From Verrucomicrobiia bacterium (lineage in GTDB: Bacteria; Verrucomicrobiota; Verrucomicrobiia; Verrucomicrobiales; DEV007), in NCBI GenBank assembly GCA_030425385.1, contig JAUIAH010000019.1:1-64000 (forward strand): a stretch of DNA of 64,000 nucleotides, in the 5' to 3' direction. Position 1 is the first letter of the stretch; each line of letters begins with the position of its first letter. This document shows, piece by piece, positions 1 to 64,000 of the stretch. A program made the position numbers and the translations under genes. The notes beneath the pieces were generated by a model, which saw only the letters and a list, made by a program, of their open reading frames with translations, was not told the origin of the DNA and did no database searches.

Positions 1-102
1 AGCATCAAACGATACTTCTCTCGAATTCTCTGGACTAATTCTTCATCTGCCACACTTTCACAGTAGCAAACTATTTAACCATTCCTAATTAAATTCGGTA
101 AG
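1..102. other. Left window edge, no gene seen
   Basis: This short AT-rich stretch lies downstream of the integrase stop codon. I see no complete gene, tRNA or clear terminator in it. If the integrase belongs to an integrated element, this is the interior of that element, continuing beyond the window. Confidence 0.4.
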
Positions 103-1293
103 TTATTTCTTTGCGCCGCCTAAGGTGGCGAGTTCGTGATGAGTATAGAGCTTGTGAGCGTCGCTATCGAGATGCCCCGTCATGGCTTGTCGTAATTCTG
201 GGGCCACACCGGCGTTCGCAAGCCATGACGTAAAGGTGTGACGAAGAGCATGGAATCCACGCTGATGCATACCGCTGGCGTGCCTCTCGCCTCGCGAGAC
301 ATCTGCCGTGTCCATGATCCGGCCGAAGGCGATGGAAAGGCCGGAATTCCCACTCACGGGTATTTCGTGCAGAGAGGGGAACACGGGAGCTTTGGGGTCA
401 TCGGCGATGGGATGGCTTTCGAGGAATTCGCGCAAGGGTGTGGCCAGCGGAATGCGCACTTCCACTCGCTTGCGTTGGGTCTTCTTCGGAACCACGGTCA
501 GCGTTCCAGCGGATAAGTCCACGTTGCCCCATGCGATTCCAGCGCAATCGCCCAGGCGGAGACCCGTATAAACTCCTGTGATAATGACACCTCGCCAGTC
601 ATCCGAGGGAGCCCCTTCGATCAATCGCTGCACTTCCCTGGGCGTGAAAGGCAGGCGATCAGTCGAATCTGTGAGCGGGAGGGCCTTGAGCGGTTTTGCC
701 GGGTTGGACAAGATCAACCCTTCATCGACTGCGGCCCCGAAAATGCTGGAAACGTCCTTCACGTAGGCATTGCAGGTGCGAGCGGTGCGGCCTTCTCGGA
801 GGGAACTCCGATACTGGCGAAGGTGCGTCGTGGTGACGGTCTCCAGTGGTTTGTCCGCCCTGGGGCCAAGCCACGAGAGGAAGGAGCGGCGAGAGCCCTC
901 ATAGCGTGCGAGCGTTGCCTTGGATACTTGGTCTCGCTTCCGTCTCAACCATTCGTCGGCCCATGAACGGACCGTGAATTCTGAAATTTCCTCGCCACCC
1001 GAGAGCTGGAGCAGTTCCGCGATGTATCTACGGGCCTTGGCCAAGGTCAGTCGTTCTTTCGCAGCATCCTCTCCAGCCTTCACCACGACGGCGTGAATGG
1101 CATTTGCCTTCTCCCCACTCAAACCAGCGGCCCTTCTGGCCTCCGCTTCCATCTTTTCGGCGCGTCGCTTGGCTTCACGGTAATTCGTTGTGCCAGTGGA
1201 ACGGCGGACCTTCTTGGACGTCCCATCGGATTGCGAAATATAGAAAGCTGCCTCCAGAAACTTGGTGCCAGATCGAGAGTAAACAGAAGCCAT
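103..1293 (-). CDS. Tyrosine recombinase / phage-type integrase
   Basis: Site-specific recombinase of the tyrosine family, cutting and rejoining DNA through a 3'-phosphotyrosine intermediate. It has 396 residues, a usual length. An N-terminal arm-binding-like region (about 1-60) is followed by a SAM-like core-binding domain (about 105-195) and a catalytic domain (about 210-390). The catalytic set is visible: R246 in TGLRLGD, a Lys in VPKKTQRK, H348 and R351 in FHALRHTF, H374 in TGHLD and the nucleophile Y383 in KLYTHH. It is therefore probably active. The ATG at 1293 gives a full-length protein. No excisionase or phage gene lies to its right, so any element would extend to the left. A possible tRNA 3'-end fragment lies about 100 bp upstream of the start. 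The family assignment is firm; the element type is unknown. Confidence 0.93.
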   Translation of the reverse strand: MASVYSRSGTKFLEAAFYISQSDGTSKKVRRSTGTTNYREAKRRAEKMEAEARRAAGLSGEKANAIHAVVVKAGEDAAKERLTLAKARRYIAELLQLSGGEEISEFTVRSWADEWLRRKRDQVSKATLARYEGSRRSFLSWLGPRADKPLETVTTTHLRQYRSSLREGRTARTCNAYVKDVSSIFGAAVDEGLILSNPAKPLKALPLTDSTDRLPFTPREVQRLIEGAPSDDWRGVIITGVYTGLRLGDCAGIAWGNVDLSAGTLTVVPKKTQRKRVEVRIPLATPLREFLESHPIADDPKAPVFPSLHEIPVSGNSGLSIAFGRIMDTADVSRGERHASGMHQRGFHALRHTFTSWLANAGVAPELRQAMTGHLDSDAHKLYTHHELATLGGAKK

Positions 1294-1399
1294 GTGTGCA
1301 GAAGTGTGTCATGTCCATGGCATCCATACAAGTTCAAACCTGTCTCAAGACCCTTTTCTTAAAGGCTTTTCCCGACAAAAGACTATCAAAGATCGAAAT

Positions 1400-1427
1400 G
1401 GTGGTCCGATTCCACCCGGGGATGCCA
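1400..1427 (+). other. Possible tRNA 3'-end remnant (candidate att site)
   Basis: Bases 1400-1416 form a perfect 5-bp stem (GGTGG/CCACC) around a 7-base loop TCCGATT, close to a tRNA T-arm. It is followed by exactly seven bases (CGGGGAT), a discriminator G and CCA at 1425-1427. No D-arm, anticodon arm or matching 5' acceptor strand lies upstream, so it is not a whole tRNA. The loop has C where tRNAs have an almost invariant T (position 55). Integrases often recombine in tRNA 3' ends and leave such a fragment, and the adjacent integrase makes this reading reasonable, but a chance match is possible. Confidence 0.35.
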
Positions 1428-1497
1428 CGTCACTCCAGATCCTGACAGCATTCGCTCGGGTCCTCAAACGAATCATTCTAGCAGATTCCCATGCGGG

Positions 1498-4400
1498 CTA
1501 CTTCGCATTCTCCTGATTCTTGATGACGCGGTAGAATCCGCGGTCGCCGCTTTGATCAGTGATCTCGTAGGCAGTGGTCTTCCCTTTGGATCCTGGCACG
1601 GTCGCTAGAGCTTGCCATTGGCTTGGCTTGTCGGACCATTGCACTTCATACAGGACGCCGGGTTGGCTCGTCCATATGAGGGTCGTGTCGCCTCCGGGTA
1701 CGATGTCCGCGTGGCGGAAATCGATCTCGGGTTCGGGGATGCTGGAGAGATCGAGTTGCTGGGCGTTGCTGGACGTGCCCCAGCCTCGGCTCGTGCCCAC
1801 GATGATCCCCGCCACTGGACCGACGTCCTGGTAGGTGAGCCGGAGGCGCCCATCGAAGAAGAGCTCCATTTGAAAGGTGATCGTATCGCCGGTGGCCACG
1901 ATGGAGACGTCTTGCCAGGTGATGACGAGCCGGTCGGCCTGTTGGTCTGCATGGATGGCACCGTCTTTCCCGATCGCGAGGTTGGTGAAGAGGGCACTCA
2001 CCCTCGGCAAGGCGAAGTGCTTACTGGCGTCGGGAGCGCCCTGTATATAAGGCTCCTCACCCAGCACAACCGAGCCGTTCTCACCAATCCACACGGCGGC
2101 ATAGGTTTGTCCATAAAGCGAGACGCGTTGTTTATCTGCTAGGTCATAGCGCTCATAGCCATCGGGTAGCGGTGAGAGAGTGGTTCCGCTAGGGGTGATG
2201 GGCAGCTTATCGCGTGCCGTCCTTGCCAGGTCGTAGCCCGCTGGGTCCTCGTTCGGAGTGAATGTGAGGGAATGCCCATCCAGATCGAAGTGATTGAACG
2301 CTTTGAAGTTCTCAATCAATCCATCGTCCAGGGCTACCGTTTCCACGCGCAGGGTGGCGCCAGCCATGAAGCCGATGCTTTCAAAGATGGCGTCATCGAC
2401 AATGTAGAGTTCCCAGGTGCCCTGAGGGCGGATACCGGAGAGATCGGCGAGGGTGGGAAAGAGATCGGTGGAGGATCCTAACATGGGAAACGCATCGGCA
2501 GCGCTTCCGTGATTGGTCGGCGCGTGGATCTCACCAGGCGAGCCCGACGCGGGAATGGGCGGGCCACCATCGGCAATGGTGAGGGTCACTGGACTGATCG
2601 CGTGTTTCAACCCATCGGAAAGCACGACGACAGCTTTCCCCTCGGGAGACACGAGGGCCATGTCGAGATCGGCCATTTGAAAGTGATCGATGTCATGGAG
2701 AACGAGTTGCACACTCACCACGCGGCCGTCCATGGGCGGCATGGAGAAAGTGACAGGATACTGCGAGGCCTCGACCTGGCCTGTTTGCATGGGCAGCTCG
2801 ATGTATTCGGCATAACTCACGCTGCGCGATTCCCCACCATACCCTAAGGTAAGCCACACGGGTACCTCTACTGGCAGATTCACACCGTCGTCATCACTGA
2901 TGGTGAGCCGCCCGCAGTAGCGCCCCGCTGACAGCGTTTGCGACTTGAATCGGATCGGCACGAAGGTCGTTGCTCCAGGAGCGAGCACGCCACTGCCACT
3001 GGCATTGATCCAAGATTCCGAACTCACATAACTGAAGTGAAGCGGTTCGCCGCCATCGTTGCGAAGGCGCACATGTTGTGTGGGAGCATGAGAGCCAGCG
3101 AGTGCGGTCGGCTGGAGCTTCTCAGGATACACGGCTAACAATGCCCCCAATTCATCATCAATGATTGTGACTTCCGTCTCTGCCGTCGCCCCAAGGGTGG
3201 CGCCACCGCCAGGGAACTGGAGTTTCACGCGGAACCGGCGCAGGTCATCCGTATGATCGTTGTCGATCGTACCCAAGGTGATGGTCTTCAAGGTTTCGCC
3301 GGGATCGAACGTGAGCTGTCCAGAAGTTTGAAAGAAGCTGCCGCTCGCGGAAACATCGATGGTGACGAAATCGCAGGTCACGATTCCGTGAGAGCCATTC
3401 TCCCGATGGACGGTGAGTTCGACGGCACTGCCTTCATCAACACTCACACTTGCCGATTCAAACGCCAGGGTCCCAGGCGATGGCAGCAAGGTGGCGATGC
3501 GGTCGATGGTGATGCCTCCGTTAGGATAACTGGCGCCGCCGAACTGCGAGAATCGGATTTGGAAATGCGAGCTGTAGCCGATGCCGGCGGCTGCAATGGC
3601 GGCATCCAGATCGAAGACATTGAATCCTAACAAACCTGGCTCATGAAGGTTCGCCATCTTGTGCCAGTTCACCCCATCAGCACTGATGGCAATGCCGTCT
3701 CCATTGGGCGAACCAGTGAAGGGCCCTTCTGGCAAGCTATCATCCGAGTCCCCGTGGTCGTCCCACCACACCCACAATTGCACGTCACTCTGACCCGCGA
3801 GATCGAGGTGAAGCGTGGCTGTGTTCAAGGCAGTATCACCCGCATCGGGAGAGCGATCGTCGAAACGCAAGGCACCGTCGACATGAAGGATACGCCCCTC
3901 ATGAGTACTATGATAGGTCAAGCCTTCGGCGGCCGTGGGGAACTGATCAAAGGGCTGCGAATGATTCTCCGATGGCCGGACTTCTTGCGGTGTGGGTGCT
4001 GGCGCCTCCGACTGCGTGCCCGAAAGGATCAGTGAGATCTGTTGCACCCAGGCCAAGCCATCGCCGTCGGCATCCACGTGCAGTGTGTAGGCACCAGGTA
4101 GGGGATCGTTGATGAGCACTTGTTCCACATTATCCACATCATTGTCCCCACGCGTCGCCGGGGCTGAAGGCGCATTCGGATCAAGGAGGAAAGGATCGTG
4201 TCGCACTCCGTTAGGATCGACAATCCAGATATCGATGTCATTCACCAAGGCAGGTTCACGGTTGTCGAGCCCTTCCTTCGCGGTGCCCGGAGGATCCGTG
4301 TAGCACAAGGTGACGCGGATCCTCGCGGATGCTTGATCCCAGTAGAACGGCAGTTCCTGCGCTGCCGCACTGGCGATGCCCTCGTAGATATGATTATTGT

Positions 4401-5862
4401 TAGGGTGATTATAATGACGCTCGATGAGATCGGCAGCCTGATAGGTGTTCATGAGCCCCCAGCCGTAGCGATAGTCAGGCCCCGAGGCACCCAAATCATC
4501 GGCCGTGTGAATGATCAAGCCTTTCAAGGTCGCGGCGCGCATGGGCGTGCCTGGGAACCGTTTGAGAAAGAGTTCCTGCAAGAGAATGGCCGATCCCGAA
4601 GCAGTCGGGGCGGCCATGCTCGTGCCACTGAGCTCCTCATAGTCATCGATGCGATCGCCATCTCGCCACCGATTGCTGGTAGAATACACGCCCCTCCCAT
4701 TGGCGACGATGTCAGGCTTGATCCTCCCATCATCACTAGGTCCCCAGGAAGAGAAGGGCGTTGAGCGTGCATTGATGAGCCAGCGTTTCGAGATCCCGTC
4801 TCCCAAGTGGAGGACAGCGTCGTCCACAGCCCCGATCGTGAGGACGTTCTTAGCATTTCCGATAGCGGGAATGGTGTCATAGCCATCTTCCACCCCTCCT
4901 GGACCAGGAGGATGCAGGTTCGGATCGTAGTTGGCCGCATCGAGCCCGTTGCTGTCATTGTTATGGAAGAACTCCTCGCCCTCCTCAGGAGGAGCGTCAT
5001 CGCGGTAGTTCCCAGCGGCCTTGAATGGAAGAAAGTAAGGGCGACGCCAACAGACATCATCCCAGGAGACCGCTTCTTCGTCATACTGCCCAAAGAGGGC
5101 ATCCTCCATGCCTGGCCATGCCCCCAACCACTGCTGATGGTCTCCTGACCGCGATCGGTACCAACCAGCCCGCAAGCCATAAGAATGATTCGACACAAGA
5201 AGGGCGCCCTCATCGTAGTCCTCGATGGATTCCGCTCCATGATCCAGCATCTCAGCGACGTGATCGAAGCTGTCGAAACCTCGGATGCCTGCTGCTGGGG
5301 CCATCCCGCGTGCCTGGAGATCGATCCCCGCGGCCGCGATGGTGCCAATGACATGGGCGGCATGCAGGTGGGCGCTGCCATTGTAGGAATCGGCATAATG
5401 AAAGCGATCACTCCATTCAGGATGGCCGTTGTCCGTGCTCATCTGCACTTCCCAGACGCCCACGGTCATGCCCGTGCCATCGACATTCAGGAAGCGCGGC
5501 GCATCCCTCACCAATTGCGTATTGCTGGAACGTGCGGCCGCCGCGTTGGTGTGGCCCAGGAAGATCGGTCGGCCATCTCGGACGTCATGCAGGATGAGTC
5601 CTTCGGGCAGCGCAAAGGGCAGTCGAAAGGCCTCCACTCGGGCCTTGCGCGCCTCATGCCGCTGCAAAGTCAGCGTGGCGGGAGCTGCGCGTTCCGTTTC
5701 CAACGCCGTGATAGCCTCCCGCAACGCCTGAGGATAGACCGCCAGCCGATCCGCGACCGGGAGCGACAGCACATTCGGCGTCCATTCCTGAGCCTGCACG
5801 AGCATGACGGTCCCCAGGAAAGCAATCGTCGCTGAAGGAAATAGGGAAAGGATGCATCTCAT
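1498..5862 (-). CDS. Secreted subtilisin-like (S8) multidomain protein
   Basis: A 1454-residue exported protein with a signal peptide (about 1-24, ending VQA-QE). The S8 domain spans roughly 125-480. The His is in HLHAAHVIGT (H167), the oxyanion Asn in KAAGN (N285) and the Ser in LSGTSMAAP (S415). Where relatives have the catalytic Asp in a GVWD motif, this protein reads VGVWEVQ, with Glu at about 138; the nearest Asp is D144. It may be impaired or rearranged. After it come a jelly-roll domain with CYTDPPG (about 510-615), a Calx-beta-like segment (about 815-910), a proprotein-convertase P-like domain (about 1045-1180) and a C-terminal tail ending YRVIKNQENAK. No PEP-CTERM or autotransporter barrel is visible. 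It stands alone, with no immunity or inhibitor gene beside it. Substrate unknown. Confidence 0.88.
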   Translation of the reverse strand: MRCILSLFPSATIAFLGTVMLVQAQEWTPNVLSLPVADRLAVYPQALREAITALETERAAPATLTLQRHEARKARVEAFRLPFALPEGLILHDVRDGRPIFLGHTNAAAARSSNTQLVRDAPRFLNVDGTGMTVGVWEVQMSTDNGHPEWSDRFHYADSYNGSAHLHAAHVIGTIAAAGIDLQARGMAPAAGIRGFDSFDHVAEMLDHGAESIEDYDEGALLVSNHSYGLRAGWYRSRSGDHQQWLGAWPGMEDALFGQYDEEAVSWDDVCWRRPYFLPFKAAGNYRDDAPPEEGEEFFHNNDSNGLDAANYDPNLHPPGPGGVEDGYDTIPAIGNAKNVLTIGAVDDAVLHLGDGISKRWLINARSTPFSSWGPSDDGRIKPDIVANGRGVYSTSNRWRDGDRIDDYEELSGTSMAAPTASGSAILLQELFLKRFPGTPMRAATLKGLIIHTADDLGASGPDYRYGWGLMNTYQAADLIERHYNHPNNNHIYEGIASAAAQELPFYWDQASARIRVTLCYTDPPGTAKEGLDNREPALVNDIDIWIVDPNGVRHDPFLLDPNAPSAPATRGDNDVDNVEQVLINDPLPGAYTLHVDADGDGLAWVQQISLILSGTQSEAPAPTPQEVRPSENHSQPFDQFPTAAEGLTYHSTHEGRILHVDGALRFDDRSPDAGDTALNTATLHLDLAGQSDVQLWVWWDDHGDSDDSLPEGPFTGSPNGDGIAISADGVNWHKMANLHEPGLLGFNVFDLDAAIAAAGIGYSSHFQIRFSQFGGASYPNGGITIDRIATLLPSPGTLAFESASVSVDEGSAVELTVHRENGSHGIVTCDFVTIDVSASGSFFQTSGQLTFDPGETLKTITLGTIDNDHTDDLRRFRVKLQFPGGGATLGATAETEVTIIDDELGALLAVYPEKLQPTALAGSHAPTQHVRLRNDGGEPLHFSYVSSESWINASGSGVLAPGATTFVPIRFKSQTLSAGRYCGRLTISDDDGVNLPVEVPVWLTLGYGGESRSVSYAEYIELPMQTGQVEASQYPVTFSMPPMDGRVVSVQLVLHDIDHFQMADLDMALVSPEGKAVVVLSDGLKHAISPVTLTIADGGPPIPASGSPGEIHAPTNHGSAADAFPMLGSSTDLFPTLADLSGIRPQGTWELYIVDDAIFESIGFMAGATLRVETVALDDGLIENFKAFNHFDLDGHSLTFTPNEDPAGYDLARTARDKLPITPSGTTLSPLPDGYERYDLADKQRVSLYGQTYAAVWIGENGSVVLGEEPYIQGAPDASKHFALPRVSALFTNLAIGKDGAIHADQQADRLVITWQDVSIVATGDTITFQMELFFDGRLRLTYQDVGPVAGIIVGTSRGWGTSSNAQQLDLSSIPEPEIDFRHADIVPGGDTTLIWTSQPGVLYEVQWSDKPSQWQALATVPGSKGKTTAYEITDQSGDRGFYRVIKNQENAK

Positions 5863-6023
5863 CCCGTGGAGTCACGCAAGCGATCCCCAGCTGTGACCAA
5901 GAAAGTTGCAGAAAGTGCGCTGCCCAGGTTGCCGCCTTATAATCACATCAAGGCAAATTGCACGATCAGTTTCTATTGACCATTACTCGGCCGGATGCTG
6001 TGCTCTGCCAGATTCGCGAGTTG

Positions 6024-6632
6024 ATGCCCCCCCATTCCAATCATAGCGACGAGTCCCACGCCCGTATAGCCATGCTATTGGATCGTGTGGCCAATGAACG
6101 CGATGAATCAGCGTTTCTGGAACTTTATCGAGAACTTTCAGGCATTGTCTTCGCGACTGTTTATAGCATTCTCAAAGATGCAAGCGAGGCGGAGGATGTC
6201 CTTCAAGAATGCTTCGTGACTGTGTGGAATCGTGCGGCCCAATATGATCAAGAGACAGGGAAGGCCGTCAGTTGGATCCTCTGTATTGCTCGAAACCGGG
6301 CCTTTGACTACCACGCGCGCGATCGCAAACGGAAACGGGCGGCTCATGCGGTGTCCGACTTCAAGGGAAAACACGATGACGCCCGCGCCGAGCGTGTCGA
6401 TGCCTTTGAAACATTGGTTTCGAAAGAAACCGCCAAAGCCATTCGCGAAGCGCTAGAGCGCTTACCCAGCGATCAACATGATGCCATTCGTCTCGCATTC
6501 CTTGAGGGATTGACCCAATCAGAGATCGCTGAACACACAAATCATCCTTTAGGCACCATCAAAGCGCGCATTCGCCGCGGACTCCTCGCCATGCGCCAAA
6601 GCCTTAATCGATTGAAAGATCGCGATGCCTAG
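6024..6632 (+). CDS. ECF-type RNA polymerase sigma factor
   Basis: Directs RNA polymerase to a small set of stress promoters. With the ATG at 6024 it has 202 residues; a TTG at 5958 in the same frame would add 22 poorly conserved residues, so I prefer the ATG. Sigma region 2 is at about 20-90 (ASEAEDVLQECFVTVWNRA, then WILCIARNRAFDYHARDRKR). Region 4 is at about 135-195 (LERLPSDQHDAIRLAFLEG, then TQSEIAEHTNHPLGTIKARI). Its end overlaps the start of the cupin protein at 6625, an arrangement typical of a sigma factor and its inhibitor. The family is certain; the signal sensed is not visible. Confidence 0.9.
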   Translation: MPPHSNHSDESHARIAMLLDRVANERDESAFLELYRELSGIVFATVYSILKDASEAEDVLQECFVTVWNRAAQYDQETGKAVSWILCIARNRAFDYHARDRKRKRAAHAVSDFKGKHDDARAERVDAFETLVSKETAKAIREALERLPSDQHDAIRLAFLEGLTQSEIAEHTNHPLGTIKARIRRGLLAMRQSLNRLKDRDA

Positions 6633-7263
6633 TGCCATGGATCCGGAACGCCTCCACGATCTCGTCATCCAGAATGCCACCATTGGCTTGGAAGAAGCGG
6701 ATCGGAACGCCTATGCGGCATGGTTGGCAGAGGCATCGCCTGCAGAGAAAGAAGAGGTTGCTGAATGGTACGACGCGCTTGCCGCAGTCACTCTTGCCAT
6801 GCCGAATCGCGACGGTGTGAGATGCTTTGATCAGCAAAGACGCCACCGGGTACGCGCACGATTACTTAATCATCTTTATGCCGAAACAGCAGACACGAGA
6901 AACTGGCGTTCACTGCCTATACACGGAGCATCCATGAATGAAATCGCCTATTCGCGCCAGCGGGAGACAGTCGCCTTTCTCCTCAAACTGCAGGCAGACA
7001 CCCGCTTTCCTAGTCATAGTCACCGGGGGAGCGAAGAAACCGTCATTCTGCAAGGAACCCTACAGGTGAATGATCAATTTCTTCAAGAAGGCGACTATTT
7101 GAGGGTCGACGAGAACACTGACCATCGGGACATCTATTCGAAAGAAGGCTGTCTTGCCCTCGTCATCACCCATAAACGCAATTACCCACGCATTCGCATA
7201 CGCGCCTATGATTTCGCCTATCGTGGCTGGCAGAGGATGCGGCGGATCATTCGCCCTTCGTAA
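6625..7263 (+). CDS. ChrR-like cupin anti-sigma factor
   Basis: A cytoplasmic 212-residue protein that probably binds and restrains the sigma factor encoded just upstream. Its ATG overlaps the sigma stop by eight bases, so the two are translationally coupled. The C-terminal half is a cupin barrel: FPSHSHRGSEETVILQG supplies the His/His/Glu metal ligands, and a later GDYLRV...DHRD segment gives a fourth His. In ChrR an N-terminal domain holds zinc with His and Cys residues and binds sigma; here the N-terminal 90 residues are helical but lack a CxxC pair, so zinc sensing there seems lost or different. No membrane segment. The 3' end overlaps the convergent gene by 17 bp. Confidence 0.75.
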   Translation: MPSAMDPERLHDLVIQNATIGLEEADRNAYAAWLAEASPAEKEEVAEWYDALAAVTLAMPNRDGVRCFDQQRRHRVRARLLNHLYAETADTRNWRSLPIHGASMNEIAYSRQRETVAFLLKLQADTRFPSHSHRGSEETVILQGTLQVNDQFLQEGDYLRVDENTDHRDIYSKEGCLALVITHKRNYPRIRIRAYDFAYRGWQRMRRIIRPS

Positions 7264-8200
7264 TGGGATCGCGGAGCCACCCTTTCTGCACTACGGATGT
7301 GATGAGCGCAACGTCCTGATCTGGATTCGCCATTTGCAAGCCCACCATCACTGGCGTGAATTCTTCGCCCATCATGAATCCAGACAGCTGCCGCTCCATT
7401 GCCGAACCGCGTTTCGCGTAACCATGAATCGCGTGCATGCCCGTTGGATCTACAAATCCAAAGGACTTCCAGAGGGTCTCGTCTTCGAACGCGTAATTGT
7501 AATAAGCGCCTTCGCCAACGTTTAGGCGGAAGACCACTTCTTCCTTCGGAGCTGTTTCCATGAATTGATCAAGCGGCATCTCGTGGTAGATCACCGCGGT
7601 TTCCCAATCGACCTTAAACCCCTGCGGGGTGAGTTCCACATTCATCACGCGACCTTGCCCTTCATCTGGCAAAAGCACTTTAAACATGGCGACCCAGCGA
7701 TCTGAGACCGCCGACCCATCGGCGGCGCCGATCAATCCTTCTCGCGCATCCACGACGGTATAGGCTGATATGGGCACATAAGGATAACGCTTATGCCACT
7801 CTTCCATCAGAGGACGCGTCTGCGCGGGATTCCGGACATAAGCCACTTGCCCTTCCCAATGGTCTGCTCTGAGGAAATGATCCAATACTTGCTCAGCTTC
7901 GCGCAGGGTGGGCTTGACAGCTTGCTCCGCCACCTTCACGCCATCGCTCGACCGCGCGGAAGAGATTGCTATCCATCCTAGCGTCACCACAAGAGGTATC
8001 GCGAAGAGGACTCCGACGAGGCGGTGGTATGAGAATTTCCCTTGGTGCCCTCGAAAGAACCAACCCGCGACAGGAAGCTCTTTGAGTGCGCAGCGGATTT
8101 CTTCGTGAGGATCCCAACGCCGCTGGTGCTTCCTCGCCGAGCTTGGGGCGCGGTAGCGGTGGGCACGCACCATTGACGTCGATGTCTGCGGAGGAATCAT
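7247..8200 (-). CDS. Uncharacterised single-pass membrane protein
   Basis: I do not recognise this 317-residue protein. It has a basic cytoplasmic N-terminus (about 1-58), one transmembrane segment (about 63-82, LVGVLFAIPLVVTLGWIAIS) and a large, presumably periplasmic C-terminal domain without cysteines or known motifs. The start is uncertain: an ATG at 8200 is used, but a GTG at 8203 or an ATG at 8173 would also fit. It is convergent with the cupin anti-sigma gene and lies immediately downstream of a PEP-CTERM gene on the same strand (19-bp gap), so those two may be co-transcribed. A role in that cluster is only inferred. Confidence 0.7.
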   Translation of the reverse strand: MIPPQTSTSMVRAHRYRAPSSARKHQRRWDPHEEIRCALKELPVAGWFFRGHQGKFSYHRLVGVLFAIPLVVTLGWIAISSARSSDGVKVAEQAVKPTLREAEQVLDHFLRADHWEGQVAYVRNPAQTRPLMEEWHKRYPYVPISAYTVVDAREGLIGAADGSAVSDRWVAMFKVLLPDEGQGRVMNVELTPQGFKVDWETAVIYHEMPLDQFMETAPKEEVVFRLNVGEGAYYNYAFEDETLWKSFGFVDPTGMHAIHGYAKRGSAMERQLSGFMMGEEFTPVMVGLQMANPDQDVALITSVVQKGWLRDPITKGE

Positions 8201-8219
8201 CACTGGGCAAACGCGTTAT

Positions 8220-8897
8220 TCAGGCGCGCTTCCGTCTGAGAAGCGTGAGCGAGCCGAGCACCAGCAGAAGACCGGTCGAGGGTTCGGGAATGGTCGTTTC
8301 TCGGGTGAAACCAGAAATAGTGAAGGAGGAATCCGGCGCAAGCGACTCCATTTCAAACGTGACCCCATCGACCGAAGTAAGGTCAAATGTCGGGATCGCG
8401 TTGGTCACCTCACTGTAGAGGAAGGCATAGTCACCTGAGTTGCTGACGTTAAGATCAGAAAAGGCAAACGTGTCCGGCCCACTATTGAGCGAAAGTTTCA
8501 GGGAACCGGAGCCGCCCACCACGTCGACAGCAAAGACGAGAGAATCCCAGCCGGTACCCCCCACGAAATCAGCGTTCAAGCTTCCGGCGCTCGACGCATT
8601 GCCATAACCGAACCAGTAAGTACCCATGCCTCCCGCGTTGTCCGTCAACTGGAGGGGGCCGCCAGCACTCAGGCTCGCGCTCACGGACCCCGTCGCGCTC
8701 CCGAAGTTCGCGGTTTCATAGGAGCGGAAGGCTCCGAGAATATTGGTCGGCGCTCCCTGGACTTCTCCGACATCGCCCAGCGCTGCGGTGCTGCTAAAGA
8801 CACCGTCCGTGAAGACGTCCACGGCGCCAACCGTGCTGGGGAGAAGACAAGTGGCGAAGAATGCGGGAAGCGATGCCCAGCGAGAGAAGTATTTCAT
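8220..8897 (-). CDS. PEP-CTERM exported protein, paralogue A
   Basis: A 225-residue exported protein starting at ATG 8897; an upstream in-frame ATG at 8954 would spoil the signal peptide. The signal peptide is about 1-26 (ending VGA). The mature part is rich in Gly, Ser, Asn and Asp and predicted beta. It ends in a classic sorting tag: TIPEPSTG, a hydrophobic helix and the basic end RRKRA. In other bacteria this tag is processed by exosortase, and no exosortase is in this window. It is clearly homologous along its whole length to the protein at 13726-14421: both contain GDVGEV, NILG(A/G)FRSYE, GGPLQL, YWFGYGN and LNSGPDTF. Function unknown. Confidence 0.88.
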   Translation of the reverse strand: MKYFSRWASLPAFFATCLLPSTVGAVDVFTDGVFSSTAALGDVGEVQGAPTNILGAFRSYETANFGSATGSVSASLSAGGPLQLTDNAGGMGTYWFGYGNASSAGSLNADFVGGTGWDSLVFAVDVVGGSGSLKLSLNSGPDTFAFSDLNVSNSGDYAFLYSEVTNAIPTFDLTSVDGVTFEMESLAPDSSFTISGFTRETTIPEPSTGLLLVLGSLTLLRRKRA

Positions 8898-8950
8898 GAG
8901 TTTTCGAGTTTGGAATAAGGGAGGATCAGAACGCCTCTGAAGAAGTGAAC

Positions 8951-8973
8951 GCATCCGCTCAGGGATCGGATGC
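8951..8973. other. Small inverted repeat upstream of PEP-CTERM A
   Basis: A 7-bp inverted repeat (GCATCCG...CGGATGC) lies in the 270-bp gap between the PEP-CTERM gene and the TPR gene. It is about 55 bp upstream of the PEP-CTERM start and could be a leader hairpin or an operator. The rest of this gap shows nothing I can name. Confidence 0.25.
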
Positions 8974-9168
8974 CTAAAAGTGAAGAAATTTTTAAAGTGG
9001 GCGTTTCACAGGAGCAGAGCGACCACCTTTCGTGCGAAAAGCCCGATAGCACCGTGCGATCTGCCCAGGGAATGTGGCAAGGGCCGTGAGAATCGCACGG
9101 CTTCGCGATTGAATTGAATTTCCTGCATCCGATCGGCCGTGGCGTCCGTTGTCTTATCCGGAATCCCC

Positions 9169-10500
9169 ATGTCTCACTACCGCCACCTTATCCTCATATC
9201 ACTCCTACTTGGCGTCGCCCCGGCGAGTCTCGCGAGTGATGGCGCCCCCGACGGCTTGCCGGCGCAACTAACAGAAGCACCTTCTGGGGATGGCTTTGGT
9301 CATCGAGAAATCATCAACGCACAGGCGTTGCTGACCAATCCCGACACCGCGGCAGACGGCTTGGAGCAATTGGCGTGGGCCTTCATCGAGAAAGGAATGG
9401 TGGATGATTCGGCCACACATTATCAGCAGGCTTTGCTCTGCGCGGATGCTTTGGAAACGCGCCACCCGAGTCGTCGGCAAGACAGCCTTCTCATTCGCGG
9501 GCATGTCTATCATCAACACCACCAATTCGAGAAAGCTCTGAAACTCGCCAGTGAACTGGTGTCGACACGAGGCAACTCCATGGACCACGCCCTCCATGGC
9601 GATATTCTCTTCGACATCGGAAAGATCGAGGACGCCGCCAAGGCTTATGAGAAGACACTGCAATTGCGCCCTGGCCTTGCCAGCTATGTGCGCGCCGCGG
9701 AAATGCGCTGGATCACGGGTGATCCCAAAGGCGCGATCGAAGCTGCCTTGCTCGCCGTGAGGGCAGGTGCCGCGCGTCAGCCTGCCCCTTTGGCCTGGGC
9801 TTACAGCCGGCTTTCCTATTATCTCCACGCCCAAGGGAGGCAGGTAGAATCATTGGCCGCGGCCGAACGCGCGCTCGATCTCATTCCCAACTACCTCCCT
9901 GCAAACATAGGCAAAGCTCGCGCGTTACTTTCGCAGGAGAAGGCACCCGCTGCCGTGGCTGTGTTAGAGCCGTATATGAGTAAGGACCAAGAGCCCATGA
10001 CTTGGTGGCTCGCCCGAGAATGCCACCAAGCAGCCGGGAACGCGTCGCAAACCACGCGCTGGCAGAAAGCAATCATGACGCGCGGCGTGCGGAAAGATCC
10101 CCGGACAGTCAGCCTCTTCTTATCGACGATCAATCGCAGCAGCGAAGCGGCACTGCAACTTGCGGAAGCAGAGATCCGCGTGCGTCAAGATATCCATACG
10201 CACGACACTCTCGCATTTGCCCTATGGAGGCATTGGCAGCAAGCAGCGGTCAAAGACGATGCGCTGCTCACCCGCGCAAGCCAGGCCATTGATGCCGCAT
10301 TGACGCACGATACCCAGGATGCCCGTCTCTGGCTCCATGCGGGTCTCATTCATCAATCGTTGGGTGCCTGTGAGAAATCCTCACGCTACTTCAAACGCGC
10401 CAAAGCCTCCGCGCACATGCTCTACCCGAGTGAGCGTCAACTGCTTGCGGACGCTCTCGAAAACTTTCGTCCCTCCTCGAAACCTCATTCTGATCGATGA
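9169..10500 (+). CDS. Secreted TPR-repeat protein
   Basis: A 443-residue exported protein. I start it at ATG 9169, which gives a clean signal peptide (MSHYRHLILISLLLGVAP...SLAS), rather than at the GTG 30 bases earlier. The mature protein is almost entirely tetratricopeptide repeats, for example around DILFDIGKIEDAAKAYEKTL and the helices near residues 200-270 and 370-425. TPR arrays mediate protein-protein contacts, so a scaffold or assembly role is likely. The next gene, encoding the DUF4331 protein, starts 67 bp downstream on the same strand, and the two probably form an operon. Confidence 0.8.
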   Translation: MSHYRHLILISLLLGVAPASLASDGAPDGLPAQLTEAPSGDGFGHREIINAQALLTNPDTAADGLEQLAWAFIEKGMVDDSATHYQQALLCADALETRHPSRRQDSLLIRGHVYHQHHQFEKALKLASELVSTRGNSMDHALHGDILFDIGKIEDAAKAYEKTLQLRPGLASYVRAAEMRWITGDPKGAIEAALLAVRAGAARQPAPLAWAYSRLSYYLHAQGRQVESLAAAERALDLIPNYLPANIGKARALLSQEKAPAAVAVLEPYMSKDQEPMTWWLARECHQAAGNASQTTRWQKAIMTRGVRKDPRTVSLFLSTINRSSEAALQLAEAEIRVRQDIHTHDTLAFALWRHWQQAAVKDDALLTRASQAIDAALTHDTQDARLWLHAGLIHQSLGACEKSSRYFKRAKASAHMLYPSERQLLADALENFRPSSKPHSDR

Positions 10501-10567
10501 AGGACGGCGCTCAGTTCCAGGAGCGTCCTTTGCTGAAATCCTGAACGCCAACCATACCAAACCACTA

Positions 10568-12847
10568 ATGAAATTGAATCGATTATGTCGAACCACTGCT
10601 CTGGGTGCCTTTGCGGCCCTCACGGCAGGACAGCTCCAACAGGTGGGCGCTTCCAGTCATATGGACGCTCCCATGATCACCAAAGATGATCCCGCCAACA
10701 CCACCGATGTGTATGCCTTCCGCACCTCACGCGATGGCAGCGAGTATCTCACCGTTGCGCTAGCGGTCTATCCTCACGAGATTCCTAACGTTGGCCCCAA
10801 TGCCTATGGATTCGACGATGAAGTCCTCTACTCCATTCATGTGGGCACCGGAGAAGATGTCGCTGCAGGCAAGACGACGCACCGCTATGATTTCGAGTTT
10901 ACGACGACTTACGCGTCTGAAGCGACCATTCTTCAAGCCTACCTGGGCGTCGTCGGCGCCGATGGTTCCAATCAGAATAAGATGCAAACCTACACGGTGA
11001 CACGCACCATTGGCGATATCGGGAAAGATCTCGGCTTTGGACAGACCCTTACCGTGCCTCCCAACAACCAAGGCATTGCGACTCCTCTCTACAATCAGAA
11101 CGATGATGGTACCATGCCTCAGAAAGAAGGCGTGGATACCGAAGCGGCCCTGGATCCCTACACGGCTGGTGGCATCATGACCTTATCCGACGGCTATCGC
11201 AGTTGGGCGGGTCAACGCGAAGACGGCTTTTATGGTGATATCCAGTCCATCTTCGATCTTCTCGCCCTGCGCAGTCCAGGAGTAGATAGCCAGGCTGGCT
11301 ACAATGTGCATATGGTCGCGTTGGAAATTCCCCTGTCCGAGCTTGGCGGCGACCAACAAATTGTGGGCGTTCACGCATCCACAAGTCGCCCGACCATCAA
11401 ACTGCTGCGTTCAGGATTGGATGCGCCTCGTACCAGCCGCTCGTGGACTCAGATCGCGCGGCAAGGCAATCCCCTCATCAACGAAGCCGTGGTTCCGATT
11501 GCCTTCAAAGATGCATACAATCGCCTCACTCCGGAAACGGATGTTGAGCTCTTCACCGGTGACGGCTCGATTGGCAGCGGTGCCTCTGGCCCTGAACTCA
11601 TTTCTCTGATTGATCAGCTTGTCTTCGGGGACGCTCCCGGAGGCGATGACACTGGGATCCCCGATGATCGGCTCACCAATCGTTCTGACCTCGCTGGACT
11701 TCTTTTGCCAGATACCATCAAGGTGGATCTTTCCACGCCTGCCGTTCGCCTCAGTGGCGCAACGGACGATGAGGGTTTCTCGCGGATGAGCATTTATGGA
11801 GGTGACACCCTTCCGACACAGCTCACCGATGGCAATCCGCTCGAACTGGTGGGTGGCGATGTCGTCCCCGGAGGCTGGCCAAACGGACGCCGCTTTGGTG
11901 ATGATGTGATCGATATTGCGGTCGCCACGTTGGTGAGTGATTTCCGCGTGTCTCCCCCCGCGCTCGAATTGGCACCAGTTGCTGTGGGCGTCGACGGCGT
12001 TGATGGCAACGACGTTTCTTACAACAAGGTATTCCCCTATGCAGGCACGCCTCATAACGGACGGACCACTTCTGCGACCGCATCCACGCCCCCGAATCCT
12101 GTCGAGAGGATCTTTGGTCTGACCACGGGCAACAGCATTGTGGTATTTGATGCCGCCAATCCTTCCGCGATCATTGGTGGGGGCACGGTTTCGGGCCTCG
12201 CCGCTGGCGATACCTTGGTGGGACTCGACTACCAACCGGCCACGGGCAATGTGATTCTGATCGGCAGCCTGAGCAATGTCTACATGCTCGACGACACCTC
12301 GGGATCATCTTTCAGCGCCACGTTGTTGAACACCTTGAGCCCAACGTTAGAGGGCACGAACTTCGCGTTTGACTTCAACCCAGCATTCATGTCAGGGGCC
12401 TTTGCTCGGATCATCACCGATACAGACGACAACCGCGTGATCAGCGGCACCACGGGAGAATACCTCGATCCTGTTGAGAAAACGGATGTCTTCTACGCCG
12501 CAGGCGATCCTCTCGAAGGCACGGATCCTAACATCGCAGGTATCGGTTACGATATGAGTGTTCCTGGAGCCACGGGCACTCAGCAGTACGGCATTGATGC
12601 TACGGAGGGCGTGTTAGTCACCGTCGCCAATAACGCGGGAACGCTCGTCACTGTGGGTAGTCTTGGCTTGGGCATGAACCTCACCAACGAAATCGGATTC
12701 GATATCGCAGGGGGTTCAGGCACCGCCTATGCCAGTGTGGGCGCTCAGCTCTACACGGTCGACCTCGGCACTGGGACCGCCACGTCCGTCGGCGCTATTT
12801 GCTGCGGAGCCGAGATTCGGGATATCACTGCGGTTCCTTTGAACTAG
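10568..12847 (+). CDS. DUF4331-DUF4394 fusion, exported
   Basis: A 759-residue protein. The ATG at 10568 gives a signal peptide ending near VGAS; the frame is open further upstream but that part overlaps the TPR gene. The N-terminal two thirds match DUF4331 (SSHMDAPMITKDDPANTTD, FDDEVLYSIHVG, VHMVALEIPLSEL). From about residue 510 a second region, starting near PVERIFGLTTGNSIVVFD and ending RDITAVPLN, matches the DUF4394 beta-propeller-like domain seen in PEP-CTERM-associated proteins. Neither domain has an established activity. The fusion suggests both work together outside the cell. A strong terminator follows at 12909-12950. Domain calls are from memory of family motifs. Confidence 0.78.
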   Translation: MKLNRLCRTTALGAFAALTAGQLQQVGASSHMDAPMITKDDPANTTDVYAFRTSRDGSEYLTVALAVYPHEIPNVGPNAYGFDDEVLYSIHVGTGEDVAAGKTTHRYDFEFTTTYASEATILQAYLGVVGADGSNQNKMQTYTVTRTIGDIGKDLGFGQTLTVPPNNQGIATPLYNQNDDGTMPQKEGVDTEAALDPYTAGGIMTLSDGYRSWAGQREDGFYGDIQSIFDLLALRSPGVDSQAGYNVHMVALEIPLSELGGDQQIVGVHASTSRPTIKLLRSGLDAPRTSRSWTQIARQGNPLINEAVVPIAFKDAYNRLTPETDVELFTGDGSIGSGASGPELISLIDQLVFGDAPGGDDTGIPDDRLTNRSDLAGLLLPDTIKVDLSTPAVRLSGATDDEGFSRMSIYGGDTLPTQLTDGNPLELVGGDVVPGGWPNGRRFGDDVIDIAVATLVSDFRVSPPALELAPVAVGVDGVDGNDVSYNKVFPYAGTPHNGRTTSATASTPPNPVERIFGLTTGNSIVVFDAANPSAIIGGGTVSGLAAGDTLVGLDYQPATGNVILIGSLSNVYMLDDTSGSSFSATLLNTLSPTLEGTNFAFDFNPAFMSGAFARIITDTDDNRVISGTTGEYLDPVEKTDVFYAAGDPLEGTDPNIAGIGYDMSVPGATGTQQYGIDATEGVLVTVANNAGTLVTVGSLGLGMNLTNEIGFDIAGGSGTAYASVGAQLYTVDLGTGTATSVGAICCGAEIRDITAVPLN

Positions 12848-12908
12848 AACGAATCAACCACCAGTCCCCCATAAGTCCGAATCAACCCCCATTATCGGAC
12901 AAACCCGT

Positions 12909-12950
12909 GAATGGCACGGCCTCATCGGCCGTGCCATTCTTGTTTGTTCT
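12909..12950 (+). terminator. Intrinsic terminator after DUF4331 gene
   Basis: A perfect 13-bp stem (12909-12921 with 12927-12939) closes a 5-base loop and is followed by a T-rich run, TTGTTTGTTCT. It lies 60 bp past the DUF4331 stop and before the EF-hand gene, so that gene probably has its own promoter or depends on read-through. Confidence 0.88.
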
Positions 12951-12978
12951 CACATCTTTCCTTCGGCAATAAAACCCT

Positions 12979-13650
12979 ATGAGGCTCCCCATCATCGTCT
13001 GCACGGTCTGCATCCTCCTGAACACCTCGATGGCGTCCCGGGCAGCAGCCAAGATCGGCAAGAGCGAAAGCCAATTCACGGCCACCCCTTCGGGCATTCA
13101 CGGGGAAATCAGCTTTCACTGGCACGATTTGAGCCCTTATTTCGATCTCGATGAGAACGGCAATGGGCTATTGGACGATTCCGAACGCGAAACATGGGAT
13201 CGCGGCTTGAAGGCTCTTTGTGAAACTTTCTTCACCTTATGGATCGGTCCTAAGGAATACCAGATGAAGACTACCGATCTGCAGTTTGATCCTGCGACCA
13301 ATCTTCTCGTCTTCAAGACCCAATGGAATTTCCCTCCTAGTGATGCCCCTTTAGAAGGCTTTGATATCGCTTTCGTCGCCATGGAAGACATGGACGCCAA
13401 CCATGCACACGACCTCACGGTGGTCGATGCTCAGAATGAGCTTCTCTTCCATGAAAGCTTTCATGCCGCAGGAGGAAAGCACCATGCACGCCCGGGATAT
13501 TCCTCCTCTCTTCAACCCACTCCCGCGGCAACGACAACCAGGGGCCACTCCAATGACGATAAAAGACCGTCCATAGCGCTCTGGGTGGCAGGCAGTCTCT
13601 TCCTCATGGCATTGGCGATCTCCATTCACCGAAAGAAGCGCCCTGCCTAA
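12979..13650 (+). CDS. Exported EF-hand-like single-pass membrane protein
   Basis: A 223-residue protein not recognised as a named family. It has a signal peptide (about 1-24), an extracytoplasmic domain with a calcium-loop-like motif DLDENGNGLLDDSE at about residues 56-69, a His-rich stretch (FHAAGGKHHARPG), then a linker and a C-terminal membrane helix followed by a short basic end HRKKRPA. The C-terminal helix with a basic tail resembles a sorting or anchor signal but lacks the PEP motif. Its position after the DUF4331 gene suggests a shared role, possibly metal binding at the cell surface. That role is inference. Confidence 0.7.
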   Translation: MRLPIIVCTVCILLNTSMASRAAAKIGKSESQFTATPSGIHGEISFHWHDLSPYFDLDENGNGLLDDSERETWDRGLKALCETFFTLWIGPKEYQMKTTDLQFDPATNLLVFKTQWNFPPSDAPLEGFDIAFVAMEDMDANHAHDLTVVDAQNELLFHESFHAAGGKHHARPGYSSSLQPTPAATTTRGHSNDDKRPSIALWVAGSLFLMALAISIHRKKRPA

Positions 13651-13656
13651 ATGCGA

Positions 13657-13686
13657 AAAGGCCGACCCGTTACCGGGCCGACCTTT
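13657..13686. terminator. Bidirectional terminator
   Basis: An imperfect hairpin (11 of 13 pairs) with A/T-rich flanks on both sides lies between the convergent ends of the EF-hand gene and the second PEP-CTERM gene. It can serve both strands. Confidence 0.7.
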
Positions 13687-13725
13687 CACTATTTTAACTC
13701 AATCGAGGCGTAACAGGCGTTCCTG

Positions 13726-14421
13726 CTAGTGGCGACGGCGGCGGAGGATGCCTGCGGTCAACAGCAATGCCGAGATCACACCCGTGGTGGGCTCTGGAAC
13801 GGGTGTAGCGACGGTGATTCTGCTGAAATCAGAAACATCGAATGCGGCATTGGGTGCATTCGAGGTGATTTCAAGATTGGCGCCATCCACGGATTGGAAA
13901 TCGAATCCGGGAATATTATCCAAGAGATCACTGTAAAGGAACTGGTAGGTACCAGGGGCGCTCACTGATAGATCGGAGAACGTGAATGTATCAGGACCGC
14001 TGTTTAACGTAAGGATCACGGTGCCACTTTCGACAACCGTGTCGAATGTCAGACCAATTGCATTCCAACCTCCAGGATTGACGAAATCTGCATTGAGATC
14101 ACCTGCGGAGGACTCGTTGCCGTAGCCGAACCAATACTGGCCCTGAGCGCCGTCGAGATCACGCAGCTGCAGCGGACCGCCACTTGCCAAACTGGCATTT
14201 ATAGTTCCATCAAGGGTGAGATTGGCGGCTTCATAACTTCTAAAGCCTCCCAAGATATTGGCGGGATCACCCATCACCTCACCGACGTCGCCAAGATTCG
14301 ATGAATGCGTGAATGCACCATCAACATAGTAGTCGATGTGATTTGCGAGGGCCAATGTGGGAAGGGTGAGTGAGGTGACACCAATCAGTAATCGGTGTGT
14401 GAGACAAATAGGATTCTTCAT
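13726..14421 (-). CDS. PEP-CTERM exported protein, paralogue B
   Basis: A 231-residue exported protein starting at ATG 14421; an earlier in-frame ATG at 14457 gives a worse signal peptide. The signal peptide ends near ALA-N. The C-terminus carries VPEPTTG, a hydrophobic helix and RRRRH. It is a full-length paralogue of the protein at 8220-8897. The two copies point the same way and enclose the TPR, DUF4331 and EF-hand genes, so they may arise from a duplication within this cluster. Function unknown; probably secreted and anchored or released by an exosortase encoded elsewhere. Confidence 0.87.
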   Translation of the reverse strand: MKNPICLTHRLLIGVTSLTLPTLALANHIDYYVDGAFTHSSNLGDVGEVMGDPANILGGFRSYEAANLTLDGTINASLASGGPLQLRDLDGAQGQYWFGYGNESSAGDLNADFVNPGGWNAIGLTFDTVVESGTVILTLNSGPDTFTFSDLSVSAPGTYQFLYSDLLDNIPGFDFQSVDGANLEITSNAPNAAFDVSDFSRITVATPVPEPTTGVISALLLTAGILRRRRH

Positions 14422-14548
14422 AATGATGAGTGGAATGCCCATGGAAATCGATTCCATGACAGTTGTTACAGAAAGCAGACTCTGCTCAGACGGGAATGGA
14501 TGCCTTTTTCCGAAATTATTGTTTCTACGAGATCATCTGAGCGACATC

Positions 14549-14561
14549 TTGCAAAGTGCAC
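14549..14561. promoter_or_regulatory. TTGCA-N3-TGCAC palindrome (operator-like site)
   Basis: One of six sites of the form TTGCA-N3-TGCA(A/C/T) found in intergenic DNA of this window. It lies between the PEP-CTERM B gene and the uncharacterised gene at 14724, 163 bp before the latter. I see no good -24/-12 element beside this copy. Possible target: either neighbour. Confidence 0.4.
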
Positions 14562-14723
14562 ACTCATCACAGGAAATGCGTTTCCTGAAATCCACCGTTG
14601 ACCCGGCATTGCCCCAATCTAACGTCATCGACGAAGTCATGAATGGTGAAAGACATCGGTCGATTCACTCGTAGAGGACTTCGCAGAAACTGAGCGGCAA
14701 GGACCCCGCCCTCATTTCTGCTG

Positions 14724-15503
14724 ATGTGCGCGGATCAACACGAATCCTCACTCCTCACCATGGTATCCCCCCTCCCTGCCCCTCCACTCACATCACCGTT
14801 GAATCGCCTTGAATCCGTCCGTTTCCGTTTCTCGTTAGACACCCTCAAGGTCATGGAAGTAACCGGGAGCGCTCAGGCCCTTGCCAGCTGGACGGTCGAG
14901 ACGCCTAAGACCCTTGTTTCCCAGCCATTGCCCGCCATCCTGGACGAGACTTCCGGAGACCAACTCTTCGACGCGCTTCACCGGCTAGAGTACGCGTCTC
15001 CTGTTTCTCTGTTAGCATTGAAATTTCGGAGAGACTCTGCCAAAGCCCCCAGCACGCACGCTCACGTTCAATTCAGCCGCAAGGGAGGCGCCTGGCTTGA
15101 CATCGCGACCCCCTTGCCGTGGCGAGTCACGCGTTTCAAGCAACGGCTTCTGGATGGGCATGAGTGTTGGGACGATCGCAGCATCGCTCGGCTTCTATCC
15201 CGTGCGCTCGGAGCCGAGGCCATCGTCCTGGCCGATCGCCATGGGCCCGTCCTCCACGGGAAGTCATCGTTCGACGTCGTCCGTGACCACCTAAGGGCGA
15301 TCGGTAATGGCGCCTTTGATAGTCCCCAGCTGCTTCAGGATCTCGAGAATGACCTTCACCTTCTCATGGCGCCTCTCTCTGAGCGCCATGAGGCCTTCCT
15401 GCTAGGCTATTCTCGTAAACCTTGGAGCGAGCAAGCAATGGCTATCGCCTTTGACGCCAATATGGCTTTGAAGCAGGTGCAGGCGCGCAGGCAGCGCGGC
15501 TAA
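14724..15503 (+). CDS. Uncharacterised cytoplasmic protein, weakly PAS-like
   Basis: A 259-residue protein I do not recognise. The first 30 residues are Pro-rich; an ATG at 14760 is an equally possible start. Residues about 30-125 have the look of a degenerate PAS fold (RFRFSLDTLKVMEVTG and later HAHVQFSRKGGAWLDI). The C-terminal half is helical, with no catalytic motif. No signal peptide or membrane helix. It is convergent with the sigma-54 activator gene (18-bp gap) and has an operator-like palindrome at 14549, so it may be part of the same circuit, perhaps a sensory or adaptor protein. That link is speculative. Confidence 0.65.
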   Translation: MCADQHESSLLTMVSPLPAPPLTSPLNRLESVRFRFSLDTLKVMEVTGSAQALASWTVETPKTLVSQPLPAILDETSGDQLFDALHRLEYASPVSLLALKFRRDSAKAPSTHAHVQFSRKGGAWLDIATPLPWRVTRFKQRLLDGHECWDDRSIARLLSRALGAEAIVLADRHGPVLHGKSSFDVVRDHLRAIGNGAFDSPQLLQDLENDLHLLMAPLSERHEAFLLGYSRKPWSEQAMAIAFDANMALKQVQARRQRG

Positions 15504-15521
15504 ACACCTCCGAAGGGTCAT

Positions 15522-16874
15522 CTACCCCATGCCAAACTTCTTCCGCTTGCGGTAGAGAGTGGCCTGGTCAATCCCAAGGGTCTCCGCAGCGATGGTCAAG
15601 TTTTCCGAACGACTCACCACACGAATGATGTGCTCCCTCTCCAAGTCTTCGAGTGAGACATTGGCACCAACCTGGATGTTGCTGTCGGAGCCGTTGGTCA
15701 CGCTCTGATCGCCTCCGTGGGGAGACGGCAAATCGCTGGGACCGATCTCTTTGCCTTTTGCTAGGATGACAGCGCGTTCAATGACATTGCGCAGTTCGCG
15801 AAGATTTCCCGGCCAATCGTAGTTCTGAATGACGTCCCATGCTTGCTCCGAATACCCTTGGAGTGGTCGGCCAAACTGCTTGGTAAAGAAGTCCACGTAT
15901 GATTGCGCAAAGTGCACCAAATCCTTTGGGCGCGCGCGGAGAGGTGGCATGTGGACGGCGATCACATTCAGACGATAATATAGGTCCTCGCGAAACGTGC
16001 CCTCCTCGACGAGTTGCTTGAGGTCTTTGTTCGTGGCCGCAATGATCCTCACATTCGCCTTACGTGTCTTGGTATCTCCCACCCGCTCATACTCACGCTC
16101 TTGCAAGAGCCGCAGGAGCTTGGGTTGAATCTCCATGGGAAGCTCGCCGATCTCATCGAGGAAGAGCGTTCCGCCCTCAGCCGCTTTCACTTTCCCCACC
16201 TTGTCCGCTACCGCCCCGGTGAACGCCCCTTTCACATGACCAAAGAGTTCACTTTCGAGGAGCTCCTTTGAAAGACTGGGACAACTCACGGTGATGAGAG
16301 GCTTCTTCTTGAACTGGCTCCGCTCGTGGACAGCCTTCGCGACAACACTTTTGCCCGTACCACTTTCCCCAAGGATGAGCACGGTCGCTGGCGTGTCGGC
16401 CGCACGGAACAGGACTTCATAGGTGTCGCGGACCGCCGGGTCTTCTGACGCGAATTCCAGGGTAGGCGATTCTCGAGACACCACCGTCTCAAGCTCCTCG
16501 ATCTTGGTCTCCATCTGAGACATCTTGCGAACCCGCGCCAGCACCGCTCGCAATTGCTCAGGGCTGAAAGGTTTCTCTAACAAATCGATTGCCCCTAACT
16601 GAATGGCCTTGACCGCCACTTGCACGGAACCGTGCGCCGTGAACATCACGACAGGGATCTTCGGGTGCCGTTTGCGAATAGCTTCCAGCACTTGCAAGCC
16701 ATCTTCATCGCCCAGCTGCACATCTAGGATCACAAGATCCCACTGGTCTTCTTTCAGCTTGGTAAGGGCGACCGTGGCGTTGGTCGCCGTCTCCGCGTAA
16801 TGGTCCTCCGCCTCGATCGCCACCACCGTCGCCTCACGAATGCTTTTCTCGTCATCAACTACTAGGATATCCAT
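15522..16874 (-). CDS. NtrC-family sigma-54-dependent response regulator
   Basis: A 450-residue transcription activator. Receiver domain about 1-118, with acidic pocket VVDDE and phospho-acceptor D51 in VILDVQL. AAA+ domain about 145-385: Walker A GESGTGKS, the sigma-54-contact loop GAFTGA and Walker B LFLDEIGELP. C-terminal Fis-type helix-turn-helix ends at LGIDQATLYRKRKKFGM. All residues needed for ATP-driven opening of sigma-54 promoters are present. No histidine kinase is adjacent; two kinases without DNA-binding outputs lie at 27.6-31.2 kb and are candidate partners. The divergent envelope operon begins 344 bp away, with a pair of palindromes between them. Likely controller of several genes here (inferred). 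Confidence 0.93.
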   Translation of the reverse strand: MDILVVDDEKSIREATVVAIEAEDHYAETATNATVALTKLKEDQWDLVILDVQLGDEDGLQVLEAIRKRHPKIPVVMFTAHGSVQVAVKAIQLGAIDLLEKPFSPEQLRAVLARVRKMSQMETKIEELETVVSRESPTLEFASEDPAVRDTYEVLFRAADTPATVLILGESGTGKSVVAKAVHERSQFKKKPLITVSCPSLSKELLESELFGHVKGAFTGAVADKVGKVKAAEGGTLFLDEIGELPMEIQPKLLRLLQEREYERVGDTKTRKANVRIIAATNKDLKQLVEEGTFREDLYYRLNVIAVHMPPLRARPKDLVHFAQSYVDFFTKQFGRPLQGYSEQAWDVIQNYDWPGNLRELRNVIERAVILAKGKEIGPSDLPSPHGGDQSVTNGSDSNIQVGANVSLEDLEREHIIRVVSRSENLTIAAETLGIDQATLYRKRKKFGMG

Positions 16875-16970
16875 ACGATGTTTGGAGCGCTAGACTCATA
16901 CCAAGGGCTCAACCTCTGCTAACCGACTGATGTTCATGGCTTTACGTGTTTGGCACCCAAGGCTAGATGT

Positions 16971-16983
16971 TTGCAACATGCAA
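16971..16983. promoter_or_regulatory. TTGCA-ACA-TGCAA palindrome, site 1 of pair
   Basis: A perfect 5+5 bp palindrome, about 100 bp upstream of the sigma-54 activator start and 248 bp before the BON gene. Its centre is 30 bp (three helical turns) from site 2. NtrC-type activators commonly bind such paired, in-phase dimer sites as enhancers, so I infer an enhancer for this regulator. Confidence 0.55.
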
Positions 16984-17000
16984 GATCTCTTTGTCTGACA

Positions 17001-17013
17001 TTGCATGTTGCAC
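17001..17013. promoter_or_regulatory. TTGCA-TGT-TGCAC palindrome, site 2 of pair
   Basis: A 9-of-10 match to the same palindrome as site 1. Together 16972-16983 and 17001-17012 are also an exact 12-bp inverted repeat with a 17-bp spacer, so a hairpin in RNA is an alternative reading. Confidence 0.55.
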
Positions 17014-17190
17014 TATCTATGACGGCCTCATTCTGCATGGCAAGAGGCACCTCGTGAGTGATCGCCATGCATTTCGCGCCTCCTTGAAAGGTTTCGCCAT
17101 GCGTTCTGCAAGAGGTCGATTCGCATCAGGAGCATCATCAGATGTCCTATGCCTTTCTTCTTCAGTCACTTAGGAGACCTGCCACCTGGC

Positions 17191-17206
17191 TGGCACATCG
17201 ATAGCT
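17191..17206 (+). promoter_or_regulatory. Possible sigma-54 (-24/-12) element, BON operon
   Basis: TGGCAC-N5-TAGCT keeps the -24 GG and -12 GC at the right spacing. The start of transcription would fall about 2 bp before the ATG at 17219, leaving almost no leader, so it is either a leaderless promoter or a coincidence. Confidence 0.35.
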
Positions 17207-17218
17207 GCGAAGGATGGC

Positions 17219-18709
17219 ATGAAGAAATATCCAACCCTCCAAAGAATCACTGCCATTCCAATCGCGCTTTCCCTTCTGTCCTGTCCCGCTCTTGCCACGG
17301 TGTGGACCGACAGCGACATCGAACAAGCGGTGAAGCGCCGCGTCGCTTGGGAGCTGGCCCCTGGCAATGGCCTCAAGGTTGTGTGCAAAGACGGGATGGT
17401 GACCTTGCGTGGACATGTCACGAATCTCTTGCAGAAACAGCGGGCTGAGCGCATCGCCGGGTCCCGCAAAGGCGTCCGATCGGTCATCAACCAGGTCATC
17501 ATCGATGCTGGACCAATCGAAGATGCTCAAATCACCGCGTCCGCGAATGAGGCCCTCTCAGACGAGCCCGTCTTCGCGAGCCAGAACATCAACGCCTCCA
17601 CCGCTGGTGGCGTGGTGACGTTGTCAGGATCGGTCGATCACATCGATCTCAAACGCCTTGTGGAACACACGGTCGCCCCCATCATCGGTGTCCGCGGTAT
17701 CAATAATGCCCTCACCATCGACCAGGGAGACGTCACCCGCGCCGACGATGAGATCAAGTCTCACATTGAGCGACGTTTTCGCGCAGACGTTTGGCTCAAT
17801 GACTTCTTCATCGAGGTGAGCGTTGATCAGGGTCACGTGATCCTCAGTGGCACAGCCGGCACGGTCGAGCAATTGAGACGCGCCGTGGGAAAAGCGATGG
17901 TTCCCGGCGTGCACTCGGTCGCCTCCGACAAGGTCGTGATCGATGCTCGTTTCAAAGACACGTCCCGCCGCGCGGAAGAACGCCCCAAACTAAGCGACTC
18001 TGAGATGGTAGATGCGATCAAGGATGCCCTGATGCACCACGGGTGGATCGTTGGTTCTGACATTGACGTAACCGTGAGCGATCGCGTCGCCACGCTGCGC
18101 GGACAGGTAAGCTCATTGCGCATCAAGACGGCTGCCCGACGGACAGCGCAGAACACCGTTGGGATCGCGCGGGTGAATGATTTCATCACCGTGGGGTCGA
18201 CGGAGATCACCATCTCCGATGACCTCATCCAGAACCGTGTGCAACGGAACCTCAAACGCAATTTCTACACCGCGCGCTACCCAATCGCCGTCGAAGTCGA
18301 CGAGGGCACGGTCACCCTCACCGGACAGGTGGAGACGCCCTTTGAGCGCAACCAGGCCACCATTGCCGCGTCGACTACCTACGGCGTTCGCGACGTCGCC
18401 ACTGAGATCGAGACCAATCGCCTGCTTCGCGGCTATCGTTCCTCGGATCTCGACACCCTCACAGACACGCAACAGCCTTCGCCAGCCCAGGCGCTCCCCA
18501 TCCCTGACGCGCAGATCAAGGAAGATGTGGAAAGCGAACTCTTCTGGAGTTGGTGGGTGGACAGCGACGCTATCACCGTTCAGGTGGCCGACGGCGAGGT
18601 GACATTGTCAGGCACCGTCGATAGTCCTCGCGAACTGCGCGTCGCCGTGGCGAATGCCTTTGATGGCGGTGCACGCACCGTCGTCAACAACCTTTCGATC
18701 ACTCAATAA
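17219..18709 (+). CDS. Periplasmic protein with six BON domains
   Basis: A 496-residue exported protein: signal peptide about 1-26 (ending PALA), then six tandem BON domains at roughly 30-97, 100-167, 172-245, 262-331, 333-406 and 432-496. Each carries the pattern of a conserved Gly-x-Val with V-T-L-x-G, for example GMVTLRGHV, GVVTLSGSV, GHVILSGTA, RVATLRGQV, GTVTLTGQV and GEVTLSGTV. BON domains occur in osmotic-shock proteins such as OsmY and are thought to bind membranes or lipids. Typical OsmY has two, so six is long. It heads an operon with MscS, a cardiolipin synthase-like enzyme and other membrane proteins, fitting a role in envelope or osmotic stress. Confidence 0.92.
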   Translation: MKKYPTLQRITAIPIALSLLSCPALATVWTDSDIEQAVKRRVAWELAPGNGLKVVCKDGMVTLRGHVTNLLQKQRAERIAGSRKGVRSVINQVIIDAGPIEDAQITASANEALSDEPVFASQNINASTAGGVVTLSGSVDHIDLKRLVEHTVAPIIGVRGINNALTIDQGDVTRADDEIKSHIERRFRADVWLNDFFIEVSVDQGHVILSGTAGTVEQLRRAVGKAMVPGVHSVASDKVVIDARFKDTSRRAEERPKLSDSEMVDAIKDALMHHGWIVGSDIDVTVSDRVATLRGQVSSLRIKTAARRTAQNTVGIARVNDFITVGSTEITISDDLIQNRVQRNLKRNFYTARYPIAVEVDEGTVTLTGQVETPFERNQATIAASTTYGVRDVATEIETNRLLRGYRSSDLDTLTDTQQPSPAQALPIPDAQIKEDVESELFWSWWVDSDAITVQVADGEVTLSGTVDSPRELRVAVANAFDGGARTVVNNLSITQ

Positions 18710-18719
18710 ACAGCCCCCC

Positions 18720-19301
18720 ATGAACATGTCTTCCAAACCTAGCATCAATCCTACGGTGAGGGATCACGCTGAAGAGCTGATGCTCGCCCAAACCCGCGAG
18801 GGCACCTATCTTGCCACTCAACTCAAGGAAGAAGCCCTCAACCAAGCGACTACAGGTACTGCCAAGCTTCTTCTCGAAGCGATCCGCAAACGCTTGGCCG
18901 AGAACATTGGCCAACTCAGCCATGGACTCACCGGTCGCTACGCAGATGGTGAACTCGAGGTGCCCGTTCGCGGGGCGATCTCTGAAATCACCGGTGCCGT
19001 TGCCACCATGCACGCTTTTGGCGACCGACACCCGGTCACTGAAGTCCTCCGTCATACACACGGAGTCCTCGCCGCTCTCGTTGCGGACTACACCGTTCTT
19101 CACACGTTGGCCCTGGCATCGTCCAATGCCATCCTAGCAGATATGTGCTTGCAGCACTTGGAAGCAATCAAGATTCTCGATGCCAAGATCCTGTTAGAGT
19201 TGCCAGCAGCCGTCGAACTTGAGTATGCGCCCGAGGACGATGAACTCAGTGGGCAGATCGGTCCCGCGGCACAAGATCATATCAAGGCAACGTTCGCTTA
19301 G
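18720..19301 (+). CDS. Helical-bundle protein (possibly ferritin-like)
   Basis: A 193-residue soluble protein I cannot assign firmly. The ATG at 18720 lies 10 bp after the BON stop; the frame is open upstream but inside the BON gene. It is almost all helical, with regularly spaced Glu and His residues on four predicted helices (around 15-35, 45-72, 80-125 and 130-165), which recalls ferritin-like or DUF892-type stress proteins. No classic EXXH pairs are obvious. It is the second gene of the envelope-stress operon. Confidence 0.7.
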   Translation: MNMSSKPSINPTVRDHAEELMLAQTREGTYLATQLKEEALNQATTGTAKLLLEAIRKRLAENIGQLSHGLTGRYADGELEVPVRGAISEITGAVATMHAFGDRHPVTEVLRHTHGVLAALVADYTVLHTLALASSNAILADMCLQHLEAIKILDAKILLELPAAVELEYAPEDDELSGQIGPAAQDHIKATFA

Positions 19302-19316
19302 ACGCATCATCGGACC

Positions 19317-20225
19317 ATGCTAACATTCACCTTTGCTCAAACCGAGGGAGCTCCGACTTCCGTCACTGAAGTCAGGCAAACCCTGCAGGAGATCTTGCTT
19401 CAAACCTGGACCGATTTCATCGAGCACCTGCCTTTCATTGGAGTCGCTGTGGGCGTCCTCCTGGAAACCTGGGCCGTCTCGAAGCTGGCGCATGTCATTG
19501 CCGACAAGAGCCTCGGGAAGACGCACATGCGACGGTCCTTGCAAGACTTGGCCCTCCGGCTCATCGCCATTGCGGTCTGGGTGATCGGCATTCTTCTGGC
19601 TGCCATTGTCATCTTTCCCGGCGTGAGTCCTGCCAAAGCGTTAGGAGGTCTCGGCATCATTTCGATGGCGGTGGGATTCGCCTTCAAAGATATCTTTGAG
19701 AACTTCTTTGCCGGGATTCTCCTCCTCTGGCGGTTCCCTTTTGAGAATGGCGATTTCATTGAATGCGGAGACGTGAAGGGCAAAGTGGAGCGCATTGACA
19801 TACGCATGAGCCAGATTCGACAGACGACGGGAGAACTCGTCGTAGTGCCTAACGCCTACCTCTTCAAGAATCCCGTCGATGTCCTGACTGACCAACCAAA
19901 GCGTCGCGTGACCGTGATGGCAGGCGTTTCCTATGACACCGACGTGGATCAAGCCGTCGAGGTGATCGATGGGACACTCAAGTCCTGCTCCACGGTTGAT
20001 CAGGACCGACCCATTCAGGTATTCCCGCAAGCGTTTGGGTCGAGCAGCATCGACATCGAAGTCGCGTGGTGGACAGACCCCACGCCGCTCGACCAACGCC
20101 GATCTCGCGGTGAGGTCGTGTCTGCCATCAAGAAGGCACTCGACCATCACGGAATTGAAATTCCATTTCCTTATCGCACCCTCACCTTCAAGGAACCTCT
20201 CCCTCTGCAGCAAACCGTCAATTAA
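19317..20225 (+). CDS. Small-conductance mechanosensitive channel (MscS family)
   Basis: A 302-residue inner-membrane channel that releases solutes when membrane tension rises. Transmembrane helices are at about 38-58 and 78-102, followed by the pore helix around 105-125 (KALGGLGIISMAVGFAFKD). The cytoplasmic MscS domain follows, with the beta segment FENGDFIECGDVKGKVERID, IRQTTGELVVVPNA and a C-terminal alpha/beta part. E. coli MscS is 286 residues, so the length is normal. It starts 15 bp after the previous gene in the operon. The tension-gating role follows from the family; a partner-specific role with the BON protein is inferred. Confidence 0.92.
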   Translation: MLTFTFAQTEGAPTSVTEVRQTLQEILLQTWTDFIEHLPFIGVAVGVLLETWAVSKLAHVIADKSLGKTHMRRSLQDLALRLIAIAVWVIGILLAAIVIFPGVSPAKALGGLGIISMAVGFAFKDIFENFFAGILLLWRFPFENGDFIECGDVKGKVERIDIRMSQIRQTTGELVVVPNAYLFKNPVDVLTDQPKRRVTVMAGVSYDTDVDQAVEVIDGTLKSCSTVDQDRPIQVFPQAFGSSSIDIEVAWWTDPTPLDQRRSRGEVVSAIKKALDHHGIEIPFPYRTLTFKEPLPLQQTVN

Positions 20226-20244
20226 ACCCCACGATACATCAACC

Positions 20245-21366
20245 ATGCTGGAAGAAACACAAGTCCCAGGCAACGCCGTCACGCTCTTACAGAATGGCGA
20301 CGAGATCTTCCCGGCGATGCTTGAGGCTATCCGGGAGGCCAAGCATTCGATCTGCTTCGAGACCTATGTGTATTGGTCAGGAGACATCGCGATTGCCTTT
20401 GCAGAAGCCCTTGAGGAAGCCGCCAAGCGCGGGGTGACCGTCCTCGTGATCCTGGATTGGTATGGCAGCATGAAGATGAAGCGCGGCTTGTTCGACGAGA
20501 TGAAGGAGGCGGGCGTTCAAGTCGAATACTTTCGTCCGCTGCGGTGGTTCAACTTCCGTCGTGCCAATCACCGCACGCATCGCAAGCTCCTCATCGCGGA
20601 TGGACGCATCGGCTTCACCGGCGGCGTAGGTGTAGCCGACGAGTGGACGGGCAATGCTCAGGACAAGGATCACTGGCGTGACAATCACTACCGATTCGAA
20701 GGGCCCATTGTGAAGTCCATGCAGACGATCTTCTTCGCAAACTGGTCTGCCTGTGGCCACGATCCCCCGTCAAGTGATGACCCTCACTTTTTCCCAGAAC
20801 TTGAACCCGCCGGCGATGTGACCACCGCCTCGTTCTTCAGTTCTCCTCTCCATGATGACCATGGTATCCTGAACCTTTTCGAATCGGCCATCACACAAGC
20901 AAGGACTCGCTTATGGATCGCCTCCGCCTATTTCATGCCGGGCGAAGGCCTTGTCGCCAAGCTCAAGGAAGCCAGACAACGTGGTGTTTCCGTAAGGGTC
21001 CTCATGAGTGGGAAGCACATCGATCAAGATGTGGTCAGGCAAGCATCCCGTTACTTTTGGGGAGAATTGTTAGAAGCTGGGATCGACCTCTACGAATACG
21101 AGCCCACCCTCATGCACGTCAAGATGCTCATCGTGGACGATGCCTGGGTCTCGGTAGGCTCAGCAAACTTTGACGCACGCTCGTGTCGCCTCAACGATGA
21201 AGCGGTCATCAATCTCTATGGCGCCGACGCGACCGCCGAGCACGCCGACATCTTTGAGAAAGATCTCCAACGGGCCCGCAAGATCGAGATGGAAACGTGG
21301 CGCCAACGCCCTCTGTGGACGAAGCTGACAGATGCCTTTGCGAGCCTTTTCCGAAGGCAACTCTAA
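20245..21366 (+). CDS. Phospholipase D-family cardiolipin synthase-like enzyme
   Basis: A 373-residue enzyme with two HKD motifs: H112xK114x4D119 in THRKLLIADG and a second at MHVKMLIVDD near residue 295. Cardiolipin synthases of this superfamily (ClsA/B type) join two phosphatidylglycerols, or use phosphatidylethanolamine, through a phosphohistidine intermediate. The lack of N-terminal membrane helices and the length near 370 favour a ClsB-like enzyme. The ATG at 20245 follows the MscS stop by 19 bp. Placement with mechanosensitive and BON genes suggests membrane remodelling under stress. A different phosphatidyl transfer cannot be excluded. Confidence 0.87.
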   Translation: MLEETQVPGNAVTLLQNGDEIFPAMLEAIREAKHSICFETYVYWSGDIAIAFAEALEEAAKRGVTVLVILDWYGSMKMKRGLFDEMKEAGVQVEYFRPLRWFNFRRANHRTHRKLLIADGRIGFTGGVGVADEWTGNAQDKDHWRDNHYRFEGPIVKSMQTIFFANWSACGHDPPSSDDPHFFPELEPAGDVTTASFFSSPLHDDHGILNLFESAITQARTRLWIASAYFMPGEGLVAKLKEARQRGVSVRVLMSGKHIDQDVVRQASRYFWGELLEAGIDLYEYEPTLMHVKMLIVDDAWVSVGSANFDARSCRLNDEAVINLYGADATAEHADIFEKDLQRARKIEMETWRQRPLWTKLTDAFASLFRRQL

Positions 21367-21383
21367 CCGTTCTCCATCTCGCC

Positions 21384-22703
21384 ATGCGCACTCGGATCAC
21401 CCTCTTTCTTGGCTATCTCCGCACCAGCTTCTGGGGGATCCCTGGTGGCTTGGTCATTCTCGCGATCGTCGCCGCCTTCAGCTTCGTGGAGATCGATCAA
21501 CGGCACGCCTCCGAAGCTTTGGAAATAGCCCCTTGGCTTGCGAATATCTCTGCTGAAGGCACAGCGTCACTCCTCGGAACCGTGGCGACCTCCGTGTTGA
21601 CCCTGGCAGGCGTGACCTTCTCAGGGACGTTAGTGGCGCTTACATTAGCCTCATCTCAATTCGGCCCACGCCTCCTGCGAAACTTCAGGCGCTCCCGACT
21701 GACGCAGATCACCCTCGGCATCCTCTTGGCCACATACGCTTATGCCCTCATCGTCATGCGAAACGTGCGGATGGGTGAGGAGACATTCGTGCCCCATCTG
21801 GCAGCGCTCATCGCCTTCATTCTCACTCTCCTTAGTCTCACCCTCTTCATCCTCTTCATCCACTCGGTCATCCAATCGATCCAGGCTGAGAATGTGGTCG
21901 CCGAAGTCCACGCGGAGTTGGAACGGTCAATCGATCACTTCTTTGGAGAGGAGAATGCACCCGACGACCAAGACGACGAAGAGCGTGCCCGACAGAAAGC
22001 TTCTTGGGAAGAGGCAGAGAACGAATCGTGTCTGCACAGTTCCCGGTGCGGTTACCTGCAAGGGATTGACATGCCTAGCTTAGTCGCGGCTGCGAAGACG
22101 CATGACCTGAAGATCCGTGTCCTTTGCAACCCGGGACACTACATTGTCCGAGGACAAGCGCTTGCGGCATGGAGAGCGAAGGATCTATCTGATGAGCACC
22201 TGACAAAACTACGAAATCACTTTGTCTTGGGCAGCATGCGAACCGCCGAGCAAGATCTCGAATACTGCATCCGGCAGTTGGTCGAGGTGGCCCTCAGAGC
22301 GTTGTCTCCAGGTGTGAACGATCCGTTCACGGCCATGAACTGCATCGATCATCTTGGAGGGGCGATGGTGAGCATCACGCAGAAGCGCCTACCAGCGCAT
22401 CATCATCATGATGCCGACGGCACCGATCGCGTTCACACGCCTCCAGCCACTTATGCCGGCTTTCTCGGATCGGCCTTTGACCAGATCCGCCAAGCCGCTG
22501 CCGGAAAGCCAGATGTGACCATGCGCATTCTGGAGACACTCTATCAGATCGGCCAACAGTGCCGCACCCACGTCCAGTTTCGAGCCGTCCAGGAACAGGC
22601 TCGTTTAACCCTCGAGATGCTTGATCGCGATGGACTCGCCGACGCCGATGCCGAGGAGATCGACGCACGCTACGCGAAGGTGCGAAATCTCAACCAACCC
22701 TGA
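21384..22703 (+). CDS. DUF2254 membrane protein
   Basis: A 439-residue inner-membrane protein starting at ATG 21384, 17 bp after the previous gene. Four membrane segments are seen: about 14-34, 60-82, 100-120 and 130-152. They are followed by a soluble domain. The segments TLAGVTFSGTLVALTLASSQFGPRL and RALSPGVNDPFTA are hallmarks of DUF2254; only parts are quoted here as recognised motifs TLAGVTFSGTLVAL and ALSPGVNDPFTA. A His-rich insertion (AHHHHDADG) lies near residue 340. No biochemical function is established. It sits inside the envelope operon and its stop is one base before the next ATG. Confidence 0.85.
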   Translation: MRTRITLFLGYLRTSFWGIPGGLVILAIVAAFSFVEIDQRHASEALEIAPWLANISAEGTASLLGTVATSVLTLAGVTFSGTLVALTLASSQFGPRLLRNFRRSRLTQITLGILLATYAYALIVMRNVRMGEETFVPHLAALIAFILTLLSLTLFILFIHSVIQSIQAENVVAEVHAELERSIDHFFGEENAPDDQDDEERARQKASWEEAENESCLHSSRCGYLQGIDMPSLVAAAKTHDLKIRVLCNPGHYIVRGQALAAWRAKDLSDEHLTKLRNHFVLGSMRTAEQDLEYCIRQLVEVALRALSPGVNDPFTAMNCIDHLGGAMVSITQKRLPAHHHHDADGTDRVHTPPATYAGFLGSAFDQIRQAAAGKPDVTMRILETLYQIGQQCRTHVQFRAVQEQARLTLEMLDRDGLADADAEEIDARYAKVRNLNQP

Positions 22704-22704
22704 C

Positions 22705-23763
22705 ATGACCTCCACGCATGACCGTCATCCTATCTCCGCCCCTGTGCGAGCTGTCTTCCTCGTGGCGGGGCTGATTCTACTCTGGCACTTGCGCGAAATT
22801 CTCCTCCTGCTCTTCGGCGGCATCCTCGTTGGCGTGGTGATCAAGCAGCTCAAGCACCGCTTGCAAGACCTCACGCACTGGCCTCATCTCGTGTGTTTGC
22901 TCGCCGTCCTCTTCGGACTGATCGCCATCCTCGCGGGGATGGGATTCCTCATCGCTCCCCCTCTCATCTCACAAAGCCGCGAACTGATTGAGTCCGCCCC
23001 GACAATCTGGAAGCGCGTCCAAGAACAGCTGAGCGCAGCGACGTGGCTGCAGACCTGGTGGGAGCAGAATCACGATCAGGTATCGGACTCTGTTTCTAAG
23101 AGCACGCCAAAGGGTTTCTCCTGGGTGGTTGGGGCTCTGGGAAACATGCTTAGTTCCTCAATCGGCTTTGTCACTGGAATCGTGGTGGTGTTAGGCATCG
23201 GATTCTACCTCGCCGTGGAACCACGCCTCTACATCTCAGGAATGGTCCGATTGGTACCTCAACGCTGGGACAGTCGCGTTCGCGATGCGCTCACACGCTC
23301 TGGCAATGCGATTAGCGGCTGGATGTTAGGACAGCTCGGTTCGGTGACCGTGGTGGCGGTTTGCGTGACCGTTGGCCTGTGGATGCTAGGCGTTCCCCAT
23401 TCCCTTGCGCTCGGTGTCCTGGCGGGCGTCCTCGCATTCATTCCAAATCTCGGCCCGATTGCCGCCTTCATTCCAGCCGTCATCGTGGCCTTCGCCGAGA
23501 GACCGATGCTCGCCGTGTGGACCGCCGTGCTTTACGTTTCCATCCAGTTGGTAGAGAACAATTTCCTCACTCCGATGCTGCAGCGCCGGATCATCGCGAT
23601 GCCTCCCGCGTTGATGTTAGCCTTCCAAGTGATCAGTGCCGCCCTCGCGGGCCTTGCCGGCATCCTTGTGGCAGCGCCTCTCCTGGCGGTCATCATGACA
23701 CTCATCCAATGTCTCTACGTCGAAGGCGTCCTCGGAAAGGAATCGCCCAATGATTGTGAATGA
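22705..23763 (+). CDS. AI-2E/PerM-family transporter-like membrane protein
   Basis: A 352-residue polytopic protein of the AI-2E family (PerM, YdiK, TqsA). Membrane helices are at about 15-33, 36-55, 65-88, 150-175, 205-235, 240-270, 275-290 and 305-335. Typical family motifs are ISGWMLGQLGSV, FIPNLGPIAAFIPA and QLVENNFLTPML. Members export small molecules such as AI-2 or act as Na+/H+ antiporters; the substrate cannot be told here. It is the last gene of the operon and its stop is 14 bp from the end of the convergent MscS-like gene. I see no terminator hairpin between them. Confidence 0.88.
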   Translation: MTSTHDRHPISAPVRAVFLVAGLILLWHLREILLLLFGGILVGVVIKQLKHRLQDLTHWPHLVCLLAVLFGLIAILAGMGFLIAPPLISQSRELIESAPTIWKRVQEQLSAATWLQTWWEQNHDQVSDSVSKSTPKGFSWVVGALGNMLSSSIGFVTGIVVVLGIGFYLAVEPRLYISGMVRLVPQRWDSRVRDALTRSGNAISGWMLGQLGSVTVVAVCVTVGLWMLGVPHSLALGVLAGVLAFIPNLGPIAAFIPAVIVAFAERPMLAVWTAVLYVSIQLVENNFLTPMLQRRIIAMPPALMLAFQVISAALAGLAGILVAAPLLAVIMTLIQCLYVEGVLGKESPNDCE

Positions 23764-23776
23764 ACACAGTCGCGAA

Positions 23777-25453
23777 TCATGGTCGACTGGTTGCAGTCTC
23801 AATGTCCTGCGAACGCTTGTGATGGACGGTCATCTGGGTGAAGGGAATTTCCCAACCATTCTCATTGCACGCATCTACGGAAATGCGCTGCAAGGCCCGC
23901 GATAGCATCTCGTATTTGGAAGCCACTGCACCGTCGATGTCCGCAATGATCTCGTAATCTAACGATGATGCACCCGCTTGCTTGAACTCCACTTTGATAT
24001 CGATGATGTGTTCTCGATCAATCACCTTCACGAGCTCCGTCATCAGCTTCTTCCACAATTTCGAAGGCACTTCCGTGGTCGCGATCGCTTGATATTGGTA
24101 GTCGATACCAAAGACGCTCTTCAGACGAAAGTTCGCCGACAAATTCTTGGGGCTTAGGGAAAGAAAGTCTGCGGTGGGATAGGACACTTTGGTTCCTCCT
24201 AACAAGACAAGATGCACCATCTCTGGCGTCTGTGTGAGGACTCGGCCACGCGTATCATCGCTGAGCAGGACCCAGTCGCCGGCGCGACAAGGAAACCAGA
24301 GTTCTCCCTCCGCGATTGGACGGGAGATCAGATTGCCTAACTGCCGTAGCGGCAAACGCACCAGTCCGCCGGTGAGTTCGGGGTTCGTTAGGGTCGTATA
24401 GAAGCTGAGACGTTCAACTTTCCATGGGATCCCATCAAAGATCAGCCGCTCGCCTTCCCGCACCTCCCCAAGATTGAGAACGAGACGTGCCTGCTCAAGA
24501 AACCGTGGGAGCGCATTCTTCGCAGCCAGGACAAGGCCAGCAATCATGATGATGGCCAGGCCCATCAGCACCCAATCGCCGCTCGCATAGAGCACAATCA
24601 TTGCTGAAGCGAGTGCACCCACAAAGGTGAAGACATGGAACGCCACATGAAGCAAGCGCGCGGCGAACGGCGTCCGCTCCTTTCGTTTGGCCACCGGCCC
24701 CACGCGCTCGACGTAGCGCTGGAGAAAGCGCAAGAGAAAGAACACCCCAAAGAAAGTCGTGATCGTCAGAAACAGATTGCGGCCACGCGAGCGAAAGAAC
24801 GCGGTGAGAGCCGACGTGCCCGCATCAAACACGGACTGTTGCTTCGCCTCCATATCATCGAGTTGGTGCCGCAGGACCGAGAGCCGATTGCGCGCGTCGG
24901 AGGCACGCCCCTCCCACTCCTCCTGCAAGGCCATCAACCGTGCACGGGTAGCATCCACCTGAATGCTAGGCTCGATTTCCTGTATCTTTGAAAGGGCCTC
25001 ATTAGCCGTCGCTAGGCGGCGTTCCTCTGTCCGGACCGCATTGCGCAGCTCTTCAATCACGCGGGGCTGCTCCGTGACATCCTTCAACTCTCGAACGATC
25101 GGTTCCAGCAGCTCATTCAATTCCTTGGCGAGGTCAAAGCGGTGCCCTTCCGAGTTCTCAAACTCAGTCAGCTCGATCCCCGTCGCGACACTTGAGAAGT
25201 CGTTGATCAGTTTCCGACGTTTCTCGCGCAAGGCTTGCAAGTCCTCGTACAGCGATGACCGCTCGGCTTCCGTCGAGGCGTCATCCAGCGCTTGCCGTTG
25301 GGAGGCGATGTCCACATCCACCGAGACAAGCGATTCTGCCAGCGATCCCAGCGTGAGCACTTCGTTAGCATTCTCAACCCGTCCCCCCAGCTGAGCCCAT
25401 AGGATACCGGATGAGAACACGATTGCGACGATCGTCCATGCGAGGGTCTTCAT
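23777..25453 (-). CDS. MscS-like channel with long periplasmic coiled coil
   Basis: A 558-residue protein starting at ATG 25453, which gives a signal peptide (MKTLAWTIVAIVFSSGILWA). Residues about 25-205 form a long, heptad-rich periplasmic coiled coil. Transmembrane helices lie at about 214-232 and 255-310. A degenerate MscS domain follows, with a beta region near GERLIFDGIPWKVERLSF. The overall plan resembles the large MscK/YbdG-like members, but the pore helix is divergent. It converges on the envelope operon and so extends the mechanosensitive theme. A -24/-12-like element lies just upstream of its start. Confidence 0.8.
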   Translation of the reverse strand: MKTLAWTIVAIVFSSGILWAQLGGRVENANEVLTLGSLAESLVSVDVDIASQRQALDDASTEAERSSLYEDLQALREKRRKLINDFSSVATGIELTEFENSEGHRFDLAKELNELLEPIVRELKDVTEQPRVIEELRNAVRTEERRLATANEALSKIQEIEPSIQVDATRARLMALQEEWEGRASDARNRLSVLRHQLDDMEAKQQSVFDAGTSALTAFFRSRGRNLFLTITTFFGVFFLLRFLQRYVERVGPVAKRKERTPFAARLLHVAFHVFTFVGALASAMIVLYASGDWVLMGLAIIMIAGLVLAAKNALPRFLEQARLVLNLGEVREGERLIFDGIPWKVERLSFYTTLTNPELTGGLVRLPLRQLGNLISRPIAEGELWFPCRAGDWVLLSDDTRGRVLTQTPEMVHLVLLGGTKVSYPTADFLSLSPKNLSANFRLKSVFGIDYQYQAIATTEVPSKLWKKLMTELVKVIDREHIIDIKVEFKQAGASSLDYEIIADIDGAVASKYEMLSRALQRISVDACNENGWEIPFTQMTVHHKRSQDIETATSRP

Positions 25454-25465
25454 AGCCTTTATCCA

Positions 25466-25481
25466 CGCACGGTGCGTGCCA
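25466..25481 (-). promoter_or_regulatory. Possible sigma-54 (-24/-12) element, MscS-like gene
   Basis: On the minus strand, TGGCAC-GCACC-GTGCG has a perfect -24 box and the -12 GC at correct spacing. As with the BON gene, the predicted start of transcription is about 2 bp from the ATG. No TTGCA palindrome was found upstream, so support is weaker. Confidence 0.3.
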
Positions 25482-25673
25482 GGATCCGTATCCCCGGAAA
25501 CTGCGGGCCAATCCTCCCCTCCACCCCTTTCAATCAGGCAAATTGCATGCCTTTCCCAGAGAAATACGGGCGCTTTGCAAGACACCCAACGCCTCGCGCG
25601 CGCGCAAACCCCTGATTCTCTAGGCTCTGCGGCCTCCCTAACATGCGGCACGTTTCTCGCTGATGTCGCGGTC

Positions 25674-26738
25674 ATGAAACGTCTACAACATGCGATTCTC
25701 TTCTCTATTGGTTCCCTCTGTGCCGCGCAGGCCACCGACTCGCCCACGGAGGCGATTCAGAATATCGCCCCCGCCCTCTCGCCACGCTACAACGATGGCT
25801 ACCTGAGCTTCTACTTCGATAACGATCTCTTCGGAGGCACCGATGAGAACTACACCAACGGCGCTCGACTAACATGGATCTCGAAAAGCCGTGAACTCGA
25901 AGAGCTGCCTGGACTCTATCGGAGCTTAGATTGGCTTTTGCAACAAGGCGATCGCCGTGGTGGCGAGCCCTGGCTCTATAACATTGGTATCTCCCTCACT
26001 CAATTGATGTTCACGCCAGAGGATGTGCTCGCGACCACACTAATCGAAGACGATCGCCCCTATGCAGGCTGGCTCGGCCTTGGTTTCTCCCTCCATGCAA
26101 AGACCGCCGAGGACTTGCACTCATTGGAATTGAGCCTTGGTGTGGTAGGGCCTGCTTCTCTGGCAGAGAACGCCCAAGACTCGATTCACTCCCTACGAGA
26201 CATTGATAAATCGCAGGGGTGGGATCACCAATTGGAGAATGAATTCACCTTTAATCTCCATTATCGCTACACGCGGCAATGGTTCGAAGCCTCAGCGTTC
26301 CAGGATCGCCTTGAAATGGATGGTCTGTATCGTGTCGGCTTCGATCTCGGGAATGCCTGGATCAATGCGAATGCAGCGACCTATTTCCGCGCTGGATGGA
26401 ATCTTCCAACGGGGTTCACCGATCCCTCACTAAGCCCAACGGCCTACACGCAGCAACTATTCGTGGAACGCCGTGAGCGACTCAATCCGTGGAGCCTCTA
26501 TGTCACCGTCGGCGCCGAAGGCCGCATTGTCGGCCGCGATATCTTCCTCGACGGCAATACGTTCGAAGACTCTCCAAGTGTGGACAAGCGCCACTTTGTT
26601 GGCGATCTCGTCGGAGCGGTGACCCTACGCTACAAGCAGTTCAACATGAGTTACGCCCACACCTATCGTACGGAAGAACACGCCGGGCAAGATGGCGGGC
26701 AGATCTTTGGCTCTTTCAACATCGGCGTTTCGTTCTAA
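25674..26738 (+). CDS. lpxR: LpxR-like lipid A deacylase (DUF2219)
   Basis: A 354-residue outer-membrane beta-barrel protein. The ATG at 25674 gives a signal peptide (MKRLQHAILFSIGSLCAAQA). The LpxR signature is present near residues 47-70: YFDNDLFGGTDENYTNGARL contains the Asn/Asp and Thr positions of the active site. Family hallmarks DRPYAGWLG and a C-terminal strand ending in Phe (FNIGVSF) also fit an outer-membrane barrel. LpxR removes the 3'-acyloxyacyl chain of lipid A and needs calcium in Salmonella. Length (LpxR about 320) is slightly long. A terminator follows. The gene is divergent from the MscS-like gene. Confidence 0.85.
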   Translation: MKRLQHAILFSIGSLCAAQATDSPTEAIQNIAPALSPRYNDGYLSFYFDNDLFGGTDENYTNGARLTWISKSRELEELPGLYRSLDWLLQQGDRRGGEPWLYNIGISLTQLMFTPEDVLATTLIEDDRPYAGWLGLGFSLHAKTAEDLHSLELSLGVVGPASLAENAQDSIHSLRDIDKSQGWDHQLENEFTFNLHYRYTRQWFEASAFQDRLEMDGLYRVGFDLGNAWINANAATYFRAGWNLPTGFTDPSLSPTAYTQQLFVERRERLNPWSLYVTVGAEGRIVGRDIFLDGNTFEDSPSVDKRHFVGDLVGAVTLRYKQFNMSYAHTYRTEEHAGQDGGQIFGSFNIGVSF

Positions 26739-26763
26739 AGCGCGACGATCATTTCGCAGTAGC

Positions 26764-26798
26764 AAAGCCCAGGGCCTCGGCTCTGGGCTTTCTTTGTT
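26764..26798 (+). terminator. Intrinsic terminator after lpxR-like gene
   Basis: A 9-bp stem AAAGCCCAG/CTGGGCTTT with a 10-base loop, followed by a T-rich stretch. It begins 26 bp past the stop codon. A similar stem is found after glutamate dehydrogenase. Confidence 0.85.
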
Positions 26799-26926
26799 GA
26801 TACGCTTCCACAGTTCCAAAGAACCCAGAGAGTTGCTTTATTTCCAGAGATGACCGTGCCGCGCGCATTGGATTCGGATCTATCATTTCCATGATCGGGA
26901 AACAGATCAACAGGATACTCCCCCAC

Positions 26927-26961
26927 AAAGAAAGCGGCCGCCTGCTCTCGCAGACGGCCGC
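26927..26961 (-). terminator. Intrinsic terminator after DUF2383 gene
   Basis: A 12-bp GC-rich stem (one wobble) with a 4-base loop. On the minus strand it is followed by TTTCTTTG. It lies 33 bp beyond the DUF2383 stop. Confidence 0.85.
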
Positions 26962-26993
26962 CAGTGGGGGTTGGGGTTGGGGAGGGATGAGAA

Positions 26994-27431
26994 TCAGGCG
27001 GCTACGCTCATTTGATCCACCCACTCGATGTGGTTATCGATGCGGGGTAGAAGCTCGTCCCGTATCATGCTTTTGCAGTTAGGCATCACTTCATCGTCCG
27101 AAAGGGCATCTTCATAGGACCGCTTTCCGTGCTCTTCTCCTTGTTTGAGAGAAGCCAGGGCTGAATTCTCTCCGAAGAGGTTGGCAGCTCCTTGAACTGC
27201 CGTGGCGAAGGCGCCCCAGGCACCTGAATCCGTATCCGGCGTTCCACCCATCGCGATGATGTTCTGCGTCAAGCGCTCAGCGCTTGCTTCGTGGTCGCGT
27301 CGAATACTGACCAATAATGGCACTTCTCCTTCATTCGAAAACTTATCGATGGCCTGTCGGTAAGTTTCAACGGCCGAGAGTTCGCCACGAAGGAGACTAT
27401 TACATACTTTAATACAATGTTCGCTATTCAT
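26994..27431 (-). CDS. DUF2383 four-helix-bundle stress protein
   Basis: A 145-residue soluble protein of the DUF2383 (PA2169-like) family, predicted ferritin-like four-helix bundle. Recognisable parts are CNSLLRGELSAVETYRQAID, SIRRDHEASAERL and the C-terminal helix around SMIRDELLPRIDNHIEWVD, with Glu/His residues placed as in diiron bundles. Function is not established; relatives are induced in stress and spore-associated settings. ATG 27431 is preferred over an upstream start at 27500 because the extra residues are not conserved. It has the best sigma-54-type promoter of the window (27476-27491) and a TTGCA palindrome further upstream. A terminator follows. Confidence 0.85.
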   Translation of the reverse strand: MNSEHCIKVCNSLLRGELSAVETYRQAIDKFSNEGEVPLLVSIRRDHEASAERLTQNIIAMGGTPDTDSGAWGAFATAVQGAANLFGENSALASLKQGEEHGKRSYEDALSDDEVMPNCKSMIRDELLPRIDNHIEWVDQMSVAA

Positions 27432-27475
27432 AATGAGGTGTCCTGGTTGATTTGTTTCAGGTTCACCCCTTTCAA

Positions 27476-27491
27476 TGCAAGCGTGATGCCA
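27476..27491 (-). promoter_or_regulatory. Sigma-54 promoter (-24/-12), DUF2383 gene
   Basis: On the minus strand TGGCAT-CACGC-TTGCA differs from the sigma-54 consensus by a single base. The predicted transcription start near 27465 leaves a 34-base leader before ATG 27431. The palindrome at 27591-27603 lies about 107 bp upstream, a normal enhancer distance. Confidence 0.65.
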
Positions 27492-27590
27492 GCCCCGCAA
27501 CGAACCGCTAACTCACTGGCATCCAACACCTTACACTCTACCATGCTTTTCTAGCATCATGACCGTCACGTTCATCGTGCATGGTAGCGA

Positions 27591-27603
27591 TTGCACCATG
27601 CAT
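27591..27603. promoter_or_regulatory. TTGCA-CCA-TGCAT palindrome, upstream of DUF2383 gene
   Basis: A 9-of-10 match to the operator-like palindrome. A weaker copy, GTTCA-TCG-TGCAT, lies 21 bp away (27570-27582). The site also sits inside a second 8-bp inverted repeat, TGCATGGT...ACCATGCA (27579-27603). Confidence 0.5.
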
Positions 27604-27628
27604 GCAAGTTAGACCGTCTTTGGAATCC

Positions 27629-28729
27629 TCAGGCGGTCTGCAAATGAATGCGGAAGGTAGCGCCCTCTCCCTGTTCACTCTGCAACTCGACGTCGCCACC
27701 CATCATGGTGACCAGTCTCTTCACAATGGAAAGTCCAAGACCTGTGGACGTCTCACCAGCGGTGGGCTTCGCACTCAATCGCACGAAACGCTGGAAAGCC
27801 CGTTGCTGGTCGGCCTCGGTGAAGCCGGGCCCTTGATCTCGGATCACAACCGTTCGCGATCCCTCGATGCTGATAAAGACCTCCTTGTCGGAAGGTGAGA
27901 ATTTGATGGCGTTCGAGAGGAGATTGTCCAATACCTGCGCAAGAGCTCCCTCGTCCGCTTGGACAGAGACCATTGCGTCCGGCGGTGTCCAATGAAGATG
28001 AATCCCCTTATTCGCGGCCGCAAGGCCAAGGCGTTCGACCGCGTCATGGCAGGCAGCTTTGAGATCCACTTCCTTGAGTTCCACCGAGAGCGACTGATTG
28101 TCGCGCGCCTTGTCGATGAGGAATTGATCTATGAAATCAAACATGTGCTCGGCACTCTCGAGGATGGTCCCTGCTAATTTCTCAAGCTTCGGTGGCAACT
28201 CTTCCCGCTTCTCCACCAACAATTGCGCACTGAATCGAATCCCGGTGAGCGGATTCTTCAAATCATGGGCCAGGATACCGATGAACTCTTCCCGCATCTC
28301 CAGTAACTCTCGCATATGATCACGAGCATCTTTGAGTTCGACATGCGTGCGTACGCGGAGCAAGAGCTCGCTCTTATTAAATGGCTTGGTCACATAATCC
28401 ACCCCGCCAGCGGCTAGCGCCCGAATGATGATATCTTGATCGTCTGCTGCCGAGACAAAGATGATGGGAATCTCTCTTGTCTCGGGATCATCTTGCAACA
28501 CTTGGCACACTTCGAACCCGTCCATTTCAGGCATGAGCACGTCCAAGAGGATGACGTCAGGGCGCCTCGCGGCGATGCGTTGGAGAGCTTGCTCCCCGCT
28601 CGTTGCTGGTAAGATCTCATATCCAGCGGCTGAAAGCGTATTCCCGACCACTTGAATATTACGCACTTGGTCATCGACCACCAACACGACGGGTTTCTCG
28701 CGACTCAAGGCTATCGACTTATTACTCAT
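27629..28729 (-). CDS. Receiver-histidine kinase (REC-HisKA-HATPase)
   Basis: A 366-residue cytoplasmic kinase with an N-terminal receiver domain (about 13-130; pocket VVDDQ, phospho-acceptor D63 in ILLDVLMPEMDG, K115 in TKPF). A dimerisation/phospho-acceptor domain follows, with H155 in ILAHDLKNPLTG, then the ATPase domain (N box DNLLSNAIKFSP, G1 DQGPGF, G2 STGLGLSI). There is no sensor or membrane domain, so input comes through the receiver, probably from the hybrid kinase encoded just upstream, with which it shares a 4-bp ATGA overlap. No DNA-binding output is present. It may pass phosphate to the sigma-54 activator at 15.5 kb (inference). Confidence 0.92.
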   Translation of the reverse strand: MSNKSIALSREKPVVLVVDDQVRNIQVVGNTLSAAGYEILPATSGEQALQRIAARRPDVILLDVLMPEMDGFEVCQVLQDDPETREIPIIFVSAADDQDIIIRALAAGGVDYVTKPFNKSELLLRVRTHVELKDARDHMRELLEMREEFIGILAHDLKNPLTGIRFSAQLLVEKREELPPKLEKLAGTILESAEHMFDFIDQFLIDKARDNQSLSVELKEVDLKAACHDAVERLGLAAANKGIHLHWTPPDAMVSVQADEGALAQVLDNLLSNAIKFSPSDKEVFISIEGSRTVVIRDQGPGFTEADQQRAFQRFVRLSAKPTAGETSTGLGLSIVKRLVTMMGGDVELQSEQGEGATFRIHLQTA

Positions 28730-31182
28730 GCCCGTGATCGATCTACCAATGTTCTTAATTCACCAATCAATTTCGGAAACGCATTTATCGTCTGCTCCAT
28801 TTGCATCACATCAAAACTTTCTGCCTGAGCATGGAGCGTCGCGGCGTAGTGTGAAAGTGGCTCCAAGGTGCAGCGGATCCCCAGAGAAGCCAATGCTTGG
28901 GCAAATTCGGCAATTTCTCCCACCGCCATGGATCCCTGTAGCGCTGGCCAGCGCGATTTCTCCCAATCTTCCAGGATACCAATCGCCTCCTGCCACACTG
29001 CTCTTTCCTCATCGGTGAGGTCCCTATAGGGCGCTTGCTCCTCACAGGTCTCGCCGCTTTCGGGCGTCGCCACGACGACGCTCTTGGATAGGAATAAAGA
29101 CAATTCTTGAAACAACTCCGCCCGGGAAAACGGCTTGCGAATATAGCCGTCGAAGATCTCTCGCATCCGCACGCTTTCATCCTTCATGCTCGACGCCGTC
29201 ACCGCGATCATAGGAATCTCCTGCAACGTTGGATCTTCTTTCGCGGTCTTCCTGGCGGTGATCCCATTCATGACGGGCATGCGCACATCCATGAGGATCA
29301 CGTCAGGATCAATTTCACGTGCAAGCTCCAACCCCACGGCACCATTCTCAGCAAAGTGCACCGTGTGATGCGTGTCATCGAAATAGCCGCCAGCGAGTTC
29401 ACGATTGAAAGGATTGTCATCCACCACCAGAATCTTGGCTGGCTCCAATAAATCTAAATTCCGTTCCGGCTGTGCGCTGGTGGCCGAGGCCGCCACATCT
29501 GTCGAGAGCGGCACTTTAGTCAATGTCAGCGTAAAGGTGCTTCCTTCGTCAGCAGCGCTTTCGACGGTAATTTCGCCATCCATCAACTTGGCCAAGCGCC
29601 GAGCAATGCTCAACCCCAGCCCGGTGCCCTCATCGATGACGTCGGGAGCGGTCTCTACCTGTTCGAAGGGCTTGAAGACGGACTTCAATTGATCCTCGGG
29701 AATGCCCCTCCCCGTGTCGGAAACAGCGATGTGGAGATCCACATGTTTCTCATCCATCGGACGCTTCTCGGACCGCACATCAAGATGCACCCCGCCCTCG
29801 TCGGTGAACTTGATCGCATTGCTCAATAAATTCAGCAAGATCTGCCGCAGCCGGAGGCGATCGAGGACCAATACTTCCGGCACCTCCGCGGCGATCTCCG
29901 TTCGCAAGTCGATATTCCTCTCAGCGGCTTGCTGGAAAAGAAGCACTCTGATCGATTCCACCACCTCGCGGATATCACTCGGCTCTGGATTGACTTCGAG
30001 CTTATTTGATTCAATCTTGGAGAGATCAAGGATGTCATTGATCAATGCGAGCAGAGCCTTCCCACTGGCACGAATCGCGGAGACATATTGTTTCGACTTT
30101 GGCGTGTCGACGATGCCTTCCAACAATTCGCTAAACCCAAGAATCGCATTCATCGGCGTCCGAATCTCGTGGCTCACATTGGCCAGGAAACGTGTCTTCT
30201 GCCGATCCGCATACTCTGCTCGACGCCGCGCTTTCTCAGCGTTCTCTTTCGCGCGGATAAGCTGTTCCTCCTCATCCTTCCGTTGAGTGATATCGACAAA
30301 GGCAACGACGGCGCCAATCGTTTTCCCATCACGCCTGATTGGATAAGACCAATACTCGGCGGGGAAGGACGTCCCGTCCAGTCTCCAGAACACTTCGTCA
30401 TCAATGTGGACACCCCGGTTCTCCAAGACAGCCTTGCGGATATGACAGTCATCAATGGGGTAGCTCTCTCCATCCACTCGCGTGTGGTGGATGAGCTCGT
30501 GCATGTTCTTCCCGACGAGATCTTCGTCTTCCGCGGCGCCCAAGAGTCGCAGGCACGCAGGATTGTGGAAGGTGCAGACCCCATTGGAGTCAATCCCGTA
30601 GATTCCCTCTCCTGTGGACTCTAGCAACAATGCCAACTTCTCTTCACTGGCCGCCAGGACTACCTGATCGCGCTGCTCGGCAGCGATGCGCTCCCTCAAG
30701 CTGATCTCTGAGGTGACCACCTTGGCCAAGGTCGTCATCGTCGAGATTTCATCCTGAGTCCACTCATGGGGCTCATGGTGAATCGCACAGAACGCCCCTA
30801 ACACGTTCTCCTTACGATCCAGAATGGGGACGCCAAGGTAAGCGACTACCGAAAGGTCTTTCACCGCAAGGTTATCCATCACGAGCGGATGCTCGCGTGC
30901 ATCATTGATCACAAGGGGAACCCCTGCGCCCACCACGTGCTGGCAGAACGAGTGACTCAGAGGCGTTTCGCGCTGACTTGCCCAGGGCTCGGGCAGCCCG
31001 CACGCGCTTTTGAAGAATTGGCGCGAGTCCGTGACGAGAGATACCAGCGCCACCGGCACCTTGAGGATGCGGGTGGCGAGGTTGGTGACGCGGTCGAAGG
31101 ACTCCTCTGGTTCGCTGTCCAGCAAGCCGCTTTCAGCGAGCGCTCTCAAACGCTCGGGGTCCTTAACGGCGGAATGGGTCAC
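28726..31182 (-). CDS. Hybrid sensor kinase GAF-PAS-HisKA-HATPase-REC
   Basis: An 818-residue soluble hybrid histidine kinase. A GAF domain (about 20-165; SFDRVTNLATRIL, AYLGVPILD) is followed by a PAS domain with PAC-like end (about 180-305; GIYGIDSNGVCTFHNPACL). HisKA comes next (H in FLANVSHEIRTPMNAILGF), then HATPase (NLLSNAIKF, GRGIPEDQ, GTGLGLSIARRL) and a receiver (VVDDNPFNREL, ILMDVRMPVMNG, RKPFSRAEL). A 110-residue helical C-terminal tail could be a phosphotransfer-type bundle, but I see no convincing Hpt histidine motif. No membrane helix, so it senses an internal signal such as redox or a ligand. It is co-translated with the downstream receiver-kinase. Confidence 0.93.
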   Translation of the reverse strand: MTHSAVKDPERLRALAESGLLDSEPEESFDRVTNLATRILKVPVALVSLVTDSRQFFKSACGLPEPWASQRETPLSHSFCQHVVGAGVPLVINDAREHPLVMDNLAVKDLSVVAYLGVPILDRKENVLGAFCAIHHEPHEWTQDEISTMTTLAKVVTSEISLRERIAAEQRDQVVLAASEEKLALLLESTGEGIYGIDSNGVCTFHNPACLRLLGAAEDEDLVGKNMHELIHHTRVDGESYPIDDCHIRKAVLENRGVHIDDEVFWRLDGTSFPAEYWSYPIRRDGKTIGAVVAFVDITQRKDEEEQLIRAKENAEKARRRAEYADRQKTRFLANVSHEIRTPMNAILGFSELLEGIVDTPKSKQYVSAIRASGKALLALINDILDLSKIESNKLEVNPEPSDIREVVESIRVLLFQQAAERNIDLRTEIAAEVPEVLVLDRLRLRQILLNLLSNAIKFTDEGGVHLDVRSEKRPMDEKHVDLHIAVSDTGRGIPEDQLKSVFKPFEQVETAPDVIDEGTGLGLSIARRLAKLMDGEITVESAADEGSTFTLTLTKVPLSTDVAASATSAQPERNLDLLEPAKILVVDDNPFNRELAGGYFDDTHHTVHFAENGAVGLELAREIDPDVILMDVRMPVMNGITARKTAKEDPTLQEIPMIAVTASSMKDESVRMREIFDGYIRKPFSRAELFQELSLFLSKSVVVATPESGETCEEQAPYRDLTDEERAVWQEAIGILEDWEKSRWPALQGSMAVGEIAEFAQALASLGIRCTLEPLSHYAATLHAQAESFDVMQMEQTINAFPKLIGELRTLVDRSRA

Positions 31183-31254
31183 GCGCGGACCCTAGGTGCT
31201 TCCGGCATCCCGCGCGAGCAAATGATGCCCGATTCCCGCGTTTATCACGCACCC

Positions 31255-31773
31255 TCAGGCGGATAGCGGCCGCCTCTTGTGGGCCGTGACGGTCTGGTCA
31301 TGGCGGTCGCGGGTCGGCTCTTCCGGAATCGGCCGCTCCGCGGATGCTTCGAGCGCATCCGGCGGGGTGAGGCGAACAGCCGCCACCTTGGTCATCTTGG
31401 GAAAGTGAATCGTTAGGATTCCCTGATGGAGGGTTTCTCTCCGCCGCTCCAGATCAGCATCCGCGGGGAGAGCGAAGACCCGGTGGCAATGGCCCTTATC
31501 GCGTTCCTCGCGAAAGACGTGCTGCCATTGATCGATGCCCTTCGCTGGTGCCTTTGCTTCGATCGTGAGCCGATTGCTATCGTAGATCAGATTCAAGTGC
31601 TCCGAGCGCACGCCAGGCATCTCAGCGATGAGGACATAAGCTGAGGGTGTTTCTCCAATATCAATATCGGGCTCCCAATCGTGAGGGATCTTTGAAGCTA
31701 GAGGCTCGGTGAGTTCTTTGAACGGCGAGGGGCGGTTGGAGGATGTCAGTGGTCGTTCCTTCATTCTTCTCAT
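31255..31773 (-). CDS. Hsp20/alpha-crystallin small heat-shock protein
   Basis: A 172-residue ATP-independent chaperone that holds unfolding proteins. The alpha-crystallin domain spans about 30-125: WEPDIDIGETPSAYVLIAEM, the turn EMPGVRSEHLNL, the strand DSNRLTIEAK, REERDKGHCHRVFALP and the typical GILTIHFPK end. A 40-residue charged tail follows. Start is ATG 31773 or ATG 31764; neither has a strong ribosome site. The entericidin-like gene ends 2 bp upstream, so the two are probably one transcript. The stop codon lies 72 bp past the start of the divergent hybrid-kinase gene. Confidence 0.88.
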   Translation of the reverse strand: MRRMKERPLTSSNRPSPFKELTEPLASKIPHDWEPDIDIGETPSAYVLIAEMPGVRSEHLNLIYDSNRLTIEAKAPAKGIDQWQHVFREERDKGHCHRVFALPADADLERRRETLHQGILTIHFPKMTKVAAVRLTPPDALEASAERPIPEEPTRDRHDQTVTAHKRRPLSA

Positions 31774-31775
31774 TT

Positions 31776-31940
31776 CTAGTAGTGGGTATGAGCAGTAGCT
31801 TCCTGCTGAATCTCTTCTCCGAGTTTCTCCATATCTCGACCGAGGCCTCGTGTGGTATTGCAGGCGGGGATGCTGAGCGCTAGCAAGGCAGCAGTGGTGA
31901 TGAGTGATACGCCAGTGATGCATGTTCGAATGGTTTCCAT
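31776..31940 (-). CDS. Entericidin A/B-like small lipoprotein
   Basis: A 54-residue precursor. The signal peptide ends in a lipobox (SIPAC, Cys at about 27), and the short mature peptide CNTTRGLGRDMEKLGEEIQ follows the entericidin pattern of N-T-x-x-G-x-G-x-D with an amphipathic helix. Entericidins are envelope lipoproteins linked to stationary phase and osmotic stress, sometimes called antidote/toxin pairs. Here there is only one copy. It starts at ATG 31940 and lies 2 bp upstream of the hsp20 gene. Confidence 0.8.
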   Translation of the reverse strand: METIRTCITGVSLITTAALLALSIPACNTTRGLGRDMEKLGEEIQQEATAHTHY

Positions 31941-32140
31941 AACAGCACCATGAAATCGCAGAAACCGTACCATCCTCAATCACGGGCCGAAACCTCTATA
32001 ATACCAGGTTCCGTAAACCTCAGCTAATTCACATTCACTCATACTGTTGCAATTCACCTTTCTTCACTCGTGCAAAGTACTAGGCACCGCTCAGTCGAAC
32101 TCCATCCGTGTGATTTGCACGCAATGGCTGATGCCCGGCC

Positions 32141-32153
32141 TTGCAAGGTGCAC
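32141..32153. promoter_or_regulatory. TTGCA-AGG-TGCAC palindrome, upstream of gdhA
   Basis: A 9-of-10 match to the same operator-like palindrome, centred about 96 bp upstream of the -24 box of the glutamate dehydrogenase promoter candidate. It could also act on the divergent entericidin/hsp20 pair. Confidence 0.5.
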
Positions 32154-32241
32154 GCCCCCGGCAATGACTGCGCAGAAATCCGCACACCACATTCCATTTA
32201 ACCTCTTCTAGATCAACCACTTGCAGATCATGCCGAGCGCG

Positions 32242-32257
32242 TGGCACCGGATCTGCA
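32242..32257 (+). promoter_or_regulatory. Sigma-54 promoter (-24/-12), gdhA
   Basis: TGGCAC-CGGAT-CTGCA has a perfect -24 box and one mismatch at -12. Predicted transcription start near 32268, giving a leader of about 53 bases. Confidence 0.6.
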
Positions 32258-32320
32258 CCGGCATGTCGGGCCTTGTAGGCACTAAGAAACAGAACCCTAT
32301 CACTTCCACCTACAACGACC

Positions 32321-33577
32321 ATGCATCAGCTTTGTGATCTATCAGAAGATTCGGACATCAACCGCTTCCTCCAACGTGCCGCCGACCAATTGGATATGAA
32401 TCCTGAATCGGCATGTCTACTCGCCATTCCTAACCGTGAAGTCAGCATCGAGCTTCCCCTCCGTAGAGATGATGGGAAGCTAGCCGTCTATTATGGATTT
32501 CGCGTGCAGCACAATTGCGCGCGCGGCCCCTTCAAAGGAGGTCTGCGGTTTCATCCTGACCTCGACCTGGCCCATTCCCGCCAACTGGCGAGTGCCATGA
32601 CTTGGAAGACCGCTCTCACCAATGTGCCATTCGGTGGAGCCAAGGGAGGAATCAATTGTGATCCCTCTGAGTTGTCCAACCAAGAGAAAGAGCAGCTCAC
32701 CAAGCGATTCATCGAACGCCTGGGAGGATTGATTGGTCCTGACGTTGATATTCCTGCTCCCGACATGGGCACTGGTCCCCAGGAGATGGCATGGATCTAT
32801 GAAGCCCATGCTAAGAACCAGGGAAACCACTGGAGTGTGGTCACTGGAAAACCCATCGAACTGCAAGGCTGTCGTGGACGGACAGCGGCGACGGGCCGAG
32901 GTGGAGCGGAGATCACTCAGTGGGCGGCCGAACGTGAAGGCATCGACATTGAGGGGGCAACCATTGCGATCCAAGGCTTTGGTAATGTGGGTGGCTATGC
33001 CGCCAAGTTTCTGGATGAGGCTGGCGCCAAGATCATAGCGATCAGCGACTCTAGCAAAGCCCTACACCATCAAGAGGGCATCGATGTCAGCCAGGTTTGG
33101 AACGCTCTCCAAGACGGTGAAATTGACTCGCTCAGTGACTGGGAAGGAGATGCGGAGTCGATCGAAGGAAACGAGCTGCTTGAGCTCGATTGTGACATCC
33201 TCATTCCGTCTGCTATCGGTGGGGTGATCACAAAAGAGAATGCTGAGAACATCTCGGCCAAGCTCGTCGTGGAAGCGGCCAATCTCCCCATCAGCTTTGA
33301 AGGCGATCGCATCCTCGCTGATAGAGGCGTGTCCGTCGTCCCTGACATCCTTGCGAACGCAGGTGGTGTGATTGTTTCCTACCTCGAATGGTCACAAAAC
33401 CATCAACGCACTCAATTCACTGAAGATCATGTCAACGGAGAGCTGACCACGATGCTCAAGGCTGCCTGGACGGCAGTGGCAGACCGTGCCGAGGAGAAGG
33501 AACTCACCTTCCGAGATGCGTCGTATCAACTTGCCGTAGAACGTGTGGCGAAGGCAGTCGACTTTCGCGGGTTCTGA
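32321..33577 (+). CDS. gdhA: Glutamate dehydrogenase
   Basis: A 418-residue Glu/Leu/Phe/Val dehydrogenase family enzyme, interconverting glutamate with 2-oxoglutarate and ammonia using NAD(P). Substrate-side lysines are visible: K72 in GPFKGGLRFH, K96 in MTWKTAL and the catalytic K108 in PFGGAKGG, with the Asp of PAPDMGTG. The Rossmann domain has GFGNVGGYAA. Length about 418 matches the small hexameric type. ATG 32321. The sigma-54-type promoter links it to nitrogen or stress control rather than housekeeping expression (inferred). A strong terminator follows. Confidence 0.95.
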   Translation: MHQLCDLSEDSDINRFLQRAADQLDMNPESACLLAIPNREVSIELPLRRDDGKLAVYYGFRVQHNCARGPFKGGLRFHPDLDLAHSRQLASAMTWKTALTNVPFGGAKGGINCDPSELSNQEKEQLTKRFIERLGGLIGPDVDIPAPDMGTGPQEMAWIYEAHAKNQGNHWSVVTGKPIELQGCRGRTAATGRGGAEITQWAAEREGIDIEGATIAIQGFGNVGGYAAKFLDEAGAKIIAISDSSKALHHQEGIDVSQVWNALQDGEIDSLSDWEGDAESIEGNELLELDCDILIPSAIGGVITKENAENISAKLVVEAANLPISFEGDRILADRGVSVVPDILANAGGVIVSYLEWSQNHQRTQFTEDHVNGELTTMLKAAWTAVADRAEEKELTFRDASYQLAVERVAKAVDFRGF

Positions 33578-33595
33578 GATATTCGTTTAAATACA

Positions 33596-33630
33596 AAAGC
33601 CCAGGGTGTTCGCCCTGGGCTTTATTCTTA
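33596..33630 (+). terminator. Intrinsic terminator after gdhA
   Basis: A perfect 11-bp stem AAAGCCCAGGG/CCCTGGGCTTT with a 6-base loop, then TTTATTCTTA. It begins 18 bp past the stop. Confidence 0.92.
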
Positions 33631-33699
33631 CAGTTCATCCCCATTTCAAAACGGAAACGGGAGATTTGAAGGTTATATCTGTTAGTTCATTTATATCTG

Positions 33700-34179
33700 T
33701 TAACTCATAAAACTGCGCAGCATCCAGGCACTCTGTTCATGGGCTTGGAGCAATTCGACCAGGAAATCTGCCGTTCCCACATCGCGATAATCTTCTTCGA
33801 TGGTCGAGATCGCGCCACGGAGGTCGCGGATGCAGGCTTCATGATCGTCGACGAGCGCCTTGATCGAATCGCTTCCATCAATCAGAGCACCTTCAGCCTC
33901 GTCGAGGGTGGCCAGTTGGAGCATCTCTCCCATGGATCCCGGGGAAACGCCACCGATCATTCGCACCCGCTCCGCCGTTTCATCGATGGCTTTGGCCAGC
34001 GCATCGTATTCTTTCTCGTAGAATTCGTGCAGCGTGTGAAATCGAGGTCCTGTCAGGTTCCAATGATAGTTCCGCATCTTCATGTAGAGCACGTGCTGGT
34101 TGCCGAGGATCTTCGACAGGATGGTTCCCACGCTTTCACGCTGCTCATTCGAGAGTCCGATATTGAGTTCTTCAGGCAT
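33700..34179 (-). CDS. dps: Dps-family DNA-binding ferritin-like protein
   Basis: A 159-residue Dps protein that oxidises and stores iron as a dodecamer and protects DNA in stress. The signature NYHWNLTGPRFHTLHEFYEK plus DALAKAIDETAERVRMIG holds the inter-subunit ferroxidase His, His, Asp and Glu. I chose ATG 34179 because an AGGAGG lies 8 bases upstream; an ATG two codons earlier would overlap that site. No long Lys-rich tail, so DNA binding may be weak. A palindrome (34316) and a -24/-12-like element (34200) lie upstream. Confidence 0.93.
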   Translation of the reverse strand: MPEELNIGLSNEQRESVGTILSKILGNQHVLYMKMRNYHWNLTGPRFHTLHEFYEKEYDALAKAIDETAERVRMIGGVSPGSMGEMLQLATLDEAEGALIDGSDSIKALVDDHEACIRDLRGAISTIEEDYRDVGTADFLVELLQAHEQSAWMLRSFMS

Positions 34180-34199
34180 GTTCATGGCCTCCTCGACTA

Positions 34200-34215
34200 T
34201 GCACGCGTCATGCCA
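34200..34215 (-). promoter_or_regulatory. Possible sigma-54 (-24/-12) element, dps
   Basis: On the minus strand TGGCAT-GACGC-GTGCA keeps GG and GC at the correct spacing. The predicted start of transcription (about 34189) would cut into the ribosome site at 34188-34193, which counts against it; the enhancer-like palindrome 108 bp upstream counts for it. Confidence 0.35.
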
Positions 34216-34315
34216 GGAGGCCCAAAGGCGTCGCAACTCATTGGCTGACAACTATTTGCGCACTCAAGCATGTCCCGCAGGCGACTCCAGCGCCATGCGA
34301 GCCGCCCACCAGACC

Positions 34316-34328
34316 TTGCATCATGCAT
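34316..34328. promoter_or_regulatory. TTGCA-TCA-TGCAT palindrome, upstream of dps
   Basis: A 9-of-10 match to the operator-like palindrome, between dps and the divergent barrel gene. Centred 108 bp from the dps -24 box and 73 bp from the barrel ATG. Confidence 0.45.
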
Positions 34329-34394
34329 GACTCAATCTGATTCGATCGCGTCGATTAGGATCGCAACCCGCGTCTGCTTATCTATCCTCTCCCG

Positions 34395-35159
34395 ATGAAG
34401 GCGGATTCTTGGTTACGATGCTCAGCCCTTTGGATATCCTCCACCCTGCTTGTGTGGGCTGGCCCCAGTGGCTCTTGGGAAGAACCCCTCCTTCAGGAGA
34501 GTGCGCCTCCGCCAACGCCTTCGGGTTGGTTTGCCCCACTCCGCACGACGATTGATCTCGGGATGGACACGCGTCGCCTCTTCAAGGGCTTCACCTTGTC
34601 ACGCGAGAATTGGTGGTGGGCCAATGTGGACTTGATGACCTATCCTTTCCACATCTATGCGACCCTCGGAAGGGCCGACGATGGATTCGACGAACTCGAT
34701 GTGGGTGCCGGTTACTTCATCGATCTCACCAAGAACGTGAAGATTAGACTCGGGCTCGAATGGGAACATTACGGAAATGGCGACCTGTTCATTCTCGACA
34801 ACTATGTGAGCGTGAACACGGTCTATTATGAGACCTTCCTCGGCCGTCTGTCCGCTGAATGGGCGTATGAACTGGAATTCGACGGTGATCTCTTCCGGCT
34901 TGGTCTTCTCACCAAACCTGTGCCTCTCACGGAGCAATTAAGCGTCCACGTCGACGCCAATCTCCGCTACTCGGAGCACTGGTTTGGAAATCCGGTGAGC
35001 GGCTGGAACAATCTCGATGTGACGTTGAACGTCCCTTACCAGTGGAATGAACACGTCACCGTGACCGGATTTCTCCGCTACAATGAACCCTTTGAAGCGA
35101 TTGATCGATTCGAGACTCCTTCCCTTTCAGGTGGGGTCACGTTGCGATTCGAGTTCTAG
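34395..35159 (+). CDS. Outer-membrane beta-barrel protein, unknown role
   Basis: A 254-residue exported protein with signal peptide (ending near VWAGP). The mature part alternates hydrophobic and polar residues with many Trp, Tyr and Phe and ends in TLRFEF, a typical outer-membrane C-terminal strand. About ten to twelve strands can be guessed. I cannot name a family. It is divergent from dps and convergent with the cytochrome-domain gene. Confidence in barrel topology is good; function unknown. Confidence 0.7.
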   Translation: MKADSWLRCSALWISSTLLVWAGPSGSWEEPLLQESAPPPTPSGWFAPLRTTIDLGMDTRRLFKGFTLSRENWWWANVDLMTYPFHIYATLGRADDGFDELDVGAGYFIDLTKNVKIRLGLEWEHYGNGDLFILDNYVSVNTVYYETFLGRLSAEWAYELEFDGDLFRLGLLTKPVPLTEQLSVHVDANLRYSEHWFGNPVSGWNNLDVTLNVPYQWNEHVTVTGFLRYNEPFEAIDRFETPSLSGGVTLRFEF

Positions 35160-35179
35160 CGCGTTGCCAGTGGCCAGGC

Positions 35180-35638
35180 TTACTCTTTCTTCTCGAAAGC
35201 GTCTTTGGCATCGTCAGGCTTGCCTTCTTCATTGCCTTTCCATCCGCCAAAGTCGGCGCCTTCTTGGATCCACTTCTCCAAGACCTTCTTCTGTTCGTCC
35301 GTGAGCACGTCCCCTTTGGGAGGCATGAAATCGTCATGGTCCGGGTCGAGCATGGTCAACTGGAGCAACGGGCTCTTCTCCGGATCTCCGGGAACGACGA
35401 CGGCGCCATCTTCCGTCCCAGCGACGTAGCCGAAGGCGGCATCGAGGCGCAAGCCCGCTTTCGGCTTGGTCGGACGGCTCCGGCCAGGCTTCGTATACGG
35501 GGCCTTGTGGCAATCCACACAGCTATTCTCAAGGAACGGGTAGACGTCCTTCTCGAAATTCACCTTGCCGTCTTCACCTTGAGCCGAGAGGAGGCAGCCG
35601 GACAATACCATCAGTTTCGTGACGAGAATCTTGGTCAT
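35180..35638 (-). CDS. Planctomycete-type cytochrome c domain protein
   Basis: A 152-residue exported protein: signal peptide (ATG 35638; MTKILVTKLMVLSGCLLSAQ) then a cytochrome c domain of the PSCyt1 type. The haem motif CVDCH is in FLENSCVDCHKA. The C-terminal MPPKGDVLTDEQ supplies the likely axial Met and the usual DEQ-helix. The tail is charged (DDAKDAFEKKE). In Planctomycetes and Verrucomicrobia this domain usually heads large PSD1-type proteins. Here it stands alone, with no redox partner next to it. Confidence 0.85.
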   Translation of the reverse strand: MTKILVTKLMVLSGCLLSAQGEDGKVNFEKDVYPFLENSCVDCHKAPYTKPGRSRPTKPKAGLRLDAAFGYVAGTEDGAVVVPGDPEKSPLLQLTMLDPDHDDFMPPKGDVLTDEQKKVLEKWIQEGADFGGWKGNEEGKPDDAKDAFEKKE

Positions 35639-35696
35639 GAGGCTACCTAAAGTCGGGGAAATCGCGCTGACAAGCAAACTTGTCCGATAGAAGTGC

Positions 35697-36875
35697 TTGC
35701 GTCTCACCCCTCCAGCAGGTTTCTCCTCCTCTGTGTCCCCCGGTTTGAAGGAATCTGCCCCCAGCATACTCATTCTCACGGGGAGCTTTGGCCACGGCCA
35801 CAACACGGCGGCCAAGAACCTCGCGGAAGGTTTCCGCCGCGCGCGGCCCGACGCGCCTGTGGAGGTGTTGGATTTCTTTGAAGATGGCTTCCCACGCTTG
35901 AACGCGGTCCTGAGAAAAGGCTATGACTTCGCCATCAATCGCGCCCCCTTTGTATGGCGGCAGTTGTACGGCCTCGCCAATGGTCAAGGTCGAGGCTGCC
36001 TTCCGCTGACACCGGGCGCGAAGTATCTGCGGGCGGCTGTGGATCGTCGCGCGCCGGATGTGGTGGTGACCACTTTCCCGTTCGTGCCCCTGCTCTTGAG
36101 CCGCAGCTACCCTGACAAAACCACGCAACCGTTCCCGCTCTTCACCATCGTGACCGATGCGATCACGATCAACGCCATTTGGTGCCAAGGACGTACGGAT
36201 CGCTTCTTCGTCACCGATTCCTGGTCCGCCGATGTGGTGATGCGCATGGGGATCGACGACGAACGGATCCGCGCCTACGGCTTTCCACTCTCATCCTTCG
36301 AGCGTGGGGACGGTGTCCGAGGTCAGGATCCCCCTCGCATTCTCTATCTCCCCACCACCAAGTCCGCCCACGTGGATGCCACCTTGCGAGCGCTCGTCCC
36401 ATGGTGCCAAGCTCAAGGAGCCCGCCTCACCCTTGTGTTAGGTTCCCATGTCGAACGCCTGGAAGCTTTGGTGAAGGACCGGGTGGCCTCCCTTGACCCC
36501 GAACGCTGCACGATCCATGGCTGGCGAAAGGATGTGCCCTCACTGATGTGTCAACACGACACCGTGATCACGAAGGCGGGAGGAGCCACTGTGAGCGAAG
36601 CGCTAGGGGCCATGTGTCCGCCCATTCTTAACTACGTCGTGCCCGGTCAAGAAGAGGGCAATGCCGAGCTGGTGAAACGCAGCGCGTGCGGCCTACGCAT
36701 CATGAAACCGCATGAACTGCCGTCGGCACTGGATCGGCTATTGATGAACGATGGCGGAGCCTTGCGAAAGACGTTTCGCGAACGATTGAGCCGATTGGAG
36801 CGCGATCAGGCGACAGAGAGGATTGTGGCAGAGGTCCTCTCCTACGCTCACGATTCCACCAGCCGTTCAGGATGA
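35697..36875 (+). CDS. MGDG synthase/MurG-like glycosyltransferase
   Basis: A 392-residue GT-B family enzyme like monogalactosyldiacylglycerol or diglucosyldiacylglycerol synthases. The N-terminal domain has ILILTGSFGHGHNTAAKNLA, with the Gly-rich acceptor-binding loop, followed by VEVLDFFED. The C-terminal domain has ITKAGGATVSEALG, the nucleotide-sugar site. No ATG is available near the N-terminus; TTG 35697 is the only start upstream of the first conserved motif that I see, with GAAG-like bases before it, so the start is uncertain (a GTG 12 codons later is possible). It probably makes a glycolipid. Its 3' end overlaps the convergent fdhD by 28 bp. Confidence 0.82.
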   Translation: MRLTPPAGFSSSVSPGLKESAPSILILTGSFGHGHNTAAKNLAEGFRRARPDAPVEVLDFFEDGFPRLNAVLRKGYDFAINRAPFVWRQLYGLANGQGRGCLPLTPGAKYLRAAVDRRAPDVVVTTFPFVPLLLSRSYPDKTTQPFPLFTIVTDAITINAIWCQGRTDRFFVTDSWSADVVMRMGIDDERIRAYGFPLSSFERGDGVRGQDPPRILYLPTTKSAHVDATLRALVPWCQAQGARLTLVLGSHVERLEALVKDRVASLDPERCTIHGWRKDVPSLMCQHDTVITKAGGATVSEALGAMCPPILNYVVPGQEEGNAELVKRSACGLRIMKPHELPSALDRLLMNDGGALRKTFRERLSRLERDQATERIVAEVLSYAHDSTSRSG

Positions 36876-37678
36876 GCGTAGACATTCATAGACGAGCCTC
36901 GCAGAAATCCGACTAACGTTTGCCCCGCTCGCTGAGCGCAATCGATGGCCAAGGTGCTGGGCGCCGAGATGCCCGCGATGATTGGAATGCCGGCGCAGAG
37001 AGCCTTCTGCGTCAATTCGAAGGAGATTCGTCCTGAGACGAGCAAGACATGGCGGTCTAACGGAACCTCTCCTGCGTCCCAAGTCTTTCCGACCACCTTG
37101 TCCAAGGCGTTGTGACGTCCGACATCTTCTCGGGCCAGGATAAGCTCACCTCTGCCGTCAAAGAGAGCGCTCGCGTGCAGACCGCCCGTTTGCGCGAAAG
37201 TGCGCTGCGCTTGGCTTAGCTTTTCCGGCAACCACGCAACTTGATCGCGGGCAAAGGTGAAATCACTATCAATGGGAGGAAATTGCTGAAAGACACTGTC
37301 GATAGTAGCCCGCCCGCAAATACCACATGAACTACTGGTGTAGACGTTACGAGAGAGCGCCTCCAGATTGACGGTCTGTGGATTTGTCAGGATCACATCG
37401 ACGACGTTGCCAGGGCCCGCTTCCGTCTCATGGCTTGGACACTGGGATATCTCAAAGATCTCAGAAGGCCGCTTCACAATGCCTTCCGTAAGAAGAAAGC
37501 CCCGTGCCAGATCGAGATCATGGCCCGGGGTGCGCATGACCACAGCCACACTGTGCCCGTCCACTCGAATCTCCAAGGGCTCTTCCACTGTGACGAAATC
37601 TTCCTCCTCTTGGCCCACTCCCCTAGCAAAGCGATAGATCGTTCGGCGCACGGCGCGCGCATCTTCGGTCGTGGTCAT
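36848..37678 (-). CDS. fdhD: Formate dehydrogenase accessory sulfurtransferase FdhD
   Basis: A 276-residue protein that passes sulfur from IscS to the molybdenum cofactor of formate dehydrogenase. The essential Cys pair is C118/C121 in SSSCGICGR; further family motifs are GHDLDLARGFLLTEG, GGLHASALF and AREDVGRHNALDK with LLVSGRISFE. ATG 37678 overlaps the mobA stop by 4 bp (ATGA), which fixes the start. Last gene of the MOSC-mobA-fdhD operon. No formate dehydrogenase gene is in the window. Confidence 0.95.
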   Translation of the reverse strand: MTTTEDARAVRRTIYRFARGVGQEEEDFVTVEEPLEIRVDGHSVAVVMRTPGHDLDLARGFLLTEGIVKRPSEIFEISQCPSHETEAGPGNVVDVILTNPQTVNLEALSRNVYTSSSCGICGRATIDSVFQQFPPIDSDFTFARDQVAWLPEKLSQAQRTFAQTGGLHASALFDGRGELILAREDVGRHNALDKVVGKTWDAGEVPLDRHVLLVSGRISFELTQKALCAGIPIIAGISAPSTLAIDCAQRAGQTLVGFLRGSSMNVYAHPERLVES

Positions 37679-38283
37679 GGCCGCGCGATTTCGGAGAGGG
37701 CTTGCCACGCCTCTCTCGTATTGATGTTGGCGAAGGCCTGCGCTTCGCCATGGGAGAGGGAAGCGGTGCTCAGGTTGCCCGCCCGCACCTCATTCCCTAC
37801 CCAATCCTGCAGGCGCCGGCCGCCACTTCGCCAGAATGCGCCCGCACTGGCCGCCAATCGCGCCGGATACACCGCTGCCAAGGGCTCGTAGTAGCCACCG
37901 CGCTGCCCAACAAATCCCGTCGTGGAATCGCAATGCTCCCATAGACCTTGGAGCACGGCATCTGTCATGCCTAACATATCCACAGCAAGCACCATCAGCA
38001 AGCCTTCAGATGCGGCATGGAGACAGGCGCTCAAGGCACCAATGGGTCCGAGGTTGGGAGCCTCATCACAGACGACCTCCCATGAGCCGTCCGCGAGCGG
38101 GAGGCGACTCTGCCCATCTCGCATCGATATGAGGCACCTATCAGGATTGAACGATTCTAACAGAGTGGCTTGCCGCTGCCAGGCGATGAGACCTGTCTCA
38201 GGATCGCGAAGCCACACTTTGTCCTGTCCCATACGGCGGGATTGCCCGCCCACGAGAAGCGCTACCGTCAACGGTCGTGTCAT
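37675..38283 (-). CDS. mobA: Molybdenum cofactor guanylyltransferase MobA
   Basis: A 202-residue enzyme that attaches GMP to molybdopterin to make the MGD cofactor. The nucleotide loop LLVGGQSRRMGQDKVWL, the middle DEAPNLGPIGAL and the metal-binding AVDML segment are clear. ATG 38283 overlaps the stop of the MOSC gene (ATGA). It supplies cofactor for DMSO-reductase family enzymes such as formate dehydrogenase, in agreement with fdhD downstream. Confidence 0.93.
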   Translation of the reverse strand: MTRPLTVALLVGGQSRRMGQDKVWLRDPETGLIAWQRQATLLESFNPDRCLISMRDGQSRLPLADGSWEVVCDEAPNLGPIGALSACLHAASEGLLMVLAVDMLGMTDAVLQGLWEHCDSTTGFVGQRGGYYEPLAAVYPARLAASAGAFWRSGGRRLQDWVGNEVRAGNLSTASLSHGEAQAFANINTREAWQALSEIARP

Positions 38284-38741
38284 GGATCCTCTCGCAGCGT
38301 TCCATCGCTCAGAATACGCGCCCGCAACCCACCATTCCCACGCAAAGCTTTCTCCGCTCCTTCCGCAAAGGCACGGTTCATCCAGTAACATGGAGAAGCT
38401 TCTTCGGATCCCGAGAAGCGCACTCCTTGCACTTCAAACTCTTCCCCGATCAAGCCATTCAAATCAATGTCAGATACAATCACATTACGACGAAATACAG
38501 AGGGATCGAGATCATAGCGCTCAAACTCCCCGCATAAGGATTCGTAGATCGCCAATGAGAAGAAGGTGACTTGGCCTTTGAAGTCCTCACGATGATCAAA
38601 GTAGCGGTCCCCTTCCAATCCGCGTCCAGCCACACACTGCACGGAGTCTACGCGCTGCATCGGTGTGGATCCGGGCTCGCGCCCATGGTGGCCCACATAG
38701 ACATGCTTGGGAGAAATGTAGAGCTGGCGGATCCGCATCAT
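38280..38741 (-). CDS. MOSC-domain molybdenum cofactor sulfurase-like protein
   Basis: A 153-residue single-domain MOSC protein. Family features are GLEGDRYFDHR, FRRNVIVSDIDLNGLIGEEF and the conserved Cys C118 in EEASPCYWMN. MOSC domains bind molybdenum cofactor and carry sulfur to it. As first gene of the operon with mobA and fdhD it probably handles the cofactor for the same target enzyme. Start is ATG 38741 or the adjacent ATG 38738. Confidence 0.9.
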   Translation of the reverse strand: MMRIRQLYISPKHVYVGHHGREPGSTPMQRVDSVQCVAGRGLEGDRYFDHREDFKGQVTFFSLAIYESLCGEFERYDLDPSVFRRNVIVSDIDLNGLIGEEFEVQGVRFSGSEEASPCYWMNRAFAEGAEKALRGNGGLRARILSDGTLREDP

Positions 38742-38779
38742 GATGATTGTAGGCTAACGAGGAAGCAAGACGATTGCAA

Positions 38780-41700
38780 TCAGGTGCGCGTCAATTGAAA
38801 CCGCAAGGTCCCCCAAACCACAAACGCACTGAGGAAGGCAAATCCAAAGATGACCAAGAAATTGATGTGAATGGTCTCAAACGTCTTGCCCAGATAGGTC
38901 TTCTCTGTACCAAAGAAGACATTCAAGGGCTGACTGGGATCACGGCGATGATCCAGCACTTCCATGGCCGACCGATCAAGCAAATCAAAGATCTTCTTAT
39001 TCCGAAACACCTCTTTAACGTTGATGTAAGGATCCTTGGAAGGCTTGTCATACGTACTGGTAGAGAAGGAATTCTTTCGCACCCGCCGATGAATGCGTCC
39101 CACCTCACGCGCAATCTTGCGCCCGTTCCTAGCTTCCAACTGGAGCAAGATTGTCCGCGCCTCTTTCAAGGCTCTCAGTTCCTTGTCTTCTTCTTCCGTG
39201 AGAGTGGTCTTGCTCGCAAAGTAGTCGTCCCGCGCGCGGATCGTCTTCAACGCGCGCGCAAGGGGATTGTGTTTCCCTTGCGAAATCACCAAGCCTTCAT
39301 AAGACCAGCGTAGCGGCATGAATTCACAGATCAGGGGGACTTTGAGAGGGTTCTCCGCTTCCTCCGTCGATGTGGTCGTCCAACGCTTCAAGGCGGACAC
39401 AATTGGCAGGTCTCGATTCATTTCCTGATACTTGATGAGCGCCCCACCGAGGATGATCTGCGGAAGGAGAATCAGGGGAATGATGTTGAGTGCCGTCTTC
39501 ACATCATTCACAAGACACGAGACTAACAAGCCAACAGAAACACCGCAGACCGTTGTCAGAAAGAGCCAAAGAAAGTAGTGGAGAAACATCCCGCGTATCT
39601 CCAAGACAAAGTTGCCCACCAACACATAGATCGCGCATTGGATGGCTGCGAAGATACTCAAGGTGAGAATCTTGGTCACGACATAGGAAAGGAGACGACT
39701 CCCCAAATTACGCTCCCGCGTGAGAAGAGCTCGATCGCGAATGATCTCATCCGCACTATTCGTAAGGCCCAGAAACATGGCGACCACCAGGCTGAGAAAG
39801 AGATAGGTCGGGATGTGAAAGGCATTTCCGAAGGTATAGCGATCATCTTCCGACCAACGCAGGACCAAGGAGATGAGCAACGCTAACATGGGCGCCTCTA
39901 ACAATGTGGTGACGAGGTTCGCCCGATTCCGCAACTTGCTCAGAAAGGATCGTTGAAAGTAAGTGGCGGCCGTTGTCGCCCGTTCACGCATGGTGCGCCC
40001 CAATCGACGTGGCGCGGTCGAGGCCGTCGTGTGATCACGCGACTCTTCCGCTGCCACCTCCTTCACCTCGCGCATCGTCTGGTGCGCTTGATAGCGATCC
40101 CGCCAGAAATCGGGCACGAAACGCCTGGCCGGTGTGAGGTGGCCAGATTGATCCTCTTCGTAGATCGGCGCTCCCGAGAAATCGAGCAGAGGCGTTTCGA
40201 GCACATCAAAGATGAAATCAGGCGTGGTGGGCTCCGAGGGGATCGCCTCTGGCAGGGTGACGGTGGTTCCCACCTGGCCCACGGGCACGAGGTTCTCCGC
40301 CCGCGCCTCCTCAAAGTAGTGCAGCATCTGATCTGGCGTACCAAAGAAGGCAAGCTTACCACCACGATCCAGGAGGATGGCTTTGTCGAACAGCCGGAAG
40401 AGTCGAGCGCTAGGCTGGTGGATACTCACAAAGACAATCTTGTGCTGCGAGAGACCATGGATGATCTCTAACACGTGCTCTGAATCCTTGGATGAAAGGC
40501 CCGATGTCGGCTCATCGATCAAATAGACATCTGATAGACCGATCATATCCATGCCTACATTGAGGCGTTTGCGCTCTCCTCCACTGAGGAACTTGTCCTT
40601 GGGCGTCCCTGCCAACCGGTGCCGCCGCTCATTCAATCCCAACTCTACCAGTTTCGCATCAACGCGACGACGCCGATCCTTTCGCTTGAGCTTAGGAGAA
40701 CGCACGGCCGCCGCGAAGTCGATGTTCTCTTGAATGGTTAGATGGGCATCGAAGGCATCCTCCTGAGGGATGTAGCAAATGTAAGGCGTCAGTTCTTGGT
40801 GATGCTCGTAGAGCGAAAACCCATTCAACGTCACCTCTCCACGGGACGGCGCAATATGTCCTGACAGAACCCTCAAGAGCGAACTTTTACCACAACCACT
40901 GGGCCCCATGACACAGATCATTTCCCCACGTCGCGCTTCCAGACTGATGCCATCCAACGCTTTCTCCTTGCCGTCGTAACTATGGCTCACCTCTCGGATC
41001 ACCAATTTGTTAATCACGTTACGCTCTTCCTCCACGATCCCTTCAGCAAAGTGACAGCGCAGAAAGAGCCCTTCCCCAATCGCGATCGTCACGTTCTCAG
41101 GAAGCTTCACGGTACCCTTCACCGGCGAGCCGCCCACAAGGATGGGCTGGGAGGCCTCAAGGATTTCCAATTCCCCTTCTTTCCGAGCCTCGTGGAACGT
41201 GAGTTTCAGAAGGACATGCTGCTGGTTGTGATCCCCTGACAGAAGAATATCGCCAGGTCGCAATTGGCTTGGGTCGTTGGAGACCAAATACTCGGACCGA
41301 TTAGGCGACAGTTCGAAACGCCCACCCAGCACACGCGCACGTCGATGCAACTCCTCGAAACTGATCTCCGTATAGTCATCGAAACGAATGCGATCACTCA
41401 GGGTCACTTCAAAGGTTCCCCCGGCGCGCAACCGCTCGTCGTGGATCTTTGCACGGGTGTCCCGCAGCACGCGCACCGTGATCGTCAGTCCGAATCGGAT
41501 GTCCAGGTGGCTGGACTTGGTCGGCGCTCGCTCCAAGACGGGCTGACCGCCGTCCATCCCCAAGAAGACCTGGGTGGCATCGAGATGCTTCTTGGCGTTG
41601 AAGTAGAAGGTAAGATCCTTGTAATTCAGGACGGAATTCGCCAGGAGCACGCGATGCCCCTCATAAAGGCGGCAGAATTCTCCCTGCTGCAGTTCTCGTC

Positions 41701-42412
41701 CCCGAACAATCAGAGGCAGGACGCCAACGTTCTTCAAAAGGATCTGGGTTTGGAAGCGGAAAGCGAGCAGCGCTTGATTGGGGGGAAGCGATTTCAGCCG
41801 CAAGTCCGCATCTTCGGCGGCGCTGATACGGAGAACCTCGAGTGGCTGAGCCTTCCCTATTGACTCCGGTTCCTCGCCTTCATTTCGATTCAGCTGGTAA
41901 ACGAGATCGATCGCCTCGGATGCCACACCGAGATTGGTCATGAAGAGGTAGAAATCAACCAGCTGCTCCCGCTGAAGGTTGGCCCCCCGAGACACCAGGA
42001 CATACAACTGCACTCCGAGGAGAATCTTATCCTCCTGAGACAGGACGGCGGCGAGCTCCGCAGCGATTTCCTCAAGGTCTTGCGACTCTTGGAGGGCTTC
42101 CGAGTAAAGCGCACGCAATTCAGAGTACACCGCCTCAGGGTAATCATAGCGGAGGAACCCCAAGCTGCTATCGATGTCATACTCATCGATCTCGCCATCC
42201 ACCTTACTGAAGCCCGCGAAGACTTTGATCAGAACGGGCAGAAGGCTGTAGGCCGTCTTGGAAGTGGGCCGCTTCGTCAGGCGCCGTCCAAGCAAACGCC
42301 AGAAAGGTCGCAGTCGCCAAGAGGGCTCCGGAGAGCGCAGCTTCTCGCTCCAAGGGTTCCGGACCTTCTCCGAGAGGCGGGTTAGGCGGTTGCCAGATTC
42401 ATCTGCAGACAT
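38780..42412 (-). CDS. Large ABCG-type ABC transporter with TerB-like N-terminus
   Basis: A 1210-residue half-transporter of the ABCG/White type. Residues about 55-175 look like a TerB-like helical domain (VLIKVFAGFSKVDGEIDEYD), followed by a beta-rich region (about 190-460) that may resemble FHA modules. The ATPase is at about 470-700: Walker A GPSGCGKSSL, signature LSGGERKRLNVGMDMIG and Walker B VYLIDEPTSGLSS. The ABC2 membrane domain holds about six helices at 845-1000 and one near 1185. Bacterial ABCG proteins of this plan have no settled substrate. A Leu-Arg-rich charged loop separates helix 5 and 6. It stands alone, after rpsU on the same strand. Confidence 0.87.
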   Translation of the reverse strand: MSADESGNRLTRLSEKVRNPWSEKLRSPEPSWRLRPFWRLLGRRLTKRPTSKTAYSLLPVLIKVFAGFSKVDGEIDEYDIDSSLGFLRYDYPEAVYSELRALYSEALQESQDLEEIAAELAAVLSQEDKILLGVQLYVLVSRGANLQREQLVDFYLFMTNLGVASEAIDLVYQLNRNEGEEPESIGKAQPLEVLRISAAEDADLRLKSLPPNQALLAFRFQTQILLKNVGVLPLIVRGRELQQGEFCRLYEGHRVLLANSVLNYKDLTFYFNAKKHLDATQVFLGMDGGQPVLERAPTKSSHLDIRFGLTITVRVLRDTRAKIHDERLRAGGTFEVTLSDRIRFDDYTEISFEELHRRARVLGGRFELSPNRSEYLVSNDPSQLRPGDILLSGDHNQQHVLLKLTFHEARKEGELEILEASQPILVGGSPVKGTVKLPENVTIAIGEGLFLRCHFAEGIVEEERNVINKLVIREVSHSYDGKEKALDGISLEARRGEMICVMGPSGCGKSSLLRVLSGHIAPSRGEVTLNGFSLYEHHQELTPYICYIPQEDAFDAHLTIQENIDFAAAVRSPKLKRKDRRRRVDAKLVELGLNERRHRLAGTPKDKFLSGGERKRLNVGMDMIGLSDVYLIDEPTSGLSSKDSEHVLEIIHGLSQHKIVFVSIHQPSARLFRLFDKAILLDRGGKLAFFGTPDQMLHYFEEARAENLVPVGQVGTTVTLPEAIPSEPTTPDFIFDVLETPLLDFSGAPIYEEDQSGHLTPARRFVPDFWRDRYQAHQTMREVKEVAAEESRDHTTASTAPRRLGRTMRERATTAATYFQRSFLSKLRNRANLVTTLLEAPMLALLISLVLRWSEDDRYTFGNAFHIPTYLFLSLVVAMFLGLTNSADEIIRDRALLTRERNLGSRLLSYVVTKILTLSIFAAIQCAIYVLVGNFVLEIRGMFLHYFLWLFLTTVCGVSVGLLVSCLVNDVKTALNIIPLILLPQIILGGALIKYQEMNRDLPIVSALKRWTTTSTEEAENPLKVPLICEFMPLRWSYEGLVISQGKHNPLARALKTIRARDDYFASKTTLTEEEDKELRALKEARTILLQLEARNGRKIAREVGRIHRRVRKNSFSTSTYDKPSKDPYINVKEVFRNKKIFDLLDRSAMEVLDHRRDPSQPLNVFFGTEKTYLGKTFETIHINFLVIFGFAFLSAFVVWGTLRFQLTRT

Positions 42413-42504
42413 AGGAAGGGGCCGCCGACATCCTTACACGAAAGCGCTTCAAGGGAAAGCGATAGGAAGGAAAGGCAACCGGCGTCTCCGGTCTCTCAGT
42501 CTTT

Positions 42505-42543
42505 CCAACCAAAACGAAACGAGCCGCGTGAAACACGCGGCTC
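42505..42543 (-). terminator. Intrinsic terminator after rpsU
   Basis: A perfect 10-bp stem GAGCCGCGTG/CACGCGGCTC with a 3-base loop. On the minus strand it is followed by GTTTCGTTTTGG. It lies about 36 bp past the rpsU stop and separates rpsU from the ABC gene. Confidence 0.85.
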
Positions 42544-42579
42544 GCGAAAACGAAAGAAACAAAGGGATCGCCGACCGAT

Positions 42580-42843
42580 TCAGGAATCGGTGGGAGAAGC
42601 GGGCGCGGCAGTGCCAGCGGATCCAGCGTCCTCAGAAGAATCGTTGCTATGAAGATTCACCCGGAATTTCACGCGGCCACGCTTGGCAGCGGCACGGGCT
42701 TTACGACGGCTCTTCTGAAGAGGCGTTTCGAAGGCACGGAGGCGGCGGACTTCGTCCAAGATTCCCTCCGATTCGAGCTTGGTCTTCAGGCGCTTGAGCG
42801 CGCGATCGATGGGCTCGCCTTTCTTGACAGTGACTTCGGGCAT
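42580..42843 (-). CDS. rpsU: 30S ribosomal protein bS21
   Basis: An 87-residue basic ribosomal protein that sits near the anti-Shine-Dalgarno region of the 30S subunit and helps initiation. The family core is complete: EVTVKKGEPIDRALKRLK, the helix with RRLRAFETPLQKSRRKA and RGRVKF. E. coli bS21 has 71 residues; here about 20 extra acidic and Ala/Pro residues follow (SSEDAGSAGTAAPASPTDS). ATG 42843; the longer upstream frame runs through a hairpin and is not coding. No strong SD is seen. The hairpin at 42870-42899 is only 27 bp upstream. Confidence 0.93.
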   Translation of the reverse strand: MPEVTVKKGEPIDRALKRLKTKLESEGILDEVRRLRAFETPLQKSRRKARAAAKRGRVKFRVNLHSNDSSEDAGSAGTAAPASPTDS

Positions 42844-42869
42844 GATGGTAGAGCTGCTTTGAGAAAGAA

Positions 42870-42899
42870 TAGGCCCTGCAGCACTTGCTGCAGGGCCTA
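42870..42899 (-). terminator. Terminator/attenuator-like hairpin before rpsU
   Basis: An exact 14-bp inverted repeat (TAGGCCCTGCAGCA and its complement, two bases between), followed on the minus strand by TTCTTTCTC. It ends the PEP-CTERM gene at 42923 and lies in the rpsU leader, so it may also limit read-through into rpsU. Confidence 0.85.
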
Positions 42900-42922
42900 C
42901 GAAAGCTTCTATCGCTTCAAAG

Positions 42923-43534
42923 TTACTTCCGGCGACGGAAGGCCAAGAAACCGAGGCCAAGGAGGCCGAGAAGAGCACTGGAAGGCTCAGGGATCACAGG
43001 GCCGCCACCCATGCCAGCAAGTTGGAAGCCAGCGAAGTCAGTACCACCGACATTTCCGGTTCCAGTGGTTCCATAAATCACTGATCCACCCGTAAGCACA
43101 GCATCGGGAGTCGCACCAGGCTCATCAACGAAAGTGAAACCGTGGTCGTAGACAAAGAGGCCGGATGAACCGGCGATGTCGGCGCCATTCCCAACCACCG
43201 TGTAGACATTCGCGCCAGAAAAAGCGGAGCCAGCAACGGTTGCTGAAATCGTGTTCTGATACAGACCATCAATGCCATTAAATCCCATCGACACGGCGTC
43301 GCCAAACTGGGTGAAAGCTGCCTTGAGTCCGTCGATGTCGCCAGCGGCTCCGAGAGCACCAGCGTCACCACTAAAAATTCCAATAGCCACGGATCCACTA
43401 GCGAGATTAGCACCGTCGGTTCCGAGGATTGGAGCAGGGACATTTCCAGGCAAGTTACCGACAGTAACGGTGGCTGCCTGGGCAGAAAGAGCGAGGGCGA
43501 CAAGTGCGCCGAAGACAGAAGTAGTTAGTTTCAT
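42923..43534 (-). CDS. PEP-CTERM exported protein
   Basis: A 203-residue exported protein with signal peptide (1-20, ending AQA) and a C-terminal tag IPEPSSALLGLLGLGFLAFRRRK shown by VIPEPSSAL, a hydrophobic helix and FRRRK. The mature domain is Gly/Ala-rich and short, with no cysteine. It is not a close paralogue of the two PEP-CTERM proteins at 8.2 and 13.7 kb. Probably transported and processed by exosortase encoded elsewhere. Function unknown. Confidence 0.9.
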   Translation of the reverse strand: MKLTTSVFGALVALALSAQAATVTVGNLPGNVPAPILGTDGANLASGSVAIGIFSGDAGALGAAGDIDGLKAAFTQFGDAVSMGFNGIDGLYQNTISATVAGSAFSGANVYTVVGNGADIAGSSGLFVYDHGFTFVDEPGATPDAVLTGGSVIYGTTGTGNVGGTDFAGFQLAGMGGGPVIPEPSSALLGLLGLGFLAFRRRK

Positions 43535-43590
43535 TCCTAGAAGTTTCTTGGTTGGTTGAGTTGGGATAAAGCTTTCGGTAGAGTAAAGGA

Positions 43591-43632
43591 TTGGGAGGGA
43601 ACGTCAACCTTAAAAGTTGAGTTCCCTCCCAA
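43591..43632 (-). terminator. Hairpin terminator after exported duplicated protein
   Basis: A perfect 12-bp stem TTGGGAGGGAAC/GTTCCCTCCCAA extended by an inner 5-bp stem (CAAC-type). It is followed on the minus strand by a modest T-rich stretch and lies 10 bp past the stop of the gene at 43642. Confidence 0.78.
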
Positions 43633-43641
43633 AGTTGAGTC

Positions 43642-44634
43642 TTAGAGATCCGCGTAGAACGCAGGAGGCGTCAGAGTCACATCAAAGGCATCCGTGTTGC
43701 GCTGGATGATGATGCCCGAGGTCAGAGGGAAATCCGTCTGGTCATCGTTGCCAGTGGAAACCAACTTCCAACCTTCCGTGATACCGAGGAATGCCACGGC
43801 TTCCGCAAAGTAGCCTTTCTTAAAAGCACCAGGGCCATCAGCCAACCACACGTTGGTGGCTGTGTCTGCACCGCCTTGAACCGCTGAATCCGAAATACCG
43901 CTGTTGCCGAGCGTTGATCCAGCAGGATACACGCGGCTAAGATAGGTGAAAGGTGCGTCTGCGCTCACAGTGGTCGGCGTCAGCTTGACGTGGCCAGTGA
44001 ACGTGAGGTCAAGGTTTCCTTCTCCACGACGCTCTACAATGAGACCCTTCGTGAAGTCAATCGGGAACTCGGATTGATCGTCGTTGCCGGTAGAAACCAG
44101 CTTCCAACCTGCTGTAATGCCGAGAAATGCCACGGCTTCTGCGTAGTAAGCTTTCTTGAATGCCTCGCCATCTGGAACCCAGATGATGTCAGCTGTGTCC
44201 GCACCGCCTTGCTGGAACCCAGCGCTGTTGTCAGCACCGAAGTAGTCACCGAGCGTGCGCACTTTGCGGATGATGTAGCTGTTGGCCGTTGGGTCAGCGT
44301 CCAAGGTGAGGGCACCTTCGGTGGTCACCGTGTTCTGAGTGATTGCGGTGATCCGAGCGTTCTGACCGTTGGCGAATTCAATGGAGTAAAGACCGCCTTC
44401 AGGAAGAGCCGCCGTGAAGTCCACGTTGGCATCCGTCAAGGTATCACCCGCAGCGCCCGTGAGTGCGCTCGAAACGAGAGGTGCGTCCACCAAGTTCACA
44501 CCGATGACGTTGAATCCCGGCTGCACCGTCTCCGTGTGGTAACCCACAGGTGTGGTGAATGCCGCTTGCCCGTAGGAGAGCCCAATGGTTGCTGCCAGTG
44601 CGCCAGCACCGGCTAGTAGTGTCGATTTATTCAT
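43642..44634 (-). CDS. Exported protein with internal duplication (TIGR02597-like)
   Basis: A 330-residue exported protein with signal peptide (ending SYG-Q). Two halves are related: residues near 165-200 (EAVAFLGITAGWKLVSTG, then GLIVERR) recur near 280-315 (EAVAFLGITEGWKLVSTG, then GIIIQRN), with similar lead-ins AFKKAYYA and AFKKGYFA. The general look (TTPVGYHTETVQPGFNVIGV at the N-terminus) resembles a Verrucomicrobia-specific family, TIGR02597, as I recall it. No sorting tag. It lies downstream of the secretin gene on the same strand but 302 bp away with its own terminator, so it is probably a separate, highly expressed surface protein. Confidence 0.75.
   Translation of the reverse strand: MNKSTLLAGAGALAATIGLSYGQAAFTTPVGYHTETVQPGFNVIGVNLVDAPLVSSALTGAAGDTLTDANVDFTAALPEGGLYSIEFANGQNARITAITQNTVTTEGALTLDADPTANSYIIRKVRTLGDYFGADNSAGFQQGGADTADIIWVPDGEAFKKAYYAEAVAFLGITAGWKLVSTGNDDQSEFPIDFTKGLIVERRGEGNLDLTFTGHVKLTPTTVSADAPFTYLSRVYPAGSTLGNSGISDSAVQGGADTATNVWLADGPGAFKKGYFAEAVAFLGITEGWKLVSTGNDDQTDFPLTSGIIIQRNTDAFDVTLTPPAFYADL
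43736..43830. repeat. Internal coding repeat, copy 2
   Basis: This stretch and 44076-44172 encode the repeated EAVAFLGIT(A/E)GWKLVSTGNDDQ segment and are visibly similar at the DNA level, suggesting a recent or selected duplication inside the gene. Confidence 0.6.
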
Positions 44635-44936
44635 GGTTCGTGTTAAGTAAGGTTCGCCGATGCTTATGCTGAAGCGAGGGTTTTAATGGGGTTTGGTTCG
44701 CGATTACAGGAGTAACCTAAGGAGTTTAACGTTGCTGATCAATGGTTATTTCGGAGACTTTTCGGATTTCCGTCAAGCTTTCTGCCACTACTTCTAACGG
44801 AAAGTTGCCTTCAAAGTTACTCGTTACCGGCAGATCTTTGGAAAATCTATCGGCCGAAACAAGGCAATTTTTAAGAATCAGTCGGCACGCAAAGGCAGTT
44901 GACATGCGCTGATCTTCAAACGGGCCTGATGCTCAA
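44635..44936. other. Gap upstream of duplicated exported protein
   Basis: A 302-bp AT-richer region between the secretin stop and the start of the gene at 44634. It should hold that gene's promoter. I see no convincing promoter boxes, operator or hairpin. Confidence 0.4.
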
Positions 44937-47351
44937 TCAGTTCCGAGAACGCGGGCGGAGACGCTGCCACCAGCGGCGCCGCGGCTGACCCGTATGGTGA
45001 GACGAGGCTTCTCCCTCCCTCGCCTGGGCCTGAGTTTCGGCAGGGGCATTCTCCCGCTTTCCGAAAGCCATGGCGCTCGGCGTGACGCGATTGTTCTCCG
45101 TCTGTTCCAGGTTCGCATTCACGAGATCCGTCTCGTCATTGACGATGTGGGGCTGCATGAAGATGAGCAGTTCCTGGCGGTTCCGCTCCTTGGAGTTGTT
45201 GCCAAAGAGATGCTTGAGCAACGGCACGTGCACAAGAATTGGCAAGCCCGTCTTGTCGTCGCGGCGACTTTCGGTAATGAGCCCTCCAAGAACGACCGTC
45301 GATTTGTTAGGCACGGTGACTTCAGTTGAGAGTACTTGTGTGCCCACGGTGGGGACATCTGTTCCAGAGATGTTCTGACTACCAATGATGTCATCATTGG
45401 TTTGGGTCACCTGCAAGGTCACTTCATCGTCCGAATTGATGAGCGGGATGACCTGCAACTCCAGCGCCACTTGTTGATACTGAATGTTAGAAATGAGCCC
45501 ATTGGACGTTCCCACGCCAAGCGTCGATTGGGTGCTAGAGGGCACGGGCACCCGTTGACCACTTACGATTGATCCTGGCCGATTGTTGCTCAGGTAGATC
45601 GATGGACGGGAAATGACCTCAAACTTGTTCGTGCTCTCTAAGGCGCGAAGATAGGCATTCACATAATCCCCAATCTGCCCGTAAACACTCAAGCCAGCAG
45701 CGCTGGGAAAGGTATCGACTCCTGTGAGGCTATCGAGATCGATGATGTTGCTACCGTCGCCCGTTTGGAAAAGGCCACCACTGCGCACGGTGCGCCCACC
45801 GACATCGTATTCCTGCACGCGGTGCAGCAGATCCACTCCCCAGTTGATGTCATTGCCGAGCGTGACTTGGCCGATGATGGTGGAGAGATAGACCTGACGC
45901 GGTCTTACATCGATCTCGTCAAGGATGGTATTCACTAACAGAAGGTCCTCAGGAGGGCCCGCGGCGATGATGGTGTTGATCTTGGGATCAGCGATCAGAA
46001 GCGTGGACTTGCCGACGGGCACAGAGATGGGGCCGGAATCCTGAACGCCGAAGCCAGATAGACCAGCCCCGCCGATGCCACCAAGGCCACCGGTCCCACC
46101 GACGCCTGAAGTGCCGCCAAAGCCGCCTGCCGTGCTTCCGAAACCGCTCCGCCCAGTATTAAAGTTACTGCCTCCGAATCCTCCACCGCGCGTATTGCCA
46201 CCAAAGCCCGTGGTGCGATTGTTCAGACCTCCACCCAAGTTTGACGTGCCCACACCGCCAACGCCACCACCAGTAGCACCACTGTTAGGGTCCGCCCGCT
46301 GAGACAAGGCATCTGCGAGGACTGGCAGCGCCAGTTGAACAGACACATGCCGGAGCGAGCGATTGATGAAACGCTTCACTTCGACTTCGGCATCGAGCTC
46401 CTCAATCAAGCCTTCGATGTACTTCACGTCTAACGGACGCCCAATCACGATGAGGCGATTGGTGCGTTCGTCAGGATACACCACAATTGGCTGCGTCGAG
46501 GCGGGGCCACCCGTGGGGCTGGGAGCCGAGGTGGCTCCTGCTGCAGCGGCGCCTCCAGCACCTCCAGGACGTGCGGTGGTGGTGGGGCGCGCGGCGGCGG
46601 TGGTCCGGCGCGCGTTGCTTGCCCCGGAGCGTTGCTCCTGCTGCTGACTAAGGATATCGTTGATCGCTTGAGACACGGTGGCGGCTTCCGCGCGGAGCAG
46701 CTGGAACACTTCCGTGGTCACGTCTGCCCGCTGGACATCGATCTCTTGTTGCAGAGCGATGAGCTGTTTCACGATGAGCGCGTTTTCCGAAATGATGAGC
46801 ACATTGGCCTCGGGCACTTCGGTGATGCCGGCGTAAGGGGTGCCCTGATTACCCGTCACCTCTTGGAAGATGCGTAGCGCCTCATCCGTGGTGATGTACT
46901 TGAGCTTCATGATGTAGTTCACCACCTGCTCGCCGTCGGGGATCTCGTAGTCATGAGCAAACGTTTGGATCCCCTCACGCTTGGGTGTGCTCCCCGCACG
47001 CCAGTTCACGGCTTTCAGCATGTTCTCCCCGGCAGGGATGAGGGCAATGCCGTTGAGGAGCAGGGAACGCTCGATGAAGTCCATCCACTCTTCATTGGTC
47101 GGTATCGAATGAACGGTCTCAATCGAAATGGGCAAATCCAAGGCTTGGTTGTCCTTGATGATCATCTTGCCACTCACGGTCTCGTAGTCCTGAAGAATGA
47201 AGCGGAGAGGCGTCTGCGGATACTGAACCTCGGGCGGGGCCCCATTGTTGACGGTGGCGGGGAGATTCTGCGCCTGCAGCCCGGTCATGCCGAGGGGCAC
47301 GCAGAGCATTCCGAGGACGGGAAGAAGGCGTGAGCGTTTGGGAGTGAACAT
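44937..47351 (-). CDS. gspD: Secretin, GspD/PilQ-like (Amuc_1098 position)
   Basis: An 804-residue outer-membrane secretin forming the exit pore of the machine. Start ATG 47351 gives a signal peptide ending near LQAQN; a TTG seven codons earlier is less likely. N-terminal N-domains (about 45-330) contain RSLLLNGIALIP-type and VQRADVTTEVFQL motifs. Two low-complexity inserts, Ala/Pro/Thr-rich (about 245-285) and Gly/Phe-rich (about 365-440), flank domain N3. The secretin domain (about 460-750) ends with VPNKSTVVLGGLI, the gate-region KTGLPILVHVPLLKHLFG and ELLIFMQPHIV. The C-terminal tail is basic. Last gene of the operon beginning with gspE at 57.6 kb. Confidence 0.9.
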   Translation of the reverse strand: MFTPKRSRLLPVLGMLCVPLGMTGLQAQNLPATVNNGAPPEVQYPQTPLRFILQDYETVSGKMIIKDNQALDLPISIETVHSIPTNEEWMDFIERSLLLNGIALIPAGENMLKAVNWRAGSTPKREGIQTFAHDYEIPDGEQVVNYIMKLKYITTDEALRIFQEVTGNQGTPYAGITEVPEANVLIISENALIVKQLIALQQEIDVQRADVTTEVFQLLRAEAATVSQAINDILSQQQEQRSGASNARRTTAAARPTTTARPGGAGGAAAAGATSAPSPTGGPASTQPIVVYPDERTNRLIVIGRPLDVKYIEGLIEELDAEVEVKRFINRSLRHVSVQLALPVLADALSQRADPNSGATGGGVGGVGTSNLGGGLNNRTTGFGGNTRGGGFGGSNFNTGRSGFGSTAGGFGGTSGVGGTGGLGGIGGAGLSGFGVQDSGPISVPVGKSTLLIADPKINTIIAAGPPEDLLLVNTILDEIDVRPRQVYLSTIIGQVTLGNDINWGVDLLHRVQEYDVGGRTVRSGGLFQTGDGSNIIDLDSLTGVDTFPSAAGLSVYGQIGDYVNAYLRALESTNKFEVISRPSIYLSNNRPGSIVSGQRVPVPSSTQSTLGVGTSNGLISNIQYQQVALELQVIPLINSDDEVTLQVTQTNDDIIGSQNISGTDVPTVGTQVLSTEVTVPNKSTVVLGGLITESRRDDKTGLPILVHVPLLKHLFGNNSKERNRQELLIFMQPHIVNDETDLVNANLEQTENNRVTPSAMAFGKRENAPAETQAQAREGEASSHHTGQPRRRWWQRLRPRSRN

Positions 47352-47392
47352 GAAAGCAGTGAGTTTAGACAAAGGAACGGATTGGATTGGCC

Positions 47393-48091
47393 TTAGCCCT
47401 GGGTGGATCCTGGGAGACCTGGTGGAAGGATGACACGCCGCTTGCCGGGCGTGGTGGAGGGCCGACGGGTGGTCGGTGTGGTCGGACGCGGCGTCACCGT
47501 GCGACGCGTGGTTTGGGGGCGGCCCGGGGTAGGCGGCTTCTTAGCCACCGTGGGGGCCTTGGCTTTCAGCTGCTTGTCGCTGTAGGTCAAGGTGGCTGTC
47601 TTGACGTTGGCTCCACGGCCCGTCTCGACCACCACTTCGACCTGACTCGGATCGCGGTGGGGCTTCACTTCACGGATGCGGAGCTTCTCATCATCCTGTC
47701 CTTGGACCAAGCGGTGATAGGCCATCCGGCGCTTGTCTGGATCCTCATCTTTGACGAGCTGCGTGTTCTCCACGTGCACGACGAAATTTCCCCCGATGCG
47801 ACTCACCGCACGGAGCATGAGGGGCTTGGCCCATTCGTCATCAGGACCTGCTTCCTCGACCACTGGAACCACCTCTTGCATGAAGGGATTCCGTTGAAAG
47901 ATGGCGTCGTAGCGACGGGGATCGAACCGCTTGGGTGGGAAATCACCCGTTTCTGCGTCATCGATCATCTGTCCAGGAGCCGCGGCGGCACCAGGGGGCG
48001 GCGTTTGCCCAGGCATGCCAGGCTGCTGCGCCAGCGCAGCCACGCCAATGACGCTGAGGGGAAGGAGGGTCCAAAGAAATGTCTTCATCAT
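47393..48091 (-). CDS. Small periplasmic protein of secretion cluster (Amuc_1099 position)
   Basis: A 232-residue exported protein with signal peptide (ending ALA-QQ). A Pro-rich segment precedes a small domain with RNPFMQEVVPVVEE and YRLVQ-like segments (YHRLVQGQDDEKLRIREV), followed by a long basic, Thr/Pro/Arg-rich tail (about 180-232; PTTPTTRRPSTTPGKRR). The RNPF...  start resembles the inner-membrane/secretin linker proteins GspC or PilP, and its place before the secretin gene fits a PilP-like connector. It is not a clear member of either family by eye. Confidence 0.65.
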   Translation of the reverse strand: MMKTFLWTLLPLSVIGVAALAQQPGMPGQTPPPGAAAAPGQMIDDAETGDFPPKRFDPRRYDAIFQRNPFMQEVVPVVEEAGPDDEWAKPLMLRAVSRIGGNFVVHVENTQLVKDEDPDKRRMAYHRLVQGQDDEKLRIREVKPHRDPSQVEVVVETGRGANVKTATLTYSDKQLKAKAPTVAKKPPTPGRPQTTRRTVTPRPTTPTTRRPSTTPGKRRVILPPGLPGSTQG

Positions 48092-48115
48092 AACGATAAT
48101 AGCGTTCCGAAAGGG

Positions 48116-49327
48116 TTAATTCGTGTCTGGAAGCCCGTCTTCCATCCCCACGGCCGCGTCCGGACCGCCGGCTCCAGGGGTGTTCTCATTCCAATCTTCG
48201 CCCACCACGCCATTGAGGGAGACGGACTCAAAGGTCCCTCGCGGAGCTGGGCCGTTGTCATCCAGGCCACGATCCACGGGCACGCTGACAGGGTCGCGTT
48301 TGACGACATCCACCACATCGCCCACGGCTTCCTGAGCCAATTCCGTGCCCGTTCGCACCTGATCAGGCATGGGCAGTCCGCGCTGGACGGCACGCGCCTC
48401 GGCCTCGGCAATGTCTGCATCCATGGGCGGCGGCGGGATGGGCCCCCGCTCCGCTCGTCCTCGGCGGACATTGGCCAGCATTCCCGTAGACAGGTTCCCC
48501 GTCGCCATACTGGTCTCATCTCCAGCGGGTGGCGTGCTCGGTGATCCCGGCAAGCGCACACGGGGGCGAGACACCTCTGGCCGACCCCCAGGAGGAGGCG
48601 GATTTCCGCCGGGACTCGGCACAATCACCCGTCGAGTCTCTTTGAGTTCCGAAGGCGGCGTCTCAGGCGTCGAGGGTGCCGCTGCAGGAGGAGCGCCCGC
48701 GCCGTCATCCGTGGTAGGGGAAGAAGAAGGCGTCGACGGGGTTGCTGTCATGGACGCCAAAGCGGGTCCCCCGACCGAGGCATTGACGATCTCTTCCGTC
48801 GCGTAGCGTTGTTCGATCGTCACTTCGCAGGTGAGCTCTTCCGGCTCCTTCTTCTTCTTGGGATAAAGGTGCAGATGCGTGATGACGCGAAACGAGGTCT
48901 CCGACTGCAATTGCACCAGCCATTGAACGATGTTCTGAATACCGCCCTGCACCACCACACGACGCTCGAATGCCCAATAGTGCGGCTCCAAACGCGGCGC
49001 TTTCTCCGGAGGCGAACTCACCAAGGTCAGGCCAGCTGCTTCAATCCCGCGGACAGAAACGACGCGGTCTAACATTTCTTTCGCCTCAAATTCATCGCGC
49101 GCGACGAGCTGGTGATTGTTCATCCAGGCACGCTTCTGATTATACTCATTCTGCTGCGTGCGCAGGGTGCGCAAACTGTCTCGCTTGGCGATGAGCTCCA
49201 CCTTCTCGGCTTTCACTTCATTCAGACGCCTCGCATACCACTCATATAGGAAGAAGCTCCCTAACACGAGCACCGTGAGGGTGAAGATGATGAGGAGACG
49301 AACCTCGCTTGGCTTAAGCTGACCCAT
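48116..49327 (-). CDS. GspM/PilO-like assembly protein (Amuc_1100 position)
   Basis: A 403-residue inner-membrane protein: one membrane helix at about 8-28, then a coiled coil (about 30-75) and a ferredoxin-like domain (about 80-195), the plan of GspM and PilO. From about residue 205 to the end a Pro/Thr/Ala-rich, presumably unstructured tail extends far beyond normal GspM length (about 160-180). It overlaps the end of the L-like gene by 14 bp. In Akkermansia the gene at this position is Amuc_1100. Similarity here is in architecture and position only; I did not see clear sequence identity. Confidence 0.68.
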   Translation of the reverse strand: MGQLKPSEVRLLIIFTLTVLVLGSFFLYEWYARRLNEVKAEKVELIAKRDSLRTLRTQQNEYNQKRAWMNNHQLVARDEFEAKEMLDRVVSVRGIEAAGLTLVSSPPEKAPRLEPHYWAFERRVVVQGGIQNIVQWLVQLQSETSFRVITHLHLYPKKKKEPEELTCEVTIEQRYATEEIVNASVGGPALASMTATPSTPSSSPTTDDGAGAPPAAAPSTPETPPSELKETRRVIVPSPGGNPPPPGGRPEVSRPRVRLPGSPSTPPAGDETSMATGNLSTGMLANVRRGRAERGPIPPPPMDADIAEAEARAVQRGLPMPDQVRTGTELAQEAVGDVVDVVKRDPVSVPVDRGLDDNGPAPRGTFESVSLNGVVGEDWNENTPGAGGPDAAVGMEDGLPDTN

Positions 49328-50564
49328 AAATGTAACTTCCTTTCAATTCAAAGGTGACAATTCCCGACTTATCCATCTTGAAGGGCGGATGCTCCCATTC
49401 GTAATCCTGCAATGACTTATTGGCCTTAATCTTGCTGATGTAGCGGTTGGCCATGGATCGATTCACCGCCTCGCCTTCGATCAAGACGCGGCTGGTATTG
49501 ACATCATAATCTAACACCCGCACACCCGAATCAGGCATGTCCGAGATGACCTTGAGTAAGAGATCGATCGGATAACGCTCCACATCGATCGCATCTGCGA
49601 GCGCATTCCATCGACTGGCCGTGGGTTGAATCCATCCCACCTCATTCTCAAGCGCCTTCACAGTATTCCCAAGCGCCTCCACCTCACGCTGCTTCCAGAA
49701 ATAGAAGGCCGCAAAGCCAGCTAGCATGAGCACGTAAAGCAATGCTGCGGTAGAAATGATATTGCGGATCTTCTCTCGTTTCGCCGCCGCCTGGCGATTC
49801 GCCGCCACCTTATTGGGCAGCAATTCGAGCAATTCCTCAGGCAGGAGCGGCTGCGGCCGATCCTCCATATGGACGCTCATTTCGAGATCATTCTCCAAGA
49901 GGGAACGACTTTCCTCGGACAATTCCGGGCTCCAAACGACCACGCCGGACAATTCCTCGATCACCCCCTGGGCATGCAACTGCAGGAGGAGACATTTCAA
50001 TTCCAAGGTGGCATCGGCATTGATCTCCTGCGTGTTCAGAGCCTGGAAATAAGCCGCCTTGCCATTCCTGGTTGCCACCGCTACCCAGCGACCAAGCTCC
50101 TTCCACAACACGAGATGATTTCGTGGCAATGCCAGGAAATTCGGCGAGATGTCAAATTTCTCAGCGTCACCCTTGGGCAGCTCGATCGGTTTTCCGTCCG
50201 CCAAGAGAATCGGCATGAGCAAGCTCCGTTCCTCTTCACGATCGAGCGAAACGTAGTCATAATGCTGGCCCAATCCGTATTCGGGTTTGGTCCCATTAGA
50301 CTCGAGGCGCATCTCCACGATATCCGGAATGAGCGATTCATCTTCCGCCGCGGCCCAGAAAGGCGAACAGAAGACGGAGGTGACCGGGAACGCGTAGTGA
50401 GACACGCCCTTGAACTCCTCGGGCGACTGGGCGAGCGCGCCCTTCACCGACGGCTCGTGCCGCAAGACACCGCGACCCTTCTTGGTATCGCCCGTCCACA
50501 ATTCCCACTGCTCTTCCCCGGGGAAGGCTAGGACGATTTCAGAACTGGCATTCTTCTTACTCAT
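49314..50564 (-). CDS. GspL/PilM-N-like protein (Amuc_1101 position)
   Basis: A 416-residue inner-membrane component. Residues 1-255 look like a degenerate actin-like domain as in GspL/PilM. A membrane helix lies at about 270-288 (TAALLYVLMLAGFAAFYFW), followed by a coiled coil and a ferredoxin-like periplasmic domain (about 325-416). GspL bridges the cytoplasmic ATPase GspE to the periplasmic M protein. Its neighbours support this: K before it and the M/PilO-like gene after it with a 14-bp overlap. Actin-fold ATP-binding motifs are not obvious. Confidence 0.72.
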   Translation of the reverse strand: MSKKNASSEIVLAFPGEEQWELWTGDTKKGRGVLRHEPSVKGALAQSPEEFKGVSHYAFPVTSVFCSPFWAAAEDESLIPDIVEMRLESNGTKPEYGLGQHYDYVSLDREEERSLLMPILLADGKPIELPKGDAEKFDISPNFLALPRNHLVLWKELGRWVAVATRNGKAAYFQALNTQEINADATLELKCLLLQLHAQGVIEELSGVVVWSPELSEESRSLLENDLEMSVHMEDRPQPLLPEELLELLPNKVAANRQAAAKREKIRNIISTAALLYVLMLAGFAAFYFWKQREVEALGNTVKALENEVGWIQPTASRWNALADAIDVERYPIDLLLKVISDMPDSGVRVLDYDVNTSRVLIEGEAVNRSMANRYISKIKANKSLQDYEWEHPPFKMDKSGIVTFELKGSYIYGSA

Positions 50565-50576
50565 GAGCTTCTACAA

Positions 50577-51512
50577 TTATTGAAAGATCTCCTCGCGATT
50601 CAGGATCACGGGATTGCTCTCCCGATTTCTTAACACTAAGACAATTTGCTTTTGATAGTCAGCCACCCTTCCCGTGCTCTCGATACGCACTGTTTGATCG
50701 TTGACCGTCAACCGACCAGCCGCTGGCGAATCGGAGGAGACCCCTAATTCGGATAGCGCTTCCTGTAAACTTTCGAAGACGGTGTCGTCTTCCGTTCCCT
50801 CGATGCCATCGGCACCCGCACGCAACAGGATGAATTCCTGCGCCACGAAATCCTCCACCTCGGCCACCATCATGAGTGTCTCCATATCGGCCTCTCGAAG
50901 ATCCACCTGGCCACCACTAAAGAGCGTGAAGAAGTTCCGCCAATTCGGCTTCACAAAGTTCAAATAATCCATGCCTTTAACCAAGGACATCTCTTCCAAG
51001 TCGTAGAAGGCTCGATTGAAGGGGTAGTTGAGAAATCCTTGCTCCGCGTAATACTCATACTCCGCGCCATTGATATTCATCTCTTCGTCAGGATCGATCC
51101 AATCGATGAGGCAATCGCTAAGTTCCTCAGCTTGTTCGAGTTCCATCCCCCAGAAGGTGAAGATGCGTTCGAGAAATTCACGGTCGTTCTGCTGCAAGAG
51201 GAGGTTGATGTTGATCTTTCCCCCTTCGCCACGGATGCGGACGCTGAAGCCCTCTTGGGTTTGCGGATTGAATTGTGTCAGGATGGGGTCGTAGCGCTGC
51301 ACCTGGGGATTGGCCGCTAGAGCGATGCCCATTTCACATAGCTGCTCCGCTCGGAAATCGTGCTTTTGTGAGATCACCAAATCCACGTCGCTGCTCACCA
51401 ACTGAATCGTGGTGAAGAGGAACAACGACAGGATCGCCATGAGCCAGAAGACGATCAGGAGCGCCGAGCCGCGATCTTTCGCAGTGTTGTGTCTTGCAAG
51501 AGAGAGTTTCAT
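50577..51512 (-). CDS. gspK: Minor pseudopilin GspK
   Basis: A 311-residue GspK-like minor pseudopilin, the large tip subunit. Prepilin-like N-terminus DRGSALLIVFWLMAILSLFL has Gly before Ser at the cleavage position and, as usual for GspK, no Glu+5 is clear. A helical domain with DWIDPDEEMNINGAE, which is the GspK calcium-type DW.DPD signature, is conserved. A 4-bp ATGA overlap joins it to gspJ. It would cap the pseudopilus with I and J. Confidence 0.87.
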   Translation of the reverse strand: MKLSLARHNTAKDRGSALLIVFWLMAILSLFLFTTIQLVSSDVDLVISQKHDFRAEQLCEMGIALAANPQVQRYDPILTQFNPQTQEGFSVRIRGEGGKININLLLQQNDREFLERIFTFWGMELEQAEELSDCLIDWIDPDEEMNINGAEYEYYAEQGFLNYPFNRAFYDLEEMSLVKGMDYLNFVKPNWRNFFTLFSGGQVDLREADMETLMMVAEVEDFVAQEFILLRAGADGIEGTEDDTVFESLQEALSELGVSSDSPAAGRLTVNDQTVRIESTGRVADYQKQIVLVLRNRESNPVILNREEIFQ

Positions 51513-52390
51513 CGGCCGCCACCTCCTGCTGCTCGTGGAGGACCGCCGCCACCTCCTCCTGGGCCGCCGCCTCGTCCCCCAGGACCACCGCCGCCGCCGC
51601 CAGGACCACCGCCGCCGCCGCGCCCGCCTGGGCCACCGCCTTCTCCTCCACCCTGACCGCCGCCTGCGCCGCCTGCACCAGCGCCAGCCCCCGCCCCTCC
51701 TCGGCCACCGGCACCGGCTTGCACCAGCTGCTCAGGATTCACCATGGACGGGATCCAGAAGATGGATTCGACCCGTTCATCCAAGCCTTGCCCGTAAAAC
51801 AGCAGTTCCAAACGCACGATTCCTGGACGTTTCTGCGGATCCTCCCAGATCTCGACCCATTCTCCGGTGTCCCCTAGCGTTTCATCAAAGAACGTCCATT
51901 TGAAGACGCTCACATCCGAAAGCAGATTGAGCCACAGGCCAGGCATCTGACTGATTCCGCCCATGGACGCGCGGTAGTCTTCATCCGCTTCCTCATCCAA
52001 GTAGAGAAGCCCCACGTCCAAGGTCCCGCGTGAGGAGCGCTTTGACATCAAGACCACCCGCGACGATCCCGCCGGGACCGAGGGCCAATAGAAAGCGAGT
52101 GGGTAGTTATAAAACACGACGTCCGATTCCGGGGGGTTCCCATTCACCTCCATCATCGTGATGCCGGCGTTGCCTGGGAAACGTTCAAAGTTACGGCGCA
52201 ACAGGCGGAGGAAATTGTGCAGGCGAATCTCCTCATTCTGCGATTCGGAAACCGCGTTGCTCAACTTCACCGTCCCCACGGCCACCGAGTAGATGCCACT
52301 CACAATGAGACCAAGAATCGCCATTCCCAGGACGATCTCAAGAAGGGTGAAGCCCCTAACGTTATTGCGTGGTGCGATAGAGGCGCGCAT
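51509..52390 (-). CDS. gspJ: Minor pseudopilin GspJ with glycine-rich tail
   Basis: A 293-residue GspJ-like protein. ATG 52390 is used; the frame is open further upstream inside gspI. The prepilin motif RGFTLLEIVLGMAILGLI has Gly-Phe cleavage site and Glu+5. A beta-rich domain spans about 35-215. From about 220 the protein is a run of Gly with Arg, Pro and Ala (GGGGGPGG, GGRGGGPGG units), about 75 residues, absent from ordinary GspJ. The DNA beneath is a simple CCGCCGCC-type low-complexity run. It overlaps gspI by 29 bp and gspK by 4 bp. Confidence 0.85.
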   Translation of the reverse strand: MRASIAPRNNVRGFTLLEIVLGMAILGLIVSGIYSVAVGTVKLSNAVSESQNEEIRLHNFLRLLRRNFERFPGNAGITMMEVNGNPPESDVVFYNYPLAFYWPSVPAGSSRVVLMSKRSSRGTLDVGLLYLDEEADEDYRASMGGISQMPGLWLNLLSDVSVFKWTFFDETLGDTGEWVEIWEDPQKRPGIVRLELLFYGQGLDERVESIFWIPSMVNPEQLVQAGAGGRGGAGAGAGAGGAGGGQGGGEGGGPGGRGGGGGPGGGGGGPGGRGGGPGGGGGGPPRAAGGGGR

Positions 52391-52787
52391 AGCGATAGGT
52401 TTCCACGATTTGTTCCTGCACGCCGGAGGGCTCTTCCCACACGGCCCGGATCTGAATGCGCAGCATCTCTGGCAAGACAGCGTCATCCACGTTGGTCAGT
52501 TCGATTTCCTCAACGATGGAGTGATACACCACTCCATAGGCATCCGGAGCTGAAGGAGGCGGCGTTCTCGGCTCGATGTTAGGGTCACGCAAATGCCAGG
52601 TGAGAAGCGTTTCCAAATTCCGCATCATGGACATCTCGCGCTGCGATTCCATCGCCACCGCCCCGAGACGATCGATCGCCACCGTCAGCGACACCGCGAT
52701 GACGCTGAGAATGCTCACGGCCAAGATCGCTTCCAAGAGGAGAAACCCCTTGGGCGAGCGGGCAGCAGATGGCGAGGTGACGTGCAT
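52362..52787 (-). CDS. gspI: Minor pseudopilin GspI
   Basis: A 141-residue minor pseudopilin. The prepilin motif PKGFLLLEAILAVSILSVI keeps Gly-1, Phe+1 and Glu+5. The order H-I-J-K around it is that of type II secretion clusters, and the length is normal for GspI. It overlaps gspJ by 29 bp. Confidence 0.8.
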   Translation of the reverse strand: MHVTSPSAARSPKGFLLLEAILAVSILSVIAVSLTVAIDRLGAVAMESQREMSMMRNLETLLTWHLRDPNIEPRTPPPSAPDAYGVVYHSIVEEIELTNVDDAVLPEMLRIQIRAVWEEPSGVQEQIVETYRYARLYRTTQ

Positions 52788-52796
52788 GGTGACGGT

Positions 52797-53339
52797 TTAT
52801 TCTGGAATGATGAGCGATTCGTCCTCCACGTGTGCGGTGAGTGGATTGAAGGTCATCGAGAGGGTGGCATCTCCGTAAGTCAGGCGCAGGCTCAAGGGTT
52901 CACAGATGCCACCGGGCTCAAAGACCCAGCGCTCAAACGGCACGCGCGGCTGACGGAAGAGCGGCTCATTCCACCGCCGAACCCAAAGCTGGATGCCCTC
53001 GTCTAACTGATGCCGTTCTCCGCGGATCTGCTTCATCGCTTCTTCGGGATCCATGCCTAACATCGAGCCCTCAAATGCCGCCTGGGAATACGTTGGCCCC
53101 ACGGCAAAGAAATACGGAGCCAGGGTCATGGAGTAGGACCGATTGTTCTCCACCGCCTGCCGCATGAGCTTACGGGCAGCTAATTTGACCGCCACCCCTT
53201 CCGTCTTCAACCTCCCCTCATCCTGCATCGATCGGAAACTCAAGGTCGCCATCCCGAGGACTAACGTGACGATGAAGATCGACACGACAATCTCGATGAG
53301 GGTGAACCCTTGAGAACGTGAAGGAGGAGAGAAGCGCAT
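52797..53339 (-). CDS. gspH: Minor pseudopilin GspH
   Basis: A 180-residue pseudopilin with prepilin motif SQGFTLIEIVVSIFIVTLVLG (only the core GFTLIEIVVSI is quoted as diagnostic). Glu+5 is present. A beta domain follows, including AAFEGSMLG and a C-terminal DATLSMTFNPLTAHVEDES. Nine bp separate it from gspI. Name by position and length. Confidence 0.8.
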   Translation of the reverse strand: MRFSPPSRSQGFTLIEIVVSIFIVTLVLGMATLSFRSMQDEGRLKTEGVAVKLAARKLMRQAVENNRSYSMTLAPYFFAVGPTYSQAAFEGSMLGMDPEEAMKQIRGERHQLDEGIQLWVRRWNEPLFRQPRVPFERWVFEPGGICEPLSLRLTYGDATLSMTFNPLTAHVEDESLIIPE

Positions 53340-53361
53340 GAAGACGTGTTAGATTACCTGA

Positions 53362-53805
53362 CTACCAGTTCCCGATATCGTCCTCTGTCCCATCCGTCCG
53401 ATCTGGACCTAACGAATAGACATCAAATTCACGCCCCTGCAGACCGGGGTAACGGTACTGATACATGTTATCCCAAGGATCCATCAAGGACTCCTGATCC
53501 TTCATCTGCGGCGCCCACGACTTCGGCATCGGCGCAGTGGTAGGGCGTTGCACCAAGGACATCAATCCCTGGTCTTGAGTCGGCATGCGTCCCGCTTTCA
53601 TCGCATAGAGACGCAGGGCACTGGTGATGGCGGTGATGTCCGCTTTCACGGCGCCTTCTTTACCAGCATCCATGACGCCCGTCAGCTTCATGACGCCCGC
53701 GCCCACGAGCAGAGCGATGATGGCGAGCACCAGCACCATTTCAATCAAGGTGAACGCCGCGGAGCGCCGACGACGACGGTTAAGGGTAAGAGATTGTAGA
53801 TTCAT
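53362..53805 (-). CDS. gspG: Major pseudopilin GspG, copy 2
   Basis: A 147-residue pseudopilin. Prepilin motif AFTLIEMVLVLAIIALLVGAG with Ala instead of Gly before Phe, Glu+5. The GspG features YAMKAGRMPTQDQGL, PKSWAPQMKD and the C-terminal PDRTDGTEDDIGNW (calcium-site-like acidic end) are clear. It is a paralogue of the gene at 53844. Two major pseudopilins imply mixed or alternative fibres. Confidence 0.9.
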   Translation of the reverse strand: MNLQSLTLNRRRRRSAAFTLIEMVLVLAIIALLVGAGVMKLTGVMDAGKEGAVKADITAITSALRLYAMKAGRMPTQDQGLMSLVQRPTTAPMPKSWAPQMKDQESLMDPWDNMYQYRYPGLQGREFDVYSLGPDRTDGTEDDIGNW

Positions 53806-53843
53806 GTCAGTATGGGTGTTCGTTCTTTAGTTAGGTTTGAAGG

Positions 53844-54269
53844 TCACTCCAAGCGGAGATCATCGGCACTTTCAAAGCCGTCATCACCGACGGAATAGAG
53901 ATCATAAGGATGGCCCGTAGCCCCTGGGACCCGGTATTGGATGGCATTCCCCCAGGCATCCGCGAGAGAATCTGCACTCTTCACCTGCTGCGTCCAGGAC
54001 TTGGGCAATGGCTCTTTCACCGGACGTTCCCACAACGCCACCAAGCCCTGCTCCTCCGTGGGATACCGTCCCGCACTCAGTTGGTAAAGTTCCAGCGCGG
54101 ACTGCAACCCTTGCAATTTCATCAAGGTCGTCCGTTCCTTGGCCACCTTCCCAGCCCCTACCAAATGAGTGACCCCAGCCCCGATGATCAAGGCAATCAC
54201 GGCTAACACCAACACCATCTCAATCAAGGTGAAGGCACGACGAGAACGAAGAGTAGAATTGCATTTCAT
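53844..54269 (-). CDS. gspG: Major pseudopilin GspG, copy 1
   Basis: A 141-residue pseudopilin: RRAFTLIEMVLVLAVIALIIG with Ala at -1 and Glu+5, then YQLSAGRYPTEEQGL, PKSWTQQVKS and the end GDDGFESADDLRLE. It has the GspG pattern with a C-terminal acidic loop. It lies 38 bp upstream of copy 2 (in transcription order) and after gspF. Prepilin peptidase needed for its processing is not in the window. Confidence 0.9.
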   Translation of the reverse strand: MKCNSTLRSRRAFTLIEMVLVLAVIALIIGAGVTHLVGAGKVAKERTTLMKLQGLQSALELYQLSAGRYPTEEQGLVALWERPVKEPLPKSWTQQVKSADSLADAWGNAIQYRVPGATGHPYDLYSVGDDGFESADDLRLE

Positions 54270-54317
54270 AGTACTTCGTTAGCGTCACCACTGGTTGAAT
54301 TTGTGCCCGGCATCCGA

Positions 54318-55748
54318 CTATCGCGCGCTGTTGAGGCCGCTGACTGTTTCAAAGATGATGGAAATCATGAGGTAGGCCATCGTTCCCACCACCCCAGCCA
54401 TGACAAAGACGATCACCGGTTGGATCAAGGCACTGATCTTCTCAATCGTCTTCCCTAACTCTTTATCATATCTTCCCGCGGCACGAATGAGTGAGCCCTC
54501 GATATTTCCCGTCTGTTCCCCCACGGAAACCATGTCGATCAGCAAGGCCGGAAAGAATCCCACCTTCTTCATCGCCCTGGAAAGCGATCCCCCTTCACCG
54601 ACGATCGCCGCCACTTTGGAAATCTTATCCTTGAGGAAGAGATTCATCGTCGTGTCGCGCGTCAATTCTAGCCCTTTCAGCAAAGGCATCCCATTCCCTA
54701 CCAAATTTGCCAAGGTCTCCATGCATTGCACATAGAAGCGGGACGATAACACTCCGCCTACCAGTGGCGCCTGGACGATGAATCGATCCCACGCCTCCTG
54801 GTTCTTGGGACTGCGCAGCCACATACGAAAGCCCACCGCGAGGGCGGCGATGCCCAGAATGATGGCCCACCAATAGGCCTTGAGGAAATCGGACGCCCCG
54901 ATCAGCACCTTAGCAGCCGTGGGCAATTCCCCACCGGTCGAGCCAATGAGCCCCATGAGTTGGGGAATGAGATAGACGACGAAGAGCACCGTCACGGCGA
55001 CCCCAGCGAGCACGAGGAAGGCGGGGTAGATGAGTGCGAATAACACTTTACTCTGCAAGTCCGCAATCGTGTTCAGATACTCGGCCTGCCGTTTGAGAAT
55101 CTTGGGCAAGGCCCCGGAGACTTCCCCAGCGTGTGCCATGCTGCAATAGAGCGGCCCGAAGCTGGGCGAGACCTTTTCCAGAGCTTTGGAGAAACTAGCA
55201 CCCTCTCGCACCTCACGCCGGATGAGCACGGTCACATCTTTCAAGGCGGACAATTCCTCGCGTCCTTCCATGATCTTCAGCGCCTGCTCTAACTGAAGCC
55301 CAGCAGCTAACATTTCCGCCAATTCCTCCGTAAACATCACCACCTGGCTGCGCTTCAGTTTGATCGGCCCCTTGGGGCCGTTATCCGTCGCTACCGCACC
55401 TTTCTGAGCGCCTGCGCCCTTCTTGGAAGGGCGATTGAGTGCTTTCTCCTTCTCTTCCTTCGCCTTGGCAACCTTGGCTGCTTTCTTCGCTTTGCGCTCT
55501 GCCTTGGGATCGATCCCTGCCGCGCTGGGCGGGGCTGCGGATGTCTCCTTCGCCTTCGGAGGCGCGGGTGGTTCTGCCACGGCGGTAGCGGTGGCTTTGG
55601 CCGGGGCCGAACCGCCTGCACTGATCGAGAGCGGTTGCATGCCGCTGCGACTCAGACGACGCAGGACTTCAGAACGATCAGCCGCTTCCAGGGACCCTTC
55701 GGCCTTGGAACCGTCCATCTTGAGTGCGCGATATTGAAAGGTCGGCAT
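54318..55748 (-). CDS. gspF: GspF/PilC inner-membrane platform protein, long linker
   Basis: A 476-residue platform protein on which the ATPase acts. N-terminal FQYRALKMDGSKAEG and RSGMQPLSI are typical. Between about 45 and 130 lies an Ala/Lys/Pro-rich insert (KAERKAKKAAKVAKAKEEKE) not usual in GspF. Two T2SSF domains follow: about 135-260 (FTEELAEMLAAGLQLEQAL) and 340-460 (METLANLVGNGMPLLKGL, ending MISIIFETVSGLN). Three membrane helices are at about 240-265, 290-312 and 445-470. Confidence 0.92.
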   Translation of the reverse strand: MPTFQYRALKMDGSKAEGSLEAADRSEVLRRLSRSGMQPLSISAGGSAPAKATATAVAEPPAPPKAKETSAAPPSAAGIDPKAERKAKKAAKVAKAKEEKEKALNRPSKKGAGAQKGAVATDNGPKGPIKLKRSQVVMFTEELAEMLAAGLQLEQALKIMEGREELSALKDVTVLIRREVREGASFSKALEKVSPSFGPLYCSMAHAGEVSGALPKILKRQAEYLNTIADLQSKVLFALIYPAFLVLAGVAVTVLFVVYLIPQLMGLIGSTGGELPTAAKVLIGASDFLKAYWWAIILGIAALAVGFRMWLRSPKNQEAWDRFIVQAPLVGGVLSSRFYVQCMETLANLVGNGMPLLKGLELTRDTTMNLFLKDKISKVAAIVGEGGSLSRAMKKVGFFPALLIDMVSVGEQTGNIEGSLIRAAGRYDKELGKTIEKISALIQPVIVFVMAGVVGTMAYLMISIIFETVSGLNSAR

Positions 55749-55791
55749 CGGTGAATTTCGAGAATAAAGTTAGAACGCGGGCTTATGTTAG

Positions 55792-57591
55792 TTAGGTGCC
55801 TTCCATTTCCGTCGTGGTGACACTCACCACCTCTTCGAGGGTGGTCTCACCCGACATCACCTTGGAATAGCCGTACCCCCGCATGGGAAGGAACCCATCT
55901 TGGATCGCCTTCTCCTTCAAGGCGGAGTAGGGCCGCCCCGCGGTGACAAGTTCCTGCAAGCCCGGCGTCAACTGACACACTTCGTAAATGGCCATCCGCC
56001 CGCGGAAACCGCTGTTCCGACATGCCTGGCAACCGCCTTTCTGATAGAACGGGCCTTTGAAATCGGCCGGGAAATCGACGCTGCGGAGATACTCTGGTTT
56101 GTAGTCCACTTCCTTGCGACAATTGGGACAGAGTTTCCGCACGAGACGCTGTGCAATGAACGCCCTGACAGAAGCCGATACCAGGAATGGCTCCAAGCCC
56201 ATGTCCACCAGACGACTGATCCCACCGATGGCATCGTTTGTGTGCAAGGTACTGAAGACCAAGTGTCCCGTAAGAGCGGCGCGGATCGCGATCTCGGCCG
56301 TTTCCAAGTCACGAATCTCCCCAACCATGATGATATCCGGGTCAGCACGGAGGAAGGCGCGCAAGCCATTGGCGAAGGTCAGATTGATCTCCGGCTTCAC
56401 CGCCACCTGCATGATCCCTTCCAACTTGTTCTCCACCGGGTCCTCCACCGATACGATTCGCGTGTCCGATTTGTTGAGAGAGGTGAGAAACGTGTAGAGC
56501 GTGGTCGACTTACCACTACCGGTCGGACCCGTGAGGAGGATGATGCCGTTGGAGATCTCGAGGAGTTTCTCGAAGACCGCCCGCATGTCCTGAGTGAGCG
56601 AGAGCTTATCCAGATTGAAACGCTCCTGACCCAGCAAACGGAGGCTCACCTGTTCCCCTTCCACCGTCGGGATGGTGGCAACACGCACATCGATTGATTT
56701 CCCTTCGATAGAGAGGTTGATCCGGCCATCTTGCGGCAAGCGACGCTCGGCGATGTCGAGATTCGACATGATCTTCAAACGAGCCACCACCATGGACTGC
56801 AGCGCCTTGATATTCTCTGGAACTGGCACATCCACGAGCTTGCCATCCACCCGATACCGGATGCGCAGCTCATTCTTCTGCGGCTCCACGTGAATGTCTG
56901 TCGCCCGCTGATCCAGCCCTTCTCGCAAGATCTGGTTCACAAATTTCACCACGGAAGCCTCCTCGTCATCGTCATCGATGACATTGACGTCCTCCCGCAT
57001 GTCCATCAGATCCTCGGCGATGTCTCGCCCAGCCAGGAGCTGCTCAAACGTGTCGGCCCCCACCCCATAGAGACTTTGCAAGCCCTCGATGATCCGCGTC
57101 CGCGACGCCATCCGCCACTGGATCGGCACCTTGATGTGCTGACTCGCCGCCTGGCGCGCCGTCAGATTAAACGGATCGTACGTGACGATTTCTAATTTCC
57201 CAGAGCCATCTCCGTGACCATTCCCGTTCCCGTTGGACCCGGCATCGCCTTCCAGCGGCGGCGCATCTCCCGTCTCCGCGAAGGTATCCACCTCGGCCTC
57301 GGGATCATCAAAGAACACCGGCAACAAACAGTGCCGCAAGGCCACCTGCGCCGAACACAGTTCACGCAACTGGCGTGGCTTCACATCGTCCCGCTCCAAT
57401 ACCTCCGTCCACGGGATGTGCAGTCGCTGGCTCAAATTCTCCAGAAACCGTTCCTCATTAACGAGTTGCGTATCCAGCACATCATCCACGAGCGACCGCT
57501 GTTGGAACACCGACTGATCTAGAATTTCGGACAATTTCTCCTCCGACTCGCATTCCGCGTTCCGTGCGCACTCAAGGAATAAATCTTTCAT
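55792..57591 (-). CDS. gspE: GspE/PilB assembly ATPase
   Basis: A 599-residue hexameric ATPase that powers pseudopilus assembly. ATG 57591 chosen; the extended frame upstream lacks family similarity. N-terminal GspE-N domain about 1-180 contains an Asn/Gly-rich loop (GSNGNGNGHGDG). The ATPase core has Walker A GPTGSGKSTT, the Asp boxes VSVEDPVEN and ADPDIIMVGEIRD, and the His box LVFSTLHTNDA. A zinc site is made by CPNC and CQAC with a long spacer, as in GspE. It is first in the operon; its promoter must lie in 57592-57939. Confidence 0.94.
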   Translation of the reverse strand: MKDLFLECARNAECESEEKLSEILDQSVFQQRSLVDDVLDTQLVNEERFLENLSQRLHIPWTEVLERDDVKPRQLRELCSAQVALRHCLLPVFFDDPEAEVDTFAETGDAPPLEGDAGSNGNGNGHGDGSGKLEIVTYDPFNLTARQAASQHIKVPIQWRMASRTRIIEGLQSLYGVGADTFEQLLAGRDIAEDLMDMREDVNVIDDDDEEASVVKFVNQILREGLDQRATDIHVEPQKNELRIRYRVDGKLVDVPVPENIKALQSMVVARLKIMSNLDIAERRLPQDGRINLSIEGKSIDVRVATIPTVEGEQVSLRLLGQERFNLDKLSLTQDMRAVFEKLLEISNGIILLTGPTGSGKSTTLYTFLTSLNKSDTRIVSVEDPVENKLEGIMQVAVKPEINLTFANGLRAFLRADPDIIMVGEIRDLETAEIAIRAALTGHLVFSTLHTNDAIGGISRLVDMGLEPFLVSASVRAFIAQRLVRKLCPNCRKEVDYKPEYLRSVDFPADFKGPFYQKGGCQACRNSGFRGRMAIYEVCQLTPGLQELVTAGRPYSALKEKAIQDGFLPMRGYGYSKVMSGETTLEEVVSVTTTEMEGT

Positions 57592-57939
57592 AAAAGTTAG
57601 CAAACGAGACAGCGATCTGAGGCCAAGGTCAACCGCAGACCGCAACGGTCTATGCGTCATCAGCGCCACCAACCCGCAGAATTGTCCAAGTGATCGCGAG
57701 TTCCCGATCTTTGGGGTGGAGTTGGTATCCAGAAAGAGACGCTACAGCACTAGGTCCCCGCATCGCTCGCTTGAGGGAATGCCCCCATCATGAATTCGCT
57801 CACGCTCCATCCCAGCCGCCATCTCACGAGAAGATTCCTCGCCTTGAGAACGGGGATCGCCTCACACCTGCGAAGTTTGAGCACCCACCAGCCAGCCCCC
57901 ATGCATGAGGGCTGGCTTGCGAATTTCAGGCACACGCCC
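57592..57939. other. Gap between gspE and DUF4252 gene
   Basis: A 348-bp gene-free region. It contains the promoter for the secretion operon by position, and a 9-bp hairpin near the end of the DUF4252 gene. No -35/-10 or other boxes that I would trust were seen. Confidence 0.4.
57890..57917 (-). terminator. Probable terminator after DUF4252 gene
   Basis: A perfect 9-bp stem AGCCAGCCC/GGGCTGGCT, starting 23 bp past the stop. It is not followed by a good T-run on the minus strand, so efficiency is doubtful. Confidence 0.5.
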
Positions 57940-58596
57940 TTATAGGGCCTCCTCGTGCGCATCATCATGATGATCATGCTCCCCATCATGGTGTGCTTCT
58001 TCGGACTCCTGTTGCAGACCGCCCAATTTCTCTAGCACTTCCGCAGGAATCATGTCGCCTCCCACGCGCGCGGCGAGTTTGGCGATCTTCCCGATGGGCA
58101 CATTGCCGACCACATTGCCAATGACGACTTCTCGTCCATCGGCGACAATCAAGGCAAGTCCCGCGAGGTCTTCCCCGGAGGCGTTGCTGCGCGCATAGAT
58201 AAACACATTGTCAGCGGGAACCGAGACGATGGGAATCCAGGATGCTTCCAAATCATCTTTTAATCGCTGAATGCCCGTCTTGATGGCGTCTTCATCTTGG
58301 GGTTTCGCATCGATCACCACGATACGAACCAATTTCACTTCGGACGTCAGTTCGTGGAGATTAATGCCCAACGACGCGATCGGATCGTCTTTGCCGCCGT
58401 CAAATTCCGCGAGCGCGTTCTTGAGCAAGAATTTGGGAATGTTCACATTCACCTCCGGTTTGATCTCCGTGAGGTCAATGGCTGCGTTGATGTCTAAATA
58501 AGCCGGATCATCCTTCAGCGCCTCTTGTGCGCGCAATGGAGTCACGTATGCCAGGCTTGAGGCCAATAGGGTCACCGCTAGTGGGATGGCTTTCAT
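57940..58596 (-). CDS. DUF4252 exported protein
   Basis: A 218-residue exported protein with signal peptide (ATG 58596; MKAIPLAVTLLASSLAYVTP). The mature domain matches DUF4252: LKLVRIV-type strand (EVKLVRIVVIDAKP), a segment with VFIYARSNASGEDLAGLALIVADG and VVIGNVVGNVPIGKI. Its C-terminus is His/Asp/Glu-rich (HHDGEHDHHDDAHEEA), suggesting metal binding. In Verrucomicrobia and Bacteroidetes DUF4252 genes often follow ECF sigma operons, as here. One base separates it from the anti-sigma gene. Confidence 0.85.
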   Translation of the reverse strand: MKAIPLAVTLLASSLAYVTPLRAQEALKDDPAYLDINAAIDLTEIKPEVNVNIPKFLLKNALAEFDGGKDDPIASLGINLHELTSEVKLVRIVVIDAKPQDEDAIKTGIQRLKDDLEASWIPIVSVPADNVFIYARSNASGEDLAGLALIVADGREVVIGNVVGNVPIGKIAKLAARVGGDMIPAEVLEKLGGLQQESEEAHHDGEHDHHDDAHEEAL

Positions 58597-58597
58597 A

Positions 58598-59014
58598 TCA
58601 ATGTTCGTTTCGGTTAGTATTCGGTTTCGGTGAAATGGCCTCCCGCGCTGTGCGCAGGCCCTGACGCAAGCGTGGGAGGGACACTTCGAGAATGGTTTCG
58701 CCGCTGCTTTCGCCAGCGCGCCGTAGGGTTTTCCCAATATAAGTAAGCGAAAGTTCTGCCTGCTGGGTGACGCGTTTGGCTTCTTCCAATCGGGCCGCAT
58801 GCACGGTCGCCGGCACTTCTTGGTCTCGCGACCAGCGGAGCGCGGTGATTGAGAGCATCACCAGGAACACGGCGGCGGCCGCCACCCAGCGCAAGCGCAC
58901 GGCTCTCACTTGGCGGCGCTGGGCATGGATGCGCGCACGCACGTCGTTCATCACGTGCTCGGGACACCGTTCGGCACGCAAGGCTTTTCGCAGCTGTCTT
59001 AGACTTTGAGCCAT
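58598..59014 (-). CDS. Membrane anti-sigma factor-like protein
   Basis: A 138-residue protein with a helical N-terminal cytoplasmic part (about 1-40), one membrane helix (about 44-60, VAAAAVFLVMLSITALRW) and a short periplasmic domain of amphipathic helices. This plan, together with a 16-bp overlap with the ECF sigma gene, points to an anti-sigma factor. No zinc motif of the ZAS type is seen. Confidence 0.75.
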   Translation of the reverse strand: MAQSLRQLRKALRAERCPEHVMNDVRARIHAQRRQVRAVRLRWVAAAAVFLVMLSITALRWSRDQEVPATVHAARLEEAKRVTQQAELSLTYIGKTLRRAGESSGETILEVSLPRLRQGLRTAREAISPKPNTNRNEH

Positions 59015-59520
59015 GGTTCCTTCCGGGTGAGCTGTTGCTTGAGCTGCGCCCGCGCACGGGAGAGGTAGACTTTGACGCTATTGAGAGGGATCTCAAGTGC
59101 GTCCGCCACTTCCTGATAGCGAAGGCCGTTGATCTCATAGAGTATAAAGACGCTGCGCAGTTTCTCTGACAAACTCTCCAATGCGTGGTCAATCTGTCGC
59201 CGTGCATCCGCGTGCGAGGCCGCGCATGCGGGATCGCGCATGGCTTCATCTGGCCTGCTTTCAAATGCTTCACCGTCCCATGCTTCAAATGCACGGTGCC
59301 GTTTGCGCAATTGATCAATGCAGTGATTCCGCGTGGTCCGGAGCAACCACGAGCGCACATCCGCCCGCCGCAGATGGTCCAAGTGATTCCACATTTTAAA
59401 GAGCACTTCTTGGGTGGCATCCTCTGCGTCCGAAGCATTTCCCAGCAGTGATCTGGCAAAGCGATAAACGTCATCGCGGTGCTTGCGGCAGTGCCGATTG
59501 AACTTCATTTCTCGGAGCAT
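58999..59520 (-). CDS. ECF-type RNA polymerase sigma factor
   Basis: A 173-residue ECF sigma. Region 2: YRFARSLLGNASDAEDATQE with FKMWNHLDHLRR, and SWLLRTTRNHCIDQLRKR. Region 4: LESLSEKLRSVFILYEINGL, YQEVADALEIPLNSVKVYLSRAR. Start ATG 59520 or the second ATG four codons later. First gene of a three-gene operon with an overlapping anti-sigma and a DUF4252 exported protein. It probably answers an envelope signal. Confidence 0.93.
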   Translation of the reverse strand: MLREMKFNRHCRKHRDDVYRFARSLLGNASDAEDATQEVLFKMWNHLDHLRRADVRSWLLRTTRNHCIDQLRKRHRAFEAWDGEAFESRPDEAMRDPACAASHADARRQIDHALESLSEKLRSVFILYEINGLRYQEVADALEIPLNSVKVYLSRARAQLKQQLTRKEPWLKV

Positions 59521-59613
59521 GCTTTCACCTCACCAGACGGATCTCGGCTGGGATTTGTTACAAGAAAGTGCTCGATCAATCAGCGGCGCCGACTCGAAGA
59601 CGACGCCGCAGCC

Positions 59614-60033
59614 CTATTCGCCCAGGAGCGTCACCACCACACGCCGTTGATGGGGCGCGGTGCGATGCTCAAAGAGAAAGATTCCCTGCCACGTCCCTAA
59701 CAATAACTTCCCATCGCTCACAGGAATGATTTCCGAGGACCGTGTGAGCGCCATGCGAATGTGGCTGGGCATATCGTCCGTCCCTTCATAAGTATGCACG
59801 AAATAAGGAAGATCCTCCGGCACCAATTGATCGAAATAGGCGTGCAAATCCTGCCGTGCCGTTGGATCCGCATTCTCGAACAAGACGAGACTACAACTGG
59901 TGTGCTGCACAAAGACCGTGGCCGTGCCTTCTCGCAAGCCCCCCTCCCGCACACAACGCTGCACGTCATCGCTGATCTCGTAGGTACCCTTGCCGCGAGT
60001 AGACACGGCAAATCTCTCCGTCCGCGCGATCAC
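59614..60033 (-). CDS. yjbQ: YjbQ/UPF0047 family protein
   Basis: A 139-residue small soluble protein of the UPF0047 (YjbQ) family, for which weak thiamine-phosphate synthase activity was reported. The conserved VFVQHTSCSLVLFENADPT, MPSHIRMALTRSSEIIPV and GTWQGIFLFEHR are all present. It uses a GTG start at 60033. It follows the FKBP gene by 8 bp and is probably co-transcribed. Biological role unsettled. Confidence 0.92.
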   Translation of the reverse strand: MIARTERFAVSTRGKGTYEISDDVQRCVREGGLREGTATVFVQHTSCSLVLFENADPTARQDLHAYFDQLVPEDLPYFVHTYEGTDDMPSHIRMALTRSSEIIPVSDGKLLLGTWQGIFLFEHRTAPHQRRVVVTLLGE

Positions 60034-60041
60034 CAGGCGGC

Positions 60042-60773
60042 CTATTTCTTGTCCTTGTTCAAAGGCGGGATGGCGATGGGAGGCGTGACGGCCTGAACGG
60101 GCTTCTTGCCGCCTAACACTTCGATGAGTTCAAGATCGAAGATCAATACCGAGTAGGCAGGAATCTTCCCTTGTGAACGCCCTCCATAGGCGAGGTCTGG
60201 GTGAATGAAGAAACGATAGGTCGCCCCTTCTTTCATCAATTGAAGCCCTTCTTGCCAGCCACGGATCACGCGGTTGGCTGCCGTTTCGAAGGGCTTCCCA
60301 CGCTCTTTCGAACTGTCAAAGACGGTTCCATCGATCAAAGTTCCGTGATAATGCGCCTTCACGCGATCCGTCGCTTTCGGCGTTTTCCCGGATCCTTCTT
60401 TGATGATCGTGTATTGGAGCCCGCTCTCGGTCGTCACCACGCCTTCCTTCTTGCCATTCTCCTCAAGGAAAGCTTCAGCATCCCCTACCGCACGCTTCTT
60501 CTGGTCAGCCATCACTTGCTGCTGCCAAGAACGAAAGATTTCCTGCGCTTCCTCTCCCGACAATCGCAAGTCTTTCTTCTCCAATTGATCTTTGAAGCCC
60601 TCCATGAACGCCTCCAAGTCGATATCCTCCAAGGTGAACTGTTTGGCAACTTGGGTCCCAAAGACATAACTGCCGTCTTTGGCGATATCGTCCTCTTGAG
60701 CCATTCCAGACCCAACGAAGGAAAGTGTGAGGGTGACGATAGAAGTGGCGAGGACGCGCGTGGAGGATGTCAT
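60042..60773 (-). CDS. FKBP-type peptidyl-prolyl isomerase, exported
   Basis: A 243-residue exported isomerase of the Mip/FkpA type. Signal peptide (about 1-25, ending SGMA-Q). Helical N-terminal dimer domain (about 30-110; YVFGTQVAKQFTLEDID). FKBP domain about 120-220: GLQYTIIKEGSGKTPK, DRVKAHYHGTLIDGTVFDSS, VIRGWQEGLQLMKEGATY and FIHPDLAYGGR. Active-site residues of the family are retained. It probably folds envelope proteins. ATG 60773. A short basic tail follows the domain. Confidence 0.93.
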   Translation of the reverse strand: MTSSTRVLATSIVTLTLSFVGSGMAQEDDIAKDGSYVFGTQVAKQFTLEDIDLEAFMEGFKDQLEKKDLRLSGEEAQEIFRSWQQQVMADQKKRAVGDAEAFLEENGKKEGVVTTESGLQYTIIKEGSGKTPKATDRVKAHYHGTLIDGTVFDSSKERGKPFETAANRVIRGWQEGLQLMKEGATYRFFIHPDLAYGGRSQGKIPAYSVLIFDLELIEVLGGKKPVQAVTPPIAIPPLNKDKK

Positions 60774-60804
60774 AAATTCAAATGAAATGATAAAGGTGAT
60801 TGCA

Positions 60805-61887
60805 TCAGAGTTTCTTGGGCTCGATCACCTTCACACTCCCGCGGAACGTCTTGGCGATGTCTTCCAAGTAAGCTTTGCCGATGCCGTTGACGCTGATGCC
60901 ATTGACGACCAGTGTGCGCCCTGCTGCCGAGCGTTTGCCGGCCCGACGCACCATGCTGAGGATTTCATTCTTCGACAACGACTCCCCATTACGCCGGGTG
61001 CTCGGTTCGCCGTCGGTAAGAAGAAAGACCGTTTCCGGCTGCTGCTCGAACGCAGCGATGAGAGCCAAGTCATAACGAGATCCTCCCGACGTATCCTCCG
61101 TCGCTCGAAAAGCGTCTGGTCGGATCGGAACATAGGGAATGGGGTCCTTCTCATCGACGCCAGCGGCCGTCCGCGTGCGTTGAAAGGCTCCAGTGAAATA
61201 CGCCTTCGTGAAGGCGATCGCTGCTTTCTTATTCGATGGCGTTGCTGGCACCGGGCGCTTGCGGAAACCATCCGCCATGTTGCCGAAACAGATGATATTA
61301 AAGCGCGAACCAGGTCGGAACGCATTGATGGTCCGCTCGATCTCTGCCCGAATCGCCGCGATGCCATTGCTCCCGCAATTGCGCGGCATGCTGGTGGACA
61401 CATCGATGACCAGGATGACGGATTTCCCTGCAGCAGGCGTGCCAAAGAACGATCCACCCAGACCCGAGCCACCGAGACCGCCCATGCCACTCCCCATACC
61501 CTCGCCAAAGCCCGTGCCGAAGTTTACGGGGCCCTCCACGAAATCCTCTACCATGGGAACGGGAATCTGACTCACCGTCTCTGCCACCACCACCTGACTC
61601 ATGGACGAGGACGGTGCCGCGGGACGCTCCGCCTTCACCTGTACGAGGTCTTTCTTCGTTGGTCGCAACTGCTCCACCGCAGAGTGCGGTGCGGAGATGA
61701 TCAGATTCGGCTCTCGCACCATGGTCTCGCCGAACACCACATACACGAGCGCCCCAATGAGGAGCACATGGGCTCCAATAGCGACCAAGAGCGCGAGAAT
61801 CTTCGATTTCCGAGCCTCCTCCGCCGCCACCAGATCCATGACCTGCTGTTGATGAAGGGACTCGTGTGCGGGGTGCGGCGTCTGCAT
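60805..61887 (-). CDS. Membrane-anchored von Willebrand factor A protein
   Basis: A 360-residue protein: cytoplasmic N-terminus, one membrane helix at about 31-52 (LLVAIGAHVLLIGALVYVVFG), a linker with a Gly-rich stretch GEGMGSGMGGLGGSGLGG near 130-147, then a vWA domain with MIDAS motif DVSTSMP (about 165) and LLTDGEPS. The His-rich position after RKSK...  resembles TonB-like anchors only loosely. ATG 61887; an earlier ATG at 61938 would add 17 residues. The role may be protein assembly or metal-dependent binding at the periplasm. It is upstream of FKBP and yjbQ on the same strand. Confidence 0.8.
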   Translation of the reverse strand: MQTPHPAHESLHQQQVMDLVAAEEARKSKILALLVAIGAHVLLIGALVYVVFGETMVREPNLIISAPHSAVEQLRPTKKDLVQVKAERPAAPSSSMSQVVVAETVSQIPVPMVEDFVEGPVNFGTGFGEGMGSGMGGLGGSGLGGSFFGTPAAGKSVILVIDVSTSMPRNCGSNGIAAIRAEIERTINAFRPGSRFNIICFGNMADGFRKRPVPATPSNKKAAIAFTKAYFTGAFQRTRTAAGVDEKDPIPYVPIRPDAFRATEDTSGGSRYDLALIAAFEQQPETVFLLTDGEPSTRRNGESLSKNEILSMVRRAGKRSAAGRTLVVNGISVNGIGKAYLEDIAKTFRGSVKVIEPKKL

Positions 61888-62065
61888 GGCCAATGAGGCT
61901 GAGTTCGCGGAGACTGTAACGAGGAGAAACGCAGGCACCAGCCCTTTGTCACCGAGGTCCAGGCATTCTCGCGGAACGGAGAAGTGGGGGCATGGGCTCC
62001 CAAATCACGAATGACGAGAAAAGTAGCGCTCCCTGGGGTTTTTGATTGATCGTGGAGTTTACTCT

Positions 62066-62081
62066 CGCTACTTTCATAGCG
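62066..62081. promoter_or_regulatory. Inverted repeat upstream of BlaI-like gene
   Basis: CGCTA-CTTTCA-TAGCG lies 27 bp before the BlaI-like ATG, where an auto-repressor would bind. BlaI-type operators are usually TACA-N-TGTA-like, so the match is only partial. Confidence 0.35.
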
Positions 62082-62107
62082 TAGTGCCCCAAACCCCAAA
62101 GGCTGCC

Positions 62108-62500
62108 ATGGACGCGGATTTCCAGAAACATCTCTCTCGGCGACAACGCCAGATCCTCGATATTCTCTACGAAGTAGGAGAAGCCTCCGTGCTGGAGATC
62201 CAGGAACGCCTTCCCAAGGCACCCACTCCCATGGCCATCCGCCGGATGTTGCAGATCCTTGAGGAGGACAAAGGCTTGGTGAAACGGCGCAAAGAGGGAC
62301 GAAACTATCTCTACACCGCGCGTCCAGCCCGTTCCAAGACCGGTGCCAAGATGCTCAACCACGTCGTGAAAACCTTCTTCGACGGCTCCTTCTCCCGCGC
62401 CTTCGCCGCCCACCTGGCGGATAAGAAATCCAAGTTGGATGTGGATGAGTATGAGCAGCTTATGAGCGCGATTGAGAGAGCGCGCGAAGAGGGACGGTAG
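62108..62500 (+). CDS. BlaI/MecI/CopY-family transcriptional repressor
   Basis: A 130-residue winged-helix repressor. ATG 62108 chosen, giving MDADFQKHLSRRQRQILDILY. The DNA-binding domain includes LEIQERLPKAPTPMAIRRML and KGLVKRRKEGRNYLYT; a C-terminal helical part forms dimers (AFAAHLADKKSKLDVDEYEQL). In beta-lactam resistance BlaI is cleaved after BlaR1 signalling, but no BlaR1, BlaR-type peptidase or beta-lactamase gene is present. It probably controls another target, such as the gene 79 bp downstream. Confidence 0.86.
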   Translation: MDADFQKHLSRRQRQILDILYEVGEASVLEIQERLPKAPTPMAIRRMLQILEEDKGLVKRRKEGRNYLYTARPARSKTGAKMLNHVVKTFFDGSFSRAFAAHLADKKSKLDVDEYEQLMSAIERAREEGR

Positions 62501-62578
62501 GCCAGTTTGGGCCAGAAGGCATTCGCCTGATTTGGATCCCGCTTGAACACGCTGGGGAGTCTTCTTTAGGCTCGCTGG

Positions 62579-64000
62579 ATGCGTATGCTTTCCTTCCTGA
62601 GCCTGATCGCCCTTCTGGGCGTCGCCGTGGCTGACGAGTTACCACCCGAAATCCCTGGAACCGGGGTGGCGACCCCGAAATATGATCCTAATCACGGGGG
62701 CTGGGACAGTGAGCGCCTTGCTGAGGAAGCGAGTTTGCAACTCAACGTGTTGAAAGATGCTTTGGAAACGGGCTCCGCAGGGGCCTCTCTCGCAGCGATG
62801 GTCAGCGAGGGATTTGCGGGCGAGGCTCTCCGGCCTTTAACCGTCTCCGTCTTTGAAGACGCTGTCGTCGACGTTCGCCGAGCGAGCGGCGGCAAGAGCG
62901 TCCGCTTTGAAGGGAAAGATGGTTGGGTGAAGGCTGTCCAGACGCTCACCGATCCTCTCCAGGCTGGACAACTGCATGCGAAGTTCAAGACGATCGGTGT
63001 CGATGTGGAGAACGACGGTGCGCAGCTGCGCTTTGAGATCCGCTTGGATGGGCAATCGAAAGATGGCAAGCGACTACAAGTGAACGCCCAATGGGCCACG
63101 AGGTGGCAACGTGAGGGTGAACAATTGGAGATGACGCGCTTCGAAATCACCGACTACGAAGAAATCCTCACGAAGCGGCCCCATCCCCAACCGCTCTTTG
63201 CTGATGCTACCGGAGCCTCACTCGGACAGGACCCGGCGTTTCAGCAGCAGTTGGCGTACGGAATCGACCACTGGTTGGCGCGGCTCGACACACGCACAGG
63301 CATCAAGGTGGGCGGATGGAATGGCTTGGCGATTGGCGATGCCAATGGTGATGGCATCGAAGATTTGTATGTGTGTCAGAATGGTGGATTACCAAACCGT
63401 CTCTTTCTGGGTCGCGCCGACGGAACGGCAGGGGATGTGGCCGCGGCGGCAGGCGTGGATTGGTTGGAAACGAGTCGTGGCGCCTTGTGGATCGACCTCG
63501 ACAATGATGGCGATCAGGATCTGATCGTGGCGGTTTCGGAAGGCTTGCTGGTGCATGAGAATGACGGAGGCGGGCGATTCCAAGTCCGCTCTGCCGAGGT
63601 CCTGCCTTTCGCTGTGCCCTATTCACTCGCTGCTGCAGACTATGATCAGGATGGCGATCTGGATATCTTTGCCGCATGCTATGACCGCCGTGGTCATGTG
63701 GATCGCAATATTTCCCTGGCGCGTCCGGTGCCCTATCATGATGCCAACAATGGGGGACGCAATGCTCTCTTGCGCAATGAAGGCGGGTTCCGTTTCTCCC
63801 ATCAGACCAAACGCGTGGGGCTGGATGAGCACAACACGCGCTACAGCTACGCCGCGGCCTGGGCAGACTACGATCGCGATGGCGATCTCGATCTCTACGT
63901 TGCGAATGACTTTGGCCGCAACAACCTCTATCGGCAAGAACGTCAGGGTGACCGTATCCGCTTTGTGGATGTGGCCGAAGAAATGGGCGTGTTAGACATC
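62579..64000 (+). CDS. FG-GAP/VCBS repeat exported protein (ASPIC-type), partial
   Basis: The first 474 residues are visible and the gene runs off the window end. ATG 62579 gives a signal peptide (MRMLSFLSLIALLGVAVA). Residues about 35-210 form an uncharacterised domain. From about 245 on are FG-GAP/VCBS repeats with calcium loops: GDANGDGIEDLYV, DLDNDGDQDLIV, DYDQDGDLDIFA and DYDRDGDLDLYV. Such beta-propellers, often ending in an ASPIC/UnbV domain, are common exported proteins in Verrucomicrobia and Planctomycetes. It follows the BlaI-like gene with a 78-bp gap. Confidence 0.85.
   Translation, partial: MRMLSFLSLIALLGVAVADELPPEIPGTGVATPKYDPNHGGWDSERLAEEASLQLNVLKDALETGSAGASLAAMVSEGFAGEALRPLTVSVFEDAVVDVRRASGGKSVRFEGKDGWVKAVQTLTDPLQAGQLHAKFKTIGVDVENDGAQLRFEIRLDGQSKDGKRLQVNAQWATRWQREGEQLEMTRFEITDYEEILTKRPHPQPLFADATGASLGQDPAFQQQLAYGIDHWLARLDTRTGIKVGGWNGLAIGDANGDGIEDLYVCQNGGLPNRLFLGRADGTAGDVAAAAGVDWLETSRGALWIDLDNDGDQDLIVAVSEGLLVHENDGGGRFQVRSAEVLPFAVPYSLAAADYDQDGDLDIFAACYDRRGHVDRNISLARPVPYHDANNGGRNALLRNEGGFRFSHQTKRVGLDEHNTRYSYAAAWADYDRDGDLDLYVANDFGRNNLYRQERQGDRIRFVDVAEEMGVLDI

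Follow-up and report, generated by a model that had tools for sequence, protein, structure and literature searches.

Two palindromic boxes that lie between the gene for an NtrC-type response regulator and a run of envelope genes are, in our judgment, very likely an upstream activating sequence for that neighboring regulator, within what looks like a sigma-54-dependent stress regulon. They were analyzed in a 64,000-nucleotide stretch of DNA, which we call the window, in the 8.0-Mb genome that contains it, and in 288 genomes of the order.

A pair of palindromic boxes in a divergent intergenic region

The initial annotation described two palindromes between the NtrC-type gene and the envelope run, and both are present at the coordinates it named (Table 1). 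Their centers are 30 bp apart, as it had stated, and so are their starts; its equation of this distance with three helical turns is only approximate, as at 10.5 bp per turn it amounts to 2.86 turns. The exact 12-bp inverted repeat that the two boxes were said to form also proved correct (arms 16972-16983 and 17001-17012, 100% complementary, with a spacer of 17 nt). Given that this repeat is retained in just 2 of 7 ortholog pairs, we take the palindromes, and not a hairpin, to be what matters, and the exact repeat to be largely a by-product of having two of them.

Six copies of the core TGCANNNTGCA are present in the window, where 1.65 would be expected, and not one of 100 shuffles yields as many. 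Counting the 13-mer with one mismatch gives weak evidence (6 in the window versus 2.4 expected, with 3 of 100 shuffles getting to 6), and as a genome-wide probe it was rejected as too loose, with 155 places compared to 87 in the backwards control. The genome has three exact 13-mers, and neither of the two outside the window is in a stretch with a visible box and promoter unit. When two cores are sought together (TGCANNNTGCA-N10..40-TGCANNNTGCA), the focal pair is the single place in the genome, and a stricter pair pattern likewise recovers this place alone.

To describe spacing, we surveyed 138 boxes picked by a regulator or sigma-54 criterion and defined a second box as one with at least 6 of the 8 core bases. 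Second boxes cluster at 20-23 and 29-33 bp, near two and three helical turns, where about 1 is expected per distance, with additional peaks at 14 and 37 bp. The counts depend on one another, as both members of a pair are counted and orthologous promoters recur. A test for 10.5-bp periodicity is weak (R 0.17), perhaps due to half-sites that recur every 7 bp and blur the signal. Within the window, partners are found at 21 bp (box 27592), 30 bp (the focal pair), 32 bp (17068/17100 and 25537/25569) and 33 bp (box 32142); the boxes at 34317 and 14550 lack one in the 20-33 bp range. The box at 25537-25547, which has 7 of the 8 core bases, sits between a family-less ORF (23777-25747) and an LpxR-type outer membrane protein, with sigma-54-like sites on both sides.

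The genes of the envelope run encode, in order, a six-BON-domain protein, an unknown, MscS, PLD, DUF2254 and AI-2E proteins. To the right follow DUF2383, a REC-histidine kinase, a GAF-PAS hybrid kinase, Hsp20, glutamate dehydrogenase and a Dps-type ferritin (all by Pfam). Farther left in the window are a phage-type integrase at its start (103-1293), an ECF-type sigma factor adjoining a ChrR-cupin type protein, likely an anti-sigma factor, beside a subtilase gene (5958-7263), and, after these, a PEP-CTERM protein (8220-8954).

Table 1. Features of the window that bear on the box pair, in order of position.
Feature	Position	Strand	Remarks
Sixth core box	14550-14560		Between 13726-14457 (-) and 14724-15503 (+)
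NtrC-type response regulator (REC, sigma-54 AAA+, Fis HTH)	15522-16874	-	Pfam Response_reg, Sigma54_activat, HTH_8; presumed box binder
Sigma-54-like -24/-12 site of the regulator, TGGTATGAGTCTAGCG	16888-16903	-	Score 8.8; reached by 0 of 20 shuffles
Box 1, TTGCAACATGCAA	16971-16983		Matrix score 17.7; itself among the 55 sites that built the matrix
Box 2, TTGCATGTTGCAC	17001-17013		Matrix score 19.3, the window maximum; itself among the 55 sites that built the matrix
Degenerate box, BON side	17068-17078		6 of 8 core bases; overlaps a direct repeat
Degenerate box	17100-17110		7 of 8 core bases; 32 bp from the 17068 box, 80 bp from the BON sigma-54 site
Sigma-54 -24/-12 site of the BON operon, TGGCACATCGATAGCT	17191-17206	+	Score 14.4
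Protein with six BON (OsmY-like) domains	17219-18709	+	First gene of the envelope run; Pfam BON E 1.9e-77, 6 stretches
MscS channel, PLD (cardiolipin-synthase-like), DUF2254 and AI-2E transporter genes	19317-23763	+	Same envelope run; Pfam
Sigma-54 site of the DUF2383 (PA2169-type) gene 26994-27500, TGGCATCACGCTTGC	27477-27491	-	Score 14.9
Box before the DUF2383 gene	27592-27602		Second box (7 of 8) 21 bp off at 27571
REC-HisKA-HATPase kinase	27629-28729	-	Likely partner of the regulator; Pfam
GAF-PAS-HisKA-HATPase-REC hybrid kinase	28726-31182	-	Possible sensor, a role suggested by position only; Pfam
Box before the glutamate dehydrogenase gene	32142-32152		Weak second box (6 of 8) 33 bp off at 32109
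Sigma-54 site of the glutamate dehydrogenase gene 32321-33577, TGGCACCGGATCTGC	32242-32256	+	Score 14.4
Sigma-54 site of the Dps-type gene 33700-34251, TGGCATGACGCGTGC	34201-34215	-	Score 14.3
Box before the Dps-type ferritin gene	34317-34327		No second box at 12-60 bp

The regulator, its likely kinase and predicted sigma-54 promoters

By its REC domain, its AAA+ domain with a GAFTGA loop and its Fis-type HTH, the regulator belongs to the sigma-54 activator (bEBP) response regulators; "gaftga" is visible in its alignment to NtrC-type structures. Its orthologs are 52-66% identical, and in most of them the HTH ends in GID-xATLYRKR (a LYRKR-like motif is found in 71 of 77). An ortholog (E up to 1e-140) is present in 63 of the 288 genomes, and as these genomes are larger than the others, counts of boxes and units are inflated in them. 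Named orthologs are all from Verrucomicrobiota (Haloferula, Akkermansiaceae, Cerasicoccus, Pelagicoccus and MAGs), with a best-segment identity of 49-62% that falls to 43% in other phyla, a pattern that probably puts the genome in or near Verrucomicrobiales. The same-genus relatives (G001-G003) have no ortholog at E 1e-140 and hence offer no comparison for loss of spacing. A paralog encoded in the same genome (contig C55), 48% identical to the regulator, has no core box in the surrounding 6.5 kb.

For comparative analysis, we assembled 77 distinct ortholog loci (above 470 bits) and 82 other NtrC-type loci (up to 420 bits). An unbiased motif search covered all 4-mers combined with their own reverse complement, at gaps of 0-14, in the region from -300 to -40 of the 77 ortholog genes. 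TGCA-N3-TGCA was the top-ranked gapped palindrome, present in 34 of the 77 upstream regions and absent from 120 kb of background. Between -200 and -100 there are 40 cores at the ortholog loci versus 0 at 80 other NtrC-type loci; the core box is likewise missing from 103 kb of ortholog coding sequence and from the 1 kb that precedes each of about 80 other NtrC-type genes. The consensus of 55 sites, both window boxes included, is aTTGCAwwwTGCAAt; the centers of the window boxes, ACA and TGT, are each one base off the WWW, and box 2 ends in C. No exact core is present from -350 to -60 in 42 of the 77 orthologs, and a box in this region precedes 33 of the 52 orthologs without a kinase gene directly upstream versus 2 of the 25 that have one there.

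Such a kinase gene identifies a likely partner for the regulator. Homologs of the REC-histidine kinase (at least 250 aa aligned) are found at 32 of the 77 ortholog loci, the window included, and at 25 of them directly upstream of the regulator, compared to 0 of the 82 other NtrC-type loci; in the window, the kinase gene is about 11 kb from the regulator gene. Response-regulator domains are frequent in control ORFs near orthologs (14 of 66), as are CHASE3 domains (4 of 66), and these ORFs are possible further input parts.

Presence of the regulator also goes together with presence of box pairs. Outside tandem repeats, pairs occur in 26 of the 63 genomes with an ortholog versus 6 of the 225 without, a count from which 11 tandem-repeat genomes were removed by eye; with all of them kept it is 29 of 63 versus 14 of 225.

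Sigma-54 promoters were scored with an approximate matrix. In the 35 box-bearing ortholog genes, the best score between box and start has a mean of 8.7, compared to 2.1 in base shuffles. The regulator's own site is a moderate match whose -24 element reads TGGTAT, and the closest ortholog has TGGCACAATTCTAGCA at a similar position. A tandem upstream activating sequence consists of two dimer sites near helical phase, about 60-200 bp from a -24/-12 promoter. The focal pair has this layout, with box 1 at 68 bp and box 2 at 98 bp from the regulator's site; the distances to the sigma-54 site of the BON operon are 178 bp (box 2) and 208 bp (box 1). Because the strong pair is nearer the regulator's site, autoregulation is our first reading and control of the BON operon our second. 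On the BON side, the degenerate 17068/17100 pair was equalled in 23 of 20,000 shuffles, in a test designed after the pair was noticed.

The link between regulator and motif that the initial annotation had seen in this region is thus backed by upstream conservation, by co-occurrence over the 288 genomes, by clustered spacing and by sigma-54 sites at enhancer distance. Based on these data, the two boxes very probably bind the neighboring NtrC-type regulator.

Two further observations concern these promoters. A gap of just 10-19 nt in 23 of 77 box and promoter targets (for example, 17191-17219 and 34185-34215), and of 13-19 nt in 19 of the 35 ortholog regulators, the closest ortholog among them, separates the GC of the -12 element from the chosen start codon. 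Given a normal sigma-54 start, such short distances would yield near-leaderless messages; SD-like runs are present in the gap between the -12 GC and the chosen start. In addition, the genome has one rpoN gene. The relatives G057 and G100 each carry a box pair, with a spacing of 24, some 170 bp ahead of rpoN; as this pair overlaps other ORFs or borders on them, its target is uncertain. In these two genomes the activator may boost its own sigma factor.

Box and promoter units precede stress-type genes

We defined a stringent unit as box-N75..105-TGGCAYN6TGC. The 288 genomes contain 92 matches, versus 2 for the pattern read backwards, and these are distributed over 40 of the 63 ortholog genomes (69 matches) and 19 of the 225 others (23 matches). 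Among the latter, G181 probably has a more diverged ortholog (50%), and the other units in genomes without one may reflect chance or another regulator. Six stringent units are in the genome studied here, three of them within the window, which makes up 0.8% of genome length, before the genes for DUF2383, glutamate dehydrogenase and Dps. Of the remaining three, one lies before a PLD gene (C47), one before a small gene that matches no Pfam family (C55) and one before a gene run that includes a holin-X-type membrane protein and an AI-2E transporter (C19). The focal pair falls outside the six because the -24 of the regulator departs from the pattern and the BON site is further off. For the sixth core box, at 14550, there is no good sigma-54 site within 250 bp (none above 3.9).

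To characterize the targets, we scanned 66 proteins from ortholog genomes, out of 83 box and promoter units. Among the 25 of 49 families listed are BON (6), DUF2383 (6), DUF892 (5), fasciclin (3), ferritin (3), DUF883_C (3), glutamate dehydrogenase (2) and PRC (2), and one more target is CsbD; the DUF883_C matches are weak, under the model's curated cutoff where inspected, and one protein may match two families. BON, DUF2383, DUF892, ferritin, DUF883, PRC and CsbD are general-stress families in other bacteria. The targets are rich in such families, and those best represented are of general-stress types. Stress-type matches account for at most about 26 of the 66, the remainder being diverse or family-less, with some ORFs perhaps not genes. 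Among 66 control ORFs there is one DUF2383 protein and no other stress family among the matches listed (25 of 52 families). Box pairs found without the promoter criterion precede, by Pfam, genes for DUF892 (G117), DUF2383 (G113), glycogen-type enzymes (G113, G089), AI-2E fused to GAF (G085, G157) and RpoN (G057, G100). At loci L141 and L143, the protein behind the box pair is a single polypeptide with an AI-2E transporter domain and a C-terminal GAF domain.

The proposed regulon is wider than the envelope genes, and together the box and promoter units look like a sigma-54-dependent stress regulon. BON homologs are found in 6 of 57 genomes, our own included, and in all four relatives with both genes (G011, G025, G030 and G038, all draft assemblies) BON homolog and regulator are on different contigs. 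At two ortholog loci, other genes of the run have homologs close to the regulator, MscS at about 1 kb (L064) and PLD and DUF2254 at 1.4 kb (L066). None of the proteins encoded in the genome scores above the cutoff for RpoS or SigBFG; given three strong sigma-70-type matches, the genome may have another stress sigma factor.

Proposed circuit, alternatives and known systems

We propose that the two boxes are two dimer sites for the regulator. The regulator would be phosphorylated, probably through the REC-histidine kinase, would then occupy both boxes from roughly one side of the helix and assemble, and would activate sigma-54 polymerase at its own promoter (autoregulation) and, aided by the weaker second pair, at the promoter of the BON operon. 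The box and sigma-54 unit would similarly drive the DUF2383, glutamate dehydrogenase and Dps genes in the window and stress-type genes elsewhere. Sequence, enrichment, association with the regulator gene, spacing and sigma-54 matches were computed, and it is from these that we infer binding, phosphorylation, co-operativity, direction of control, signal and expression.

The strong pair could also serve autoregulation only, with the BON operon under the separate weak pair or under something else. The distances favor this, since 68-98 bp separate the strong pair from the regulator promoter, compared to 178-208 bp for the BON sigma-54 site, which has the degenerate pair at 80 bp. We nevertheless consider it rather unlikely. 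Sigma-54 activators can work from 200 bp and in both directions, and BON genes carry their own box and promoter units in several relatives, which makes control of BON by this regulator likely through some site.

That another dimeric transcription factor owns the boxes and controls both divergent genes is quite improbable. The 19 genomes that carry a box and promoter unit without a detected ortholog would fit such a factor, as would the at least three more close NtrC-type proteins of the genome itself. However, box pairs and units track the regulator ortholog over the 288 genomes, the box is concentrated upstream of the regulator gene and missing from the 1 kb before about 80 other NtrC-type genes, and the boxes are at enhancer distance from sigma-54 sites, which require an activator of this kind. 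Even more remote is the idea that the exact 12-bp inverted repeat functions as a hairpin in RNA or DNA (a terminator, an attenuator or a transcript-end structure). The region does fold well on both strands (z -4.4 and -4.3), but 16800-17300 has no terminator-like site, 12000-37000 has no Rfam match at gathering score, and the 3-bp centers are complementary in just 2 of the 7 ortholog pairs, while the palindromes are kept; the arms thus show no compensatory conservation, which speaks against a hairpin.

Returning to the proposed activating sequence, the recurrence of box and promoter before stress-protection genes of relatives suggests an undescribed stress-response circuit. As a broader and tentative proposal, which we rate as possible but somewhat short of probable, large-genome Verrucomicrobiales may mount their general stress response via sigma-54 and one phospho-activated, autoregulated regulator with a LuxO-type box, a REC-kinase relay, an rpoN box pair (G057, G100) and near-leaderless targets, with no dedicated sigma-70-type factor. 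Verrucomicrobiota are common in soil and water. Because the box, the regulator, a likely kinase and a list of targets are now defined, the question of a stress regulon can be tested with few constructs.

The general stress regulons of sigma-S, sigma-B and EcfG include OsmY/BON, CsbD, Dps, DUF892 (YciF), PRC and DUF883 targets, families that overlap with those found here; unlike them, the promoter class here is sigma-54 with an activator box. In the available portion of a 2025 survey of sigma-54 regulons, what is named for its classes is motility, ABC permeases and rpoN itself (PMC12316311). No general stress response or sigma-54 regulon of this kind for Verrucomicrobiota was among the literature matches listed, as judged by titles and the beginnings of abstracts.

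The regulator shares its domain order and sigma-54 activation with NtrC, AtoC and ZraR. As an equivalog of any of these it was rejected, with scores under the cutoff in each case (390.7 of 558.6 bits for NtrC, 393.7 of 714 for AtoC and 334.3 of 760 for ZraR). The site sequences of NtrC and ZraR are different from this box. So is that of AtoC, which binds a 40-bp site with two inverted halves according to the accessible text (PMC3118216). Identity with PrsR (TIGR02915) was also rejected (378.9 bits versus a cutoff of 502.6), and the motif differs too. The PEP-CTERM box is similar in that an activator box, a spacer of about 63 bp and a sigma-54 site go with a matching distribution of an NtrC-type regulator; it has a TTTACA core, and the portion of that report available to us gives the motif in Proteobacteria only and lists no PrsR for Verrucomicrobium spinosum (PMC1569441).

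The closest parallel in the site itself is LuxO, as the consensus aTTGCAwwwTGCAAt equals the published LuxO site. In the part of the Vibrio study at hand, this site is TTGCAWWWTGCAA, before the qrr genes, and the primer names G243T and G277T imply that the V. fischeri sites are 34 bp apart (PMC10162802); a spelling of the motif also occurs in a V. anguillarum paper. Both systems appear to have an NtrC-type response regulator, the same 13-bp palindrome, and two sites upstream of a sigma-54 promoter. In contrast to LuxO, the regulator here scores 368.8 bits against the NCBIfam LuxO cutoff of 800, its targets are stress and envelope proteins, and its likely partner is a REC-histidine kinase. With regard to the Qrr small RNAs that LuxO drives, nothing in 12000-37000 matches Rfam at gathering score. 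The regulator seems to work like LuxO without belonging to the LuxO family, and a distant regulator that uses the LuxO site is relevant to the evolution of activator specificity.
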